Positions 1 to 64,000 of a stretch of 64,000 nucleotides of DNA are shown piece by piece. The stretch lies in contig NZ_JACIBU010000001.1 in NCBI RefSeq assembly GCF_014195485.1, forward strand, positions 372,001 to 436,000, given 5' to 3'. This DNA is from Modestobacter versicolor (GTDB lineage: Bacteria; Actinomycetota; Actinomycetes; Mycobacteriales; Geodermatophilaceae). The notes beneath the pieces were generated by a model that was not told where the DNA came from, searched no databases, and was given only the letters and a program-made list of their open reading frames with translations. Within the stretch, counting starts at the first letter, position 1. Every line of letters starts with the position of its first letter. A program made the position numbers and the translations under genes.

Positions 1-1
1 C

Positions 2-319
2 TCCAGCGGTGGGCAGCTGTGCCAGCACCACTGCCCGGTGGCACACGTCGCCGCCGAGTTCCCGCAGCTGTGCGAGGCTGAGACGGCGGTGATCAGCAAG
101 CTCGTCGGCACGCACGTGCAGCGGCTGGCCACGATCGCCCACGGCGACGGGATCTGCACCACCCACATCCCTGCCCCGCTGACCCTCCGGGCCGAGCAGC
201 GCGCCGGGAACAAAGCCACCTCCGCACGCCCTGTACCTGCTGGTCGCGCCACGGCCCCACGGGCCGGCGCCAGCACGCGCACCACCCCCTCGATCGACCG
301 GGAGAGGACCCCCGCATGA
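2..319 (+). CDS. sufR: SufR-type Fe-S sensing repressor, C-terminal part
   Basis: The reading frame is open from the window edge, so only about the last 105 residues are visible and the DNA-binding domain lies outside. The visible part has cysteines spaced C-x12-C-x27-C (HHC near the start, QLC, then GIC before TTHIP), the cluster-binding pattern of SufR-family ArsR/DeoR-like repressors. SufR senses Fe-S status and represses the suf operon it heads in actinobacteria. Its stop overlaps the sufB start by 4 nt (ATGA), so the two are probably co-transcribed and translationally coupled. The last ~40 residues are basic and Ala/Thr/Arg-rich and show no recognisable domain. Identification rests on the Cys pattern and the position directly before sufB. 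Confidence 0.85.
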
Positions 320-1755
320 CCACCACACAGCCGGTGCCCAGCACGCCGATGACGCAGGACGAGACGATCGACTCGCTCGGCAACTACCAGTACGGCTGGT
401 CGGACACCGACGTCGCCGGGGCCTCCGCCACCCGCGGCATCAACGAGGACGTCGTCCGCGACATCTCGCGCCGCAAGAACGAGCCCGAGTGGATGCTCGA
501 GCGCCGCCTCAAGGCGCTGAAGATCTTCGGCAAGAAGCCCATGCCCGACTGGGGCTCGGACCTCTCCGGCATCGACTTCCAGAACATCAAGTACTTCGTG
601 CGCTCCACCGAGGCGCAGGCCGCGTCGTGGGACGACCTCCCGGACGACATCAAGAACACCTACGACAAGCTGGGCATCCCGGAGGCCGAGAAGCAGCGCC
701 TCGTCTCCGGTGTCGCCGCCCAGTACGAGTCCGAGGTCGTCTACCACAAGATCCGCGAGGACCTCGAGGAGCAGGGCGTCCTGTTCCTGGACACCGACAC
801 CGCGCTGCGCGAGCAGCCCGAGCTGTTCCGCGAGTACTTCGGGTCGGTCATCCCGGCCGGTGACAACAAGTTCGCCGCGCTGAACACCGCGGTGTGGTCC
901 GGCGGCTCGTTCATCTACGTGCCCAAGGGCGTCCACGTCGAGATCCCGCTGCAGGCCTACTTCCGGATCAACACCGAGAACATGGGCCAGTTCGAGCGGA
1001 CGCTCATGATCATCGACGAGGGCGCCTACGTGCACTACGTCGAGGGCTGCACCGCGCCGATCTACAAGACCGACTCGCTGCACTCCGCGGTCGTCGAGAT
1101 CATCGTCAAGAAGAACGCGCGCTGCCGGTACACGACCATCCAGAACTGGTCGAACAACGTCTACAACCTGGTCACCAAGCGGGCCGTGGCCCACGAGGGC
1201 GCGACCATGGAGTGGGTCGACGGCAACATCGGCTCCAAGGTGACGATGAAGTACCCGGCCGTGTGGATGACCGGTGAGCACGCCAAGGGCGAGGTCATGT
1301 CCATCGCCTTCGCCGGCGAGGGCCAGCACCAGGACGCCGGCGCCAAGATGGTGCACGCCGCGCCGCACACCTCCTCGACGATCGTGTCGAAGTCGGTGGC
1401 CCGGGGCGGTGGCCGCACCTCCTACCGCGGCCTCGTGCAGATCGACGAGGGCGCCTACGGCTCCCGCTCCACGGTCAAGTGCGACGCCCTGCTGGTCGAC
1501 ACGATCAGCCGGTCGGACACCTACCCCTACGTCGACGTCCGCGAGGACGACGTCTCGATGGGCCACGAGGCGACCGTCTCCCGGGTCAGCGACGACCAGC
1601 TCTTCTACCTGATGAGCCGCGGTCTGTCCGAGGACGAGGCGATGGCGATGGTCGTGCGCGGCTTCGTCGAGCCGATCGCCCGGGAGCTCCCGATGGAGTA
1701 CGCCCTCGAGCTGAACCGCCTGATCGAGCTGCAGATGGAAGGTGCCGTCGGCTGA
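316..1755 (+). CDS. sufB: Fe-S cluster assembly scaffold SufB
   Basis: At 479 aa this is the usual SufB length. SufB forms the SufBC2D scaffold on which new iron-sulfur clusters are built in the cytosol, accepting sulfur from SufS/SufU. The long beta-helix core and the C-terminal segment ([20 protein letters not shown], then SRGLSEDEA) are typical of the SufB/SufD family. The ATG overlaps the sufR stop, and the gene overlaps sufD in the same ATGA way. The order sufB-sufD-ferredoxin-sufC-sufS-sufU-sufT is the actinobacterial suf operon. No intein is present, unlike some mycobacterial sufB genes. Confidence 0.98.
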
Positions 1756-3077
1756 TGTCCGACCAGAACACCCCGGCCACCGTCGCCGGTCCCGCCGAGT
1801 CCGCCGCCCTCGCCTCGGAGCTCTTCGCCCCGGGCGTGGGCGCGCAGGCCGGCCCCCCGACCACCCCGGCCCCCGGCACCGGTACCGCCGGCGACACGCC
1901 CCCCGGGGCGCACTCGCACGGCGGCCCGGCGCCGACCGGATCCCCGGCCGAGCGGTTCACCTCCACCGACCCGGACGCCTTCGGCGTGCCCACCGGCCGC
2001 GAGGAGGAGTGGCGCTTCACGCCGATGCGCCGCGTCCGCCAGCTGCTGGACGGCGCCCCGTCCGAGGCGCACCTGCAGTGGGAGACCGACCTGCCCGAGG
2101 GCGTCGAGCTGACCTCCGTGGAGGCCGACGACCCGCTGCTCAAGGGCCTGCCCGAGCCGGTCGACCGGCTCGCCGCGCTGACCCGCCAGCGCAGCGGTGG
2201 CGCCGCCGTCCTCCGGATCGCCAAGGAAGCCGTGCTCGACCGCCCGGTCCGCCTGGGGCTGTCCGGCACCGGCGGCGAGGACGTCGTCTGGGGCCAGCTG
2301 GTGGTCGAGGTCGGGCAGTTCGCCCAGGCCACGGTCGTGCTGGACCACAGCGGCCTCGCCCGCTACTCGGGTGGCGTCGCGTTCCTGCTCGGTGACGGCG
2401 CCCAGCTCACCGTCGTCTCGGTCCAGGACTGGGCGCCGGGGACGGTGCACGGCGGTCAGTACGACGCCGTCGTCGGCCGCGACGCGAGCCTCAAGCAGGT
2501 CGTGGTCACCCTCGGTGGCGACCTCGTCCGGCTGGTCAGCAACGTGCAGTACGCCGGCCCCGGCGGCCAGGTCGACCTGTACGGCCTGTACTTCGCCGAC
2601 GAGACCCAGCACCAGGAGCACCGGCTCTGGGTCGACCACGCCACCCCGAACTGCCGCAGCAACGTCGTCTACAAGGGCGCGCTGCAGGGCGACAAGGCGC
2701 ACAGCGTCTGGGTCGGCGACGTCCGGATCCGCCCCTCGGCGACCGGCACCGACACCTACGAGCTCAACCGCAACCTGGTGCTCACCGACGGCGCCCGCGC
2801 CGACTCGGTGCCCAACCTGGAGATCGAGACCGGCGAGATCGTCGGCGCCGGCCACGCCAGCGCCACCGGCCGGTTCGACGACGAGCAGCTGTTCTACCTC
2901 TGCTCGCGGGGCATCGACGCCGAGACCGCGCGCCGCCTGGTCGTCCGGGGCTTCTTCGCCGACGTCGTCCAGCACATCGGCATCCCCGAGCTGCAGGACC
3001 GGCTGATGACCACCATCGAGGCCCGCCTCGGTGCGCTGCCCGACCTGGAGGAGCAGCCCGTCGAGGTGTCGGCATGA
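1755..3077 (+). CDS. sufD: Fe-S cluster assembly protein SufD
   Basis: 440 aa. SufD is the SufB paralogue that completes the SufBC2D scaffold. The family hallmark near the C terminus is present (GHASATGRFDDEQLFYLCSR, parallel to the SufB end). The ATG at 1755 overlaps the sufB stop by one base, and the frame runs further upstream only inside sufB. The N terminus carries a Pro/Gly/Ala/Thr-rich low-complexity stretch, roughly residues 20-60, before the conserved part begins at the EEEWRFTP motif. This stretch is longer than in many SufD proteins and is probably disordered. The 3' end overlaps the ferredoxin gene. Confidence 0.97.
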   Translation: MSDQNTPATVAGPAESAALASELFAPGVGAQAGPPTTPAPGTGTAGDTPPGAHSHGGPAPTGSPAERFTSTDPDAFGVPTGREEEWRFTPMRRVRQLLDGAPSEAHLQWETDLPEGVELTSVEADDPLLKGLPEPVDRLAALTRQRSGGAAVLRIAKEAVLDRPVRLGLSGTGGEDVVWGQLVVEVGQFAQATVVLDHSGLARYSGGVAFLLGDGAQLTVVSVQDWAPGTVHGGQYDAVVGRDASLKQVVVTLGGDLVRLVSNVQYAGPGGQVDLYGLYFADETQHQEHRLWVDHATPNCRSNVVYKGALQGDKAHSVWVGDVRIRPSATGTDTYELNRNLVLTDGARADSVPNLEIETGEIVGAGHASATGRFDDEQLFYLCSRGIDAETARRLVVRGFFADVVQHIGIPELQDRLMTTIEARLGALPDLEEQPVEVSA

Positions 3078-3418
3078 CGTTCGAGCGGGTCTGCGCGCTG
3101 TCCGACGTCCCCGAGGACGGGTCGCTGCGGGTCGAGTTGCCCGACGTCGACGTCGCAGTCGTCAACTTCGACGGCACGATCTACGCCATCGAGGACGTCT
3201 GCTCGCACGCCGAGGTCGCGCTGACCGACGGCGAGGTCGAGGAGTTCGACGGCGCCCCCACCATCGAGTGCGCGCTGCACGGCTCCTGCTTCGACCTGCG
3301 CACCGGCGCGCCCACCAACCTCCCGGCCACCGAGCCGGTCCCCGTCTACCCGGTCCGGGTGGAGGGCGACGACGTCCTGGTCGACGTCGACGCCCCCCTC
3401 GCCGCGGCCACCAACTGA
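3074..3418 (+). CDS. Rieske-type [2Fe-2S] ferredoxin of the suf operon
   Basis: 114 aa. The two Rieske half-motifs are visible: CSHAEV in the first part and CALHGSCF about 20 residues later, giving the Cys-x-His...Cys-x2-His cluster ligands. It resembles the ferredoxin components of non-heme iron (bifunctional 3-phenylpropionate/cinnamate type) dioxygenases. Such a gene is commonly inserted between sufD and sufC in actinobacteria. A role in electron supply to cluster assembly or repair is plausible but inferred from context. The ATG overlaps the sufD stop by 4 nt, and sufC follows after 13 nt. Confidence 0.93.
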   Translation: MTFERVCALSDVPEDGSLRVELPDVDVAVVNFDGTIYAIEDVCSHAEVALTDGEVEEFDGAPTIECALHGSCFDLRTGAPTNLPATEPVPVYPVRVEGDDVLVDVDAPLAAATN

Positions 3419-3431
3419 GGAGCGAGACCCC

Positions 3432-5596
<2,165 letters not shown>

Positions 5597-5598
5597 CC

Positions 5599-6060
5599 AT
5601 GCAGCTGCAGTCGATGTACCAGGACATCATCCTGGACCACTACCGGAACCCCCACGGCCGCGGCCTCCGCGACCCGTTCGAGGCCGAGGTGCACCACGTC
5701 AACCCGACGTGCGGTGACGAGGTGACCCTGCGGGTCCACCTGGACGGCGACACCATCGCCGACGTCTCCTACGAGGGGATGGGCTGCTCGATCAGCCAGG
5801 CGTCGGTCTCGGCGATGTACGACCTGGTCATCGGGAAGAGCGTGCCCGAGGCGCTCGGCACCGGCGAGCAGTTCATGCGGCTGATGCAGAGCAAGGGCGA
5901 TGCGGCCGTGGCCGAGGAGCTCGAGGACGAGCTGGAGGACGCCGTCGCGTTCGCCGGTGTCTCGAAGTACCCGGCGCGGGTCAAGTGCGCACTGATGAGC
6001 TGGATGGCGCTGAAGGACGCGAGCGCCCGTGCTCTGTCGACCTCGGAAGGGAAGAGCTGA
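5599..6060 (+). CDS. sufU: SufU sulfurtransferase/scaffold partner of SufS
   Basis: 153 aa. The three conserved Zn/sulfur-handling cysteines are in NPTCGDEV, GMGCSISQAS and RVKCALMSW, and the SufU-specific insertion between the last two is present (acidic, VAEELEDELEDAVAF). SufU receives persulfide from SufS through a zinc-ligand swap. The start chosen is ATG 5599, two bases after the sufS stop; it gives the family N terminus MQLQSMYQDIILDHYRNPHG. The frame continues upstream only as overlap inside sufS. Confidence 0.97.
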   Translation: MQLQSMYQDIILDHYRNPHGRGLRDPFEAEVHHVNPTCGDEVTLRVHLDGDTIADVSYEGMGCSISQASVSAMYDLVIGKSVPEALGTGEQFMRLMQSKGDAAVAEELEDELEDAVAFAGVSKYPARVKCALMSWMALKDASARALSTSEGKS

Positions 6061-6061
6061 C

Positions 6062-6433
6062 ATGACCGAGCCCACCACCCCGGACGCCGGGATCTACGGC
6101 GGCAAGTCCGCGCTGCTCGAGGACGTCGAGGAGGCCATGCGCGACGTCGTCGACCCCGAGCTGGGCGTCAACGTCGTCGACCTGGGCCTGGTCTACGGCC
6201 TGGACATCGACACCGAGGCCAACGTGGCGATCATCGACATGACGCTGACCTCGGCGGCCTGCCCGCTGACCGACGTCATCGAGGACCAGGCCCGCCAGGC
6301 CCTCACCGGTGGCCCCGGCCCCGGCCTGGTCGACGACATCCGGATCAACTGGGTCTGGATGCCGCCGTGGGGCCCGGACAAGATCACCGACGACGGCCGG
6401 GAGCAGCTCCGCGCCCTGGGCTTCCGGGTCTGA
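6062..6433 (+). CDS. sufT: SufT/MIP18-family Fe-S assembly factor (DUF59)
   Basis: 123 aa. The DUF59 signature runs from DVVDPELGVNVVDLGLVYGL to the conserved TSAACPLTD segment with its reactive cysteine. Members act in maturation of Fe-S proteins and usually close suf operons in actinobacteria. ATG 6062 is one base after the sufU stop, with GGAAGGGAAG as ribosome binding site. The next gene overlaps its 3' end in another frame. Sequence and context agree. Confidence 0.95.
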   Translation: MTEPTTPDAGIYGGKSALLEDVEEAMRDVVDPELGVNVVDLGLVYGLDIDTEANVAIIDMTLTSAACPLTDVIEDQARQALTGGPGPGLVDDIRINWVWMPPWGPDKITDDGREQLRALGFRV

Positions 6434-7068
6434 ACCTGGACCTCCTTTCACTGCTCGACCGGCTGGCCGCGGGGGAGGACCCCCCGGCAGACGCCAGCGT
6501 CACGACCGTGCCGGCGCCCCTCGGGGCGCCGGCACTCGTCGTCGGGGGGAGCGCCTGGCACGTGGTCGCGGCGGACGTCGACCCGGTCTGGGTGGCCGCG
6601 CAGGTGGCCTCCGACCCGATCGCTGCACCGCTGGGTGCCCGGTTCCTGACCGCGCTCGCCGACGAGGTGGGCGTCGAGCCGGGCGTGATCGACTCCGTGC
6701 TGGTGGCGCCGCCGGCCCCGGCGAGCCCCGGCGTGGAGCTGGTCGAGGTCGAGCCGTTCGGGCACCCACGGGTGGAGCGGGCGCTGACCCACCGCACCGG
6801 CGTGCGGGTCTGGACGACACCGGACGCCAGCGCCCTCATCTCCCTGGGCCGGGGCGTGTGCGGCCGCTGGGAGGTCAGCACCGAGGTCGACCCCGCCGCC
6901 CGGGGCCGCGGGCTGGGCACCGCGCTGGCCGCCGCCGCACCGGCGCTCGTGCCCGGCGGGGCGCCGCTGTGGGCGCAGGTCGCCCCGGCCAACACCGCCT
7001 CGCTGCGGTCGTTCCTCGCCGCCGGCTACCGCCCGGTCTGCGCGGAGACCCTCTTCGGCTCCGCCTGA
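6367..7068 (+). CDS. GNAT-family N-acetyltransferase
   Basis: The C-terminal half carries the acetyl-CoA binding pattern RGRGLGTAL followed by an ANTASLRSFLAAGYRPV segment, typical of GCN5-related acetyltransferases. The substrate is unknown. The start is uncertain: GTG 6367 lies 66 nt inside sufT, and the first ~21 residues from it are Arg/Pro-rich overlap sequence. Protein-like sequence begins at LNLDLLSLLDRL around 6430, where a CTG overlaps the sufT stop, so the true start may be there. It is the last gene of the suf transcription unit. Two palindromes follow directly. Confidence 0.8.
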   Translation: MGPGQDHRRRPGAAPRPGLPGLNLDLLSLLDRLAAGEDPPADASVTTVPAPLGAPALVVGGSAWHVVAADVDPVWVAAQVASDPIAAPLGARFLTALADEVGVEPGVIDSVLVAPPAPASPGVELVEVEPFGHPRVERALTHRTGVRVWTTPDASALISLGRGVCGRWEVSTEVDPAARGRGLGTALAAAAPALVPGGAPLWAQVAPANTASLRSFLAAGYRPVCAETLFGSA

Positions 7069-7070
7069 TC

Positions 7071-7130
7071 GCCCGGAGATGGCCATCTCCGGGCCCGGTG
7101 CGATCCCGAAGATGGCCATCTCCGGGGTCG
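7071..7130. repeat. Two copies of a GGAGATGGCCATCTCC palindrome
   Basis: 7071-7094 is a perfect 24-bp palindrome with core GGAGATGGCCATCTCC. A second copy (CCCGAAGATGGCCATCTCCGGG, one mismatch) sits at about 7105-7127. Together they fill the 66-bp gap between a + strand stop and a - strand stop, so each could act as a bidirectional terminator hairpin. There is no U-tract, as is usual in high-GC actinobacteria. The element may also be a dispersed REP-like repeat. Confidence 0.6.
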
Positions 7131-7134
7131 GGGA

Positions 7135-8955
7135 TCAGCGCATGTCGGCGAGCGAGGCGATCGCCACCCGCGCCCGGCGACGACGGCTCTCGTAGCTCGC
7201 GCCCACCGCCAGCAGCGCCGCCCCGGCGACGCCGAACACCACCAGCCCGGGCGGCGGCAGCACCGCGAGCAGCCGGCCCACGCCCACGACCACCAGCGAG
7301 CCCGCACCCACCAGGAACGGTGCCCGCACGGCCCAGCCGGTCGCCGCGGTGGTCGTCGCCGTCGCGGCCACCACCACCAGCAGCACCCGCAGCAGCTCGG
7401 GCTCCACCAGCGCCAGGAACACCGACGGCCCGTAGCCCGCGGCCAGCGCCGGCCCCCACGCCGACCAGGACGGCGCGGTCGCCAGCCGGCGCCCCGAGTA
7501 GAGCAGCAGCACCGCGGCCAGCGGCAGCGAGTACGCCTCGGGCACCTGCACCCCGGCGTCGCCGACCGCCAGCCAGACGGCCGCGACCAGGCCCGCGCAC
7601 CCTCCCGCCCGGGCCGGCCGGCGACCGGTGCGCGCCGCGTACCCCACCAGCGCCGTCCCGAGGACGGCGAGCGCGGCGGCCAGCGCGAGCGGGTCGCCGG
7701 TGCGCCCGACGTGCGCGACGGCCACCACCCCGACCACGACGGCGGAGACGGCCAGCGGGCCCTCGTCGCGGTGGTGCCGCTCCAACGACGCCGCGGCCAG
7801 CGCCGTCACCGCGAGCAGCAGCAGCAGCGGCCCGGCCCGGCCGGGCCCCAGGTTGCCGTCGGCCTCGGCCAGCAGCGCCGCCCCGGCCAGGCAGCCCACC
7901 GCGACGGGGAGGGCGCCTGGCCGGTCGGCCGGCTGCCGCGCGGCGACCAGCACGGCCGGGAGCGACGCCGCGACCAGCAGCAGCGCCACCGCGCTCCACC
8001 GGCCGTCCGCCAGCAGCTGGACGACGCTCAGCGCCGTCGCGGTGCAGGCCAGGGCCAGCCCGGCCGGGCGCACCACCGAGTGCGGGCGGGGTGAGGCCAG
8101 CGCGGCGACCAGCGCGGCGCTGACCAGCCCCAGGTAGCCCGCCGCCGGCACACCGGCCGGGCCGGTCGACTGCAGCACCCCCGCGACGGCGGCACCGGTG
8201 ACCGCGCCGGCCAGCACCGGCACCAGCGGCCGCGGACCCAGCAGCGGCCGCAGTGCCGGGCGCAGCCGCAGCGCCACCAGCCCCGCCGCGGCGCCCACCA
8301 GCAGGGCGGCGGCCGGCGCCGCGGTGGACGTGGCGGTCGTCGTCCAGACCAGGTGGGTGCCGGTGGCCACGCCGGTGACCCACCACAGCGCGGTGGTGGC
8401 GAGGGCGACCGGGGCCACCGGCCGCCGGGCGCGCAGGGTGACCAGGGTCCCGGCGATCGCGGTGCCGAGCACGGCGCTCACCTGCGGCAGCGCGCCGAGG
8501 TCGGCGCCGGACAGCGCGGTGAGGACGGCGAGCTGGGCGCTGAGCCAGGCGGCGACCGGCCAGGTCAGCGCGCGACGGCCCAGCCGGCCGAGGAGCCAGA
8601 AGACGGCGGAGAGGACGGCGAGCACGACGGCCGACGTCGGGTCGGAGCCCGCCCGGTCGCCGACCACGGCGAGCACCACGGTGGCGACGGCCAGCGTCTC
8701 CTCGGACGCCCGCAGCCGGCGCACACCGCACCACAGCGACGCCGCGGCGGTGCCCAGCGCCAGCGCGGTGGTGAACACCCAGCCGGTGAGGCTCAGCGAG
8801 GCGGCCCCGGCCACGACGACCGCGACCGCCCCGGCGGCGAGCAGCACCTGCTGCGGGCTGACCCGGCGCAGGCCCTCGTCGTCCGGCGGGGCCGGCGGTG
8901 GGGGCGGCGGGACGCCGACCGGTGGCGGGTAGACCACCTCGGGGCTCTGCGGCAC
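7135..8955 (-). CDS. Polytopic membrane protein, SCO7613-like, without zinc ribbon
   Basis: About 606 aa. After a Pro-rich N terminus (PPPPPPAPP) comes the segment RRVSPQQVLLAAGAVAVVV, and then roughly twenty hydrophobic Ala/Leu/Val-rich membrane segments run to the C terminus. It is a paralogue of the next gene (7135 and 9017 genes share the SPQQVLL entry, the LRA[ST]EE[AT]L segment and overall build) but lacks that protein's Cys-rich head. The function is unknown. The chosen start is GTG 8955 because GGGAGGAG lies about 8 nt upstream; an in-frame GTG at 8991 would add 12 residues. The next gene on this strand ends 62 nt upstream, so the two may be co-transcribed. Confidence 0.75.
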   Translation of the reverse strand: MPQSPEVVYPPPVGVPPPPPPAPPDDEGLRRVSPQQVLLAAGAVAVVVAGAASLSLTGWVFTTALALGTAAASLWCGVRRLRASEETLAVATVVLAVVGDRAGSDPTSAVVLAVLSAVFWLLGRLGRRALTWPVAAWLSAQLAVLTALSGADLGALPQVSAVLGTAIAGTLVTLRARRPVAPVALATTALWWVTGVATGTHLVWTTTATSTAAPAAALLVGAAAGLVALRLRPALRPLLGPRPLVPVLAGAVTGAAVAGVLQSTGPAGVPAAGYLGLVSAALVAALASPRPHSVVRPAGLALACTATALSVVQLLADGRWSAVALLLVAASLPAVLVAARQPADRPGALPVAVGCLAGAALLAEADGNLGPGRAGPLLLLLAVTALAAASLERHHRDEGPLAVSAVVVGVVAVAHVGRTGDPLALAAALAVLGTALVGYAARTGRRPARAGGCAGLVAAVWLAVGDAGVQVPEAYSLPLAAVLLLYSGRRLATAPSWSAWGPALAAGYGPSVFLALVEPELLRVLLVVVAATATTTAATGWAVRAPFLVGAGSLVVVGVGRLLAVLPPPGLVVFGVAGAALLAVGASYESRRRRARVAIASLADMR

Positions 8956-9016
8956 CGCGCTCACCTCCTCCCGCTGGCCGTGCCCGTCCACGCTACGGGC
9001 GGTCGGCCGGTCGCGC

Positions 9017-11176
9017 TCAGCTCATCTGGGCCACCCAGGCCACCGCCTCGCGGGCCTGCTGGAGCCGCCGCTCGTAGGTGGCGCCGAGGACGAGCAGCAC
9101 CAGCCCGGCCGCGGCGAGCGCCACCCAGGTGGGCACCAGTGGTGCGTAGGGACCCAGCCGGCTGACGACGACGAAGGCCAGCGCCCCGGCGCCCAGCACG
9201 AACGGCGCCTGCCGGTGCAGCAGCGTGCCGGCGACCACGAGCGCGGCCGCACCGGCGACCACCAGCACCAGCCGCAGCGCGGTGGGGGAGCCGGCGACCG
9301 CGAGGGCGGAGGGCACCAGGGCCACGCCCACGCCGGCGCCCTCGGCGGCCCAGGACGGGCCGCGGGCCCGGATCCGGGGCCAGGCGACCACCAGCAGGCC
9401 GGCCGCGGCCGGGAGCGTGTAGGCCTCCGCGGTCTCGACCCCCGCGCCGGCCACCGCGATCCAGCAGGCGACCACCAGGTCGGCGACGGCCGCCACCGCC
9501 ACCAGCGGGCGGTGGGCCACCAGCGCGTAGCTGCCGGCGGCCGCACCGACGACGGCCAGCTGCAGCCCGACCTGCCCCCACGCCCCGGCGTCACCGGTGG
9601 TCAGCCCGGCGAGGATGCCGGTGATCGCCCCGGCGACGGCGCACACCCGCTCCTCGGGCGCCCCGGCCCGCAGCGTGGCCAGCGCGAACCCACCGGCGGC
9701 GACCAGCGCGAGCAGCAGCCCGGCTCCCGGGCTGGAGAGCCAGCCGGCCTCCCGGGCGAGCAGTGCCGACACCACGGGGGCGAGCAGGGCGGCGCCGGTC
9801 GCGACCTCCCGGACCGCGGGCACCCGGAGGGCGGTGAGCGCCGCGGGCACGGCCGCCGCCAGCACGAGCAGCGACAGCGCCCCGTACCGCTCGTCCTCGG
9901 CGAGCACCAGGGCGCCGGCACCGGCCATCGCCGTCCCACCCGCCAGCAGGGCCGCGCCGGCCACCGAACGCCCGACGGGGCCCGGGACGAGGACGACGCC
10001 GGCGAGCAGCGCCAGCCCGGCCCCGGTCGCGGCGACCGGCCCGGCCGCGCCCACCGTGCCCAGCGAGGCGGTCAGGGCCAGGCCACCGACCCCCGCCGCT
10101 GCGGCCGCGACCACCGCCGGGGACACCGCACCGCCGGCGACGCGGGGCAGCCGCAGGGCGGCCAGCGCGGCGACCCCGGCGCCCAGCAGCAGCGCCGTCG
10201 CGGTCCACGACTCGGCCGGCGTGCCGTCGACGGCCAGCACGAGGCCCCGAAGCACCCCGATCGCGGCCCACAGCGCGGCGAGCACCCGGGCCACCGGCCG
10301 CAGCGACCGGCGCAGCAGCAGGACGGCGGCCAGGTCGGCGGCCGCGACGAGCAGCGCGCAGGCCACCCCGGCGGGGGAGCCCAGCCAGCCGGTCGGCAGC
10401 ACGAGCACCAGCACCGGCTGCGCGGCGACCAGCGCGGCCAGCGGCCAGGTGGTGGTGCTGCGGGTGAGCCGGTTCAGCGCGAGGGCGACCGCCACGACGA
10501 CCACGCAGGACACCGCCGTCCAGGAGCGCAGGTCCACCTCGTCCAGCCCGCCGAGCCCGCGGGCGCGTGCCGCCCCGAGGGCGACGGCGAGCAGCGCCGT
10601 CCCGGCCGCGGCCAGCGCCTCCTCGGTGGCCCGCAGCCCGCGGCGGGCCGCCCAGGCCGACGTCCCGCACGCCGCGGCGGTGACGGTGACCATGACCGTC
10701 GCCTGGAAGACCAGCCCGAACCGCGTCCAGCCCAGCGCGACGAAGTACAGCGCGCCGGCCACCAGCAGCACCGCCCCCAGGCCGAGCAGCACCTGCTGCG
10801 GGCTGAGCCGCCGGCGGGGCGGCGGGGGCGGCGTGCCGGGCGCCGGCAGCCACGGCACCGGCGGCGGTGCCACCGGGGGAGGCGGAGGGGGTGCGGCCGG
10901 CGGCGGGGGAGCGGAGGACGGCGGCTGGACCGGCGGGCCCGCCGGTGGGGCCCACGGGCCGGCGCCGACCGGGACGGCCGCACCCGGTGCCGCCGCGCGC
11001 AACGCGGCCAGCAGCTGGTCGCGGTCGCGGGTGAGCTCCTCCAGCGTCGAGCTGATCCGGCCGAGGACCCAGCCGGCCTGGCCGGCGGCGGGCAGACCGC
11101 ACCTCGGGCAGGGGGCGGCCGGGGGGCCGGAGACCTCGGCGCCACAGACAGGACACGCTGGTCCACGCGGGAACAT
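9017..11176 (-). CDS. SCO7613-like membrane protein with N-terminal zinc ribbon
   Basis: 719 aa. The N terminus has a four-Cys zinc-ribbon pattern (CPVCGAEV then CPRCGLPA, two CxxC pairs ~13 residues apart). A short predicted helix (ISSTLEELTRDRDQLLAALR) and a long Pro/Ala-rich linker follow, then the SPQQVLLGLGAVLLVAGALY segment and about 20 predicted membrane segments. This architecture matches proteins annotated as SCO7613 C-terminal domain-containing membrane proteins in actinobacteria, whose role is unknown. ATG 11176 has AGGA 7 nt upstream. The short proteins that can be read on the opposite strand are Ser/Ala/Arg-rich shadows. Confidence 0.8.
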   Translation of the reverse strand: MFPRGPACPVCGAEVSGPPAAPCPRCGLPAAGQAGWVLGRISSTLEELTRDRDQLLAALRAAAPGAAVPVGAGPWAPPAGPPVQPPSSAPPPPAAPPPPPPVAPPPVPWLPAPGTPPPPPRRRLSPQQVLLGLGAVLLVAGALYFVALGWTRFGLVFQATVMVTVTAAACGTSAWAARRGLRATEEALAAAGTALLAVALGAARARGLGGLDEVDLRSWTAVSCVVVVAVALALNRLTRSTTTWPLAALVAAQPVLVLVLPTGWLGSPAGVACALLVAAADLAAVLLLRRSLRPVARVLAALWAAIGVLRGLVLAVDGTPAESWTATALLLGAGVAALAALRLPRVAGGAVSPAVVAAAAAGVGGLALTASLGTVGAAGPVAATGAGLALLAGVVLVPGPVGRSVAGAALLAGGTAMAGAGALVLAEDERYGALSLLVLAAAVPAALTALRVPAVREVATGAALLAPVVSALLAREAGWLSSPGAGLLLALVAAGGFALATLRAGAPEERVCAVAGAITGILAGLTTGDAGAWGQVGLQLAVVGAAAGSYALVAHRPLVAVAAVADLVVACWIAVAGAGVETAEAYTLPAAAGLLVVAWPRIRARGPSWAAEGAGVGVALVPSALAVAGSPTALRLVLVVAGAAALVVAGTLLHRQAPFVLGAGALAFVVVSRLGPYAPLVPTWVALAAAGLVLLVLGATYERRLQQAREAVAWVAQMS

Positions 11177-11290
11177 GAGCGCATCCTGGCGTGCCGGCGG
11201 CCGGTGCAGGACCGCTCTCCCCAGGACGCGCCCGTCCAGGTGACGTGGAGGTCACCCGGGAAAGGGGTCGGAGGACGGCGTCCGAGCGCC

Positions 11291-11296
11291 TATCCT
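11291..11296 (+). promoter_or_regulatory. Putative -10 element of a leaderless ABC-F transcript
   Basis: TATCCT lies 7 nt before the GTG start of the ABC-F gene, and no ribosome binding site is visible. This is the arrangement of leaderless mRNAs, common in actinobacteria. About 45 nt further upstream an inverted repeat GGTGAC-6 nt-GTCACC (around 11238-11255) could be an operator. Confidence 0.45.
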
Positions 11297-11303
11297 GGGG
11301 TCA

Positions 11304-12905
11304 GTGATCACGACGACCGGTCTCGAGCTGCGCGCCGGGTCCCGCATCCTCATCAGCGAGGCCGACCTCCGGGTCCAGCCCGGCGACCGCATCGGGCTGG
11401 TCGGCCGCAACGGCGCCGGCAAGACCACCACCCTCACCACCCTGGCCGGCGAGCGCGTGCCGCACGCCGGCAAGGTCGAGGTGACCGGTGAGCTCGGCTA
11501 CCTGCCGCAGGACCCGCGCAGCGGCGACCTGGACATCACCGCCAGCGACCGGGTGCTGTCCGGCCGCGGGCTCGACGTGCTCAAGGCGAAGCTGACCAAG
11601 GCGCAGATCGCGATGGCCGAGCCCGCCGACGACGCCGAGATGGACCGCGCCGTCCGGCAGTACGGCCGGCTCGAGGACCAGTTCGCCGCGCTGGGCGGGT
11701 ACGCCGCGGAGAGCGACGCCGCCCGGATCTGTACCAACCTCGGCCTGCCCGACCGGGTGCTGCAGCAGCCGCTGCGCACGCTGTCCGGTGGCCAGCGCCG
11801 CCGGGTCGAGCTGGCCCGGATCCTCTTCTCCGACGCCGACACGCTGCTGCTCGACGAGCCGACCAACCACCTGGACGCCGACTCGATCGTCTGGCTCAAG
11901 GGGTTCCTGGCCAGCCACCGCGCCGGGCTGATCGTGATCAGCCACGACGTCGACCTGCTGGCGGCCGTGGTCAACAAGGTGTGGCACCTGGACGCCAACC
12001 GGGCCACCGTCGACGTCTACAACCTGGGCTGGAAGCGGTACCTCGACGCGCGCGAGACCGACGAGCGCCGCCGCCGCTCCGAGCGGGCCAACGCCGAGAA
12101 GAAGATCGACGCGCTCACCGCGCAGGCGGACAAGATGCGCGCCAAGGCCACCAAGGCCAAGGCCGCGCAGAGCATGGACAAGCGCGCGCAGCGGCTGGCC
12201 GCGGGCCTGGAGCAGGTGCGCACGCAGGACAAGGTCGCCAAGCTGCGGTTCCCGACGCCGGCCCCGTGCGGCCGCACGCCGCTGACCGCCGAGCACCTGT
12301 CCAAGAGCTACGGCTCGCTGGAGATCTTCACCGGCGTCGACCTGGCCATCGACAAGGGCACCCGGGTCGTCGTCCTGGGCTTCAACGGCGCGGGCAAGAC
12401 CACGCTGCTGCGGATGCTCGCCGGCACCGAGACCCCGGACACCGGTGAGGTGAAGGCCGGGCACGGGCTGCGCGTCGGGTACTACGCGCAGGAGCACGAG
12501 ACGATCGACATGGACCGCACGCTGCTGGAGAACATGCGGTCCGCGGCGCCGGACAGCACCGACACCGAGCTGCGGAAGATCCTCGGTGCCTTCCTGTTCT
12601 CCGGCGAGAACGTCGACCAGCGCACCGGCACCCTCTCCGGTGGTGAGCGCACCCGGCTGGCGATGGCCACGCTGGTCGTCTCCGGCGCGAACGTGCTGCT
12701 GCTCGACGAGCCGACCAACAACCTCGACCCGGCCAGCCGCGAGCAGGTGCTCGAGGCGCTGCGCACCTACCAGGGCGCGATCGTGCTGGTCACCCACGAC
12801 GAGGGCGCGGTGCACGCGCTCAACCCGGACAAGGTGATCATCCTGCCCGACGGCACCGAGGACACCTGGAGCGCCGACTTCGCCGACCTGGTCTCGCTCG
12901 CCTGA
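11304..12905 (+). CDS. ABC-F family ATP-binding protein
   Basis: 533 aa with two ABC cassettes and no membrane domain. Walker A motifs are GRNGAGKTT near residue 36 and GFNGAGKTT near 355; signatures are LSGGQRRRVELARIL and LSGGERTRLAMATL; both Walker B segments read LLLDEPTN. Between the cassettes is the charged linker (ERRRRSERANAEKKIDAL, then the Lys/Ala-rich KMRAKATKAKAAQ) that in ABC-F proteins reaches into the ribosomal E site. ABC-F proteins act on translating ribosomes, either in translation regulation or antibiotic protection; the subtype cannot be fixed from sequence alone. GTG 11304 is preceded by a -10 element rather than an RBS, so the mRNA is probably leaderless. Confidence 0.92.
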   Translation: MITTTGLELRAGSRILISEADLRVQPGDRIGLVGRNGAGKTTTLTTLAGERVPHAGKVEVTGELGYLPQDPRSGDLDITASDRVLSGRGLDVLKAKLTKAQIAMAEPADDAEMDRAVRQYGRLEDQFAALGGYAAESDAARICTNLGLPDRVLQQPLRTLSGGQRRRVELARILFSDADTLLLDEPTNHLDADSIVWLKGFLASHRAGLIVISHDVDLLAAVVNKVWHLDANRATVDVYNLGWKRYLDARETDERRRRSERANAEKKIDALTAQADKMRAKATKAKAAQSMDKRAQRLAAGLEQVRTQDKVAKLRFPTPAPCGRTPLTAEHLSKSYGSLEIFTGVDLAIDKGTRVVVLGFNGAGKTTLLRMLAGTETPDTGEVKAGHGLRVGYYAQEHETIDMDRTLLENMRSAAPDSTDTELRKILGAFLFSGENVDQRTGTLSGGERTRLAMATLVVSGANVLLLDEPTNNLDPASREQVLEALRTYQGAIVLVTHDEGAVHALNPDKVIILPDGTEDTWSADFADLVSLA

Positions 12906-13065
12906 ACCCCGATCGGCTGCGCACGTCCTATCTGCGGTGGCCGACCCCCGTCACCTGGGTGATCATGGCTCTCGGGACGCCGATGTCACCGGGACGACGG
13001 CGCCGGGGGATCAGCGGGGAACTGCCGGTGCGAGCCGGCGGGGCACCTCTGACAGGAGGGGAGTC

Positions 13066-13299
13066 ATGGCCGACTCGAGCACTGCGGACCTGAGCAAGGG
13101 CAAGCGGATCACCGGAGACGACCGCACGTCGCTGGCGGACGAGCTGCGTGAGCGGTACGACGGCGGTGAGAGCATCCGCTCGCTGGCCACCTCGACCAAC
13201 CGCTCCTACGGGTTCGTCCACCGCCTGCTGTCGGAGTCGGGCGCCAGCCTGCGCGGCCGGGGCGGGGCGAACCGCAATGCCAACAAGAAGAGTGCGTGA
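13066..13299 (+). CDS. Small helix-turn-helix protein
   Basis: 77 aa. The central segment (ELRERYDGGESIRSLATSTN, then RSYGFVHRLLSESGASLRGR) is a recognisable helix-turn-helix of a small DNA-binding protein family common in actinobacteria, with a basic Gly-Arg-Gly tail. Targets are unknown. ATG 13066 is well placed behind AGGAGGGG; the frame is open 43 codons further up to a GTG at 12937, but that part looks non-coding. The stop overlaps the start of the next gene by 4 nt (GTGA), so the two are coupled. Confidence 0.85.
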   Translation: MADSSTADLSKGKRITGDDRTSLADELRERYDGGESIRSLATSTNRSYGFVHRLLSESGASLRGRGGANRNANKKSA

Positions 13300-14072
13300 G
13301 CTCGCCTGACGAGAACGGGTGGGTGAGGACGGCGCGCGAGGGCGCCGTCCTCACCGTCACCCTCGACCGGGCAGACCAGCTCAACGCGCAGACCCCGGCC
13401 ACCTGGGCGGCGCTGCGCGCCGTCGGTGAGGGGTTGGACGACGGCGTCCGGGTGGTCGTCGTCCGCGGCGCCGGGCGGGCGTTCTCCGCGGGGCTGGACC
13501 GCACGCTGTTCAGCCCCGACCCGGGCGTCAGCGGCGGGCTCGCCGACCTCGGCTCGATGCCCGCCGACCAGGCCCAGGAGCGCATCCGTGGCTACCAGGC
13601 CGCGTTCCGCTGGCTGCGCTCCCCGGGCGTGGTCTCCGTCGCCGCCGTCCAGGGGCACGCGATCGGCGCCGGCGCCCAGCTCGCGCTCGCCTGCGACCTG
13701 CGGGTGTTCACCGAGGACGCGCAGCTGCGGCTGCCCGAGGCCACGCTGGGCCTGGTGCCCGACCTCACCGGCACCAGCACGCTGGTCGAGCTGGTCGGCT
13801 ACAGCCGGGCCGTCGAGATCTGCCTGACCGGCCGCGCGGTGGGGGCGACCGAGGCGGTCGCGACCGGGCTGGCCAACGTCGCCGTCCCGCTCGACCAGCT
13901 GGACGCGACCGTCGCCGACCTCACCGCCGCGCTGCTCGGCCCGGACGCCGACGCGTCGCGGGAGACGCTGGCGCTGCTGCGCTCGGCGGTGCGCAACGAC
14001 CCCGCGCAGCAGGACGCCGCCGAACGGGCCGCCCAGGTCCGTCGTCTCGGGGCGCTGGCCAGGAGAGACTGA
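13296..14072 (+). CDS. Enoyl-CoA hydratase/isomerase (crotonase) family protein
   Basis: 258 aa. The crotonase fold is recognisable: VTLDRADQLNAQTPATWAAL at the N terminus, oxyanion-hole segments GRAFSAGLD and HAIGAGAQLALACD, and both glutamates at the usual hydratase positions (PEATLGLVPD and SRAVEICLTG). It probably hydrates or isomerises an acyl-CoA; the substrate is unknown. GTG 13296 overlaps the stop of the small HTH gene, suggesting regulation as a pair. A hairpin lies just after the stop. Confidence 0.9.
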   Translation: MSSPDENGWVRTAREGAVLTVTLDRADQLNAQTPATWAALRAVGEGLDDGVRVVVVRGAGRAFSAGLDRTLFSPDPGVSGGLADLGSMPADQAQERIRGYQAAFRWLRSPGVVSVAAVQGHAIGAGAQLALACDLRVFTEDAQLRLPEATLGLVPDLTGTSTLVELVGYSRAVEICLTGRAVGATEAVATGLANVAVPLDQLDATVADLTAALLGPDADASRETLALLRSAVRNDPAQQDAAERAAQVRRLGALARRD

Positions 14073-14079
14073 CCGGGCG

Positions 14080-14105
14080 GAACAGAGCGGGCCCGGCCGC
14101 TGTTC
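14080..14105 (+). terminator. Possible terminator hairpin
   Basis: GAACAG and CTGTTC arms close over a GC-rich loop, with a short inner stem and a 2-nt bulge. It lies 8 nt after the enoyl-CoA hydratase stop and before the exporter gene. The stem is imperfect and lacks a U-tract. Confidence 0.35.
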
Positions 14106-14159
14106 TGCGGTTGATTACCTGGTTACAGCAGTAGGGGCCGCAGCGATGAGGTACGTGCC

Positions 14160-16055
14160 ATGAGCTCTCCGATGACCTCGATGGCCGCCATGCGGTCGTT
14201 CAGCCGCGACTCGTCGGTGACGTCGCGGCAGATCCCCCGGGGCACGGTCCGCCGGATCCTCGGCATCGCCGGGCCCTACCGCCGCGAGCTGGTCGGGTTC
14301 CTCGCGCTGGTGGTGTTCTCCGCGGTCATCGGCGTGGTCACCCCGCTGCTGGCCGGCGACATCGTCAACCGGATCGCCGGGCTGTCGGGCACCGCGGGCG
14401 ACGTCGTCCGGATCGCGCTGTTCATCGCCGGCCTGGCCGTGCTCGACGCGGTGAGCTCGCTGGTGCAGCGCTGGTACTCCGCGCGCATCGGCGAGGGCGT
14501 CATCTACGACCTGCGGACCCGGGTGTTCGAGCACGTGCAGCGGATGCCGGTCGCCTTCTTCACCCGCACCCAGACCGGTGCGCTGGTCAGCCGGCTGAAC
14601 AACGACGTCGTCGGCGCGCAGCGGGCGTTCACCTCGACGCTGTCCGGCGTCGTCTCCAACGTGATCGCGCTGGTGCTGACCGCCGGTGTGATGTTCAGCC
14701 TGTCCTGGCAGATCACCCTGCTGTCGATCGTGATGGTGCCGCTGTTCGTGCTGCCGGCGCAGCGGATCGGCAAGCGGCTGCAGGAGATCACCCGGGAGTC
14801 CTACGGGCTCAACGCGTCGATGAACGCGACGATGACCGAGCGGTTCAACGTGGCCGGCGCGCTGCTGGTCAAGCTGTTCGGCCGCCCGGAGGTCGAGGCG
14901 GACTCCTTCCGCGGCCGCGCGTCACGGGTGCGGGACATCGGCGTGCTGTCGGCGATGTACGGCCGGGTCTTCTTCACCTCGCTGACCCTGGTCGCCGCGC
15001 TGGCCACGGCGCTGGTCTACGGCCTGGGCGGGGCGCTCGCCTTCACCGGGTCGCTGTCCGCCGGTGACGTCGTCGCGCTCGCACTGCTGCTGTCCCGGCT
15101 CTACGGGCCGCTGACCGCGCTGGCGAACGTGCGGGTCGACGTGATGAGCGCGCTGGTCAGCTTCGACCGGGTCTTCGAGGTGCTCGACCTGCGGCCGATG
15201 ATCGACGAGGCCCCCGACGCCGTCCCGGTGCCGGCCGACGACCGGTCGGTCGAGTTCGACCACGTCTCCTTCCGCTACCCGGCGCCCGACGAGGTGTCGC
15301 TGGCCTCGCTCGAGGACGTCGCGGTGCCCGAGCAGCACGCCTCGACCGACGTGCTGCACGACGTCTCCTTCCGCGCCGAGCCCGGCCAGCTGGTCGCCCT
15401 CGTCGGCACCTCGGGGGCCGGCAAGTCGACGATGGCCGCGCTGGTGTCGCGGCTGTACGACGTCACCGACGGCGCGGTGCGGGTCGGCGGGGTCGACGTC
15501 CGGCGGGCCACCAGCGCCTCGCTGCGCGACGCGATCGGCGTCGTCAGCCAGGACTCGCACCTGTTCCACGACACGATCGGCGCGAACCTCCGCTACGCCA
15601 AGCCCGACGCCACCGACGAGGAGCTGTGGGCGGCGCTGACCGGGGCCCGGATCGCGGCGCTGGTGCACGCCCTGCCCGACGGCCTGGACACCGTGGTCGG
15701 CGACCGCGGCTACCGGATGTCGGGCGGGGAGAAGCAGCGGCTGGCGATCGCCCGGGTGCTGCTCAAGGCCCCGGGGGTGGTCATCCTCGACGAGGCGACC
15801 GCCCACCTGGACAGCGAGTCGGAGGTGGCGGTGCAGCACGCGCTGGACGCCGCGCTGGCCGGCCGGACGTCGCTGGTCATCGCCCACCGGCTGTCCACGA
15901 TCCGCGACGCCGACCTGATCCTGGTCGTCGACCACGGCCGGATCATCGAGCGCGGCACCCACGAGGAGCTGCTGGCCCGCGGCGGCCACTACGCCGACCT
16001 CTACCGCACCCAGTTCGCGCCCAACGAGATGCACCAGAGCATCCGGGTCGGCTGA
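14160..16055 (+). CDS. ABC exporter, fused membrane and ATPase domains
   Basis: 631 aa half-transporter. The first ~330 residues hold the six-helix exporter domain (helices at LVGFLALVVFSAVIGVV, VSNVIALVLTAGVMFSL and SLTLVAALATALVYGL). The ATPase domain follows, with Walker A VGTSGAGKST, Q-loop VVSQDSHLFHDT, signature MSGGEKQRLAIARVLL, Walker B VVILDEATAHLD and H-loop IAHRLST. It works as a homodimer or heterodimer in the membrane; the substrate is unknown (multidrug/lipid exporter type). The loop between the domains carries an extra acidic stretch of ~20 residues (EVSLASLEDVAVPEQH). It stands alone, with ATG 14160 following a ~90-nt gap. Confidence 0.92.
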   Translation: MSSPMTSMAAMRSFSRDSSVTSRQIPRGTVRRILGIAGPYRRELVGFLALVVFSAVIGVVTPLLAGDIVNRIAGLSGTAGDVVRIALFIAGLAVLDAVSSLVQRWYSARIGEGVIYDLRTRVFEHVQRMPVAFFTRTQTGALVSRLNNDVVGAQRAFTSTLSGVVSNVIALVLTAGVMFSLSWQITLLSIVMVPLFVLPAQRIGKRLQEITRESYGLNASMNATMTERFNVAGALLVKLFGRPEVEADSFRGRASRVRDIGVLSAMYGRVFFTSLTLVAALATALVYGLGGALAFTGSLSAGDVVALALLLSRLYGPLTALANVRVDVMSALVSFDRVFEVLDLRPMIDEAPDAVPVPADDRSVEFDHVSFRYPAPDEVSLASLEDVAVPEQHASTDVLHDVSFRAEPGQLVALVGTSGAGKSTMAALVSRLYDVTDGAVRVGGVDVRRATSASLRDAIGVVSQDSHLFHDTIGANLRYAKPDATDEELWAALTGARIAALVHALPDGLDTVVGDRGYRMSGGEKQRLAIARVLLKAPGVVILDEATAHLDSESEVAVQHALDAALAGRTSLVIAHRLSTIRDADLILVVDHGRIIERGTHEELLARGGHYADLYRTQFAPNEMHQSIRVG

Positions 16056-16176
16056 GCGCACTCCTCGTGAACGGCCGGGAACGCACCGGCGCCTCCCGGC
16101 GCGGGGACAGCCCACGTCCAGCCCGACCGTGGGACCGTGGAGGCGGCCGCTCCACCTCCTGAGAACAGGGCTCCCG

Positions 16177-16452
16177 ATGACCGCTCAGCACTGGCACTCC
16201 ATTGCGTCCGGCAAGCCGTACCCCGTGAGCGTCCCGCCGGAGGGCGCCTCCTCGCTGGAGGACTTCGTGGGCGACGCCGAGTTCTGCATCGACGGCGGTG
16301 CGGAGTCGCTGCTCGTCCGCGGGCACGGCGTCCGGCACGGCGAGGTGGTCCGCTTCCACGAGAAGGACGCCGTCGGCGGCAAGGACGTGCGGGTCTGGCA
16401 CGTCTCGCAGCACGACGGCGGCTACGTGGCGGAGTCCATCTCCGCGTTCTGA
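16177..16452 (+). CDS. Hypothetical 91-aa protein
   Basis: Not recognised. 91 aa, soluble, mildly acidic, with a His/Gly-rich middle (VRGHGVRHGEVVRFHEKD) and a single Cys. There is no signal peptide or membrane segment. It uses strongly GC-biased third codon positions like its neighbours, which supports real coding. The start ATG 16177 follows CAGGG only weakly resembling an RBS. It sits between an ABC exporter and a second ABC system without overlap, so co-function is not implied. Confidence 0.6.
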   Translation: MTAQHWHSIASGKPYPVSVPPEGASSLEDFVGDAEFCIDGGAESLLVRGHGVRHGEVVRFHEKDAVGGKDVRVWHVSQHDGGYVAESISAF

Positions 16453-16472
16453 GCCCGCACGCGCCGAGCCAC

Positions 16473-16478
16473 TACGGT
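16473..16478 (+). promoter_or_regulatory. Putative -10 element, leaderless ABC gene
   Basis: TACGGT sits 6 nt before GTG 16485, fitting the TANNNT consensus and leaderless transcription seen at other genes in this window. No RBS is present in the 21 nt since the upstream stop. Confidence 0.4.
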
Positions 16479-16484
16479 CGGCGC

Positions 16485-17186
16485 GTGCCAGCGCTGACGG
16501 CGGAGGGGCTCGCCCACCGCCACGGGCGCGGTCCGTGGCTGGTCGAGGGGCTGTCCCTCGCCGTCCCGGCCGGCGGCCTGCTGCGGGTGCGCGGCGGAAA
16601 CGGCAGCGGCAAGTCGACGCTGCTCCGGCTGCTCGCGGGCTCGGTCGTGCCGCGCCGGGGGACCGTCCGGCGCAGCGGGCCGGTGGGCTACCTGCCGCAG
16701 CAGACCGGCGATCTGCCGGGGATCGACGCCGCCCGGCTCGTCGGGCTGCTCACCGGCGGTGTGCCGGACGGCGTCCCGGGCACCCGCGCCGACCAGCTGA
16801 GCCGGGGCTGGCAGCGGCGGGTGCTGCTGGAGGCCGTGCTGGCGCTGCCCTGCCCGGTGCTGGTGCTCGACGAGCCGGCCGCCGGGCTGGACGCCGCCGC
16901 CGTCTCCCGGCTCGCCGACCGGCTGACCGGCCGCCTCGCCGCCGGGCACGCCGTGGTGGTGGCCGAGCACGAACCGCTGCCGCTGGCCGGGGGAGAGGTG
17001 CTCGACCTCGGGGGCTCGGTCACCGCTGCCGTGGTCGAGGTGCTGCTGGCCGGCACCGGGACGTTTCGCGGGCGGACCGCCACCGGCGGGCGGCTCACCC
17101 TGACCGTCCCGGCGGGGGAGCAGGACGCCGTGCTGCTGGCCGCCCTGCAGGAGGGCTGGTCGGTGCTCACCGTGGCCCGCCGGTGA
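16485..17186 (+). CDS. Small ABC transporter ATP-binding protein
   Basis: 233 aa single ABC cassette. Walker A RGGNGSGKST lies near residue 37, a Q-loop equivalent in GYLPQQTGD, signature LSRGWQRRVLLEAVL (degenerate: SRGW in place of SGGQ), Walker B VLVLDEPAAGLD and H-loop VVAEHE. It is shorter in the helical subdomain than typical exporters. The following gene overlaps by 4 nt and encodes a membrane protein, so the two form a compact two-gene ABC system, probably an exporter. The substrate is unknown. The start GTG 16485 is supported by the adjacent -10 element. Confidence 0.85.
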   Translation: MPALTAEGLAHRHGRGPWLVEGLSLAVPAGGLLRVRGGNGSGKSTLLRLLAGSVVPRRGTVRRSGPVGYLPQQTGDLPGIDAARLVGLLTGGVPDGVPGTRADQLSRGWQRRVLLEAVLALPCPVLVLDEPAAGLDAAAVSRLADRLTGRLAAGHAVVVAEHEPLPLAGGEVLDLGGSVTAAVVEVLLAGTGTFRGRTATGGRLTLTVPAGEQDAVLLAALQEGWSVLTVARR

Positions 17187-17842
17187 GGGCGCCGGTGCCG
17201 GTGCCCCGGGCCGCCCGGATGGGGCTGGCCACCGCGGTCGCCAGCCGCAGCGTGCTGGCTGCGTCCGCCGCCTGGCTCGTCGTCCTCGCCGCCGTCTACG
17301 CCGCCGACGCCGGGCCCCCGCTGCCCGCGCTCGCCTCCACCGCCGTCGTGTTGCTGCCGGTGGCCGCCTGGGCGACCGCCGCCCACCTGGCGGCGTCCAG
17401 CGCCGACCTCCGCCAGGTGCTCACCGCGGCTGACGGGCACGTCCGGGTGATGCTCGCCGACGCGCTGCCGCCGCTGGCCTGGCTGGCCGGTGCCACCGCG
17501 GCCGGGGTGCTGGCCAACGCCGTCCTCGACCCGCACCCGGCGCCGCTGACCGACCGGCTGCTGGGCCTGCTGCTGCACCTGCTCTGCGGTGCCGTCGGCA
17601 TCGCGCTCGGGATGGTGCTGCACGCCGGGCGCGTGAGCCGGGGCGTGCAGGCCGCCGTCGTCGTCGCCGGGTCGCTGGCCAGCGCCCGGCTGGCCCTGCT
17701 GCCGCCGGCCGGCCCGTTGCTCAGCACCTGGGGTGCCGGCGCCGAGCCTGGCCCGCTCGCCGCGGGGTGGGCGGTCGGCGGCCCGGTCGTCGTCACCGCG
17801 GGGCTGCTCGCGGTCACCCTGTGGCTGCGGCGCCGGGGATGA
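17183..17842 (+). CDS. Membrane partner of the small ABC ATPase
   Basis: 219 aa, Ala/Leu/Val-rich, with about six predicted membrane segments (SVLAASAAWLVVLAAVYA, STAVVLLPVAAWATAAHLA, LLGLLLHLLCGAVGIALG, VVVTAGLLAVTLWL and others). GTG 17183 overlaps the ATPase stop (GTGA), the usual sign of a paired ABC permease. It is not similar enough to a named permease family to say more; the membrane role is inferred from hydrophobicity and the overlap. Confidence 0.7.
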   Translation: MRAPVPVPRAARMGLATAVASRSVLAASAAWLVVLAAVYAADAGPPLPALASTAVVLLPVAAWATAAHLAASSADLRQVLTAADGHVRVMLADALPPLAWLAGATAAGVLANAVLDPHPAPLTDRLLGLLLHLLCGAVGIALGMVLHAGRVSRGVQAAVVVAGSLASARLALLPPAGPLLSTWGAGAEPGPLAAGWAVGGPVVVTAGLLAVTLWLRRRG

Positions 17843-17898
17843 ACGGACCTGTCCGCCCCTGCACGGCGCGGGGTCGGCCGTCCTCGCGGACCGCCCAC

Positions 17899-17904
17899 TA
17901 GCGT
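17899..17904 (+). promoter_or_regulatory. Putative -10 element (TAGCGT)
   Basis: TAGCGT lies 40 nt before the TTG start of the SnoaL-like gene. The same hexamer occurs before the PAP2 gene and the acyl-CoA ligase gene, suggesting a common -10 form in this genome. Confidence 0.4.
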
Positions 17905-17944
17905 CACTCCTGACCCACTCGCACCACCTCGCAGGAGCACTCCC

Positions 17945-18412
17945 TTGAGCGCAGGCCACCCGCACGACACCCAGATCCGGGCGCTGTACGCCCGCTTCCT
18001 CGCCGGCTGGAACCAGCGCAGCGGCGTCTCGGTGTCCTCGGTGTTCGCCGACGACGGCGAGTGGGTCGACCTCGACGGGACGCTGCGCAGCGGCCGGTTG
18101 TCGATCGCCGCGGACATGCGCCGGATCTTCAGCGAGCACGCCACCCCCGGCTTCGTCGGCATCGTCCGCTCGGTGCGCCGGCTGACCGAGGGCGTCGCCG
18201 TGCTGCACGGGGTCGCCGGGATGGTGCCGCCCGGCGCGCAGGCGGTCGACCCGGCGCTGCACGCGGTGCACGTGCTCACCGCGGTGGACGACGGCGGGCG
18301 GTGGCGGATCGCCGTGCTGCAGAGCACGCCGGCCCGCTACGGCGGCCGGGCCGACGCGGTGGCTGCACTGACCGCGGAGCTGGAGGCGGCGCGCACGGAG
18401 TCCGGCCGATGA
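17945..18412 (+). CDS. SnoaL-like (SgcJ/EcaC family) protein
   Basis: 155 aa. The pattern is that of NTF2/SnoaL-fold proteins: an N-terminal helix (IRALYARFLAGWNQRSGVSV), the early FADDGEWVDLDG segment, and a later strand-rich part ending in GRWRIAVLQSTPARY. Members of the SgcJ/EcaC group are small cone-shaped proteins of mostly unknown activity. The start is TTG 17945, supported by AGGAG about 8 nt upstream. The next gene overlaps by 4 nt (ATGA), so it is co-translated with the sulfurtransferase. Confidence 0.75.
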   Translation: MSAGHPHDTQIRALYARFLAGWNQRSGVSVSSVFADDGEWVDLDGTLRSGRLSIAADMRRIFSEHATPGFVGIVRSVRRLTEGVAVLHGVAGMVPPGAQAVDPALHAVHVLTAVDDGGRWRIAVLQSTPARYGGRADAVAALTAELEAARTESGR

Positions 18413-19239
18413 CCGTGCTGACCGCACCGGAGGAGCTGCCCGGTGACGCCGTGCTGCTCGACGTCCGCTGGCAGCTCGGGCGCACCGACGGCCGGGAGCA
18501 GTACCTCGCCGGCCACCTGCCGGGTGCGGTCTTCGTCGACCTGGAGACCGAGCTGGCCGCGCCGGGGACGTCGGCGGAGGGTCGCCATCCGCTGCCGTCG
18601 TTACAGGCACTGCAGTCAGCGGCCCGGCGCTGGGGCCTCGAGGACGGGTCGAGGGTCGTGGTCTACGACGCGGCCGGCGGGCTCGCGGCGGCACGGGCCT
18701 GGTGGCTGCTCCGCTGGGGCGGGCTCACCGACGTCACCATCCTGGACGGCGGCCTGGCTGCCTGGACCGGCCCGCTGGAGCGCGGGGACGTGGTGCCCGC
18801 GCCGGGGTCGGTGACCCTCACCGGCGGCGGCATGCCGGTGCTGACCGCCGACGAGGCGGCCGCGCTGCCCGACGACGGCGGCCTGCTGCTCGACGCCCGC
18901 GCCGGCGAGCGGTACCGCGGCGAGGTCGAGCCGATCGACCCGCGGGCCGGCCACGTGCCGGGCGCGGTCAGCGCGCCGACGGCGGAGAACCTGGACGCCG
19001 ACGGCCGGTTCCGTACAGCGGCTGCACTCACCGAGCGCTTCGCCGCGCTCGGGGTGCGGCCCGGGACGACGGTCGGCGTCTACTGCGGCTCTGGCGTCAC
19101 CGCCGCGCACGAGGTCGCCGCGCTGGCCGAGGCGGGCATCGAGGCGGCGCTGTGGCCGGGCTCGTGGTCGCAGTGGTCGGCCGACCCCGCCCGCCCGGCG
19201 GCGACCGGTGCTGCACCGGCGGGCACCGACAGCCCCTGA
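18409..19239 (+). CDS. Two-domain sulfurtransferase (rhodanese type)
   Basis: 276 aa with two rhodanese domains. The C-terminal domain has the active-site loop YCGSGVTAAHEV with the persulfide cysteine. The N-terminal domain has YDAAGGLAAARAWW, where the cysteine is replaced, as is normal for the non-catalytic half of thiosulfate/3-mercaptopyruvate sulfurtransferases. The CGSGVT loop is of the type common in 3-mercaptopyruvate sulfurtransferases, but the donor cannot be settled by eye. It is likely cytosolic, with no signal peptide. The start ATG 18409 overlaps the SnoaL-like stop. Confidence 0.92.
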   Translation: MTVLTAPEELPGDAVLLDVRWQLGRTDGREQYLAGHLPGAVFVDLETELAAPGTSAEGRHPLPSLQALQSAARRWGLEDGSRVVVYDAAGGLAAARAWWLLRWGGLTDVTILDGGLAAWTGPLERGDVVPAPGSVTLTGGGMPVLTADEAAALPDDGGLLLDARAGERYRGEVEPIDPRAGHVPGAVSAPTAENLDADGRFRTAAALTERFAALGVRPGTTVGVYCGSGVTAAHEVAALAEAGIEAALWPGSWSQWSADPARPAATGAAPAGTDSP

Positions 19240-19269
19240 TCCAGGCGCCGGCGCGGCACACTGCCCGGC

Positions 19270-19545
19270 GTGACCGTCGCCGTCCGTTCCCGCAGGCCCC
19301 TCGTCGCCGCCGTGCTGGCCGGCGCCGCGCTGCTCGTCGTCGGCTTCTTCTACCTCGCCTCCGGGCTGGTGGTGCCCGGTTATGCGCTCGTGCCGCTGTG
19401 GCTGTGGTGGGGCGTGCAGGCCTGGGTGCTGGTGCGGCTGGCCCGGGCGCGGTCGTGGTGGGTGCTCGCCGTGCCGGTGGTCGCGGTCGCGACCTGGTGG
19501 CTGGTGCTGGCCGCCGGCGAGGCCTGGCTCGGCTGGCAGCCCTGA
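19270..19545 (+). CDS. Hypothetical small membrane protein
   Basis: 91 aa. Three hydrophobic segments are visible (LVAAVLAGAALLVVGFFYLA, LVPLWLWWGVQAWVLVRLA, SWWVLAVPVVAVATWWLVL), with many tryptophans, so an integral membrane protein is likely. The function is unknown. The start is GTG 19270. It ends 7 nt before the stop of the convergent chelatase gene, leaving almost no room for a terminator. Confidence 0.65.
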   Translation: MTVAVRSRRPLVAAVLAGAALLVVGFFYLASGLVVPGYALVPLWLWWGVQAWVLVRLARARSWWVLAVPVVAVATWWLVLAAGEAWLGWQP

Positions 19546-19552
19546 CCTGAGC

Positions 19553-20254
19553 TCAGGCGAGGGTGAGGGCGGCGTCGTAGCGGTCGAGCAGCACGGCGGC
19601 GATCCGCTCGTCGGGCAGCAGCGGCGCGGTGACGGTGTCGGCACCGGCACCCTGCAGCTTGTCGTGGAAGTGCCCGGGCGCCAGCAGGTACGCCGCGACG
19701 ACCACGCGCTCGGCCCCTGCCTTCCGGGCCGCGGCGACGGCGTCGGGCACCGGTGGCTGGGCGGCCGAGCCGTACCCGGTGGTGACCGGCCCCGCCCAGG
19801 CGCGCTGCAGCAGGTCGGCGGTGTCCTCGACGTCCTTGACCGATCGGGCGTCGCTGGACCCGGCGGCGGCGAGCACGATCCCGGTCAGCGGGTCGCGCGG
19901 GTCGGCACCGGCGGCGACCAGCCGGTCGGTGAGCACCGCGACCAGCCGCGGATCGGGGCCGAGCGGCTTCGCGGCGACCGCCGACGGGTGGTCGGCGACG
20001 GCACCGGCGATGTCGACGTGCACGTGGTAGCCGCCGGAGAGCAGCAGCGGGACGACGACCGCCGGCGTCCCCGCGGCGCCCAGACCGGCCACGACGTCGA
20101 CCACGGTCGGCGGCTGGACGTCGACGAACGCCGCCGTCGTCTGCAGCCCCGGCCGCAGTGCGCGGGCCGCCAAGGCCAGCTCGCCGATCAGCCGGCGGCC
20201 GGTGGGGTTCCGGGTGCCGTGCGCGCAGGCCACCAGCACCGGTTGTGCACTCAT
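19553..20254 (-). CDS. Sirohydrochlorin chelatase-like (CbiX) protein
   Basis: 233 aa. Two CbiX half-domains are visible: the N-terminal one begins VLVACAHGTRNPTGRR with the metal-binding His and has PLLLSGGYHVHVDI; the second begins GIVLAAAGSSDARS and has AAYLLAPGHFHDKL. This family inserts Co2+ or Fe2+ into sirohydrochlorin (cobalamin or siroheme synthesis). No other tetrapyrrole or sulfite/nitrite reductase gene is nearby, so the metal is unknown. The start ATG 20254 gives the family N terminus; the frame extends 13 codons further up into a palindromic repeat. The ATG itself lies in the left arm of that repeat. Confidence 0.88.
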   Translation of the reverse strand: MSAQPVLVACAHGTRNPTGRRLIGELALAARALRPGLQTTAAFVDVQPPTVVDVVAGLGAAGTPAVVVPLLLSGGYHVHVDIAGAVADHPSAVAAKPLGPDPRLVAVLTDRLVAAGADPRDPLTGIVLAAAGSSDARSVKDVEDTADLLQRAWAGPVTTGYGSAAQPPVPDAVAAARKAGAERVVVAAYLLAPGHFHDKLQGAGADTVTAPLLPDERIAAVLLDRYDAALTLA

Positions 20255-20293
20255 CGTCGCTTCCCGGCCCGCGAAACGACGATCAGCGCACAA
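20242..20293. repeat. Palindromic repeat, copy 1, over a start codon
   Basis: An imperfect inverted repeat (about 22 of 26 positions pair) with arms GTTGTGC..ATCGTCG and CGACGATCAGCGCACAAC. The right arm is identical over about 20 nt to the element at 33222-33270. The left arm contains the ATG of the chelatase gene. Its two occurrences in one window suggest a dispersed REP-like element. Confidence 0.65.
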
Positions 20294-20306
20294 CGGGGGT
20301 CCGCCA

Positions 20307-21067
20307 TCACAACGCTCTCGTCACGCCGCCGTCGACGGCGAGCATGGTGCCGGTGACGTAGGAGGCGGCGGGGGAGAGGGCGAAGGCGGCGACCGCGCCG
20401 AACTCCTCCGGCCGGCCCACCCGGCGCAGCGGGATGGCGGCCTCGCTGGCGGCGCGCATGGCGGCGGCGTCCCCGGAGGCCTGCTCGATCTCGGTGATCC
20501 GGTCGGTGGCGATCGTGCCGGGCAGCAGACCGAACACCCGGATGCCCCGCGGCCCCAGCTCGTCGGCGAGCGCCTTCGCGGTCATCGCCAGCCCGGGCCG
20601 CAGCCCGTTGGAGACGGCCAGGTGCCCGATCGGCTGGCGCACCGAGGTGGAGAGGACGAACCCGATCGCCGCGCCCTCGCCCAGGTGCGGCACCAGCGCC
20701 CGGACCAGCCGCAGCGGGCCGAGCAGCACGCTGTCGACCCCGGCCCGCCAGGCGTCCTCGCCGACGTCGAGCACGCTGCCCGGGGTGGGGCCACCGACGG
20801 AGATCAGCGCGCCGTCGACCCGGCCCAGCCGGTCGACCGCCGCGCCGACGAGCTCCTCGGCGGCCGAGGGGTCGGCGAGGTCGGCGGCGACACCGGTCGC
20901 TGCGGGCGCGCCGCCCAGCGCGACGGCCGCGGCGTCGACCGACTCCGCGGACCGGGAGCTGACCAGCACCCGGGCCCCGTCGTCGACGAGGGCCCGGGCG
21001 GTCGCGAACCCCAGTCCCCGGCTCGCGCCGGTGAGCAGGAACCCGCGGCCGCCCAGGCCCAGGTCCA

Positions 21068-21068
<1 letters not shown>
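20307..21068 (-). CDS. SDR-family oxidoreductase with atypical active site
   Basis: 253 aa. The N-terminal nucleotide-binding motif is TGASRGLGFATARAL and the C-terminal VTGTMLAVDGG is typical of SDRs. The usual Tyr-x3-Lys is not in its standard form: the segment reads VSNGLRPGLAMTAKALADEL, where Asn/Arg replace the Tyr region while the Lys is kept. A branch of SDRs with such SN..R motifs is known, so the enzyme may still be active, but the reaction is uncertain. Its ATG overlaps the aconitase stop (ATGA), so it is co-translated with aconitase. Confidence 0.85.
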
Positions 21069-23887
<2,819 letters not shown>

Positions 23888-24012
23888 TGCTTGCGCCTCA
23901 CCCTCGCTGGTCCTGCGCGCGTCCTGCGCCTCGATGTACCACCCTCGATCATCCCAGCCCGCACCGGAGTCTGCGGAGCAAGGCTGCCCTTCCCTCACGC
24001 TCGGTGACCAGT

Positions 24013-24027
24013 CTCACCGGCGGTGAG
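24013..24027. promoter_or_regulatory. Small inverted repeat in the acnA/PAP2 divergent region
   Basis: CTCACC-GGC-GGTGAG, perfect 6-bp arms, about 125 nt upstream of the acnA start and about 115 nt upstream of the PAP2 start. It could be an operator for the divergent promoters. No known regulator box is recognised. The rest of 23888-24128 shows nothing further I can support. Confidence 0.3.
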
Positions 24028-24128
24028 GGCGCCCGATGTGGCGCGCACCACCCGTCACCGGAGCCCCGGGCGGTGCAGCGAGGCGGCGTGCCGCGCTCCG
24101 GCGGGACCCACGGGGCGCCGCCGTCCCC

Positions 24129-24134
24129 TAGCGT
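24129..24134 (+). promoter_or_regulatory. Putative -10 element, leaderless PAP2 gene
   Basis: TAGCGT ends 8 nt before ATG 24143, and no RBS precedes the start, which fits a leaderless or near-leaderless transcript. The hexamer matches those at 17899 and 50235. Confidence 0.5.
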
Positions 24135-24142
24135 GCCCCGCC

Positions 24143-25096
24143 ATGACCACCGCCGTCCGCACCGGGACGTCGGCACCGCCGGTGACGACGGCCGCCGACC
24201 GGCACCGCGGCCTGCGCCGGCTGCTGTCGGTCGGGTTGCTGGCCGCCTTCGTCGCCACCTGCGCGGTCACCGGGCTGCCCACCGACCGGCTGGTGCTGCT
24301 CGGCTGGGTGCTCGCCGCGCTCGCGCTGCAGTCGCTGGGGCGCGGGTGGGCGGCGCTGGTGCGGCTGCTCGCCGACTGGCTGCCGCTGGTGGGGCTGCTG
24401 CTGCTCTACGACCTGAGCCGGGGCATGGCCGACGGGCTGGGGATGCCGGTGCACGTCGCCGAGCTGGCCGACGCCGACCGCTGGCTGGCCGACGGGGTGC
24501 TGCCCACCGTCTGGCTGCAGGAGCACTGGCGCGCCGACTGGTGGCGGGCGGTGGCCTCGCTCGTCTACGCCAGCCACTTCGTCGTGACGCCGCTGGTGCT
24601 GGCCGTGCTGTGGCTGCGCGACCGCACCCGCTGGGTGGGCTACGCCCGGCTGGTGCTGGGGCTCTCGGCGGCCGGGCTGGTCACCTACGTGCTCTACCCG
24701 GCCGCCCCGCCGTGGCTGGCCGCCCGCGACGGCGTCATCGAGCACGTCGACCGGATCAGCAGCTCGGGCTGGGCGGTGCTCGGGCTGCCCAAGGCCGGGG
24801 CGCTGCTGCACTCGGGCCAGGGCCAGGTCAACGCCGTCGCCGCGGTGCCCTCGCTGCACACCGCCTTCGCCGTGCTCACCTGCCTGGTGCTGCTGCCGCT
24901 GGCCCGGCACCTGTGGCAGCGGGTGCTGCTGGTGTCCTACGCCGTCGTCATGCCCCTGGTGCTGGTCTGGTCCGGCGAGCACTACGTCGTCGACACCCTG
25001 CTCGGCGCCGTCTACGCCGGGGCGGTCTGGGCGCTGGTGCCCCGGGTCGCCCGGCTGTTCCGGCGCGACCGGCAGGACGCCGTCGTCCCTGCTTGA
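24143..25096 (+). CDS. PAP2-superfamily membrane phosphatase
   Basis: 317 aa with about seven membrane segments. The phosphatase motifs of the AUR1/PAP2_3 branch are visible: YPAAPPWLA, VPSLHTAFAV with catalytic His, and SGEHYVVDTLLG with the second His/Asp pair. Members dephosphorylate lipid phosphates or transfer phospho-inositol head groups at the membrane; the substrate here is unknown. ATG 24143 is the start (an upstream extension is Arg/Pro-rich and lies before the promoter). The sirtuin gene follows after 9 nt and may be co-transcribed. Confidence 0.85.
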   Translation: MTTAVRTGTSAPPVTTAADRHRGLRRLLSVGLLAAFVATCAVTGLPTDRLVLLGWVLAALALQSLGRGWAALVRLLADWLPLVGLLLLYDLSRGMADGLGMPVHVAELADADRWLADGVLPTVWLQEHWRADWWRAVASLVYASHFVVTPLVLAVLWLRDRTRWVGYARLVLGLSAAGLVTYVLYPAAPPWLAARDGVIEHVDRISSSGWAVLGLPKAGALLHSGQGQVNAVAAVPSLHTAFAVLTCLVLLPLARHLWQRVLLVSYAVVMPLVLVWSGEHYVVDTLLGAVYAGAVWALVPRVARLFRRDRQDAVVPA

Positions 25097-25105
25097 CTCC
25101 CCGGG

Positions 25106-25843
25106 GTGGACGCACCCGACTGGCTGGCCGCCGCCCGGCGGATCTGCGTGCTCAGCGGCGCGGGGATCTCCACCGAGAGCGGCATCCCCGACTACCGGGG
25201 CCCGGACGGCGTGTGGACCCGCGACCCGGACGCCGAGAAGCTGGTCACCCTCTCCTGGTACCTGCGCGACCCGGAGATCCGCCGCCGGTCGTGGCTGCTG
25301 CGCCGGGAGCTCGCCACCGCCGACGTCCGGCCCAACCCCGGGCACCAGGCGCTGGTCGACCTGGCCCAGCAGGGGCGGTTGCGGGCGCTGCTCACCCAGA
25401 ACATCGACGGGCTGCACCAGGCCGCCGGGTCGACCGACGTGCTCGAGCTGCACGGCACCGTGCACCAGGTGGTCTGCACCAGCTGCGGTGCCCGGATGCC
25501 CATCGGCGAGGTGCTGGCCCGGGTCGACGCCGGCGAGCCGGACCCGGCCTGCCCGGTGTGCGGCGGGGTGCTCAAGACGGCGACGGTCTACTTCGGCGAG
25601 GCGCTGGACCCGGCCGTCATCGACGCGGCTGCGCAGGCCGCGGCCGACTGCGACGTGCTCCTCGCCGTCGGGACGTCGCTGGGCGTGCACCCGGCGGCCG
25701 GGCTGGTCGAGGTCGCCCACGCCGCCGGGGCGCGGGTCGTGATCGTCAACGCCGAGCCCACGCCCTACGACGGGCTGGCCGACCTGGTCGTGCGCGAGCG
25801 GATCGGGACGGCGCTGCCCCGGCTGCTGGCGCCGCCGTCCTGA
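25106..25843 (+). CDS. Sir2-family NAD-dependent protein deacylase
   Basis: 245 aa. NAD-binding GAGISTESGIPDYRG lies at residues 18-32, TQNIDGLH and the catalytic His in LHGTVHQ follow, and four zinc cysteines are arranged as CTSC and CPVC. A late GTSLGVHPAAGL binds the cofactor. It removes acyl groups from lysines using NAD+, which would fit acetyl-CoA metabolism control. The start is GTG 25106; no clear RBS. It converges on the IclR gene with a 6-nt gap. Confidence 0.95.
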   Translation: MDAPDWLAAARRICVLSGAGISTESGIPDYRGPDGVWTRDPDAEKLVTLSWYLRDPEIRRRSWLLRRELATADVRPNPGHQALVDLAQQGRLRALLTQNIDGLHQAAGSTDVLELHGTVHQVVCTSCGARMPIGEVLARVDAGEPDPACPVCGGVLKTATVYFGEALDPAVIDAAAQAAADCDVLLAVGTSLGVHPAAGLVEVAHAAGARVVIVNAEPTPYDGLADLVVRERIGTALPRLLAPPS

Positions 25844-25849
25844 CCCGGC

Positions 25850-26737
25850 TCAGAGCAGGTCGGGCTCGACCGAGCGCCGCACCGTGCGCGGGTCGACCGT
25901 GCTCACCGACGGGGCGCCCAGCGCCCGGCTGATCCCGCGGGCGGTGGCCGCGAGCACCGGCACCAGCGCGTGGCTCTTCGTCGACTCCTGCCGCACGGTG
26001 ACGCCGAGGGCGGCGACCACCTCGTCGCCGGGCCCGCGGACCGGCACCGCCACGGCCAGCGCGCCGGCCGGCGGCAGCTGGTTCTCGGCGATCGCGACAC
26101 CGGTGCGCCGCACCTCGGCGAGCACCCGGCGGAGCTGGTCGACGTCGGTGATCGTGTTGGCGGTGAACCGCCGGAGCGGGCTGGAGAGCACCTCGTCCTG
26201 CACCTGGGGGGAGGCGTAGGCCAGCAGCACCTGGCCGGTGCCGGTGGCGTGCAGCGGCCACCGCCCGCCCAGCCGGGAGAGCACCCGGATGGCGCCGCGC
26301 GCCCGCAGCGCCTCGACGTAGACGACGTCGTGCCCGTCGCGGACGGCGAGGTGGATGTTGGCCCGGGTGGCGTGGTGCAGGTCGTCGAGGAAGGGCAGCG
26401 CCAGCTCGCGCAGCTGCAGCCCGTGCGGGGCGAGCGCGCCGAGCTCCAGGAGCCGCAGCCCGATGCCGTAGCGCCCGTCGGAGCCGCGCTCCAGCGCCCC
26501 CCACTGCCGCAGCTCGCCGACCAGCCGGTGGGTGGTGGTCAGCGACAGCCCGGTGCGGCGGCTGATGTCGGACAGCGAGAGCCAGGCGTGCTCGGGCCCG
26601 AAGGCGGCGAGCACCGCCAGCGTGCGGCCGGCGGCCGTGGCGGGGGAGCTGCCGGGGGGCGTGGCCCCGGTCGAGGACGGGCGGCCGGTGCGGGGAGCAC
26701 CGGCGGTGGTCGGCTGCAGCGGCATCGTTGCCGGCAT
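25850..26737 (-). CDS. IclR-family transcriptional regulator
   Basis: 295 aa. The winged helix-turn-helix spans about residues 35-95 (recognition region LSLSDISRRTGLSLTTTHRL at 53-71), followed by the IclR effector-binding domain (FLDDLHHATRANIHLAVRDG, later VAVPVRGPGDEVVAALGVTV). A ~30-residue Thr/Pro/Gly-rich N-terminal tail precedes the HTH. The start ATG 26737 has AGGAGG 5 nt upstream; the longer open frame above it has no RBS. It is divergent from the UGSC/SDR operon and most likely controls it and itself through palindromes in the shared region. The effector is unknown, probably a pathway intermediate. Confidence 0.93.
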   Translation of the reverse strand: MPATMPLQPTTAGAPRTGRPSSTGATPPGSSPATAAGRTLAVLAAFGPEHAWLSLSDISRRTGLSLTTTHRLVGELRQWGALERGSDGRYGIGLRLLELGALAPHGLQLRELALPFLDDLHHATRANIHLAVRDGHDVVYVEALRARGAIRVLSRLGGRWPLHATGTGQVLLAYASPQVQDEVLSSPLRRFTANTITDVDQLRRVLAEVRRTGVAIAENQLPPAGALAVAVPVRGPGDEVVAALGVTVRQESTKSHALVPVLAATARGISRALGAPSVSTVDPRTVRRSVEPDLL

Positions 26738-26797
26738 GTCGTCCTCCTGCTGGCGGGGTGGGCGCACCGGCCAGTGGCCGGTGGCGGTGATCACAAT

Positions 26798-26826
26798 CTC
26801 CGACCGGTCGGAGCGCTTGTCAAGCG
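26798..26826. promoter_or_regulatory. Adjacent palindromes, probable IclR operator
   Basis: 26798-26813 is a perfect 16-bp palindrome CTCCGACCGGTCGGAG. Directly next to it, 26814-26826 is CGCTTG-T-CAAGCG, a perfect 6-bp inverted repeat. Both lie 60-90 nt upstream of the iclR start in the divergent intergenic region, the normal place for IclR-type autoregulation. Two weaker repeats follow in the same region: TTCC-8 nt-GGAA at 26845-26860 and GTGAC-4 nt-GTCAC at 26912-26925. Confidence 0.55.
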
Positions 26827-27000
26827 AGGCCGCGACCGGCGTGTTTCCCGTCCCGCGGAAGAGGCGTCGCTCGCCGGACCCCGCCGCGCGCACGATCGTC
26901 CCAGCGCCGAGGTGACCGCCGTCACGTGGTCCGCCCGCCGCCCCGACGGCCGTCCGCCCGCTCCCGGGCGGGGCCGGTCACCACCTCGAGGAGGACCCCG

Positions 27001-27069
27001 ATGCCGCACCCCATCGCGACGGACCCGCGCCGCTCGGCGCAGCGCCCGGTGCCGGGCCGGGTCGCCTGA
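27001..27069 (+). CDS. 22-codon leader ORF coupled to the UGSC operon
   Basis: A small ORF of 22 sense codons (peptide begins MPHPIATDPRRS and ends PVPGRVA) starts at ATG 27001, about 6 nt after a strong GAGGAGGA ribosome binding site. Its stop overlaps the next start as TGATG. All 21 codons after the ATG end in G or C, as in the real genes here. The large gene behind it has no RBS of its own, so its translation probably depends on the leader. It could be a true small protein, a coupling device, or an alternative N-terminal region lost by frameshift. It has no known homologue that I recognise. Confidence 0.5.
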   Translation: MPHPIATDPRRSAQRPVPGRVA

Positions 27070-27638
27070 TGGCCACCCTCGCCGACGTCCTCGACCCCAC
27101 CGGCCGCTCGGCCGTCCGGGCGGTCAGCAGCACGCGCGCACCCCGGCGGGCCGACCTCGCCGGCGCGCGGGTCGGCCTGCTGGAGAACACCAAGCACAAC
27201 GCCGCCCTGCTGCTCGACGAGATCGCCACCCTGCTGGAGCGGGACCGCGGGGCGGTGACGGTGCTGCGCCGCACCAAGACGGCGTTCGCGCTGCCGATGC
27301 CGCAGGAGCAGCTCGACGAGCTGGTCCGCGAGTGCGACGTCGTGCTCGTCGGGGTGGGCGACTGCGGGTCGTGCAGCGCGGCCGCGGTCGCCGACGGCAT
27401 CGCGCTGGAGCGGGCCGGTGTGCCCGCGGCGGTCATCTGCTCCGACGCCTTCACCACCACGGCGAGCGCGATGGCCGAGGTGCAGGGCGACCCCGGCTAC
27501 GCCTACCTGACCACCCCGCACCCGGTGGCCGTGCTCGCCCCGGACGCGGTCGCCGAGCGCGCCGTCCAGCTGGCGCCGCAGGTCATCGGCACGGTCCTCG
27601 GCGACGGCCCGGCCGAGCTGCGGGAGCGGGCCTCGTGA
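27069..27638 (+). CDS. UGSC-family (selenoprotein-like) redox protein, copy 1
   Basis: 189 aa. The segment VVLVGVGDCGSCSAAAVADG contains C99-G-S-C102. In the family known as UGSC (seleno)proteins this position is Sec-Gly-Ser-Cys in some members; here both are Cys (TGC codons, no in-frame TGA). Other conserved parts are LLENTKHNA, SDAFTTTASAMAEVQG and PGYAYLTTPHPVAVL. The function of the family is unknown; the CxxC/UxxC motif suggests redox or thiol chemistry. It heads the operon, overlaps the leader ORF, and overlaps the partner gene by 4 nt. A paralogue is at 30446-31000. Confidence 0.75.
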   Translation: MATLADVLDPTGRSAVRAVSSTRAPRRADLAGARVGLLENTKHNAALLLDEIATLLERDRGAVTVLRRTKTAFALPMPQEQLDELVRECDVVLVGVGDCGSCSAAAVADGIALERAGVPAAVICSDAFTTTASAMAEVQGDPGYAYLTTPHPVAVLAPDAVAERAVQLAPQVIGTVLGDGPAELRERAS

Positions 27639-28720
27639 CGGCGGTCGACACCCCGCGGCTGGAGGCCGACCCGGACGCCGCCTGGGCCGCCGTCGAGCAC
27701 GGCTACGAGCAGGGCTGGTCCGACGGGCTGCCGGTCGTGCCGGCCACCCGCTCGCTGGTCGACCGCTTCCTCGCCACCGTCGACCGGTCGCCCGAGGAGG
27801 TGATCGGCTCGCTGGAGCACCTGCACCGCACCGTCACCGTCGAGCTGGCCGCCATCAACGCCGCGATGGCCGGCTGCCGGCCGGAGTACTTCCCGGTCGT
27901 GCTCGCCGCCTGGGAGGCGATCCAGACCGACCGGGCCGCCGGGGGCGGCGGCTGGCAGAGCACCAGCGGGCCCTCGCCGCTGCTGGTCGTCAACGGCCCG
28001 GTGCGCCAGCAGCTCGGCTTCAACTCCGCCGGCGGCGTCTTCGGCCCGGGGTTCCGGCCGAACATGACCGTCGCCCGCGCGCTGGGGCTCATCGTCCGCA
28101 ACGCCCTCGGCGTGGTGCCGCACGGCTTCGAGCAGGCCACCCAGGGCCTGCCGGGCCGCTGGCAGGTCTGCCTGGCCGAGAACGAGGAGGAGAGCCCCTG
28201 GGAGCCGATGGCGGTGGAGGGCGGCCTGGACGCCGGCACCGACGCCGTCTCGGCCATGCTCACCCGCACCGTCGAGTACGTCGACAACCGGCACACCGCC
28301 GACCCCGAGCAGCTGCTGGCCGACTTCGCCGACACCATCTCGCGCAGCGGCGCGCTGATCTTCGCCCACGCCCCCGCCGGCATCGTCTTCTGCCCCGAGC
28401 ACGCCCAGCTGCTGGCCGGTGCCGGCATGAGCCGGGCCGACGTCCGGGCCTGGCTGGTCGAGCGGTGCGGCCGCACCAAGGCCGACCTCGCCCGGGTCGG
28501 CAAGGACGGCGTCGGCCCCAACGGCGTCCGCTTCGCCGACGGCACCACCGCACCGGAGGACTTCGACCCGCTGTTCAGCGCGGCCGGCCCCGAGGTGCTG
28601 CCCATCGCGGTCGCCGGGGCCCGCAACGCCGGCATCTCCATGGTCGTGCGCGTCTTCGCCGGCTGGTCCGCCCGTTCCGTGCCGATCGTCGGCCGCACCA
28701 CCCCAGGGAGCCCCTCGTGA
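27635..28720 (+). CDS. Uncharacterised partner of UGSC protein, copy 1
   Basis: 361 aa, soluble, without signal peptide or recognised domain. It shares long segments with the 350-aa protein at 30997-32049: GW[ST]DGLPVVPAT near residue 28, MAGC[RL]PEYFP with C81, the Gly/Ser-rich block STSGPSPLLVVNGPVR followed by an AGGV.GPGFR turn, and GRWQ[VL]C[LI].ENEE with C179. The two Cys positions are conserved between the copies. GTG 27635 overlaps the UGSC stop (GTGA). The constant pairing of the two genes in both modules suggests a two-subunit enzyme. The family name and reaction are not known to me. Confidence 0.7.
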   Translation: MTAVDTPRLEADPDAAWAAVEHGYEQGWSDGLPVVPATRSLVDRFLATVDRSPEEVIGSLEHLHRTVTVELAAINAAMAGCRPEYFPVVLAAWEAIQTDRAAGGGGWQSTSGPSPLLVVNGPVRQQLGFNSAGGVFGPGFRPNMTVARALGLIVRNALGVVPHGFEQATQGLPGRWQVCLAENEEESPWEPMAVEGGLDAGTDAVSAMLTRTVEYVDNRHTADPEQLLADFADTISRSGALIFAHAPAGIVFCPEHAQLLAGAGMSRADVRAWLVERCGRTKADLARVGKDGVGPNGVRFADGTTAPEDFDPLFSAAGPEVLPIAVAGARNAGISMVVRVFAGWSARSVPIVGRTTPGSPS

Positions 28721-29592
28721 CCGATCCGCTCGACGACCCCTTCGGCCCTGCCGGCGACCCGTGGATGGCCGGCCGCACCGCGCTGGTCACCGGCGGCGGG
28801 CAGACCGGTGAGGAGCCCGGCGTCGGCTACGCGATCAGCCGGGTCTTCGCCGCGCACGGTGCCTCGGTCGCCGTCCTGGACCGCGACCCGGCCGCCGCCG
28901 ACCGCACGGTCGCGGCGATCACCGCGGCCGGCGGCACCGCCGTCCCGGTGATCGCCGACGTGCTCGACGACGACGCCTGCCGGGCCGCCGTCGCCGACGC
29001 CGAGAAGGCGCTGGGCGGGCTGGACACGCTGGTCAACAACGTCGCCGTCGGCGACCGCGCCGGCGTGTTCGAGGTGACGCCGGAGCGCTTCCACCAGCTG
29101 ATGGACCTCAACCTGACCACCGCCTGGCAGATGACCCGGCACGCCGCCCCCCGGCTGCCGCGCGGCGGGGCGATCGTGAACATCAGCTCCGTCGGCGTGC
29201 GGGCCGGTGGCCCCGGGATGGTCTACAACCTGGCCAAGGCCGGGCTGGAGAACCTCACCGTCGGTGCCGCCAACACCCTCGGCCCGCAGGGCGTGCGGGT
29301 GAACTGCGTGCAGGTCGGCGCCATCTGGGGCGCGTTCGCCGCGGCCAACATGCCCCCGCACATGCGCGAGGTGCGCAAGGGCTGGATCGGGCTGGGTACC
29401 GAGGGCACCCCCTGGGACATCGCCCAGGCCGTGCTCTTCCTGGCCAGCGACCACGCCCGCTGGGTGTCCGGGCAGGTGCTGTCGGTCGACGGCGGCCCGT
29501 CCACCGGCCGCCCGGGCAAGCCGGCGGCGGCCGTGCTCACCGAGACGCCGCCGCCGTCGACGCCCGAGGGCACCCCGCTGGTGCAGGCATGA
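28717..29592 (+). CDS. SDR-family oxidoreductase
   Basis: 291 aa. An NAD(P)-binding TGGGQTGEEPGVGYAIS motif (with a longer loop than usual between TG and GxG), DVLDDDACR after strand 4, LVNNVAVGD, and the catalytic Ser...Tyr-x3-Lys as SSVGV...YNLAKAG. The C-terminal ~30 residues are a Pro/Thr-rich extension beyond the usual SDR end (VLSVDGGPSTGRPGKP). It probably oxidises or reduces an alcohol/ketone of the cluster's substrate. GTG 28717 overlaps the partner gene stop by 4 nt; the next SDR overlaps its stop. Confidence 0.9.
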   Translation: MTDPLDDPFGPAGDPWMAGRTALVTGGGQTGEEPGVGYAISRVFAAHGASVAVLDRDPAAADRTVAAITAAGGTAVPVIADVLDDDACRAAVADAEKALGGLDTLVNNVAVGDRAGVFEVTPERFHQLMDLNLTTAWQMTRHAAPRLPRGGAIVNISSVGVRAGGPGMVYNLAKAGLENLTVGAANTLGPQGVRVNCVQVGAIWGAFAAANMPPHMREVRKGWIGLGTEGTPWDIAQAVLFLASDHARWVSGQVLSVDGGPSTGRPGKPAAAVLTETPPPSTPEGTPLVQA

Positions 29593-30449
29593 GCGGCACC
29601 CGGGTCGCCCTGGTCACCGGCTGCGGCAAGCCCGACGGGATGGGGCAGGCCATCGCCCGCCGGCTCGCCGGGCAGGGCCTGGCCGTCGTCGTCACCGACC
29701 TGCAGCCGGCCGGGGTGCCCAACGCCCGGCAGGAGGAGCGGTCCGCCGGCTGGGGCGGGGTGCACGCGCTGGCCGCCGAGATCACCGACGCCGGCGGCGA
29801 CGCGCTGGCCGTGCTCGGCGACGTCAGCGACCCCGCCGACGCCACCGCCATGGTCGCCGCCGCGGTCGACCGGCACGGCCGGCTCGACGTGCTGGTCAAC
29901 AACGCCGCCGCCCCGCAGGGCCCCGACCGGGCCGACGTGGCCGACGTGCCGATCGAGGTCTTCGACCGGGTGCTCGCGGTGAACCTGCGCGGCCCGTGGC
30001 TGATGAGCCAGGCCGCGGTGCCGGTGATGCGGGCCCAGCGGTCCGGCCGGATCGTGAACATCTCCTCGATGGCCGGGCTGACCGCGGCGCCCTTCTCCGG
30101 CGCCTACTCGGCGTCCAAGGCCGGCGTCATCGGCATGACCCGCGCGCTCGCCATGGACCTCGGTCCGTGGGGGATCACGGTGAACGCGCTCTGCCCCGGG
30201 CTGGTCGCCACCAGCCGGGCGTTCCTCTCCGCCGCACCGGACGTCGACGAGGCGGAGCTGATGGCCCAGCGCGGCCGCAACATCCCGGTGGGCCGCGCCG
30301 GGCAGGCCGAGGACATCGCCGCGGCGGTCGCCTTCCTCGGCTCGCCGGACGCCGGCTACATCACCGGCCAGGCGATCCCCATCGACGGCGGCGGGCTGAG
30401 CCCCTTCCCGCTGCGCAGGCCCGAGCCCGCCCTGGAGGCGACCCGATGA
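29589..30449 (+). CDS. SDR-family oxidoreductase
   Basis: 286 aa. Classical SDR: VALVTGCGKPDGMGQAIARR, LVNNAAAPQGP, SSMAGLTAAPFSGAYSASKA with catalytic Ser, Tyr and Lys, and ITGQAIPIDGGG near the end. The insertion after strand 2 (LQPAGVPNARQEERSAGWGG) is longer than usual. Substrate unknown. The ATG overlaps the previous SDR stop and the gene overlaps the second UGSC gene, so it lies between the two UGSC modules in one translation-coupled chain. Confidence 0.92.
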   Translation: MSGTRVALVTGCGKPDGMGQAIARRLAGQGLAVVVTDLQPAGVPNARQEERSAGWGGVHALAAEITDAGGDALAVLGDVSDPADATAMVAAAVDRHGRLDVLVNNAAAPQGPDRADVADVPIEVFDRVLAVNLRGPWLMSQAAVPVMRAQRSGRIVNISSMAGLTAAPFSGAYSASKAGVIGMTRALAMDLGPWGITVNALCPGLVATSRAFLSAAPDVDEAELMAQRGRNIPVGRAGQAEDIAAAVAFLGSPDAGYITGQAIPIDGGGLSPFPLRRPEPALEATR

Positions 30450-31000
30450 CCGAGCTCTTCGACCGCATCATCGACCCGACGGTCGGCCCGGCCGGTGACG
30501 CCCGCGGCCGGACGGCGCTGGCCGCCCGCCCCGGCGACCTCACCGGGCTGCGCCTGGGCCTGCTGGTCAACACCAAGCGCAACGCCGCGGAGTTCGTCGA
30601 GGAGGTCGCCGGCGTGCTGGCCGCCCAGCACGGGATGACCCCGTCGATCACCCGCACCAAGCCGAGCATCGTGCACCCGGCGCCGGCCGAGATGGTCGAG
30701 GAGCTGCGCGCGGCCAGCGACGTGGTCGTCGTCGGGGTGGGGGACTGCGGCTCCTGCAGCGCCTCCGCGATCGCCGACGGGCTGCAGCTGGAGGCGGCCG
30801 GCGTGCCCACCGTCGTCGTCGTCAGCGACGCGTTCCGGGTCAGCGCCGACGCGATGGCCGAGCTGCAGGGCACCCCGGGGTACCAGTACGTGGCCACCCC
30901 GCACCCGGTGGCCAACCTGTCCCGCGCGGGGCTGCGCGACCGGGCCGCCGCGGCCGCCCCGGAGATCTTGGCGCTGCTCACCGGGCCGGCGCCCCGGTGA
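30446..31000 (+). CDS. UGSC-family (selenoprotein-like) redox protein, copy 2
   Basis: 184 aa paralogue of the protein at 27069. The motif VVVVGVGDCGSCSASAIADG holds C101 and C104 (both TGC). Shared with copy 1: LLVNTKRNA, VSDAFRVSADAMAELQG and PGYQYVATPHPVANL. The N-terminal 30 residues differ between the copies, which may set partner or substrate choice. The ATG overlaps the SDR stop and the gene overlaps its partner by 4 nt, repeating the arrangement of copy 1. Confidence 0.75.
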   Translation: MTELFDRIIDPTVGPAGDARGRTALAARPGDLTGLRLGLLVNTKRNAAEFVEEVAGVLAAQHGMTPSITRTKPSIVHPAPAEMVEELRAASDVVVVGVGDCGSCSASAIADGLQLEAAGVPTVVVVSDAFRVSADAMAELQGTPGYQYVATPHPVANLSRAGLRDRAAAAAPEILALLTGPAPR

Positions 31001-32049
31001 CCACGACCACCGCCGACCCGCTGGCCCTCGCGCGGCAGGCGATCGAGCACTGTCACGCGCAGGGCTGGACCGACGGTCTGCCGGTCGTCCCGGCCACCGA
31101 GGACGCCGTCGCGGAGTTCCTGGCCACCGTCGACCGCGACCCCGACGAGGTGATCGGCGCCCAGTCGCACCTCGACCGGCGGGTGACCGTCGCCCAGGCC
31201 GCGGTCAACGCGGTGATGGCCGGCTGCCTGCCCGAGTACTTCCCGCTGGTGCTCGCCGCGTGGACCGCGCTCACCGGTGAGCCCGCCGCCCAGGGCGGCG
31301 CCTGGCAGTCGACCAGCGGGCCCTCGCCGCTGCTGGTGGTCAACGGCCCGGTGCGCCACCGGCTCGGCGTCAACTGCGCCGGCGGGGTGCTCGGCCCCGG
31401 CTTCCGCGCGAACGCGACCGTGCCCCGGGCGCTCGGGCTGCTGGTGCGCAACGGCTTCGGCATCCGACCGCAGCAGCTCGAGCAGGCCACCCAGGGCGTG
31501 CCCGGCCGCTGGCAGCTGTGCATCGGCGAGAACGAGGAGCTCTCCCCGTGGGAGCCGTTCAGCGTCGGCGGTGGGGTGCCGGCCGGCACGGACGCCGTCT
31601 CGGCGATGCTCATCCGCGACTGCGAGTACGTCGACAACCGGCACACCGAGGACGTCGAGGCGCTGCTGCGCGACCTCGCCGACACCCTCGCCCGCACCGG
31701 CGCCTACCTGGGCATCAAGCACTCCACCGGAGGCTTGGTCCTCGGACCCGAGCACGCGCAGCAGCTGGCCGCCGCCGGCTACGGGCGGGCCGACGTCCAG
31801 CAGTGGCTGTTCGACGCCGCCGTGCGCAGCCAGGCTGACCTGCGCGCCGTGGGCAAGGAGTCGCACGACGCCGAGCCCGGCCCGGACCCGATGCACATGA
31901 TGCCGTCGCCGGCCGAAATCCCGGTGATCGTCGCGGGTGCGGCCAACGCCGCCATCTCCATGGTCTTCCGCCCGTTCGGCTGGTCCACCTGGTCCGGCCG
32001 CTCCGTCCCCGTCCCCGTTTCCCTGACAGCCCAGGAGGCACCCGCATGA
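30997..32049 (+). CDS. Uncharacterised partner of UGSC protein, copy 2
   Basis: 350 aa paralogue of the 361-aa protein at 27635, with C77 in MAGCLPEYFP and C175 in GRWQLCIGENEE at the equivalent positions, plus an extra Cys in GVNCAGGV where copy 1 has Ser. The C-terminal part differs (a His/Met-rich DPMHMMPSPAEIPV segment). It ends with a similar motif (NAAISMVFR against NAGISMVVR). GTG 30997 overlaps the UGSC copy 2 stop. Function unknown; most likely a heteromeric enzyme with the UGSC protein. Confidence 0.7.
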   Translation: MTTTTADPLALARQAIEHCHAQGWTDGLPVVPATEDAVAEFLATVDRDPDEVIGAQSHLDRRVTVAQAAVNAVMAGCLPEYFPLVLAAWTALTGEPAAQGGAWQSTSGPSPLLVVNGPVRHRLGVNCAGGVLGPGFRANATVPRALGLLVRNGFGIRPQQLEQATQGVPGRWQLCIGENEELSPWEPFSVGGGVPAGTDAVSAMLIRDCEYVDNRHTEDVEALLRDLADTLARTGAYLGIKHSTGGLVLGPEHAQQLAAAGYGRADVQQWLFDAAVRSQADLRAVGKESHDAEPGPDPMHMMPSPAEIPVIVAGAANAAISMVFRPFGWSTWSGRSVPVPVSLTAQEAPA

Positions 32050-32276
32050 GCGTCGACGAGGTCCAGCTGGACCGGCTCCGCCAGACCCTGCAGGCCGACG
32101 ACTACCGCCTCGACGTCGACCTGACCGGCAGCGCGGCCGCGGTCACCATCGTCGCCGGCCCGGACGCCTGCGAGGAGTGCCTGGTGCCCAAGCCGCTGAT
32201 GCAGTCGATGCTCGCGCCGGTGCTCGGCGTCGAGCCGGCCAGCATCACGCTGACCTACCCGACCGACGGGCACTGA
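32046..32276 (+). CDS. Hypothetical 76-aa protein with CxxC motif
   Basis: 76 aa, acidic, soluble. A CEEC motif (C42, C45) lies in AGPDACEECLVPKPLMQSML. The preceding part is strand-like (DYRLDVDLTGSAAAVTIV) and the following part helix-like. This could be a small redox or metal carrier; a resemblance to the size of NifU C-terminal domains was considered but the motif differs. The ATG overlaps the partner gene stop, so it is made in step with the second UGSC module. The following SDR starts 2 nt after its stop. Confidence 0.6.
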   Translation: MSVDEVQLDRLRQTLQADDYRLDVDLTGSAAAVTIVAGPDACEECLVPKPLMQSMLAPVLGVEPASITLTYPTDGH

Positions 32277-32278
32277 GC

Positions 32279-33208
32279 GTGGAGGTCAGCCTCGAGGGCA
32301 AGGTCGCCCTGGTCACCGGTGTCGGGCCGAACATCGGCAGCGGCATCGCGCTGGCGCTGTCCCGGTACGGCGCCAAGGTGGCCTGCAACGACGTCGACGA
32401 CGCCGTGATCAAGACCGCGATGGCCCGGATCGAGCGCAACGGCGGCGAGGCGATGGCCGCCCCGGGCGACGTCACCGACGAGGCCGCCGTGCAGGGCTAC
32501 GTCGACGCCGTCCTGGAGCGGTGGGGCCGGATCGACATCCTGGTCAACAACGCCGCCATGCTCGGTGGCCGCGGGGTGCTGGACGAGACCGCGGCGACCT
32601 TCGAGCGGTCGATCAAGGTCTCCGGCCTCGGGTACTTCCTGAACACCAAGATCGTCGGGCGGGCGATGGCCGAGCGGGGCATCCGCGGCTCGATCGTCTG
32701 CATCTCGTCGTCCAACGGCTGGAACGGCTCGGCCGGGGTGATCGCCTACGCGTTCAACAAGGGAGGGGTGAACAACTTCGTCCGGGCCGCGGCGATGGAC
32801 CTCGCGCCCTACGGCATCCGGGTCAACAGCTACACGCCGACCGCGCCGACCGTCGACAACCCGGAGCTGCTGGCCGAGTTCGCGACGTCCGGGCGCCCGG
32901 CCGACATGCTCAACGCCGGCCGCAAGGGCGGTGGCCTCGGCGGGGACGCCGGCGAGGAGGAGTGGCGCCGGCCGGCCCGCTGGTCGGGGGAGCGGCCGCC
33001 GCTGGTGCCGATGGGCAGCACCGGGACGCCGACCGACATCGGCCACGCGGTCGCCTGGCTGTGCTCGGACTACGCGCGGCTGATCACCGGCACCGACCTG
33101 GTCGTGGACGGCGGGGCGCGGGCGAAGAACTTCGCCTACTTCCCGGCCGACCCCGAGGACCTCGCCGGCCCGGTCCCGCTGATCCCGCTGGACTCCACCA
33201 CCCTCTGA
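32279..33208 (+). CDS. SDR-family oxidoreductase
   Basis: 309 aa. NAD(P)-binding VTGVGPNIGSGIALAL, LVNNAAMLGGRG, Ser-Ser-Ser-Asn then YAFNKGG giving the catalytic Tyr-x3-Lys. A long insertion near residues 205-235 (DMLNAGRKGGGLGGDAGEEE) precedes the C-terminal ITGTDLVVDGGAR. The C-terminal tail NFAYFPADPEDLAGPVPLIP exceeds the usual SDR end. GTG 32279 is chosen over upstream starts because it gives the family N terminus just after the small CxxC gene. It ends the operon; a strong hairpin follows. Confidence 0.9.
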   Translation: MEVSLEGKVALVTGVGPNIGSGIALALSRYGAKVACNDVDDAVIKTAMARIERNGGEAMAAPGDVTDEAAVQGYVDAVLERWGRIDILVNNAAMLGGRGVLDETAATFERSIKVSGLGYFLNTKIVGRAMAERGIRGSIVCISSSNGWNGSAGVIAYAFNKGGVNNFVRAAAMDLAPYGIRVNSYTPTAPTVDNPELLAEFATSGRPADMLNAGRKGGGLGGDAGEEEWRRPARWSGERPPLVPMGSTGTPTDIGHAVAWLCSDYARLITGTDLVVDGGARAKNFAYFPADPEDLAGPVPLIPLDSTTL

Positions 33209-33221
33209 CCCCCGTCACGAC

Positions 33222-33270
33222 TGTGCGCTGATCGTCGTGTCCCGGGCCGGGACACGACGATCAGCGCACA
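33222..33270. terminator. 49-nt inverted repeat between convergent operons (repeat copy 2)
   Basis: Two 24-nt arms pair perfectly around a single central base (outer part TGTGCGCTGATCGTCG, inner part TGTCCCGG). It fills the gap between the + strand SDR and the - strand SDR, so it can act as a bidirectional terminator. The outer arm matches the repeat at 20242-20293, which makes it part of a dispersed repeat family rather than an ordinary terminator only. Confidence 0.7.
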
Positions 33271-33290
33271 ACGGTCGTGCCGGAGCGGGG

Positions 33291-34205
33291 CTAGGGGACC
33301 AGGTCGGTGAGGCGGGGGGAGGGGAGCCGGTTCTCCGGGGCGTAGACCGGGTGGCTGGTCAGGAACGGGATCGCGGCGGCCCGGGCCTCGTCGATCGGCT
33401 CGTCGGGGAACGCGGCCAGCGTCGTCTCGAACCGCTCGCGCACTCCCTCGCGGAACTCCGGGTGCGTGAGGATGAACAGGTCGTTGCGCCGGACGCCGGC
33501 CAGCACGCGCTCGCCGGCCTCGACGTAGCTCATGTACGGCTGGTCCTTGGCCCGCTCGAGGAACTCCGTGGGCGGCGGGGTGTAGCCGCTGTCGCCGTAC
33601 TCGGTGGGCCGGCGGCTGACCGCCGAGGCGATGTTGCTGTGCACCGGGCCCGGGCAGTACGCGGAGACGCCGATGCCCTCGGGGGCCAGCTCGATGTGCA
33701 GCGCCTCGGACAGCGCGATCACCGCGGCCTTGGTCATGCTGTACAGCCCGGCGACGATCGGCATCAGCCCGGCCATGGACGTCGTGGTGACCACGTGCCC
33801 GCCCTCGCCGCGGCGCTGCATGTGCGGCACGAACGCGCGGATGCCGTTGCCCACCCCGCGGATGTTGACGTCGATCAGCCAGTCCCAGTCGCTGGCGGTC
33901 GCGCCCATCACCGGCCCGGTCAGCCCGATGCCGGCGTTGTTCACCAGGACGTCGACCCGGCCGAACCGCTGCACGGTCTCCGCCGCGGCCTCCTCGACCG
34001 CCTCGGCGTTGGTGACGTCCAGCTGCACCGCGGTGACGTCGAGCCCGGCGGCAGCGAACTCGGCCCGGGTCTCGTCGATGTGCTCGGGCTTGCGCCCGCT
34101 GATCACGACCTGCATCCCGGCCCGGGCGAAGGCCAGCCCGATCCCGCGGCCGATGCCGCTGGAGCCACCGGTGATGAAGGCGACCTTGCCCTCGACGTCC
34201 TGCAT
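33291..34205 (-). CDS. SDR-family oxidoreductase
   Basis: 304 aa. ITGGSSGIGRGIGLAFARAG, LVNNAGIGLTGP, then TTSMAG...YSMTKAAV with the catalytic Ser, Tyr and Lys. The C-terminal half after residue 200 is extended and hydrophilic (YGDSGYTPPPTEFLERAKDQ), as in SDRs acting on larger substrates. ATG 34205 is the start, with GAGAGGACGAG upstream. It is the last gene of a four-gene - strand operon with amidohydrolase and CoA-transferase, suggesting an alcohol/ketone step of the same pathway. Confidence 0.92.
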   Translation of the reverse strand: MQDVEGKVAFITGGSSGIGRGIGLAFARAGMQVVISGRKPEHIDETRAEFAAAGLDVTAVQLDVTNAEAVEEAAAETVQRFGRVDVLVNNAGIGLTGPVMGATASDWDWLIDVNIRGVGNGIRAFVPHMQRRGEGGHVVTTTSMAGLMPIVAGLYSMTKAAVIALSEALHIELAPEGIGVSAYCPGPVHSNIASAVSRRPTEYGDSGYTPPPTEFLERAKDQPYMSYVEAGERVLAGVRRNDLFILTHPEFREGVRERFETTLAAFPDEPIDEARAAAIPFLTSHPVYAPENRLPSPRLTDLVP

Positions 34206-34228
34206 GGGTGCTCGTCCTCTCGCTGGGT

Positions 34229-35107
34229 TCAGCCGCCGAGCCCGAGGAGCCGGGCGGCGTTGTCCTTCATGACCTTGGGCCGGACGTGCTCCTTGATCGA
34301 CAGCCCGTCGAAGTCCTTGATCCAGCGCTCCGGGGTGATGACCGGGAAGTCGGAGCCGAAGAGGACCTTGTCCTGCAGCAGCGAGTTCGTGTACTGCACC
34401 AGCTGCGGCGGGAAGTACTTGGGCGACCAGCCGGACAGGTCGATGTACACCTGCGGCTTGTGGGTCGCCACGGCCAGCGCCTCGTCCTGCCAGGGGAACG
34501 AGGGGTGCGCCAGGATGATCGGCATGTCGGGGAAGTCGACCGCGACGTCGTCGATGTGCATCGGGTTGGCGTACTTGAGCCGGATGCCGCCCCCGCCGCG
34601 AGTGCCGGCGCCCACGCCGGTCTGCCCGGTGTGGAACAGCGCGACCAGCTGGTGCTCGGCGATGACCTCGTACAGCGGGTAGGCCGACCGGTCGTTCGGG
34701 AAGAAGCCCTGGGTCTGCGGGTGGAACTTGAACCCGCGGACCCCGTGCTCCTCGATCAGCTTCCGGGCCTGCCGGACGCCTGCCGCGCCCCGGGCGGGGT
34801 CGATGCTGGCGAAGGGGATCAGCACGTCGGCGTGCTCGGCGGCCTGGTCGGCGACCTCCTCGTTGGTGGGCACCATCTCGTCACCGGTCTGGGAGATGCT
34901 GTCCACGCCGAAGACGACGGCGGCCATCGTCCGCTCGCGGTAGTAGGCGGCCAGCTCGGGCACCGTGTACTGGGGCATCGAGCCGATGCCGAAGTAGGCA
35001 CCCATGTCGTCGGCCTCGCTGCCCTCGCGGGGTGGGGCGGAGACCGAGCGGTGCACGTGGGTGTGCACGTCGATGGCGGTGATCGCGTTCAGGTCGATGC
35101 CGGTCAC
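34229..35107 (-). CDS. Amidohydrolase-family (ACMSD-like) protein
   Basis: 292 aa. Metal-site motifs of the amidohydrolase_2 branch are visible: AIDVHTHVH at the N terminus, GFKFHPQTQGF, ILAHPSFPW with a metal His, and FGSDFPV with the conserved Asp near the C terminus. Relatives are decarboxylases or C-C/ring hydrolases (for example aminocarboxymuconate-semialdehyde decarboxylase type). The substrate is unknown. The start GTG 35107 overlaps the CoA-transferase B stop (GTGA); the longer frame upstream is overlap only. Confidence 0.88.
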   Translation of the reverse strand: MTGIDLNAITAIDVHTHVHRSVSAPPREGSEADDMGAYFGIGSMPQYTVPELAAYYRERTMAAVVFGVDSISQTGDEMVPTNEEVADQAAEHADVLIPFASIDPARGAAGVRQARKLIEEHGVRGFKFHPQTQGFFPNDRSAYPLYEVIAEHQLVALFHTGQTGVGAGTRGGGGIRLKYANPMHIDDVAVDFPDMPIILAHPSFPWQDEALAVATHKPQVYIDLSGWSPKYFPPQLVQYTNSLLQDKVLFGSDFPVITPERWIKDFDGLSIKEHVRPKVMKDNAARLLGLGG

Positions 35108-35778
35108 GGGTGCAGGTCCTCGGTGTAGGGGGCGGCGGTGCGCGCCGCGACGTCGGCCGGGGTGACGCCGGGGGCGCACTCCACCAGCCGCAGGGTGCCG
35201 TCGACGACGTGGAACACGGCGAGGTCGGTGTAGATCCGGGTCACGCACTGCTTGCCGGTGAGCGGCATCGTGCACTCGGGGACGACCTTCGAGCGGCCGG
35301 AGCGGTCGACGTGCTCCATGGTCACCCACACCTGCGGGGTGCCGGCGACGAGGTCCATCGCCCCGCCCACCGCGGGGTTGCGGCCGGGCACGTACCAGTT
35401 GGCCAGGTCGCCGCGGGCGGAGACCTGCAGCGCGCCGAGCACCGTGACGTCGAGGTGCCCGCCGCGGATCATCGCGAACGACATCGCGGAGTCGGTGATC
35501 GCCGCCCCGCTCATCAGCGTGATCGGCTGCTTGCCGGCGTCGGTCAGGTCCAGGTCGCCCTCGCCGTCGGGGGCCGGGCCCAGGCCGAGCACCCCGTTCT
35601 CGGCGTGCAGCACGACCTCGACGCCGTCCGGGATGAACAGCGGGACGGCGAGCGGGATGCCGACGCCGAGGTTGACGACGTACCCGTCCTGCAGGTCCTG
35701 GGCCAGCCGCTGGGCGATGCCCTCCCGGCTGCGGCCGGTGATCGGCGGCGCCGGGGTGGTGGCGAGCGTGTCGGTCAT
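35104..35778 (-). CDS. CoA-transferase subunit B
   Basis: 224 aa. Family I CoA-transferase beta subunit: GYVVNLGVGIPLAVP near residue 33, and HAENGVLGLGP with the catalytic glutamate that forms the CoA thioester; GGAMDLVAG and KVVPECTMPLTG follow. With subunit A it moves CoA between carboxylic acids (3-oxoacid/succinyl type). The ATG overlaps the subunit A stop, so both subunits are made together. Here it probably activates or recycles an acid produced by the cluster. Confidence 0.94.
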   Translation of the reverse strand: MTDTLATTPAPPITGRSREGIAQRLAQDLQDGYVVNLGVGIPLAVPLFIPDGVEVVLHAENGVLGLGPAPDGEGDLDLTDAGKQPITLMSGAAITDSAMSFAMIRGGHLDVTVLGALQVSARGDLANWYVPGRNPAVGGAMDLVAGTPQVWVTMEHVDRSGRSKVVPECTMPLTGKQCVTRIYTDLAVFHVVDGTLRLVECAPGVTPADVAARTAAPYTEDLHP

Positions 35779-36533
35779 GCGGGGGTCCTCGCGATCAGCC
35801 GGCTGTCGTCGGGGGTGGGGCGGGGGGTGCCGGAGAGGAACACGTCGTCGACGAACACCCCGGGCAGGTGGACGTCGTCGGGGTGCAGCTCGTCGACCGC
35901 CACGAGGTTCTCGACCTCGGCGAAGGTGTGCCGGCCGGCCATCCCGGCGAGCGGGTTGAAGTTCCGGGCGGAGAGCCGGAAGCGCAGGTTGCCCTTGCGG
36001 TCGCCCTGGTGGGCCTTGACCAGCCCGAAGTCGGCGACGATCCCGGTCTCCAGCACGTACTCGCGGCCGTCGATGAGCCGGTGCTCCTTGGCCGGCACGT
36101 GCTCGGCCACCCCGCCCTCGGGGGCGTAGCGGAGGGTGAAGCTGCCGTCGGCGAGCATCGTGCCGGCGCCGGACGGGGTGAAGAAGGCCGGGATGCCCGA
36201 GCCGCCGGCCCGCATCCGCTCAGCCAGCGTGCCCTGCGGCACCAGCTCCAGCTCCACCTTGCCGGCGAAGTAGTCGTCGTAGAACTCCTGCAGGATCGGG
36301 AAGGACGCCGTCACCCGGCGCAGCCGGCCCTCGTGCAGCAGCCGGCCCACCCCGGTGAAGTCGTGGCCGACGTTGTTCACGTACACGTGCAGGTCGCGCT
36401 TGCCGAGCTCGCAGAGGGCGTCCAGCAGGCGGTCGGGCCGCCCGGAGCTGCCGAAGCCGCCGACGGCGATGGACGCGCCGTCGGGCACCTGGTCCACCAC
36501 GGACAGCACGTCCTCGCGGAACTTGTCGATCAC
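35775..36533 (-). CDS. CoA-transferase subunit A
   Basis: 252 aa. Family I CoA-transferase alpha subunit: glycine-rich SIAVGGFGSSGRPDRLLDAL near the N terminus, a VGRLLHEGRLRRV segment, LVPQGTLAERMRAGG, and GVPAFF-like GIPAFFTPSGAGT. The GGFGSSGRP loop differs from the common GGFGxxGxPE form. The start is GTG 36533 with AGAGGAC upstream; an open frame runs far above it but without conserved sequence. First gene of the - strand operon, divergent from the alcohol dehydrogenase operon. Confidence 0.93.
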   Translation of the reverse strand: MIDKFREDVLSVVDQVPDGASIAVGGFGSSGRPDRLLDALCELGKRDLHVYVNNVGHDFTGVGRLLHEGRLRRVTASFPILQEFYDDYFAGKVELELVPQGTLAERMRAGGSGIPAFFTPSGAGTMLADGSFTLRYAPEGGVAEHVPAKEHRLIDGREYVLETGIVADFGLVKAHQGDRKGNLRFRLSARNFNPLAGMAGRHTFAEVENLVAVDELHPDDVHLPGVFVDDVFLSGTPRPTPDDSRLIARTPA

Positions 36534-36870
36534 GCCCGGTCCTCTCGTTGCGCTGGCGGGCTTGCCGTCCCCGGCGGCGGCCCGCCACGGGTCAGGGCGG
36601 GCGGCGGCTGTGTCGGGGGTCACTGGGACGAGCCGAACGTATGGACGGTGTCGTCCGGTGGAGAAGGCCTCTTCCACCCGGGGGAAGGGCGTGCGCCGAG
36701 GCCCGTCCCGGGGCGGTCGGGGCGGCCGCGGGCTGGTCTTCCGTGGGCCGGAATGCGATGTGGCGCACCTCACCCGTGCGGCGGGATCGTCCGAGCAGTC
36801 AGGGCGCCGCCGTCCGCCGAGCGGCCCGGCCCGCGCCCGTCCCGCAGTCCCCGCACAGGAAGGCCTCCCC
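36534..36870. promoter_or_regulatory. Divergent regulatory region, no gene
   Basis: 337 nt between the CoA-transferase and alcohol dehydrogenase operons. It holds a TTCCG-TGGGC-CGGAA inverted repeat at 36739-36753, an imperfect GGAGAAGGCCTCTTCC repeat at 36660-36675, and a possible - strand -10 (TACGTT, 36641-36636). TTCC..GGAA spacing elements also occur in the iclR region. No credible coding sequence is seen. Confidence 0.45.
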
Positions 36871-37980
36871 ATGAGCATGACCACCCGAGCCGCCGTCTGC
36901 CGGGAACCAGGCCTCCCGTGGGAGGTCACCGAGCTCGAGCTCGACGACCCGCGCGCCAACGAGGTGCGGATCAAGTTCATGGCCGCCGGGCTGTGCCACT
37001 CCGACGACCACATCCAGAAGGGCGACGCGCAGATGCGCTTCCCCGTCGTCGGCGGCCACGAGGGCGCCGGCATCGTGGAGGCCGTCGGCGACGGCGTCAC
37101 CCGGGTCAAGGTCGGCGACCACGTCGTCTGCTCGTTCATCCCCGCCTGCGGCAAGTGCCGCTACTGCTCCACCGCCCGGCAGAACCTCTGCGACGAGGGG
37201 AAGAACGCCTCGACCGGCGAGTTCCCCGACGGCACCTTCCGCTTCCACCAGAACGGCCAGGACTTCGGTGGCCTCTGCGTGCTCGGCACGTTCGCCGAGC
37301 GCGCGGTGGTCAGCGAGTACTCGGTCATCCCGATCCCCGACGACATCCCCTTCGAGGTCGCCTCGCTGGTCGGCTGCGGGGTGCCGACCGGCTGGGGCAG
37401 CGCGGTGCACGCCGCCGGGGTGCGGGCCGGCGAGACCGTGGTCGTCTTCGGCGCCGGCGGGGTCGGCAGCAACGCGGTGCAGGGCGCCCGGTTCGCCGGC
37501 GCGCAGCACGTCGTCGTCGTCGACCCGGTCGAGTTCAAGCGGGAGATGGCCACCGTCTTCGGTGCCACGAGCACCTTCGCCACCGCCAAGGAGGCGCAGG
37601 ACTTCGTCAACGAGGTGAGCTGGGGCGAGCTCGCCGACCACGCGATCATCACCGTCGGCGTCCTGCACGACGAGGTCATCGCCGACGCGCTGAAGATCGT
37701 CGGCAAGGCCGGCCAGGTGACGGTGACCGCCGTCGGCAACGGCTGGGTCGACGAGCACCCGGGCATGCTGATCGGCTACCAGCGGCGCATCCAGGGCGCG
37801 ATCTTTGGTGCCTGCAACCCGCTGTTCGACGTCCCCCGGCTGCTGAGCCTCTACCGCACCGGCGACCTCAAGCTGGACGAGCTGATCACCCGCACGTACC
37901 GGCTCGACGAGGTCAACCAGGGCTACCAGGACATGTTGGACGGCAAGAACATCCGCGGCGTGATCATCCACGAGCACTGA
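36871..37980 (+). CDS. NDMA-dependent (mycofactocin-type) alcohol dehydrogenase, copy 1
   Basis: 369 aa zinc alcohol dehydrogenase. Catalytic zinc ligands are in GLCHSDDH and GGHEGAG, the structural zinc cysteines in ACGKCRYCSTARQNLC, and the nucleotide site in VVFGAGGVGSNAVQGARFAG. The sequence pattern (DDIPFEVASLVGCGVPTGWG, ADALKIVGKAGQVTVTAVG) is that of N,N-dimethyl-4-nitrosoaniline-dependent dehydrogenases, which keep NAD(H) bound and pass electrons to mycofactocin. No mycofactocin synthesis genes are in the window. ATG 36871 begins the + strand operon; aldehyde dehydrogenase follows after 13 nt. Confidence 0.92.
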   Translation: MSMTTRAAVCREPGLPWEVTELELDDPRANEVRIKFMAAGLCHSDDHIQKGDAQMRFPVVGGHEGAGIVEAVGDGVTRVKVGDHVVCSFIPACGKCRYCSTARQNLCDEGKNASTGEFPDGTFRFHQNGQDFGGLCVLGTFAERAVVSEYSVIPIPDDIPFEVASLVGCGVPTGWGSAVHAAGVRAGETVVVFGAGGVGSNAVQGARFAGAQHVVVVDPVEFKREMATVFGATSTFATAKEAQDFVNEVSWGELADHAIITVGVLHDEVIADALKIVGKAGQVTVTAVGNGWVDEHPGMLIGYQRRIQGAIFGACNPLFDVPRLLSLYRTGDLKLDELITRTYRLDEVNQGYQDMLDGKNIRGVIIHEH

Positions 37981-37993
37981 AGGACTGCAGACC

Positions 37994-39472
37994 ATGACGA
38001 TCGCCCCTCCCGGCCCGGTGGCCGGTTCCTCGCTCATCATCGACGACGCCCAGCTGATCGGCGGTGACTGGGTCCGCGCCGCGGACGGCCGCACCATCGA
38101 CGTCATCAACCCCGCCACCGGCGAGGTCCTCGCCCGGGTGCCCCGCGGCGGTGCCGACGACGTCGAGGCCGCGGTGCGCGCCGGCGAGGCCGCGTTCCCC
38201 GCCTGGCGGGACACCAACGCCACCGCCCGCGGCGCGCTGATCACCCGCTGGGCCCAGCTCATCGACGAGCACATCGCCGACCTCGACGCGCTGGAGTCGC
38301 AGGAGGTCGGCCGGCCCAGCTGGGGCCCGCCGCCGATGTCCCGGATCCTGAACTTCATCGCCGGCCAGGCCGACAAGGTGCAGGGGCTGACCCTGCCCAC
38401 CTACACCCCCGACGCGATCGGCCTGACCCTCCGCGAGCCCTACGGCGTGGTGGGCGCGGTCATCCCGTGGAACGCCCCCGCGCCGATGTTCGTCAACGAC
38501 GTCGGCCCGGCCATCGCCGCCGGCAACACCATCGTCATCAAGCCGGCCGAGGACGCCCCGCTCACCGCCCTGGCGCTGGCCAAGCTGGCCCTCGAGGCCG
38601 GCATCCCGCCGGGCGTGGTCAACGTGGTCACCGGCTACGGCCACGAGGCCGGCGCGGCGATCCCGGCGCACCCGCGGATCCGGCGGATGAGCTTCACCGG
38701 CTCGCCGGACACCGGCTCGCTGGTGATGGCCGCCTGCGCCAAGAACCTCACCCCGCTGCACCTGGAGCTGGGCGGCAAGTCGCCGCAGGTGATCCTCGCC
38801 GACGCCGACCTGGACGCCGCGATCCCGGCCATCGCCATGGGCATCACGCTCAACACCGGCCAGATCTGCGCCGCCGGCTCCCGGGTCGTGGTCGACCGGA
38901 GGATCCACGCCGAGGTCGTGCAGCGGCTGGCCGAGCGGATGTCGCAGGTCAAGGTCGGCCCCTGGCACCAGCAGGTCAACATGGGCCCGCTGATCAACGC
39001 CAAGCAGCAGGAGCGGGTGCTCAAGTACATGCAGCTGGGCCAGGAGGAGGGCGCCGACCTGGTGCTCGGCGGCGGCCGCCCCTCCGGCGCGGAGTTCGAG
39101 CGCGGCTTCTTCGTCGAGCCGACGCTGTTCGACAACGTCGACCCGTCGATGCGGATCCACCAGGAGGAGATCTTCGGGCCGGTCCTGGGGGTCACCCCGG
39201 TCGCCGACGCCGACGAGGCCCTCGCGGTCGCCAACGGCACCGACTACGGCCTGGTCGCCTCGGTCTGGACCCGCGACATCGGCCGCGCCGTCCAGTTCAG
39301 CCGCGGGCTGCAGGCCGGCCAGGTGGCGGTCAACGCCGCGCTGGGCGCCGGCGTCATCGGCGGGCCGTTCGGCGGCTACAAGCGCAGCGGCTTCGGCCGC
39401 ACCATGGGCGCCGACGCCGTCCTGGACTACACGCAGGTCAAGACCGTCTCCCTCCGGGGCACCGGTGCCTGA
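37994..39472 (+). CDS. Aldehyde dehydrogenase family protein
   Basis: 492 aa. NAD-binding VVGAVIPWNAPAPMFVND, general-base Glu in LHLELGGKSPQ and catalytic C292 in NTGQICAAGSRVVV, then EEIFGPVLGV and the C-terminal GGPFGGYKRSGFGR. It oxidises an aldehyde to the acid with NAD(P)+. Its place between two NDMA-type alcohol dehydrogenases points to alcohol-to-acid conversion in one operon. Length and motifs are complete. The ATG lies 13 nt after the previous stop with AGGAC upstream. Confidence 0.95.
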   Translation: MTIAPPGPVAGSSLIIDDAQLIGGDWVRAADGRTIDVINPATGEVLARVPRGGADDVEAAVRAGEAAFPAWRDTNATARGALITRWAQLIDEHIADLDALESQEVGRPSWGPPPMSRILNFIAGQADKVQGLTLPTYTPDAIGLTLREPYGVVGAVIPWNAPAPMFVNDVGPAIAAGNTIVIKPAEDAPLTALALAKLALEAGIPPGVVNVVTGYGHEAGAAIPAHPRIRRMSFTGSPDTGSLVMAACAKNLTPLHLELGGKSPQVILADADLDAAIPAIAMGITLNTGQICAAGSRVVVDRRIHAEVVQRLAERMSQVKVGPWHQQVNMGPLINAKQQERVLKYMQLGQEEGADLVLGGGRPSGAEFERGFFVEPTLFDNVDPSMRIHQEEIFGPVLGVTPVADADEALAVANGTDYGLVASVWTRDIGRAVQFSRGLQAGQVAVNAALGAGVIGGPFGGYKRSGFGRTMGADAVLDYTQVKTVSLRGTGA

Positions 39473-39520
39473 GCCGACTCCCGCCGCCGTCCCCGCTCCC
39501 GCCCCCAGGAGGGTCTCCCG

Positions 39521-40639
39521 ATGAGCATCACCACCCACGCCGCCATCGCCCGGGGCCCGCACCTGGGCTGGGAGATGGTCGACCTCCAGCTGGACGACCC
39601 GAAGGCGCACGAGGTGCGGGTGAAGTTCGCCGCCTCCGGCCTCTGCCACTCCGACGACCACATCACCCAGGGCGACGCCCCGGTGCGCTTCCCGATGGTC
39701 GGCGGGCACGAGGGCGCCGGCATCGTGGAGTCGGTCGGTCCCGACGTCCGCCGGGTCAAGCCCGGCGACCGGGTCATCTGCTCCTACATCCCGGCCTGCG
39801 GTTCCTGCCGGCCGTGCTCGACCGGTCACCAGAACATGTGCGTCAAGGGCCTCAACGCCGGCAGCGGCATGTTCCTGGACGGCACCTTCCGCTTCCACCT
39901 CGGCGACGAGGACCTCGGCGGCTTCTGCTCGCTGGGCACCTTCTCCCAGTACGCGGTGGTGTCGGAGTGGGCGGTCGTGCCGCTGGCCGACGACATCCCG
40001 TTCGAGGTCGCCAGCCTCGTCGGCTGCGGGGTGCCCACCGGCTGGGGCTCGGCGGTCTACGCCGCCGGCGTCCGCCCCGGCGACACCGTCGTGGTCTTCG
40101 GCTCCGGCGGCGTCGGCAGCAACGCCGTCCAGGGCGCCCGGTACGCCGGCGCCAAGAACGTCGTCGTCGTCGACCCGGTGGAGTTCAAGCGGGAGATGGC
40201 CACCGTCTTCGGCGCCACCAACACCTTCGCCTCGGCGAAGGAGGCGCACGACTTCGTCGTGGAGACGACGTGGGGCCAGCTGGCCGACCACTGCATCCTC
40301 ACCCCGGGCGTGGTGACCGAGGAGATCGTCAACTCCGCGGTCCAGATGACCGGCAAGGGCGGCAAGGTCACCATCACCGGCGTCGGCAAGATCAACGAGA
40401 AGGCCGTGCACTTCCACGCCGGCGCGCTCATCGGGTACCAGCGGCAGGTCCGCGGCGCGCTGTTCGGCGACTGCAACCCGCTCTACGACATCCCGAAGCT
40501 GCTCGGGCTGTACCGGGCCGGCGACCTCAAGCTCGACGAGCTGGTCACCCGCACGTACGCCCTGGACGAGGTCAACCAGGCCTACCAGGACCTGACCGAC
40601 GGCAAGAACATCCGCGGCGTCATCGTCCACGACATCTGA
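39521..40639 (+). CDS. NDMA-dependent (mycofactocin-type) alcohol dehydrogenase, copy 2
   Basis: 372 aa, a close paralogue of the 36871 gene: GLCHSDDHITQGD, GGHEGAGIVESVG, ACGSCRPCSTGHQNMC zinc cysteines, VVFGSGGVGSNAVQGARYAG, and near-identical blocks such as VVDPVEFKREMATVFGAT and GYQRQVRGALFGDCNP. Both copies probably act on related alcohols or on both ends of a diol. It is preceded by AGGAGGG and separated from the aldehyde dehydrogenase by 48 nt. Two hairpins follow the stop. Confidence 0.92.
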   Translation: MSITTHAAIARGPHLGWEMVDLQLDDPKAHEVRVKFAASGLCHSDDHITQGDAPVRFPMVGGHEGAGIVESVGPDVRRVKPGDRVICSYIPACGSCRPCSTGHQNMCVKGLNAGSGMFLDGTFRFHLGDEDLGGFCSLGTFSQYAVVSEWAVVPLADDIPFEVASLVGCGVPTGWGSAVYAAGVRPGDTVVVFGSGGVGSNAVQGARYAGAKNVVVVDPVEFKREMATVFGATNTFASAKEAHDFVVETTWGQLADHCILTPGVVTEEIVNSAVQMTGKGGKVTITGVGKINEKAVHFHAGALIGYQRQVRGALFGDCNPLYDIPKLLGLYRAGDLKLDELVTRTYALDEVNQAYQDLTDGKNIRGVIVHDI

Positions 40640-40647
40640 CGTCCACC

Positions 40648-40707
40648 GGCCACCGCGGTGGCCGCCCCCGGAGCCCGGTGCCACCCGTCCGCACGGGTGG
40701 CACCGGG
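40648..40707 (+). terminator. Tandem hairpins after the second alcohol dehydrogenase
   Basis: 40648-40663 is a perfect 16-bp palindrome (GGCCACCGCGGTGGCC). 40674-40707 is a 15-bp perfect stem (arm CCCGGTGCCACCCGT) with a 4-nt loop. They stand between two same-direction genes, so they may terminate or only attenuate transcription, or stabilise the upstream mRNA end. Confidence 0.6.
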
Positions 40708-40748
40708 TCCCCGGCGCGCCCGCGCGCCGGCCGAGCTCGAGGAGAGCG

Positions 40749-41855
40749 ATGAGCGACAGCGTGCGCGCGGTGGTCCAGACCGGTCCGCGGAAGATGGAGG
40801 TGCGGGAGTTCCCCCGCCCGGTGATCGGTGCCGACGACGGCCTGCTCCGGGTGGAGGCCAACGGCATCTGCGGCAGCGACGTGGAGACCTACAAGGGCCA
40901 CATGTCGATGGGCCGCGGCGACTTCATCCCCGGCCACGAGCCGATGGGGATCGTCGAGGAGATCGGTGACCGCGCCGCCGAGCGCTGGGGCGTGCAGGTC
41001 GGCGACCGGGTGGCCCTGGAGGTCATCGTCCCGTGCCGGGCCTGCGCCAAGTGCCTCACCGGGCGCTACCAGGCCTGCCCGAACCGGACCCTCGGGCACG
41101 GGGTCACCGGGGTCGACGTCGCGCCCAGCCTGTTCGGCGGCTTCGCCGAGCACCTCTACCTGACGCCGAACTCCGTGCTGCACAAGATCGACAAGACCAT
41201 CCCCGCGGAGATCGCGGTCATGTTCAACCCGCTGGGCGCCGGCGTCCGCTGGGCCGTCCACCTCGGCGGCATCGGCCTCGGCGACACCGTCGTGGTGCTC
41301 GGCGCCGGCCAGCGGGGGATCGCCTCGGTGATCGCGGCCAAGGCCGCCGGCGCCGGCACGGTCATCGTCACCGGCCTGGAGGCCGACGCGCACAAGCTGG
41401 CGCTGGCGCGCGAGTTCGGCGCCGACCACACCGTGGTCGTGGGGGAGGGCGGCGAGGACGTCGTCGAGCGGGTCCGGGAGATCACCGACGGCGAGATGGC
41501 CGACGTCGTCCTGGAGCTCACCCCGATGGCGGCCGGCCCGGTCACCGACGCGCTCAAGGCGGCCCGGCACGGCGGCACCGTGGTGCTCGCCGGCCTCAAG
41601 GGCGGGCGGGAGATCCCGCTGAGCACCGACCTGATCATCAACCGCGCGCTGGTCGTGAAGGGCGCCTTCGGCGTCGACTTCGCCGGCCAGGAGGCGGCCA
41701 TCGCGCTGATCGAGTCCGGGCGCTTCCCGCTGGAGAAGCTGCACACCCACACCTTCGGCCTGGACGACACCGCCCTGGCCATCGAGACGCTCGCCGGCGA
41801 GGTGCCGGGGGAGTCCCCGGTGCACGTGTCGGTCCACCCCAACCTCTCCGCCTGA
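40749..41855 (+). CDS. Zinc-dependent medium-chain dehydrogenase
   Basis: 368 aa MDR-family enzyme. Catalytic zinc in GICGSDVETYKGH and GHEPMG, structural cysteines in CRACAKCLTGRYQAC, and nucleotide motif VVVLGAGQRGIASVIAA. It resembles threonine/sorbitol dehydrogenase-type enzymes rather than the NDMA-type pair upstream. The substrate is unknown. The ATG follows GAGGAGAG. The amidohydrolase starts 10 nt after its stop, so the two form a unit. Confidence 0.92.
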   Translation: MSDSVRAVVQTGPRKMEVREFPRPVIGADDGLLRVEANGICGSDVETYKGHMSMGRGDFIPGHEPMGIVEEIGDRAAERWGVQVGDRVALEVIVPCRACAKCLTGRYQACPNRTLGHGVTGVDVAPSLFGGFAEHLYLTPNSVLHKIDKTIPAEIAVMFNPLGAGVRWAVHLGGIGLGDTVVVLGAGQRGIASVIAAKAAGAGTVIVTGLEADAHKLALAREFGADHTVVVGEGGEDVVERVREITDGEMADVVLELTPMAAGPVTDALKAARHGGTVVLAGLKGGREIPLSTDLIINRALVVKGAFGVDFAGQEAAIALIESGRFPLEKLHTHTFGLDDTALAIETLAGEVPGESPVHVSVHPNLSA

Positions 41856-41865
41856 GGAGGCACCC

Positions 41866-42870
41866 GTGCTCGTCGATGCGCACGCCCACCTGCTGCCCCG
41901 CGACTACCCGGCCGACGCCCCGGAGTGCTTCCCGCGGATGGAGCCGGTGGACGGCTCCAGCGCCCGCACGTTGCTGTTCGGCGCCATGCGCTTCACCGCC
42001 CGGGACGTCTTCTTCGACGCCGAGCGGCGGATCGAGGAGCAGGACGCCTCGGGGGTGGACGTCGAGGTGCTGAGCCCGATGCCGCCGCTGCTGAAGTACG
42101 ACCTCCCGGCCGGTGACGGGATGTCGCTGGCCCGGCACGTGAACGAGTTCACCGCCACCCTGTGCGCCACCGACCCGTCGCGGTTCAAGGGGCTGGGCAT
42201 GGTGCCGCTGCAGGACCCGGACGCCGCCACGGCCGAGCTCAAGGCGGTCAAGGACCAGGGCCTGCACGGGGTGGAGATCGCCTCCAACGTGCTGGGGAAG
42301 TCGATCGGCCACGAGCAGTTCCTGCCGTTCTTCCAGGAGGTGGAACGGCTGGGCCTGTCGGTGTTCGTGCACGCGATGCCCAGCCCCTCGGAGCGGCTGC
42401 CCATGGCAGCGATGGGCACCCACGTCGTCGGCGTGGAGGGCGCGTTCGCCGCGGGCTCGATGATCAGCGGCGGCACCGCCCTCGCCTGCCCCGACCTGCG
42501 GATCTCCTTCAGCCACGGCGCCGGCGGCTTCCCGATGGTCCTGCCGCGCGCCCAGTACTTCTGGGGCGGCTCCTGGAACGAGGAGCCCGTCGACCTCACC
42601 CGGGCGGTCATGCACGACGACGGCCCCTCGCCCCTCGAGCTGGCCCGCCGGTTCTGGTACGACTCGATGGTCTTCGACCGGCGCACCATCCGGTACCTGA
42701 TCGACCTGCTCGGCGCCGACCGGCTGCTGGTCGGGTCGGACTTCCCGGCGATGCTCCGGGAGGACCCGGCCGCCCGCACGCTGCGCGGCATGGACCTGCC
42801 GGAGGCCGACCTGGCCGCCATCACCGGCGAGAACGCGCTGCGCTGGCTCGGGATCGACACCCCCGCCTGA
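41866..42870 (+). CDS. Amidohydrolase-family (ACMSD-like) protein
   Basis: 334 aa. Metal motif VDAHAHLLP at the N terminus, VFVHAMPSP, SFSHGAGGFPMV with His, and LVGSDFPAML with the conserved Asp. The relation to aminocarboxymuconate-semialdehyde decarboxylase-like enzymes suggests decarboxylation or C-C hydrolysis. It is not a close copy of the amidohydrolase at 34229. The start is GTG 41866 behind GAGGAGG. A strong hairpin ends the operon. Confidence 0.88.
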   Translation: MLVDAHAHLLPRDYPADAPECFPRMEPVDGSSARTLLFGAMRFTARDVFFDAERRIEEQDASGVDVEVLSPMPPLLKYDLPAGDGMSLARHVNEFTATLCATDPSRFKGLGMVPLQDPDAATAELKAVKDQGLHGVEIASNVLGKSIGHEQFLPFFQEVERLGLSVFVHAMPSPSERLPMAAMGTHVVGVEGAFAAGSMISGGTALACPDLRISFSHGAGGFPMVLPRAQYFWGGSWNEEPVDLTRAVMHDDGPSPLELARRFWYDSMVFDRRTIRYLIDLLGADRLLVGSDFPAMLREDPAARTLRGMDLPEADLAAITGENALRWLGIDTPA

Positions 42871-42889
42871 CCTGTCCCACCGCCGTCCC

Positions 42890-42930
42890 GACCGCGTCCG
42901 GCCCGCCTCCCCGGGGGGCCGGACGCGGTC
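42890..42930 (+). terminator. Strong terminator hairpin
   Basis: A 15-bp perfect stem (arm GACCGCGTCCGGCCC) with an 11-nt loop, 20 nt after the amidohydrolase stop. It is the clearest candidate for the end of the dehydrogenase operon. The remaining 237 nt up to the transporter gene hold no other gene that I trust. Confidence 0.75.
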
Positions 42931-43167
42931 GTCGGCATGCCCTGGGAACGGTCCCGGCGATCGTGATCGAACCGTTGCCACGGGGCGCTGAATTGTCTCC
43001 CGCCGGACGGAAGCAACGGGCGCGGGAGGGCTGGTCCCACGGGACTCTTCTGGAGACGCAGTGAGCCCGGTCACTCCGGCCGCGACCACCGCGAGGCACC
43101 TGTTCGCTCACCGGCCATCGCCGGATCCGCGCAGCCAACGACGCCCACTGAAGCGGGAGCTACCCAC

Positions 43168-44778
43168 GTGAGACGAATGAAGAAGCTGGCCCCGATCGCC
43201 GCGGCCCTGATGATCCTCACCGCCTGCGGTTCCGGCGGCGACGACGACTCCACCGACCCGGCCGCCGGTGGTGGCGGCGGCGAGCCGGTGGCCGGTGGTG
43301 AGCTGACCGTCCTGGAGGACGCCTCCTTCGCCGGCTCGTGGCCCGCCGGCCTGGACCCGGCGACCAACACCACCGGTGGCTCCAACATCGCGATGAACCA
43401 GGCGATCTTCGGTGGGCTGTTCCTGCTCAAGGCCGAGGACGACGGCTCCAACGCCGAGGTCACCCCCAACCAGGCCGAGAGCGCCGAGATGTCCGAGGAC
43501 GGGCTCACCTTCACGGTGAAGCTCCGCGACGGCATCGAGTTCAGCGACGGCACGCCGCTGGACGCCGAGGCGGTGCGCTTCAACTGGGAGCGCGACCTCG
43601 CCAACCCCTGCACCTGCAAGCCGACCTGGCCGCTGGCCCCGAACGGCATCTCGGTGGTCGACCCGCTGACGGTCCAGCTCACCTTCACCCGGCCCTACCC
43701 GGCGATCCTGGCCTCCTTCCCGGCCAGCAACGTCAACTGGATCGCCTCCCCGACCGCCCTCGAGGAGCTCGGCGAGGACGCCTTCAAGATCACGCCGGTC
43801 GGCGCGGGCCCCTTCACGGTCGAGTCCAACCAGCTCAGCTCCTCGCTGGTGCTGAAGAAGAACCCGACCTACTTCAAGGAGGGCCTGCCCTACCTCGACG
43901 GGCTCACCTTCCAGTCGATCGGTGGCGACCAGCCCGCCTACCAGGCGCTGCAGGCCGGTCAGGCCCAGGTCTACGAGGGGCTGAACACCACCCCGCTGCT
44001 CGAGCAGGCGCAGCAGAACGACCAGCTCCAGGTGGTCGTGCAGCCGGCGACGTCGCCGTACGTCATCCAGCTGAACACCGCGATCGCACCCTTCAACGAC
44101 GTCAAGGCCCGTGAGGCGATCTACCGCGCCACGGACTTCGAGGCGATCAACGAGGGCATCTTCAAGGGCACCTACGACGTCAGCCAGAGCTTCACCGGCC
44201 CCGGCGGCAAGTTCTACGAGCCCGAGGTCGAGGGCTACCCGGAGTACGACCTGGACGCCGCGAAGGCGCTGGTCGAGGAGCTCGGCGGGCTCACCGTCCG
44301 GCTCGGCACGATCAGCAACTACGTCGCCACGCAGATCAACACCGCCCTGCAGACGCAGTGGCAGGAGGCCGGGATCGACGTCGAGATCAACGACTACCAG
44401 CTCTCCGGCGTCATCCAGGAGTTCACCGGTGGCCAGTGGCAGGCCATGCTGCAGACCGCCGGTGCCTGGGACCCCGCCGCCGGTGTCGGCGTCGGCTTCC
44501 GCTTCCAGTCCGGTGTGCCCTACAGCGGGGTCGACGACCCGGCGCTGGACCAGCTGCTGAACGACGCCTCCGCCACGGTCGACGAGGCCGAGCGGGCGGA
44601 CCTGTACCGGCAGGCCGGTGAGCTGATCGCGAAGAACTTCTACGCGCCCTTCGGCCTGGCCTTCGCCCCGGCGAACATCTCGGCGGCCGGCGTGCACGGT
44701 CCGGGTCTCACCACGAAGATCCCGCCGATCCTGGTCAACGCCGGGGTCATCTGGGACGAGGTCTGGCAGGAGCAGTGA
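43168..44778 (+). CDS. ABC transporter substrate-binding lipoprotein, family 5
   Basis: 536 aa. A signal peptide with lipobox LTAC puts the lipid-anchored Cys at residue 20, followed by an Asp/Gly/Ser-rich linker. The family 5 (DppA/OppA-like) pattern follows: LTFTVKLRDGIEFSDGTPLD, with the later VIQLNTAIAPFNDVKAREAIYRA. It binds oligopeptides, nickel chelates or other small organic ligands outside the membrane. GTG 43168 has GGGAG 8 nt upstream; an ATG three codons later is an alternative. First gene of the importer operon; overlaps the permease by 4 nt. Confidence 0.95.
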   Translation: MRRMKKLAPIAAALMILTACGSGGDDDSTDPAAGGGGGEPVAGGELTVLEDASFAGSWPAGLDPATNTTGGSNIAMNQAIFGGLFLLKAEDDGSNAEVTPNQAESAEMSEDGLTFTVKLRDGIEFSDGTPLDAEAVRFNWERDLANPCTCKPTWPLAPNGISVVDPLTVQLTFTRPYPAILASFPASNVNWIASPTALEELGEDAFKITPVGAGPFTVESNQLSSSLVLKKNPTYFKEGLPYLDGLTFQSIGGDQPAYQALQAGQAQVYEGLNTTPLLEQAQQNDQLQVVVQPATSPYVIQLNTAIAPFNDVKAREAIYRATDFEAINEGIFKGTYDVSQSFTGPGGKFYEPEVEGYPEYDLDAAKALVEELGGLTVRLGTISNYVATQINTALQTQWQEAGIDVEINDYQLSGVIQEFTGGQWQAMLQTAGAWDPAAGVGVGFRFQSGVPYSGVDDPALDQLLNDASATVDEAERADLYRQAGELIAKNFYAPFGLAFAPANISAAGVHGPGLTTKIPPILVNAGVIWDEVWQEQ

Positions 44779-45809
44779 CCACTGCCACCCTCCCGCGGGT
44801 CCCGGTCAGCCGGGACCCGCGGGTCTCCCCGCTCCGCCGGGTGACCGGTTCGCCGGCCCTCCGGTTGGTCGTGAAGCGGCTGCTCATGGCCATCCCGATC
44901 ATGCTCGGCGTCACCGTCCTCACCTTCTGGGTGCTCAGCCTGATCCCCGGCAACGCGGCCCAGCAGCTGCTGGGCCCGGAGGCCACCCCGGAGGACATCG
45001 CGCTGCTCGAGGAGCGGCTCGGGCTCAACGAGTCCGGGGTCTCCCGCTACCTGAGCTGGCTGGGCAACGCCGTCACCGGCGACCTGGGCAACTCCCTGGT
45101 CAGCGGGCAGCCGGTGAGCGACGTGCTGGGGGAGCGGCTGCCGGTCACCGGGGAGCTGGTCTTCCTGGCCTTCTTCGTGTCGCTGCTGCTGGCGGTGCCG
45201 GTGGCCCTGCTCGCGGCCTACAAGCCGAACGGGGTCGTCGATCGGATCAGCATGATGATCAGCACGCTGGGCCTCTCGGTCGCCAACTACGTGCTGGCGC
45301 TGATCCTGGTGCTGGTCTTCGCGGTGCAGCTGGGCGCGCTGCCGGCCATCGGGTACGTCCCGCTGTCCGAGGGGCTGTGGGCCAACCTCGAGCCGATGAT
45401 CCTGCCGTCGGCGGCGATCGGGCTGCCGCTGTTCTGCTTCTACACCCGCTTCCTGCGCGGCGACCTGGTCGACCAGATGCAGCAGGAGGAGTACGTCACC
45501 ACCGCCCGGGCGAAGGGCATCGGCCCGTGGCAGGTGCTGATCAAGCACGCGTTCCGGAACTCGTCGTTCGGCCTGATCACCGTGGTCGGCCTGAACCTGG
45601 GCGCGCTCATCGGCGGCACCGTGATCATCGAGCAGATCTTCGCGCTGCCCGGCGTCGGCCAGATGCTGCTGCAGGCGATCAACACCCGCGACTTCGTCGT
45701 CGTGCAGGCCGCCGTGGTGATCTTCGCCCTGGTGGCCGTGGTGGCGAACCTGCTCGTCGACCTCATGTACGCCGTCCTGGACCCGAGGATCCGCTATGGC
45801 GCTCGCTGA
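44775..45809 (+). CDS. ABC transporter permease (DppB type)
   Basis: 344 aa, about six membrane segments. The N-terminal LLMAIPIMLGVTVLTFWVLS is the usual first helix of DppB/OppB permeases, and the EAA-loop reads EEYVTTARAKGIGPWQVLIKHAFRNS. The C-terminal NLLVDLMYAVLDPRIRYGAR is typical of the family. GTG 44775 overlaps the binding-protein stop. It overlaps the next permease by 14 nt. Confidence 0.95.
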   Translation: MTTATLPRVPVSRDPRVSPLRRVTGSPALRLVVKRLLMAIPIMLGVTVLTFWVLSLIPGNAAQQLLGPEATPEDIALLEERLGLNESGVSRYLSWLGNAVTGDLGNSLVSGQPVSDVLGERLPVTGELVFLAFFVSLLLAVPVALLAAYKPNGVVDRISMMISTLGLSVANYVLALILVLVFAVQLGALPAIGYVPLSEGLWANLEPMILPSAAIGLPLFCFYTRFLRGDLVDQMQQEEYVTTARAKGIGPWQVLIKHAFRNSSFGLITVVGLNLGALIGGTVIIEQIFALPGVGQMLLQAINTRDFVVVQAAVVIFALVAVVANLLVDLMYAVLDPRIRYGAR

Positions 45810-46679
45810 GACACCCCTGCAGGTCGCGGAGCGGCCGGCCGCCGAGCAGGACGACGCCGTCCCCGGTGGGCGGCGGTGGCGCGGGAAGCTGGGCCTCTGG
45901 CTGCCCGGCGGCGCGATCGTGCTGATCGTCGCCGCTTGCTTCCTGGGTCCGACCGTGCTCGGCCTGCCCAAGCCGGTCGGCGGCAACGTGCTGGAGAGCT
46001 ACCTGGGGCCCGGGTCGCCCGGTCACCTGCTCGGCACCGACCCCAACGGCAACGACATCCTGTCCCGGCTGCTGCACGGCGGCCGCGCCTCGCTGTTCAT
46101 CGCCTTCGCGGTCAACATCGTCGGCCTGGTGCTCGGCGGCACGCTGGGTGCGCTGTCGGGCTACCTCGGCGGGGTCGTCGACACCGTGATCATGCGGGTG
46201 CTCGACGTGCTCATCGCCTTCCCGTCGCTGGTGCTCACCCTCGCGGTGGCCCAGGCCCTCGGCCCGAGCATCCGCAACACGATCTTCGCGCTGACCTTCT
46301 TCAGCATCCCGGCGGTCGCCCGGGTGGCCCGGTCGGCGGTGCTCCGGCTGCGGGGCCAGCCCTTCATGGCCGCGGCCGAACTGGCCGGCACACCCGCCTG
46401 GCGGGTGCTGTTCCGGCACCTGGCGCCCAACATCGCCCCGCAGCTGATCACCTTCGGCATGCTCGGCATGGGCATCGTGATCATCATCGAGGGAGCGCTG
46501 AGCTTCCTCGGTCTGGGCATCCCCGCCCCAGCCCCCAGCTGGGGCAACATGGTGGCCGACGGCCAGCTCAGCCTCTCCGCGACGCCGATGCTCGTCGTCT
46601 GGCCGAGCGTGGCGCTGCTGGTCACCGTGCTGTCCTTCAACCTCCTCGGGGAGAACCTCCGGGCGCGATGGAGCGGTCG

Positions 46680-46683
<4 letters not shown>
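45796..46683 (+). CDS. ABC transporter permease (DppC type)
   Basis: 295 aa, about six membrane segments. LGTDPNGNDILSRLLHGGRAS near residue 75 and the EAA-loop FMAAAELAGTPAWRVLFRHLAPN identify a DppC-type permease. It pairs with the DppB-type protein to form the pore. The ATG lies 14 nt before the previous stop, and the C terminus overlaps the ATPase gene (ATGA). Confidence 0.95.
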
Positions 46684-47833
<1,150 letters not shown>

Positions 47834-47837
<4 letters not shown>

Positions 47838-48928
47838 CCGCCGTCGACCAGCGACCGCAGGGCCCGTCCACGCCGTCGAAGACCCCGCTGCTGCGCGCCC
47901 GGAACCTCGTGCAGGAGTTCCCGGTGCGCGGCGCCGGCGGGGTCAAGGGCGGGGTCGTCCACGCCGTGTCCAACGTGTCCTTCGACGTCTACGCCGGTGA
48001 GACGCTCGGCGTGGTGGGGGAGACCGGGTCGGGGAAGTCCACCCTGGCCCGCTCGGTCATCCAGGCGCCGCGGCCCAAGTCCGGCGAGGTCGAGTTCCAG
48101 GGCACCGACCTGATGACGCTGCGCCGGAAGGACCTCAAGCAGGCCCGTCGGCAGATGCAGATGGTCTACCAGGACCCGTTCGGCTCGCTGAACCCGCGCT
48201 GGCGGATCTCCGAGCTCGTCGAGGAGCCGCTGGTCGGCTACGGCGAGGGCAACGCGAGCAGCCGCAAGCGCCGGGTCGAGGAGCTGCTGGACCTGGTCGG
48301 CCTGGACCCCTCGCAGTACGCGAAGCGGCGGTCGCACGAGCTCTCCGGTGGCCAGTGCCAGCGGGTGGCCATCGCCCGCGCGATCGCCCTGGACCCCGCC
48401 CTGGTCATCTGCGACGAGGCGGTCTCCTCCCTCGACGTGCTCATCCAGGCCCAGGTGCTCAACCTGTTCGAGAAGCTGCGCCGCGAGCTCAACCTCTCCT
48501 ACCTGTTCATCGCCCACGACCTGGCGCTGGTCAAGCAGGTCAGCGACCGGGTGGCGGTCATGTACCTCGGTCAGCTGGCCGAGATCGGACCGGCCGACGG
48601 GATCTACCGGCAGCCGCTGCACCCCTACACCTCGGCGCTGCTGGACTCGATCCCGCGGATCGACCCGGCCACCGGCCGGGCCAACAAGCCGGTGGCGCTG
48701 GCCGGGGAGCCGCCGTCGCCGGTCGACCCGCCGAGCGGCTGCCGGTTCCGCACCCGCTGCCCGCGCGCCCAGCTCAAGTGCGCCGAGGAGGAGCCCCAGC
48801 TGGTGGAGCTGCTGCCCGGCCACCAGGCGGCGTGCCACTTCCCGCTGACCATCCCGGAGAGCGAGCTGACCCGGCGCCCGGCCGGCGCCACGCAGGCGGC
48901 GCCGGACCCGTCGTTCGCCCGCGGGTGA
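47834..48928 (+). CDS. ABC transporter ATP-binding protein (DppF type)
   Basis: 364 aa. Walker A GETGSGKSTLARS, Q-loop MVYQDPFGSLNPRW, signature ELSGGQCQRVAIARAI (Cys in place of the common Arg/Lys), Walker B LVICDEAVSSLDVLIQAQ. The C terminus holds the cysteine motif GCRFRTRCPRAQLKC. GTG 47834 overlaps the previous ATPase stop. Completes the five-subunit importer. Confidence 0.94.
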
Positions 48929-49344
48929 GCACCGAGGGCAACAAGGCCGTCGTCCGCCGCTGGATCGAGGAGTTCAAGACCGGCGGCGACGAGGCGGTGG
49001 CCGACGCGGTGCGGTCGCCGCGGTTCGTCAACCACTCGGCCCCGCCGGGGGCACCGAGCGGGCCGGAGGCCGGGAAGGCCGCCTTCCGCGCGATGCGGGC
49101 GGCCTTCCCCGACCTGCACGTGACCATCGAGGACATGGTGGCCGAGGGGGACCAGGTGGTCACCCGGCAGACCTTCGCCGGCACGCACCGCGGGGAGTGG
49201 ATGGGCGTCCCGGCCACCGGCCGGGCGGTCACCTGGGCCGTGATCGACGTCGTCCGGCTGGAGGACGGCCTGCTGGTCGACCACTGGGCGGTCGCCGACA
49301 TGCTCGGGCTGCGCGCCCAGCTGACCGCCGAGGGTCCCGGGTGA
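48925..49344 (+). CDS. SnoaL-like ester cyclase-type protein
   Basis: 139 aa, NTF2/SnoaL fold. Helix NKAVVRRWIEEFKTGGDEAV, then FVNHSAPPG with a conserved His, FPDLHVTIEDMVAEGDQVVT and a C-terminal LLVDHWAVADM with His/Asp. This pattern fits the ester cyclase group; the actual reaction is unknown. Its GTG overlaps the importer ATPase stop, and its own stop overlaps the SDR start, so it is coupled to transport genes. Confidence 0.8.
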   Translation: MSTEGNKAVVRRWIEEFKTGGDEAVADAVRSPRFVNHSAPPGAPSGPEAGKAAFRAMRAAFPDLHVTIEDMVAEGDQVVTRQTFAGTHRGEWMGVPATGRAVTWAVIDVVRLEDGLLVDHWAVADMLGLRAQLTAEGPG

Positions 49345-50222
49345 CCGGCGCCATGCCGGCCCCCGTCGGTCCGGGCCGGGTCGCCGTCGTCACCGGTGCG
49401 GCCAGCGGCATCGGGCTGGCGCTGAGCCGCCGGTTCGCCACCGAGGGCATGGCCGTCGTGCTGGCCGACGTGGAGGGCCCGGCGCTCGAGGCCGCGGCCG
49501 CCGGGCTGGCCGACCAGGGCGCCCGGGTGCGCACGGTGGTCACCGACGTGTCCGACGCCGACCAGGTCGACGCCCTGCGCGACGCGGCCCTGGCGGCCTT
49601 CGGCGCGGTGCACGTCGTCTGCAACAACGCCGGGGTGGGCGGCCCGCACAGCCCGCTGTGGGAGATCTCGCGCGGCGACGCCGACTGGGTGCTCGGGGTC
49701 AACGCCGGGGGAGTGCTCAACGGCATCCGCTCCTTCGTGCCGGTGCTACTCGAGCAGGACGCCGGGCACGTGGTGAACACGGCGTCGGTGTTCGGGCTGT
49801 TCGCCGGCACGCTGGGGGTCTACGGCCCGTCCAAGCACACCGTGGTCGCGCTGTCCGAGGCGCTGCACCTGCAGCTGCGCGAGGTCGGCGCCCGGGTCGG
49901 GGTCTCGGTGCTCTGCCCCGGCCCGGTGGCCACCCGGTTCGGCTCCTCGGACCGCAACCGCCCGGCCTCGGCCGGTCCGGCCACCGGCCGCGAGGTCGAC
50001 CAGGAGTCGGCCGCGCGGATGGACGAGCTGCTCGCCGCAGGCCGGCCGCCGGACGAGGTGGCCGGTCTGGTCGTCGACGCGATCACCGGCGGGCAGTTCT
50101 ACGTGCTCACCTCGACCAACCGGATCGAGGCGATCCGGGCGCGCGCCGAGGCGATCGTCACCGGCACCCCGCCGGAGCCGCCGTTGAGCTTCCGGCCTGC
50201 GCCGGGGCCACTCGTCGGCTGA
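49341..50222 (+). CDS. SDR-family oxidoreductase
   Basis: 293 aa. VVTGAASGIGLALSRRFATE, VVCNNAGVGGPHSP, then TASVFG...YGPSKHTVVAL with Ser, Tyr and Lys. The C-terminal half is extended and ends TGTPPEPPLSFRPAPGP. GTG 49341 overlaps the SnoaL-like stop. It ends the importer operon; acyl-CoA ligase follows after 77 nt with its own promoter candidate. Confidence 0.92.
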   Translation: MTGAMPAPVGPGRVAVVTGAASGIGLALSRRFATEGMAVVLADVEGPALEAAAAGLADQGARVRTVVTDVSDADQVDALRDAALAAFGAVHVVCNNAGVGGPHSPLWEISRGDADWVLGVNAGGVLNGIRSFVPVLLEQDAGHVVNTASVFGLFAGTLGVYGPSKHTVVALSEALHLQLREVGARVGVSVLCPGPVATRFGSSDRNRPASAGPATGREVDQESAARMDELLAAGRPPDEVAGLVVDAITGGQFYVLTSTNRIEAIRARAEAIVTGTPPEPPLSFRPAPGPLVG

Positions 50223-50234
50223 GGAGCGGCCGGT

Positions 50235-50240
50235 TAGCGT
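50235..50240 (+). promoter_or_regulatory. Putative -10 element (TAGCGT) of the ligase gene
   Basis: TAGCGT 13 nt after the SDR stop, 60 nt before the ligase ATG. The same hexamer precedes two other genes in the window. Confidence 0.4.
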
Positions 50241-50299
50241 GACGGCGACCACGTTCCGCGGCCGGCACCGCAGCCGGCCCAGGCACCAGGGAGCCGGCA

Positions 50300-51838
50300 A
50301 TGCGCGTGCCCTTGACCACCCGTGACTTCCTCGACCGGGCGGAGCTGGTCTACGGCGACCGGGTCGGCGTCGTCGACGAGCCGACCCAGCCCGCCACGTC
50401 GCTGGGCTCGCTGAGCTACCGCGAGCTGGCGCGCCGCGCCCGGGCGATCGCCGCCGGGCTGGACGCGCTGGGCGTCGGCGAGGGCGAGCGGGTCGCCGTG
50501 GTGAGCCACAACTCCGCGCGGCTGCTCGAGCTGCTCTACGCCGTCCCGTCGGCCGGCCGGGTGCTGGTGCCGGTCAACTTCCGGCTCTCGCCCGGGGAGT
50601 TCAGCTACATCGTCGAGCACTGCGGCGCCAGCGTGCTGCTGGCCGACCCCGAGATCGAGGGGCAGCTGGCCGGCATCGACGTCCCGCACCGGTTCCTGCT
50701 GGGCGAGGAGTACGAGTCCGGGCTGCTGCGCCCCGAGACCGAGCCCGCGCCGTGGCGCGAGCCCGACGAGGACGCCACCGCCACGATCAACTACACCAGC
50801 GGGACGACGGCGCGGCCCAAGGGCGTGCAGATGACCCACCGCAACATCTGGGTCAACGCCACGACGTTCGGCATGCACATGCAGGTCAGCGACCGCGACG
50901 TCTACCTGCACACGCTGCCGATGTTCCACTGCAACGGCTGGGGGCTGCCGTACACCAGCGCGGGCCTGGGCGTGACCCAGGTGGCGCTGCGCAAGGTCGA
51001 CGGCGCGGAGATCCTCCGCCGCGTCGAGCAGCACGGCGTCACGCTGATGGCCGGGGCGCCCGCGGTGTGGAACGCGGTGCTGGAGGCCGCCGCCGACTGG
51101 GACGGCCCGGTGCCCGGCCGTGACCGGGTGCGGATCATCGTCGCCGGCGCGCCGCCGCCCTCGCGCACCATCGCCCGGGTCGAGGAGGAGCTCGGCTGGG
51201 AGTTCAACCAGATCTACGGCCTCACCGAGACCGCGCCGCTCCTGACGATCAACCGGTCGCGCGCGGAGTACGACGGGCTGGACCCGCAGGCCCGGGCGAA
51301 GGCGCTCTCCCGCGCCGGGGTGCCCGCGCTCGGCACCCGGATCACCACCAGCGAGAGCGGTGAGGTGCTGGCCCGGGGGAACACCGTGCTGGCCGGCTAC
51401 TGGGAGAACCCGGACGCCTCCGCCGAGGCGCTCGACGGCGGCTGGTTCCACACCGGCGACGGCGGGACCCTCGACGAGGGCGGCTACCTCACCATCTCCG
51501 ACCGCAAGAAGGACGTGATCATCACCGGCGGGGAGAACGTCTCCTCGATCGAGGTGGAGGACGCCGTCTTCAGCCACCCCGCCGTCGCCGAGGTCGCGGT
51601 CATCGGCGTGCCCGACGAGAAGTGGGGCGAGATGGTCACCGCGCTGGTGGTGCGCGCCGAGGGGGCCGAGGTCACCGAGGCGGAGATCATCGCGCACGTC
51701 CGCGGCTCGCTGGCCGGGTACAAGGCGCCCAAGCGGGTGGAGTTCCGCGACGCCATCCCGCGGACGGCGACCGGCAAGATCCAGAAGTTCAAGCTCCGCG
51801 AGGCGTTCTGGTCCGGAGCCGAGAAGCAGGTGAACTAG
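50300..51838 (+). CDS. Acyl-CoA synthetase (AMP-forming)
   Basis: 512 aa. The AMP-binding motif is YTSGTTARPKGVQMTHRN near residue 165, YGLTETAPL near 311, GWFHTGDGGTLDEGGYLTIS near 380, DRKKDVIITGGENVSS with the hinge, and catalytic Lys in TATGKIQKFKLR at the end. It activates a carboxylic acid to its CoA ester through an acyl-adenylate. The acid is unknown; in context it may be the uptake product or the aldehyde dehydrogenase product. ATG 50300 follows AGGGAG. It stands last in the supercluster. Confidence 0.94.
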   Translation: MRVPLTTRDFLDRAELVYGDRVGVVDEPTQPATSLGSLSYRELARRARAIAAGLDALGVGEGERVAVVSHNSARLLELLYAVPSAGRVLVPVNFRLSPGEFSYIVEHCGASVLLADPEIEGQLAGIDVPHRFLLGEEYESGLLRPETEPAPWREPDEDATATINYTSGTTARPKGVQMTHRNIWVNATTFGMHMQVSDRDVYLHTLPMFHCNGWGLPYTSAGLGVTQVALRKVDGAEILRRVEQHGVTLMAGAPAVWNAVLEAAADWDGPVPGRDRVRIIVAGAPPPSRTIARVEEELGWEFNQIYGLTETAPLLTINRSRAEYDGLDPQARAKALSRAGVPALGTRITTSESGEVLARGNTVLAGYWENPDASAEALDGGWFHTGDGGTLDEGGYLTISDRKKDVIITGGENVSSIEVEDAVFSHPAVAEVAVIGVPDEKWGEMVTALVVRAEGAEVTEAEIIAHVRGSLAGYKAPKRVEFRDAIPRTATGKIQKFKLREAFWSGAEKQVN

Positions 51839-51843
51839 AAGGA

Positions 51844-51894
51844 CCACCCTTCCCCCCACGCCTCGCGAGCTCGGCGCGGGCCCCTGAAGGGTGG
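51844..51894 (+). terminator. Possible terminator after the ligase
   Basis: CCACCCTTC pairs with GAAGGGTGG across a 33-nt loop that itself contains the CTCGCGAG palindrome. It lies directly after the ligase stop. Confidence 0.45.
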
Positions 51895-51938
51895 CCGTTC
51901 CAGCAACTCACCTCGCGGGGCCGTTCCAGCACCTCACC
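51893..51938 (+). repeat. Direct repeat of 20 nt, period 26
   Basis: GGCCGTTCCAGCAACTCACC is followed 26 nt later by the same sequence with one change (A to C). The second unit runs into CACCTC-ACC-GAGGTG, a small hairpin. It lies in the 282-nt gap before the NlpC/P60 gene and could be a regulatory site. The rest of that gap is GC-rich leader without a recognised riboswitch. Confidence 0.5.
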
Positions 51939-52120
51939 GAGGTGACCGTCCGTAGCCCCTGACCTCCCCCCGAGGGGGGAGATGTCCTCCGCAGCTCTAC
52001 GCGCCTCACCCGATCGCGTCGATCACACCCGGGAGAGCGCACCCCGACGGGTGTGCCGGGACTGGTCGAGACCGGCGCCGCCACGAACCCTGGGCGCCGG
52101 GCAACGGAGGAGTCGGGACA

Positions 52121-53515
52121 GTGCACACGCAGGTCAGGACGCAGCAGAGCACCACGGGACGCCGGGCGGGCCGCCGCTGGGCGACCCGGGTCGTCGGCGT
52201 CGCCGCCGTCACCGCGGTCGGGCTGGGCCTCGCGCCCGGCACCGCCTCGGCCGCCCCGGTCAACCCCAGCGACTCCCAGATCAGCGCCGCCGAGCAGGCC
52301 CGGCAGGCCGCTGCCGCACAGGTCGGGCAGGTGAGCGCCGCGCTCGCCGCGGCGGAGTCCGCCGCCGCCAACGCCTCGGCCGCGGCCAACATCGCGCTGC
52401 AGGACTACGAGGACGCGCAGGCCGCCTACGACGAGGCGCGCGCCGCGGCCGCCGCCGCCGCCGCTGCCGCCGCGCAGGCCGAGGTCGAGCTGCAGGGTGG
52501 CCGCGACGACGTCGCCGCCTTCGCCCGGGACAGCTACATGCAGGGCAGCACCAACGCCGGCGCCCTGGCGCTGATGACCTCCGGCGGCCCCGCCGAGCTG
52601 CTCGAGCGGGCCGCCCTGCTCGACGCGGTGGGGGAGCACCGGGTCGACGTCGTCGCCCAGCTCACCGTGCTGGAGGAGCAGGCCAACGCCGCCGACGAGG
52701 CGGCCCAGGTGAGCGTCGCCCAGGCCGACACGCTCAAGGTCGAGGCCGCCACGCTGCTGGCGACCGCGCAGGAGCAGGAGTCCGCGGCGCGCAGCCAGGC
52801 CGGTGCGCTGGCCGAGCAGCAGGAGCAGTACGAGGCGGGACTGGCGTCGGCGGAGCAGACGCTCACCGCGCTGCAGGGCCAGCGGGCCGCTGCCGAGGCG
52901 GCCGCCGCGCAGCAGGCCGCAGCAGCTGCGCGCGCCAGCACCTCGCGGCCGGCCGGCTCGTCGTCCGGGTCGTCGTCCGGCTCGGCGTCGTCCGGGTCCT
53001 CGTCGTCCGGGTCGTCGGCCGGCACGGGTGCCTCGACGGTCAAGCCGCCGGTCAGCGTGCCCGCACCGCCGCAGGGCACCACCGCCGGCGTGCCCTCGGG
53101 CGGCGCGGTGCAGACGGCGATCGCGGCGGCCAAGACCCAGCTCGGGCTGCCCTACTCCTGGGGCGGCGGCGGCAGCGGCGGGCCCAGCTACGGCATCCCG
53201 CCGGACACCGACATCTGGGGCTTCGACTGCTCGGGGCTGACCCAGTACGCCTACGCCCAGGCCGGCATCCAGATCGGCGGTACCAGCCGCGACCAGTGGT
53301 ACCGGTTCCGCGGCCAGACCGTGGCGCGCGAGGACCTGCAGGCCGGTGACCTCGTCTTCTGGGCCAGCGGCAGCGCCTACAGCTCGATCTACCACGTGGC
53401 GCTCTACCTCGGCGGCGGCAAGGTCGTGCAGGCCCCGCAGAGCGGTGACGTCGTCAGGATCAGCAACATGTGGTACGGCGGCGACTACTTCGGCGCGGTG
53501 CGGCCGACCGGCTGA
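52121..53515 (+). CDS. Secreted NlpC/P60 peptidoglycan hydrolase
   Basis: 464 aa. A signal peptide (VVGVAAVTAVGLGLAPGTAS) is followed by a long Ala/Glu/Gln-rich coiled-coil (about residues 45-275), a Ser/Gly-rich linker, and a C-terminal NlpC/P60 domain with C370 in FDCSGL and H425 in YHVALY. This is the layout of actinobacterial RipA-like endopeptidases, which cut D-Glu-mDAP bonds during cell separation; the coiled coil usually holds the enzyme inactive. GTG 52121 has GGAGGAG 9 nt upstream. Monocistronic, ended by a hairpin. Confidence 0.93.
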   Translation: MHTQVRTQQSTTGRRAGRRWATRVVGVAAVTAVGLGLAPGTASAAPVNPSDSQISAAEQARQAAAAQVGQVSAALAAAESAAANASAAANIALQDYEDAQAAYDEARAAAAAAAAAAAQAEVELQGGRDDVAAFARDSYMQGSTNAGALALMTSGGPAELLERAALLDAVGEHRVDVVAQLTVLEEQANAADEAAQVSVAQADTLKVEAATLLATAQEQESAARSQAGALAEQQEQYEAGLASAEQTLTALQGQRAAAEAAAAQQAAAAARASTSRPAGSSSGSSSGSASSGSSSSGSSAGTGASTVKPPVSVPAPPQGTTAGVPSGGAVQTAIAAAKTQLGLPYSWGGGGSGGPSYGIPPDTDIWGFDCSGLTQYAYAQAGIQIGGTSRDQWYRFRGQTVAREDLQAGDLVFWASGSAYSSIYHVALYLGGGKVVQAPQSGDVVRISNMWYGGDYFGAVRPTG

Positions 53516-53556
53516 TCCGAGGCGCGGGAGGCAGTGCCTCGACCGCGCAGATGAGG

Positions 53557-53590
53557 GCGTCGGGCAGCCACGGGGGGAGCTGCCCGACGC
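53557..53590 (+). terminator. Terminator hairpin
   Basis: A perfect 12-bp stem (arm GCGTCGGGCAGC) with a 10-nt G-rich loop, 42 nt after the NlpC/P60 stop and 119 nt before the MoxR start. Confidence 0.7.
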
Positions 53591-53708
53591 ACGGACGAGG
53601 CTAGCAGCCCCGGCCCCTCGTGGGCAGGGGACCGCACGATCGGGGGACGGCGACCGGCCCGCCCGGCGTCCGGTGGCCCGCACAGCCAGGTGTAGGAGAC
53701 TGGCTCGT

Positions 53709-55088
53709 GTGACCGCTGCCAGCAGCCCGCCCGTCTCCGATCAGCCCACCCCTCCCTCGGTCGACGCGGCGCGCCTGGAGCGCGCGCTGTTCGAGATCAA
53801 GCGGGTCATCGTGGGCCAGGACCGGCTCGTCGAGCGGATGCTCGTGGGCCTGCTCGCCCGCGGGCACGTGCTCCTGGAGGGTGTGCCCGGCGTCGCGAAG
53901 ACCCTCGCCGTCGAGACCCTCGCGCGCGTGGTCGGTGGCGAGTTCGCCCGGCTGCAGTTCACCCCGGACCTGGTGCCCGCCGACATCCTCGGCACCCGGA
54001 TCTACAAGTCCGGCCAGGACGCCTTCGACACCGAGCTCGGCCCGGTGTTCGCCAACTTCGTGCTCGCCGACGAGATCAACCGCGCGCCGGCCAAGGTGCA
54101 GTCGGCGCTGCTGGAGGTCATGGCCGAGCGGCAGGTCTCCATCGGCGGCGTCACCCACAAGCTGCCCGACCCGTTCCTGGTGCTGGCCACCCAGAACCCG
54201 ATCGAGAACGAGGGCGTCTACCCGCTGCCCGAGGCCCAGCGCGACCGCTTCCTGCTCAAGGTGCTCGTCGACTACCCGAGCCCGGAGGAGGAGCGGGAGA
54301 TCATCTACCGGATGGGCTCGAACCCGCCGTCCGCGGAGACGGTGCTCGGCCCCGATGACGTCCGCCGGCTGCAGCGCACCGCCTCGGAGGTCTTCGTCCA
54401 CCACGCGCTGGTCGACTACGTCGTCCGGCTGGTGGTGGCCACCCGGGCGCCCCGCGAGCACGGCATGGCCGACGTCGCGAACTGGGTCTCCTACGGCGCC
54501 AGCCCGCGTGCCTCGCTGGGCCTGATCGCCGCCAGCCGGGCGCTGGCGCTGATCCGCGGCCGCGACTACGTGCTGCCGCAGGACGTCCTCGACGTCACCG
54601 GCGACGTGCTCCGGCACCGGCTGGTGCTCTCCTACGACGCCCTGGCCGACGGCGTGCCGGCCGACCACATCGTCAAGCGCGTGGTGCAGAGCGTCCCGCT
54701 GCCGCAGGTCACCCCGCGGCAGCGCTCCGGCGGCTACGGCCCGGGCAGCCCGGGCGGTCCGGTGGTGCCCGGGTTCGGCGGCGGCTCCTTCGGCCCGCCC
54801 AACGGCGGTGCGCCGAACGGCCAGCCGCAGGGGCAGCCCAACGGCCAGCCGAACGGGCAGCCCGGGCCGTACGGGCAGCCGGGCCAGTTCGGCCCGCCGC
54901 AGGGCCAGCCGGGCCAGTTCGGCCCGCCCCAGCAGCAGCAGTACGGGCAGCAGCCGCAGTTCGGCCAGTACGGCCAGCAGCAGCGCCCCGGTCAGCCCAC
55001 CGGCCCGTCGAACGGGCAGCCCAACGGGCAGCCGGGCACGGGCGCCTCGGCGGCCTCCCCGGCTGACCGGCCCGACGGATCGGTGTGA
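53709..55088 (+). CDS. MoxR-family AAA+ ATPase with disordered tail
   Basis: 459 aa. Walker [16 protein letters not shown], Walker [20 protein letters not shown], sensor 1 LATQNPIE and the MoxR motif [17 protein letters not shown]. The AAA+ core ends near residue 335. The remaining ~120 residues are Gly/Pro/Gln/Asn-rich with repeats of the type GQPNGQP and [10 protein letters not shown], far longer than typical MoxR tails. MoxR proteins act as chaperones with the DUF58 and VWA partners encoded next. GTG 53709 has AGGAG upstream. The DUF58 gene overlaps by 4 nt. Confidence 0.92.
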
Positions 55089-56068
55089 CCGGCCCCTCGG
55101 AGGCGCAGCAGGACGACGGGCCGCCGGCCGGCCGGTCGGCCGCGGACGGCGCGCCACCGCACTTCGGTGACGGCAGCAACGCCGAGGTGCTGCTCCGGCG
55201 CCTCGAGCTGACCGTCCGCCGCCGGCTCGACGGGCTGCTGCAGGGCGACCACCTGGGGCTGGTGCCGGGCTCGGGCAGCGAGGCCGGTGACTCCCGCACG
55301 TACCACCCGGGCGACGACGTCCGGCGGATGGACTGGCCGGTCACCGCGCGCACCCAGGTGCCGCACGTCCGGGAGACCATCGCCGACCGCGAGCTGGAGA
55401 CCTGGGCGGTGCTCGACCTCTCGGCGAGCCTGGACTTCGGCACCGCGAACTGCGAGAAGCGCGACCTGGCCATCGCCGGGCTCGCCGCGGTCAGCCACCT
55501 CACCGTGCGCGGCGGCAACCGGCTGGGCGCCGTCGTCACCACCGGGGAGCGGGTCGACCGCTACCCGGCGGTGCCCGGGCGGATGGCCGCCGACCGGCTG
55601 CTCCGCTCGGTGGTGGCCACCCCGCGGGCCGCGAGCGGGCGCCGCGGTGACCTGGCCGCGGCGCTGGAGTCGCTGCGCCGGCCACCGCGCCGGCGCGGCC
55701 TGGTCGTGGTGATCTCCGACTTCCTGGGCGATTCCGACTGGGAGCGCCCGCTGCGCGGGCTGGCGGCCCGGCAGGAGCTGCTGGCGATCGAGGTGGTCGA
55801 CCCCCGCGAGCTGGAGCTGGCCGACGTGGGCCTGCTGACCGTCGTCGACCCGGAGAGCGGGCAGACCCTCGAGGTGCCGACCGGCAACGCGGAGGTGCGC
55901 CGCCGCTTCGCCGAGGGCGCGGCCGCCCAGCGCCGGGAGGTCGCCACGGCACTGCGCCGGTGCGGGGCCGGGCACCTGCGGCTGCAGACCGACCGCGACT
56001 GGCTGTCCGACGTCGTCCGCTTCGTGGCAGAGCGCCGGCGTGCCGGCAGCGGAGGAGCTTCCCGATGA
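55085..56068 (+). CDS. DUF58 domain protein
   Basis: 327 aa. The conserved DUF58 segment SRTYHPGDDVRRMDWPVTART lies near residue 73, followed by LDLSASLDFG, a VWA-like motif, and LVVVISDFLGDSDWE. It works with MoxR and VWA proteins, probably in assembly or maturation of another complex; the client is unknown. The N-terminal 30 residues are a Gly/Asp-rich tail. The GTG overlaps the MoxR stop and the gene overlaps VWA. Confidence 0.9.
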   Translation: MTGPSEAQQDDGPPAGRSAADGAPPHFGDGSNAEVLLRRLELTVRRRLDGLLQGDHLGLVPGSGSEAGDSRTYHPGDDVRRMDWPVTARTQVPHVRETIADRELETWAVLDLSASLDFGTANCEKRDLAIAGLAAVSHLTVRGGNRLGAVVTTGERVDRYPAVPGRMAADRLLRSVVATPRAASGRRGDLAAALESLRRPPRRRGLVVVISDFLGDSDWERPLRGLAARQELLAIEVVDPRELELADVGLLTVVDPESGQTLEVPTGNAEVRRRFAEGAAAQRREVATALRRCGAGHLRLQTDRDWLSDVVRFVAERRRAGSGGASR

Positions 56069-57021
56069 CCTTCCAGTCCCCGTGGTGGCTGGCGGCCCTG
56101 CTGGCCGTGGCCGCCCTGCTCGGGCTGTACGTGCTGCTGCAGCTGCGCCGGGCCCGGTACGCCGCGCGCTTCACCAACGTGGCGCTGCTCGGCTCGCTGG
56201 TGCCCAAGCGCGCCGGCTGGCGGCGGCACGTGGCCTTCGGCCTGGTCACGCTGGGCCTCGCCGTGCTGGTCGTGTCGCTGGCGCAGCCGAGCACCGAGGT
56301 GCGGGTGCCGCGCGAGCGGGCGACGGTGATCATGGCCGTCGACGTCTCGCTGTCGATGCGGGCCACCGACATCGAGCCCGACCGGTTCAGCGCGATGCAG
56401 CAGGCGGCCAAGGAGTTCGTCGACGTGCTGCCGGCGCGGATCAACCTGGGACTGGTCAGCTTCGCCGGGACGGCGAGCACGCTGGTCACCCCGACCACCG
56501 ACCGCGACCAGGTCGCCACCGCCATCGACAACCTGGAGCTGGCCGAGGCGACCGCGATCGGTGACGCCGTCTTCACCTCGCTGACCGCGATCACCAACTT
56601 CCAGGCCAGCCTGGAGGCCGGGGGCGAGGAGCTGCCGCCGGCCCGGATCGTGCTGCTGTCCGACGGCTACAGCACCGTCGGGCGGGAGGCGACGCAGGCC
56701 ATCGACGCGGCCAACGCCGCCCAGGTGCCGGTCTCCACGATCGCGTTCGGCACCGACTACGGCACGCTTGACCTCAACGGGGAGACCGTGCCGGTACCGG
56801 TCGACCGCTCGACGCTGGAGGAGATCGCCGACGACACCGGCGGCAGCTACAGCGAGGCGGCCACCGCGCAGGAGCTGGAGCAGGTCTACGAGGACCTGGG
56901 CAGCCAGATCGGCTACACGACCGAGCCGCAGGACATCAGCCCGTGGTTCGTCCGAGGCGGCCTGCTGTTCGCCTTCCTCGGCATCGTCGCCTCGCTGCTC
57001 TGGACCAACCGGCTGCTGTAG
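56065..57021 (+). CDS. VWA domain membrane protein
   Basis: 318 aa. Two N-terminal membrane segments (WWLAALLAVAALLGLYVLL and HVAFGLVTLGLAVLVVSLA) flank a short loop; then a VWA domain with MIDAS motif DVSLSMRA, and a C-terminal helix GGLLFAFLGIVASLLW. The VWA faces one side of the membrane. Third member of the MoxR-DUF58-VWA operon. ATG 56065 overlaps the DUF58 stop. Converges on the GGDEF gene with a 3-nt gap. Confidence 0.92.
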   Translation: MTFQSPWWLAALLAVAALLGLYVLLQLRRARYAARFTNVALLGSLVPKRAGWRRHVAFGLVTLGLAVLVVSLAQPSTEVRVPRERATVIMAVDVSLSMRATDIEPDRFSAMQQAAKEFVDVLPARINLGLVSFAGTASTLVTPTTDRDQVATAIDNLELAEATAIGDAVFTSLTAITNFQASLEAGGEELPPARIVLLSDGYSTVGREATQAIDAANAAQVPVSTIAFGTDYGTLDLNGETVPVPVDRSTLEEIADDTGGSYSEAATAQELEQVYEDLGSQIGYTTEPQDISPWFVRGGLLFAFLGIVASLLWTNRLL

Positions 57022-57024
57022 GGC

Positions 57025-58539
57025 TCAGACCCCGGCCAGCTCGGCGGTGCGGACGCCGCCACCGTCGCGCTTGGCGGCGTACATCGCCGCGTCGACCGAG
57101 CGGAGCAGGTCGTCGGCCACCCGGGCGGTGACCCGCTCGGCGTCCGCCGCACCCGCCCGCAGCCCGGCGACCCGCTCGGCCGTGACCGCCAGCACCCCGA
57201 CGCTGGCCTGCACCTGGACCCGGGTGGCGCCGTGGTCGCCGACCAGCGGCACCGGCCGGCCCACGGCCTCGGCGATCCGCCGGGCGAGCGTCTGGGCGCC
57301 GTCCTCGTCGGTGCCCGGGCAGAGCAAGACGAACTCGTCCCCGCCGACCCGGGCCACGGTGTCGGCCTGGCGCACCAGCGCCTGCAGCCGGGAGGTCACC
57401 GCCTGCAGCACGACGTCACCGGCCTGGTGCCCGTGCACGTCGTTGACCGGCTTGAACCCGTCGAGGTCGATGAAGACCAGCGCCAGCGAGGCGGTCGCGC
57501 CGGTCGCGAGGTCGTCGGTGAGCCGCCGCATGAGCAGCGTCCGGTTGGCCGCGCCGGTGAGCTGGTCGTGGTGCGCCTGGTACTGCAGGGCCGCCTCGGC
57601 GCGTTCGCGCTCCCGGACGACCCGGTAGAAGCGCAGCACCACGGCGGCGGTGACGACCAGGGTCGCGACCAGCGAGGGGACGACGGCCTGCCAGCCGGAG
57701 GCCAGCGCGGAGGTCAGCGACACCGCGGCCAGCGAGACCCCCAGCAGGAGCACCCGCCAGCGGTCCAGCGGTGCCGAGCCGCGCGCAGTGGGCGCCGTCG
57801 TCAGCTCGGCCCGCCGCGGGTGCAGCGCGGCCGCGCCGAGCAGGCCGTTGACGACGGTGAGGGCGCCGTCCAGGTGCGCGCCGTCCAGCCCGGGGGCGAA
57901 CAGCGGGAGCAGCGCCTGCGCGCAGTCGATCGGGAAGGTCAGCACGAAGCAGGCCATCAGCAGGGCGGTGGGCACGCCGCGGCGCCCGGGGGCCAGCAGC
58001 AGGGTGAGGGCCAGCGCGAAGACGGCGACGTCCGCGAGGGGGTAGAGGGCGCCGACCAGCGTGGTCAGCGAGACGGTGTCGGTGCTGTAGGCCGGCCGGA
58101 CGAGCAGCTGCCACGAGCTGACGGCAGCGGCGACCGCGACCACCAACACGTCCAGCCGCATCTCGACGCGCTGGGTGCGCGACATGCCCCGGCTGCGGAC
58201 CATGCCGACCACCGCGGCGATCATCAGCGGGTAGGAGGCCAGCCAGAACAGGTCGGGCAGGCCGACCCAGTCGGTGCTCAGCCCGACGGCGTCGTACACC
58301 CGCTGGACGGTGTCGCCGGCCAGCCAGGCGGTGGCGGCCAGCGCGAGCAGCACCCAGGGCTGCCGGGCGCCGCCGTGCAGCTGCAGGGCACCGCGCCAGA
58401 CCGCGCCGACGACCAGCACCAGCGCGGCCAGGTAGGTGACCGAGGCGGTCGGGCTGTCCGGGGCCAGGACGGTGGGGACGGCCAGCAGCGCGCAGGCGAT
58501 CGGGACCACGCGCCACGCGACGCCCCGGGAGTCCTCCAT
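57025..58539 (-). CDS. Membrane diguanylate cyclase (GGDEF)
   Basis: 504 aa. The N-terminal ~300 residues contain about nine to ten membrane segments, then a short linker (RVVRERERAEAALQYQAHHD) and a GGDEF domain with the intact GGDEF signature at residues 399-403 and FIDLDGFKPVNDVHGHQAGD before it. It makes cyclic di-GMP from two GTP, probably in response to a membrane signal. A second domain (EAL) is absent. The ATG 58539 is the first in frame with the membrane part. Confidence 0.93.
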   Translation of the reverse strand: MEDSRGVAWRVVPIACALLAVPTVLAPDSPTASVTYLAALVLVVGAVWRGALQLHGGARQPWVLLALAATAWLAGDTVQRVYDAVGLSTDWVGLPDLFWLASYPLMIAAVVGMVRSRGMSRTQRVEMRLDVLVVAVAAAVSSWQLLVRPAYSTDTVSLTTLVGALYPLADVAVFALALTLLLAPGRRGVPTALLMACFVLTFPIDCAQALLPLFAPGLDGAHLDGALTVVNGLLGAAALHPRRAELTTAPTARGSAPLDRWRVLLLGVSLAAVSLTSALASGWQAVVPSLVATLVVTAAVVLRFYRVVRERERAEAALQYQAHHDQLTGAANRTLLMRRLTDDLATGATASLALVFIDLDGFKPVNDVHGHQAGDVVLQAVTSRLQALVRQADTVARVGGDEFVLLCPGTDEDGAQTLARRIAEAVGRPVPLVGDHGATRVQVQASVGVLAVTAERVAGLRAGAADAERVTARVADDLLRSVDAAMYAAKRDGGGVRTAELAGV

Positions 58540-58609
58540 GCCCCTGCAACGGCGTCGCCGGGGGAGTGCTTGAGCGGTTCCTCCGTTCGGGGTGGCCCGG
58601 CCCGCGGTG

Positions 58610-59581
58610 TCAGCGCGCGGGGTCGAGGGTGAGCTTGCCGCTGGTGCGCCGGGCGCGGAGGTCCTGGTGGGCCTCCCGGACGGCGGTCAGCGGGTAGCGG
58701 CCGCCGGAGACCGGCTGCAGGGCGCCGTCGGCGACGAGGGGGAGCAGCTCGCCCATCGCGGCGTCCAGCATCTCCGGGCGGCTGAAGCAGTGCGCCAGCC
58801 AGAAGCCGATGACCGCCCGGCTGGTGCCCATCAGCGAGGGGACGTTGACCGGCTTGGGGGCCTCCCGGCCGGCCATGCCGTAGGCGACCAGCCGGCCGAA
58901 CGGCGCCAGCGCGGACAGTGACCCGTCGAGCACGTTCCCGCCGGTCATCTCCAGGACGACGTCGACGCGCCTGCCGCCGTTGGCCTCGCGGAGTGCAGCG
59001 GTGAAGGCCTTCGGGTCGTCGTCGGCCAGCGCCGGGTCGACGGTGGCGTCGGCGCCGAGGGACTCGGCCAGGGCGCGCTTCTCCGGGCTGGAGGCGGTGG
59101 CGATGACCCGGCCCGCGCCCCAGCGCTTCGCCAGCTGGACGGCGAGCGAGCCGACCCCGCCGGCGCCGGCGATGACCACGACCGACTCGCCGGAGGCCAG
59201 GTGCGCGGAGGTCCTGAGCAGGTGCCAGGCGGTCGCGCCCTGCAGGACGACGGCGAGGGCCTGCTCGTCGGTGACGGCGTCGGGCACCGGCCAGGTCAGC
59301 CGCGGGTTGGTGGCGACCTTCTGCGCGTACCCGCCGCCGCCGACCAGGCCGACCACCCGCGGGCCGCCGCCGGCGAGGGTGCCGACGAACTCCGCGCCCG
59401 GGATGAGCGGCAGGGTCTGCTTGGCGAGGTAGGTGTCCTCGGTCTGGTGAGTATCTGCAAAATTCACGCCCGACGAGCTGATGTCGAAGAGCTGCTCGCC
59501 GTCCCCGGGGACCGGGTCGGGCAGGTCGACGACGTCCATGACCTCGGGGCCGCCGAAGCGGGTGATCTGCACAGCACGCAT
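58610..59581 (-). CDS. Quinone oxidoreductase-like (zeta-crystallin type) dehydrogenase
   Basis: 323 aa MDR protein without zinc ligands. The N terminus MRAVQITRFGGPEVMDVVDL and the nucleotide site VVIAGAGGVGSLAVQLAKRWGA are typical of the QOR branch. It reduces quinones or other carbonyls with NADPH; the substrate is unknown. The start is ATG 59581, with a TAGGTT -10 element 7 nt upstream on the - strand, so the transcript is probably leaderless; a start 9 codons earlier is unlikely. Confidence 0.9.
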   Translation of the reverse strand: MRAVQITRFGGPEVMDVVDLPDPVPGDGEQLFDISSSGVNFADTHQTEDTYLAKQTLPLIPGAEFVGTLAGGGPRVVGLVGGGGYAQKVATNPRLTWPVPDAVTDEQALAVVLQGATAWHLLRTSAHLASGESVVVIAGAGGVGSLAVQLAKRWGAGRVIATASSPEKRALAESLGADATVDPALADDDPKAFTAALREANGGRRVDVVLEMTGGNVLDGSLSALAPFGRLVAYGMAGREAPKPVNVPSLMGTSRAVIGFWLAHCFSRPEMLDAAMGELLPLVADGALQPVSGGRYPLTAVREAHQDLRARRTSGKLTLDPAR

Positions 59582-59946
59582 GCAGCCCAACCTAGGGGGC
59601 CAGCTCACAGGGGGTCCTGCTGGTGGCAGACGTCTGCTGACGAGAGCTGGGGGGCCGAGCCCACCGGCAACAACGCGTCGAAGGGTGGTCGCCCCCCACG
59701 GGGGTCACCACCGCTCGCGCTGGTCGCGTCGGCGACTCGACGCGCGTCCCGGCTCGTCCCAAGAGATGCGGCTACCGGGAGCTCAGGGCATCGAGTGGTC
59801 CGCGCCTCATGCCGCGGGAGCACCCAGTCGGACCGCACCCAGTGGCGGGTGCGGCCGAACGGGATCTCCTGCAGGTGGTCCGGGGGTTCCTCCCCGGCTT
59901 TCCGGGAGGGGCCGGCCGGCGCCACCTCGGTGATGATGACCGGTGT
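59582..59946. other. Gap with no secure gene
   Basis: About 365 nt. On the - strand a frame from GTG 59925 to a stop at 59605 (106 aa) begins with protein-like sequence (EEPPDHLQEIPFGRTRHW) and high GC3, but the second half loses the codon bias. It may be a decayed gene or chance. No other structure is seen. Confidence 0.4.
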
Positions 59947-60120
59947 TCAGGTCGGTTGCCGGCTCCCCGCGTCGGCGATGACCAGGCGACTCGCGATGAG
60001 CAGTGCCATTGCTACGACCACCCACCAGCTGCCCGCGAGGAGCGCCAGTACGCCCAGAACGAGGGCGGACACGAGGACGATGATCCGTGCAGCAGCCGCG
60101 GACCGACACTCCCGCGGCAC
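59947..60120 (-). CDS. Hypothetical small membrane protein
   Basis: 57 aa from GTG 60120 (or 73 aa from GTG 60168). Two hydrophobic stretches (IIVLVSALVLGVLALLAG and WWVVVAMALLIASRLVIA) form a helical hairpin. The function is unknown. It is divergent from the flavoprotein gene by ~90 nt and could be part of its region, though no link is seen. The start is uncertain because no RBS is clear. Confidence 0.45.
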   Translation of the reverse strand: MPRECRSAAAARIIVLVSALVLGVLALLAGSWWVVVAMALLIASRLVIADAGSRQPT

Positions 60121-60207
60121 GCGGCCCGCCGATGAATCCTGGGGGCAGCGACCACTCCCTCCCGCCACGGCCGTAACGCCCGCAGAGGTGGGGGAGACAC
60201 CACGGGT

Positions 60208-61632
60208 ATGACATCCAGCTCGGTGGGGCCCGCGTCGAACACCCATGACGTCATCGTCGTCGGTGCGGGACCTGGTGGGGAGGATGCGACCACTGCGCTG
60301 CTCCGGGCGGGGCTCTCCGTCGCGATGGTCGAGTCCGAGCTGGTCGGGGGGGAGTGCTTCAACTGGGCATGCGTACCGAGCAAGGCGATGCTCCGAGCTG
60401 GCCATGCACTCCGTTCGGCTCACCGACTGCCCGGCGCCCACGAGGTGATCAGCGGTCCGCTCCAGGCGGCAGCCGTCCTCGCACATCGCGACGAGGTGAT
60501 CTCCCACCGCGACGACAGCGGGTTGGTCGAGGGGTTCACCGGGGCAGGCGCGACGTTCGTCCGCGGACACGGTCGTCTCGACGGCCCGCGTCGGGTGGTC
60601 GTGGAGACGGCGGACGGCCGGCTGGTCCTGACGGCGACTCTCGCCGTCATCGTCGCCACGGGCTCCACGGTCGCGTTCCCGGACGTGCCAGGGCTGGCGC
60701 AGGCCGGCCCGTGGACGAACAGAGAGGCGACGTCGGCCCGACGGGCGCCCCGCAGGCTCACCGTCCTGGGCAGTGGGGCCGTCGCACTCGAGCTGGCACA
60801 GGCCTGGCGCTCGCTGGGCAGCGAACGGGTCGTCGTCCTGAGCCGGCGGGCCACGCTGCTGCCCGATCTCGAACCGTTCGCCGGCGAGTTGGTGCTGGAG
60901 GGCCTGCGCGACTCCGGGGTGGACGTCCGCTTCGGCGTCCGGGTGCTCCGAGTCGACCGATCCGCAGCCGGCGGGGAGGTCGCCGTCCAGCTCGATGACG
61001 GGACGGCCCTCGTCTCCGACGAACTCCTGGTGGCGACCGGTAAGCGGCCGACCACCCAGGACCTGGGTCTGGAGGCGGCGGGACTCCGTCCCGGCGAGAT
61101 CGTCGAGGTCGACGACAGCATGCGGGTACCGGGGAGCGACTGGCTGTACGCGATCGGCGACGTGAACGGCCGAGCACTCTTCACTCACCAGGCCAGCTAC
61201 CACGCCCGGGTCGCAGCGGCCGCCATCGCGGCGCGGAGCCAGGGGGCAGAGCCGGACTTCCTGGCGGAAGCGGACTCCTACGCCGTGCCCCGAGTCCTGT
61301 TCACCGACCCCGAGGTCGCCTCGGTCGGCCTGTCCCACGCGCAGGCGGTCGGGCGGGGGATACGGGCGCGGGTGGTCGAGGCGGACCTCGGGAAGGTGCT
61401 CGGAGCCCAGTTGCACGCCGATGGTTACCGCGGGCGCGTGAGCCTGGTGGTCGACCAGGACGCGAGCGTGCTCGTGGGCGCCACGTTCGTCGGTCAGGAC
61501 GTCGCCGACATGGTGCACGCCGCGTCGGTCGCCGTCGTGGGGCGCGTGCCCCTCGAGAGGCTGCGCCACGTCATCCCGAGCTTCCCCACCATGAGCGAGG
61601 TGTGGCTCGACCTCGTGCCGTCGGCATCGTGA
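60208..61632 (+). CDS. FAD-dependent pyridine nucleotide-disulfide oxidoreductase
   Basis: 474 aa. FAD-binding VVGAGPGGEDATTALLRAG, redox-active disulfide GGECFNWACVPSKAM (C50, C55), second nucleotide site VLGSGAVALELAQA, and C-terminal FPTMSEVW. This is the dihydrolipoamide dehydrogenase/mercuric reductase class. The N-terminal heavy-metal domain and the C-terminal CC pair of mercuric reductases are absent, and the HPT motif is degenerate (IPSFPTMSE), so the substrate is open. ATG 60208 follows GGGGGAG. Codon use is less GC3-biased than in earlier genes. Confidence 0.88.
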   Translation: MTSSSVGPASNTHDVIVVGAGPGGEDATTALLRAGLSVAMVESELVGGECFNWACVPSKAMLRAGHALRSAHRLPGAHEVISGPLQAAAVLAHRDEVISHRDDSGLVEGFTGAGATFVRGHGRLDGPRRVVVETADGRLVLTATLAVIVATGSTVAFPDVPGLAQAGPWTNREATSARRAPRRLTVLGSGAVALELAQAWRSLGSERVVVLSRRATLLPDLEPFAGELVLEGLRDSGVDVRFGVRVLRVDRSAAGGEVAVQLDDGTALVSDELLVATGKRPTTQDLGLEAAGLRPGEIVEVDDSMRVPGSDWLYAIGDVNGRALFTHQASYHARVAAAAIAARSQGAEPDFLAEADSYAVPRVLFTDPEVASVGLSHAQAVGRGIRARVVEADLGKVLGAQLHADGYRGRVSLVVDQDASVLVGATFVGQDVADMVHAASVAVVGRVPLERLRHVIPSFPTMSEVWLDLVPSAS

Positions 61633-61658
61633 ACTGAGGGGCGCCGGGACCGCCGGGC

Positions 61659-62636
61659 TCAGGAGGACACGAGCCCAATGCCGGCCAGCGCCAGCGCGAC
61701 GCCGACCAGCTGCCAGCGGTTGACGCGTTCGCGCAGGAAGACGGCGGCGATGAGCACCGCGACCACCGGGTCGAGCGACCCCAGCGGGCCGACCACGGCC
61801 AGCGGGCCCACGCCGATCGCGTACGTCAGTGCGACGTCGGAGGCGACGTCGAGCACGGCGATCGCCCCGGCAACGCCGAGCAGCCGTGCACTCGGACGTA
61901 CACACCGCAACGTGTGACGGCTCGCGGCCAGCACGGTGACCAGCAGGGAACCCGCTTGCACTGCCAGTGCCACCAGCAGCGCCGTGGCCAGGGCCAAGCC
62001 ATCGTCAGACGTGGGCGCAGCGCTCGCGATGGCCACGTCCACGATGATGAAGAAGGACCCGAAGCCGACCGCCGCCACCACGGACAACAGCACCGCAGCC
62101 AGCGCCGGGCGTGCGTAGGCGAAGGGCCTGCACTGGTCGTGGACGGGGGCCACCTGGGATCGTCCGGGGGCGCCCAGTGGTCGTCGCGGCCAGATGTCGG
62201 TCGTGTGGGAAGCGTTGTCGCTCCGCAGGGCGATCACCAGGATCCCGGCGACGACGGCGACCAACCCGACGATCGCGCTGACGCTGAGCTGTTCGCCGGT
62301 CACCAGCCCGCCGACGAGCGGGATCACGACACCGGCGCCGGACACCGGGGCGACGATCGACGTCGGCCCGTTCTGCAGTGCGGTGTAGAAGGCCAGCACG
62401 CCGAGGGCTCCGAGCACGCCGGCCACGCCACCCCAGACCAGGCCAGGCACGGTCGGTTCCGGCCGCTGGAGGAACACCCCACCGGTCAACATGACCACCG
62501 CGAGCAGCTGCACCCAGAGGGCAACCGACGACGCTGTGTGGCGACGGACGGCCACTCCCGCCAGGACGTCGCCCACGCCGTAGCCGATGCTCGACGCGAC
62601 GGCGAGCAGCGCCGCCCCGGTCGTCAGTGAGAACAC
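61659..62636 (-). CDS. EamA-family (DMT) transporter
   Basis: 325 aa with ten predicted membrane segments in two five-helix EamA repeats (ALLAVASSIGYGVGDVLAG at the start of the first, LAAVLLSVVAAVGFGSFFII starting the second). The ends LGALGVLAFYTALQNGPTSIV and LDPVVAVLIAAVFLRERVN are EamA hallmarks. A 40-residue hydrophilic linker joins the repeats. It exports or imports metabolites; the substrate is unknown. GTG 62636 is the start; longer upstream sequence is not conserved. Converges on the flavoprotein gene. Confidence 0.85.
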   Translation of the reverse strand: MFSLTTGAALLAVASSIGYGVGDVLAGVAVRRHTASSVALWVQLLAVVMLTGGVFLQRPEPTVPGLVWGGVAGVLGALGVLAFYTALQNGPTSIVAPVSGAGVVIPLVGGLVTGEQLSVSAIVGLVAVVAGILVIALRSDNASHTTDIWPRRPLGAPGRSQVAPVHDQCRPFAYARPALAAVLLSVVAAVGFGSFFIIVDVAIASAAPTSDDGLALATALLVALAVQAGSLLVTVLAASRHTLRCVRPSARLLGVAGAIAVLDVASDVALTYAIGVGPLAVVGPLGSLDPVVAVLIAAVFLRERVNRWQLVGVALALAGIGLVSS

Positions 62637-62709
62637 GTGAGCACAGCCGGGATCGCGTCCGGGAGCGGGTCGACGCGAGCCCCGCGTCCGCGGCCGGGTC
62701 GGGCCTGCG

Positions 62710-62931
62710 TCACGGTGTCGCTCGCCGGTCGGCCACGCCGAGGCAGGGCGCGCACAGAGCCGACGGCGGGGAAGCGAGCTCTGCCCCGACCACCCGGATG
62801 TCGGCGTCGGTGAGAACCTCGTCCATGCCTGCCACCGTGTCGGCCCCGTGCTCGAGTGACTGCCGGGCGGACTCCCGGCCCGAGCCTTGGTTGGCGCCGG
62901 TGACGAGCACTGTCGCGTTCTCGATCCGCAT
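62710..62931 (-). pseudogene. SDR N-terminal remnant
   Basis: The frame from ATG 62931 reads MRIENATVLVTGANQGSG, the nucleotide-binding start of SDR enzymes, continues with a helix-like RESARQSLEHGADTV, then departs and stops after 73 residues. The rest of an SDR (Asn-Ala-Ala-Gly, Tyr-x3-Lys) is not found in any frame downstream. A decayed or truncated gene is the simplest reading. Confidence 0.5.
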
Positions 62932-63430
62932 GTCGGTGAGACATGCCGATGTCCGCCTGCGTTACACGGCCACGGAACTCGAGGGCGCCGGTCGTGTCCC
63001 GACGCCGCGCGAGACTCCCGCACCTCCTCCGGAGAGGAGGGTGGTCGCGCCGCCGGGAGGGGACCGGCGGGACATGCCCCTCGAGGTGGAACGCCGGGGA
63101 GCTGGCGCGGGGTCAGGGCCCGTGTGCCGGTGTCCCGCCGTCCTCGAGGGGCGTCGCTGCTCAGCCCGGCCCGGCGCGCGGCACCACACCCGTTCGCGCG
63201 GACGCACCTCGTCTGCCGGGAGGCTGGAAGAGTGCACCCATGCGGTCATCGGGGTCCGGCGCGGTGACGGGCCGTGGCGATGACGACGTCCTGGGGATGC
63301 GCCTGAGCGGCCGGTGCGTCCACGGTCAGTCCGGTGGGCGAGCTGGCACGGCAGTGCCGGACGGTCGCGGCCACGGGTGGGGACCGCGGCGCGACGCGCG
63401 GCTCCTGGGTGCACCGTCGGGCTGCGACCG
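62932..63430. other. Gene-poor stretch
   Basis: About 500 nt without a coding sequence that I can support; frames here give Arg/Ser/Pro-rich sequences with no domain. It presumably carries the sigma factor promoter, but no -35/-10 pair is clear. Confidence 0.5.
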
Positions 63431-64000
63431 GTGACGGGAGCCACCGCACCGTCAGGTCGAGGTCGGTCGAGGACCTTCGAGGACGACGACGTTCTAGTGA
63501 CGGCGCTCCAGGCCGGGGACGAGGCTGCCTTCGCACACGTCCTCGATCACCACAGCGCGGCCCTGCTGCGAGTGGCCATGCTCCACGTCAGCAGCCGCCA
63601 GGTGGCTGAGGAGGTGGTGCAGGACGCGTGGCTGGCGGTGATCCAGGGGATCGACAGGTTCGAGCGCCGCTCGTCCTTCAAGACCTGGTTGTTCCAGATC
63701 CTGCTGAACAAGGCCAGGACGCGGGGTGCCCGGGAGCGACGCAGCGTGCCGTTCAGTTCCGCCGGCGGCGCCGGGGACTCCTGGGGAGGAGCGGTGCCGC
63801 CCGAGCGGTTCAGAGGAGTCGATGATCCCGAGTTCCCGCACTGGTGGGCGAGCTACCCGACACGCTGGGACACGCTCCCGGAGAGGCGGCTGGTCGGCCA
63901 GGAGACCCTCGACAAGGTGCGCGCCGCGATCGACGCGTTGACACCCAGGCAGCGCGAGGTCGTGACCTTGCGGGACGTGCACGGGTGGACGGCCGACGAG
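63431..64000 (+). CDS. ECF-type RNA polymerase sigma factor (3' end cut by window)
   Basis: 190 residues visible, open at the window end. Region 2 is clear: LQAGDEAAFAHVLDHHSAAL, VAEEVVQDAWLAVIQGIDRF and SSFKTWLFQILLNKARTR. Region 4 begins with AIDALTPRQREVVTLRDVHG and would continue outside. The linker between regions is long (~60 residues, with HWWASYPTRWDTLPERR). The start GTG 63431 is chosen because residues EDDDVLVTALQ before the internal GTG 63497 fit the family. The regulon and any anti-sigma partner are not visible. Confidence 0.88.
   Translation, partial: MTGATAPSGRGRSRTFEDDDVLVTALQAGDEAAFAHVLDHHSAALLRVAMLHVSSRQVAEEVVQDAWLAVIQGIDRFERRSSFKTWLFQILLNKARTRGARERRSVPFSSAGGAGDSWGGAVPPERFRGVDDPEFPHWWASYPTRWDTLPERRLVGQETLDKVRAAIDALTPRQREVVTLRDVHGWTADE

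Follow-up and report, generated by a model that had tools for sequence, protein, structure and literature searches.

The selenocysteine (Sec) protein GrdB/PrdB works with a larger subunit. UGSC proteins form another family with Sec members; the fusion of one of them with a further domain was reportedly described by Zhang and Gladyshev in 2008, and UAG-encoded Sec is said to have been found in the Geodermatophilaceae by Mukai et al. in 2016. A GrdB-like pair has been proposed to cleave the C-F bond of monofluoroacetate (PMC10838667). Surveys of selenoproteins have carried UGSC as an abundant family with no assigned function since 2008 at the latest (PMC2398784 among the sources), and the accessible sections of that literature mention no partner gene, save for one fusion of UGSC with a conserved domain called 'Unknown_1' (PMC2398784). 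Three genomes with UAG-encoded Sec have been reported and a UAG-Sec UGSC protein is already published (PMC5330540). We compare with these systems a cluster of Modestobacter versicolor, a member of the Geodermatophilaceae, which carries two UGSC genes. The window analysed is a stretch of 64,000 nucleotides, to which all coordinates refer.

Results

The preliminary description had listed two CGSC-containing genes of about 185 codons, each overlapped over 4 nt by a partner gene of about 355 codons, and two short-chain dehydrogenase (SDR) genes between these modules; coordinates and profile searches agree with it. On the forward strand, UGSC1 (27069..27638, 189 aa) is followed by partner 1 (27635..28720, 361 aa, GTG start), SDRa (28717..29592, 291 aa), SDRb (29589..30449, 286 aa, over the cut-off of NF005559 with 227.5 bits), UGSC2 (30446..31000, 184 aa) and partner 2 (30997..32049, 350 aa, GTG start, AlphaFold model with a pLDDT of 94.3). 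All five junctions are 4-nt overlaps, GTGA or ATGA. SDRa and SDRb are conserved with module 1 in the related clusters L141-L144 and L036, SDRa in the same place. Directly after module 2, here across a gap of 229 nt, lies SDRc (32279..33208, forward strand, 309 aa), which is also beside module 2 in L141-L144 and L034. The same cluster continues on the reverse strand with SDRd (33291..34205, 304 aa; L141-L144, L034), an Amidohydrolase_2 gene (PF04909, 34229..35107; L141-L143 and L034, not listed for L144) and a 3-oxoacid CoA-transferase (35104..36533; subunit B 35104-35778, subunit A 35775-36533; TIGR02428 and TIGR02429 over cut-off; L141-L144, L036, L034). Two NDMA-dependent alcohol dehydrogenases (36871-37980 and 39521-40639, both over the TIGR03989 cut-off) flank an aldehyde dehydrogenase (37994-39472) on the forward strand, and the order of this block (36871..40639) is conserved in L144 and L036. 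Divergent from module 1 is an IclR-type regulator (25850..26794, reverse strand; TIGR02431 143.1 bits, under the cut-off of 284.75), present likewise in L141-L144 and L036. Rfam and tRNA scans of the window gave no match.

How did two modules come to lie in one chain of genes? UGSC1 and UGSC2 are 47% identical, partners 1 and 2 are 60% identical, and the modules share 72% of 1378 nt, far beyond chance. Homologous modules of such DNA identity within one gene chain could be taken to mean that the second is a recent, redundant tandem copy that raises dosage only. However, module 1 groups with Geodermatophilus in both gene trees (support 100/99 for the partner, 97/94 for UGSC) and module 2 with a Streptosporangiaceae MAG (100/99 and 99/94), and both modules recur beside their own distinct SDRs in the four related clusters L141-L144. 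Two trees and conserved synteny contradict a recent tandem duplication, which we consider highly improbable. Since the modules group with their own orthologues in other genera and keep their own SDRs, they are, by sequence and synteny, old paralogues, here carried within a single chain of overlapping genes, and the word 'duplication' used of them earlier is misleading. The check that the two Cys copies represent types 1 and 2 covered G364, G398, G402 and G403.

Both UGSC proteins are members of NF041046 (177.3 and 162 bits for UGSC1 and UGSC2, cut-off 125) and PF24696 (214.8 and 206.2 bits, cut-off 25); a sequence search against the PDB gave no credible match. The CGSC motif is present in both and does not vary among the 11 members aligned, Sec being written as C. 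The Sec codon position (C99 in UGSC1) is TGC in both window copies, which have no in-frame stop and are hence Cys, not Sec, forms. In this they differ from the UAG-Sec described for Geodermatophilaceae, to which the same genome otherwise conforms: it holds two further UGSC copies with TAG at the Sec position and a tRNA-Sec with a CUA anticodon, with selA and selB adjoining. The TAG position was read for these two copies and for Geodermatophilus ruber (L054) only. Across the family, 54 of 112 genomes gave 95 UGSC matches, 72 of them with one in-frame TAG (one stop inside the match), 23 with none and 0 with TGA, a split counted by eye. Of the Sec forms, 61 of 62 passed a crude hairpin test for bacterial SECIS elements; it discriminates poorly because 12 of 17 Cys forms pass too. 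Among the same sequences, 7 of 62 Sec forms contain the string GGCCAGT, against 0 of 17 Cys forms.

Of the 296 genomes surveyed in the phylum, 29 contain UGSC over cut-off and 30 contain the partner. Every one of the 29 UGSC genomes carries the partner, and 29 of the 30 partner genomes carry UGSC (G173 has the partner only); the partner is therefore not mostly found without a UGSC gene, the outcome named beforehand as fatal to a pairing. Adjacency is the rule: 45 of 49 UGSC genes (51 rows minus two sub-cut-off rows, G185 and G239) have a same-strand partner within 500 bp, with the partner first in 31 cases and UGSC first in 14. Sec forms pair as well, with 36 of 37 TGA forms within 500 bp. A wider scan was baited with the partner, and the loci taken were the best 80 of 577 relatives. 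UGSC is present in 74 of these best 80, mostly with TGA at the Sec position, and in 69 of them it is within 250 nt of a partner gene on the same strand; 7 of the best 80 have no same-strand UGSC within 1 kb. At L091 UGSC is on the other strand, and there is none at L050, which has two tandem partners, L056, L088, L097, L106 and L113. UGSC and partner distances correlate over 80 pairs (r=0.88, with no value above 0.10 in 2000 permutations), which speaks for co-inheritance only, because linked genes share history. TrxB-like genes are not a constant neighbour, occurring in only 2 of the best 80 of 577 loci and in 3 of 10 plasmid loci, one of which is without annotation. A Pfam tally of 140 heuristically called neighbours revealed no dominant family; alcohol dehydrogenase domains numbered 7-8 and SDR domains 5-6.

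The partner itself does not belong to a known family in the collections searched. With E values up to 1 allowed, neither partner 1 nor partner 2 matched any Pfam or NCBIfam family, 108 aligned members gave scattered Pfam matches only (best E 0.011), and searches of Pfam, NCBIfam and PDB sequences were empty or noise. The partner profile is similar neither to the UGSC profile nor to that of GrdB. Partner 1 is 85-86% identical to copies in Geodermatophilus sabuli and G. ruber; this identity and the CUA tRNA-Sec point to Geodermatophilaceae and Actinomycetota as the family and phylum surveyed. The two Cys kept in both partners, as first described, indeed align, C81 and C179 of partner 1 (P0001) with C77 and C175 of partner 2 (P0004). 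Among 211 family members, 209 have Cys at the C77 position and 199 at that of C175, and the closest homologue, P0005 (93% identical), is without C175; judged from the alignment, this second Cys is not strictly conserved and is dispensable. In a Foldseek search with the window partner, 14 chains reached E<=0.001, all of Leishmania fumarate hydratase (best E 3.0e-04, prob 0.93), and the two-subunit fumarase of M. jannaschii followed at 1.9e-03. That the best structural matches are fumarases does not sit easily with a reductase. Homology to class I fumarase (PF05681) has no support from sequence, with no match among 108 members and 0.7% in hhalign. The Unknown_1 domain is probably the partner family described here. 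PMC2398784 describes it as confined to a few aquatic organisms, whereas the partner occurs in many phyla and in Halobacteria.

In several genomes the two proteins are one. Single-frame UGSC/partner fusions with TGA at the Sec position are present on an Acidovorax plasmid, in Rokubacteria (L086) and in Betaproteobacteria (L109 and L110). As UGSC is usually beside the partner and sometimes fused to it, the two are probably one enzyme. The L110 fusion is predicted to fold as a two-domain unit (pLDDT 90.5, pTM 0.90). The alignment behind this model was flawed, with 55 UGSC rows placed on the partner region, so that its UGSC half rested on three sequences. In our judgement, scores of this order would not be reached if a domain of 180 residues had been placed arbitrarily. 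The UGSC half is modelled as an alternating beta/alpha domain, and receiver-like, B12-binding-like and other Rossmann-type domains make up most of the structural matches listed. None of the 50 matches listed bears a thioredoxin or fumarase title, and their absence from this list carries no weight against either fold. Fusions in Sporomusa and Vibrio have MGTS in place of CGSC and keep partner C77 and C175, and they do not fit a simple picture of the pair. In the Sec fusion L086, Ala takes the place of C77. The cysteine sites can thus be lost separately.

UGSC aligns locally with GrdB/PrdB over 92 columns (hhalign probability 84.5%), with Sec on Sec, Cys being written at this position in both profiles; the score is 42.3, and none of 40 column-shuffled decoys scored above 21.5. 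The match takes in the Sec position together with the 'E..GIP' stretch that follows. Weak matches to TIGR04483 (16.6 bits, cut-off 300) and TIGR01917 (13.4 bits, cut-off 602.2) are under cut-off, and neither window UGSC is a member of PF07355, the GrdB/PrdB family, with no match at E up to 1. We read this as a remote resemblance of UGSC to the GrdB/PrdB Sec domain, below every family cut-off. The partner differs from the glycine and proline reductases in that none of 108 members matched Gly_reductase (PF09338). The Modestobacter genome has no PF07355 match, the control genomes being silent too although PF07355 matched in 11 of 12 other genomes, and no PF09338 (GrdE/PrdA) match, where the control genomes gave none either.

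Discussion

On balance, though by a small measure, we favour a model in which the pair is a two-subunit enzyme with a Sec or Cys nucleophile, possibly reductive, that acts at two steps of one catabolic pathway. Of the two-subunit redox enzyme proposed in the preliminary description, the two-subunit part is likely, given the pairing and the fusions, while the redox part draws on the Sec/Cys motif and the remote GrdB/PrdB similarity. Each module would encode one such enzyme. UGSC may be the small, nucleophile subunit, with Sec or Cys just before a helix in the alternating beta/alpha domain; three residues further, the second Cys of CGSC would serve as a resolving thiol. The partner may be the large subunit that binds and activates the substrate, and in the complex C77 together with the invariant D26, G27, P29, R137, R144, N152, E178 and W185 probably lines its active site. 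By analogy with GrdB/PrdB, a selenolate or thiolate would attack the carbon beside a carbonyl and displace a group linked through C-O, C-N or C-S. When the resolving Cys then freed the product, UGSC would be left with a selenenyl-sulfide or disulfide, to be reduced by the thiol system of the cell. The two modules might represent two non-redundant steps or specificities of the pathway; their own SDRs, SDRa and SDRb with module 1 and SDRc with module 2, could make the ketone needed by the enzyme, and the CoA-transferase and the alcohol and aldehyde dehydrogenases would finish the products.

What else could the pair be? The Foldseek matches to the Leishmania and M. jannaschii enzymes, the dihydroxy-acid dehydratase or aconitase X genes at some partner loci and the Sporomusa and Vibrio fusions, which dispense with CGSC, would all be accommodated by a lyase or hydro-lyase, in which the partner, distantly related to the alpha domain of class I fumarase, catalyses elimination or hydration and UGSC is a regulatory or cluster-supporting subunit. 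Class I fumarase has three Cys ligands, whereas the partner family has one invariant and one frequent Cys. We rate this reading as unlikely. We are similarly doubtful of a role outside catabolism, in which the pair would act as a general thiol peroxidase or disulfide reductase, either protecting the cell or recycling its thiols. UGSC has been grouped with thiol oxidoreductases and a thioredoxin-like fold was guessed, as stated in the available part of PMC2398784; in Arthrobacter, trxB-trxA directly precede partner-UGSC, and a NifU-like domain is fused to the same UGSC (27.2 bits, cut-off 27). However, members of the family lie in varied catabolic and transport clusters, their occurrence is patchy (the 29 of 296 genomes over cut-off), the window cluster has two copies beside dehydrogenases and a CoA-transferase, and the matches listed for the beta/alpha UGSC half of the fusion model are mostly other alpha/beta domains.

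Returning to the two-subunit nucleophile enzyme, a near-constant partner absent from the Pfam and NCBIfam families searched, the fusions and ancient modules with their own dehydrogenases turn UGSC from an orphan into a defined candidate two-component enzyme open to expression, crystallisation and assay. Two Cys versions of the pair in one gene cluster make the enzyme function testable, and Cys versions sidestep the problem of Sec insertion in vitro. Glutathione-dependent beta-etherases act after their SDRs in a similar bond cleavage beside a ketone. By this analogy we speculate, with little confidence, that UGSC and partner might constitute a class of two-subunit or fused Sec/Cys catabolic reductases that is widespread but so far undescribed: an adjacent SDR would oxidise an alcohol to a ketone, and a selenolate or thiolate would cleave the C-O, C-N or C-S bond beside it with a protein-bound nucleophile and without glutathione. 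The two modules would then act on two stereoisomers of a single substrate or on two of its bonds in succession.

The fusions also bear on annotation. Among 120 matches listed for the L110 fusion, all cover 74-80% of it and 112 carry PF24696, and in none of the 120 do the first 60 residues contain the UGSC motif, as is expected if gene callers start after the TGA. This suggests that Sec fusions are mis-called in databases as proteins of about 420 aa that begin after the TGA codon.

Results

Six genes, UGSC1, partner1, SDRa, SDRb, UGSC2 and partner2 in this order, occupy positions 27069-32049 of the forward strand, and the preliminary description was right about their layout as two UGSC–partner modules with SDR genes between them. 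All five junctions are 4-nt overlaps (GTGA or ATGA), which suggests that the chain is translationally coupled as one unit; SDRc starts 229 nt past the end of partner2. Both UGSC proteins score above the curated thresholds for NF041046 and PF24696, and neither partner matched any family in Pfam or NCBIfam at E values up to 1.

How constant is the association of UGSC with its partner? The pairing is real and strongly supported. The preliminary description had proposed scoring adjacency by profile search and asking whether Sec forms are paired as well. In a single sample of 296 genomes of Actinomycetota searched with both profiles, UGSC exceeded the cut-off in 29 and the partner was found in 30; all 29 UGSC-bearing genomes also harbour the partner, and G173 is the sole genome with a partner and no UGSC. 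A same-strand partner lies within 500 bp of 45 of the 49 UGSC matches over cut-off and, reciprocally, a UGSC gene within that distance of 45 of the 51 partner matches, the partner being first in 31 pairs and UGSC in 14. One in-frame TGA is present in 37 of the 49 UGSC matches, TAG in two and no stop in ten; all but one of these 37 TGA-bearing genes (36) lie beside a partner. A partner-baited scan of named genomes yielded 577 relatives, and the best 80 of these loci span Actinobacteria, Chloroflexi, Proteobacteria, Acidobacteria, Rokubacteria, Poribacteria and others. Among these best 80, UGSC is present in the stretch at 74 and on the same strand within 250 nt of the partner gene at 69. Their 81 UGSC matches show TGA (62), TGC (17) or TAG (1) at the Sec place, one being cut off, followed mostly by GSC (GGC in 7, GAC in 2). 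Side-by-side pairs are annotated on plasmids of Natrinema, Halalkalicoccus, Arthrobacter and Roseovarius, and translation revealed others on plasmids of Variovorax, Paracoccus and Acidovorax. Tandem partner genes without UGSC, observed at locus L050 (6858-9044) and on C272 of G173, are perhaps a UGSC-free branch of the partner family.

UGSC and partner also occur in a single frame, with TGA at the Sec place, on the Acidovorax plasmid and at loci L086, L109 and L110. The 120 listed matches to the L110 fusion (P0129-P0248; 403-458 aa) all cover 74-80% of it; 112 carry PF24696, and the UGSC motif was found in none of the 120 within the first 60 residues. This coverage and the missing motif fit gene calls beginning after the TGA, and these protein-database entries seem to be Sec UGSC–partner fusions that start past the Sec codon. 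In the plasmid-borne fusions of Sporomusa (574 aa; L024, 5335-7059) and Vibrio (561 aa; L025, 5335-7020) MGTS stands in place of CGSC: the redox motif is lost and both partner-half cysteines are kept. Aconitase X and DUF126 genes lie near these two fusions.

The preliminary description had noted two cysteines kept by both partners. Cys occupies C77 (partner2 numbering; C81 in partner1) in 209 of 211 partner sequences and C175 (C179) in 199, the remainder having Val (7) or Leu (5); P0005, the nearest homologue, lacks C175. The near-constancy of C77 and the variability of C175 single out C77, rather than the pair, as the candidate residue of interest. Residues D26, G27, P29, A75, G76, C77, P83, G117, R137, R144, L148, N152, E178 and W185 are invariant in a 108-row partner alignment.

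The modules share 72% DNA identity across 1378 nt, with protein identities of 47% for UGSC1/UGSC2 and 60% for partner1/partner2. The partner tree and the UGSC tree alike place module 1 together with Geodermatophilus sabuli and G. ruber; in both, module 2 clusters with two Pseudonocardiaceae and a Streptosporangiaceae MAG. Distances among UGSC sequences and among partners are correlated (r=0.88, 80 pairs), as linkage alone can bring about. Among 112 Geodermatophilaceae genomes, 54 contain UGSC and seven (the window's own G000, and G363, G364, G365, G398, G402 and G403) have two stop-free copies no more than 13 kb apart, both adjoined by a partner in all seven. Of the clusters fetched (L141 from G402, L142 from G398, L143 from G403, L144 from G364), each has SDRa-SDRb after module 1 and SDRc after module 2. 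Gene order in L141 is exactly that of the window; L142 and L143 have an additional alcohol dehydrogenase between the modules, and L144 has CoA-transferase, ADH-ALDH-ADH and IclR genes there. Both gene trees and these conserved clusters contradict a recent duplication. The duplicated module of the preliminary description is thus more aptly seen as two homologous modules of ancient origin, each conserved in its own right within a single cluster. The MAG locus (L034) combines module 2 with SDRc, SDRd, an amidohydrolase and a CoA-transferase, and its second, cut UGSC is slightly closer to UGSC1 (52% versus 49%, 98 residues). Contig C34 of G368 (54918-55049 and 65049-66661) bears one Cys module and, about 10 kb off, a short piece of partner sequence containing a stop, perhaps a remnant of the second module.

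Discussion

That UGSC and partner form a two-subunit redox enzyme, as proposed in the preliminary description, is firm as regards the pairing and probable as regards the enzyme. By hhalign against 13 GrdB/PrdB-like sequences, UGSC shows a remote, local resemblance to the Sec-bearing domain of GrdB and PrdB, the Sec subunits of glycine and D-proline reductase (84.5% probability, Sec aligned on Sec; score 42.3, the highest of 40 shuffled decoys reaching 21.5), but the window proteins fall short of the profile cut-offs for membership of that family. PF07355 (GrdB/PrdB-like) proteins (L114-L129) are also present in 11 of 12 searched genomes of partner loci, and in the 13 that were read a TGA stands at the Sec position without ending the frame. 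By analogy, the selenolate or thiolate of UGSC would attack the carbon beside a carbonyl, the adduct would be resolved by the neighbouring Cys of UGSC, and the ketone could come from the SDRs that accompany each module. A trxB gene occurs close to UGSC and partner at three of ten plasmid loci inspected versus only two of 80 genome loci (best 80 of 577). One paper proposes monofluoroacetate cleavage for a GrdB-like pair (PMC10838667), whereby GrdB-like chemistry is thought to extend past amino acids.

In the portions available, the selenoprotein literature treats UGSC in lists and family counts, and a UGSC-protein fusion with an ‘Unknown_1’ domain is mentioned (PMC2398784); this domain is likely the partner family described here. 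Neither the partner nor its pairing with UGSC is described in these portions, which come from openly accessible papers.

G000 holds two further UGSC genes and two further partners besides the two modules of the window. Both UGSC genes, at 91271-91777 (minus strand) and 800585-801091 (plus strand) of C1 (stretches L010 and L009), have TAG exactly at the Sec codon. A tRNA-Sec with a CUA anticodon (C1:1687097-1687188; Rfam 64.3 bits), labelled tRNA-Pyl by ARAGORN, is adjoined by selA and selB. Mukai 2016 reportedly dealt with UAG-Sec in Geodermatophilaceae. Of the 95 UGSC matches from 54 of the 112 family genomes, a single in-frame TAG occurs in 72, no stop in 23 and TGA in none. This distribution suggests UAG-Sec as the norm for the family; its use there, UGSC included, was published before (PMC5330540).

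A distance of 3.4 kb separates one Sec copy of G000 from its partner, and the genes in this interval encode a small protein, an FAD oxidoreductase and a dihydroxy-acid dehydratase. The small protein matched no family in Pfam or NCBIfam; its likeness to the NifU-like end of the Arthrobacter UGSC is by eye only, and Pfam calls NifU only for the domain fused to the latter. phmmer with the L009 small protein gave matches at ten of 80 loci (best 80 of 577), and it may be a third component of the UGSC–partner system. It recurs beside the pair at L009 (9237-9518), L022 (7006-7818) and L051 (9079-9327).
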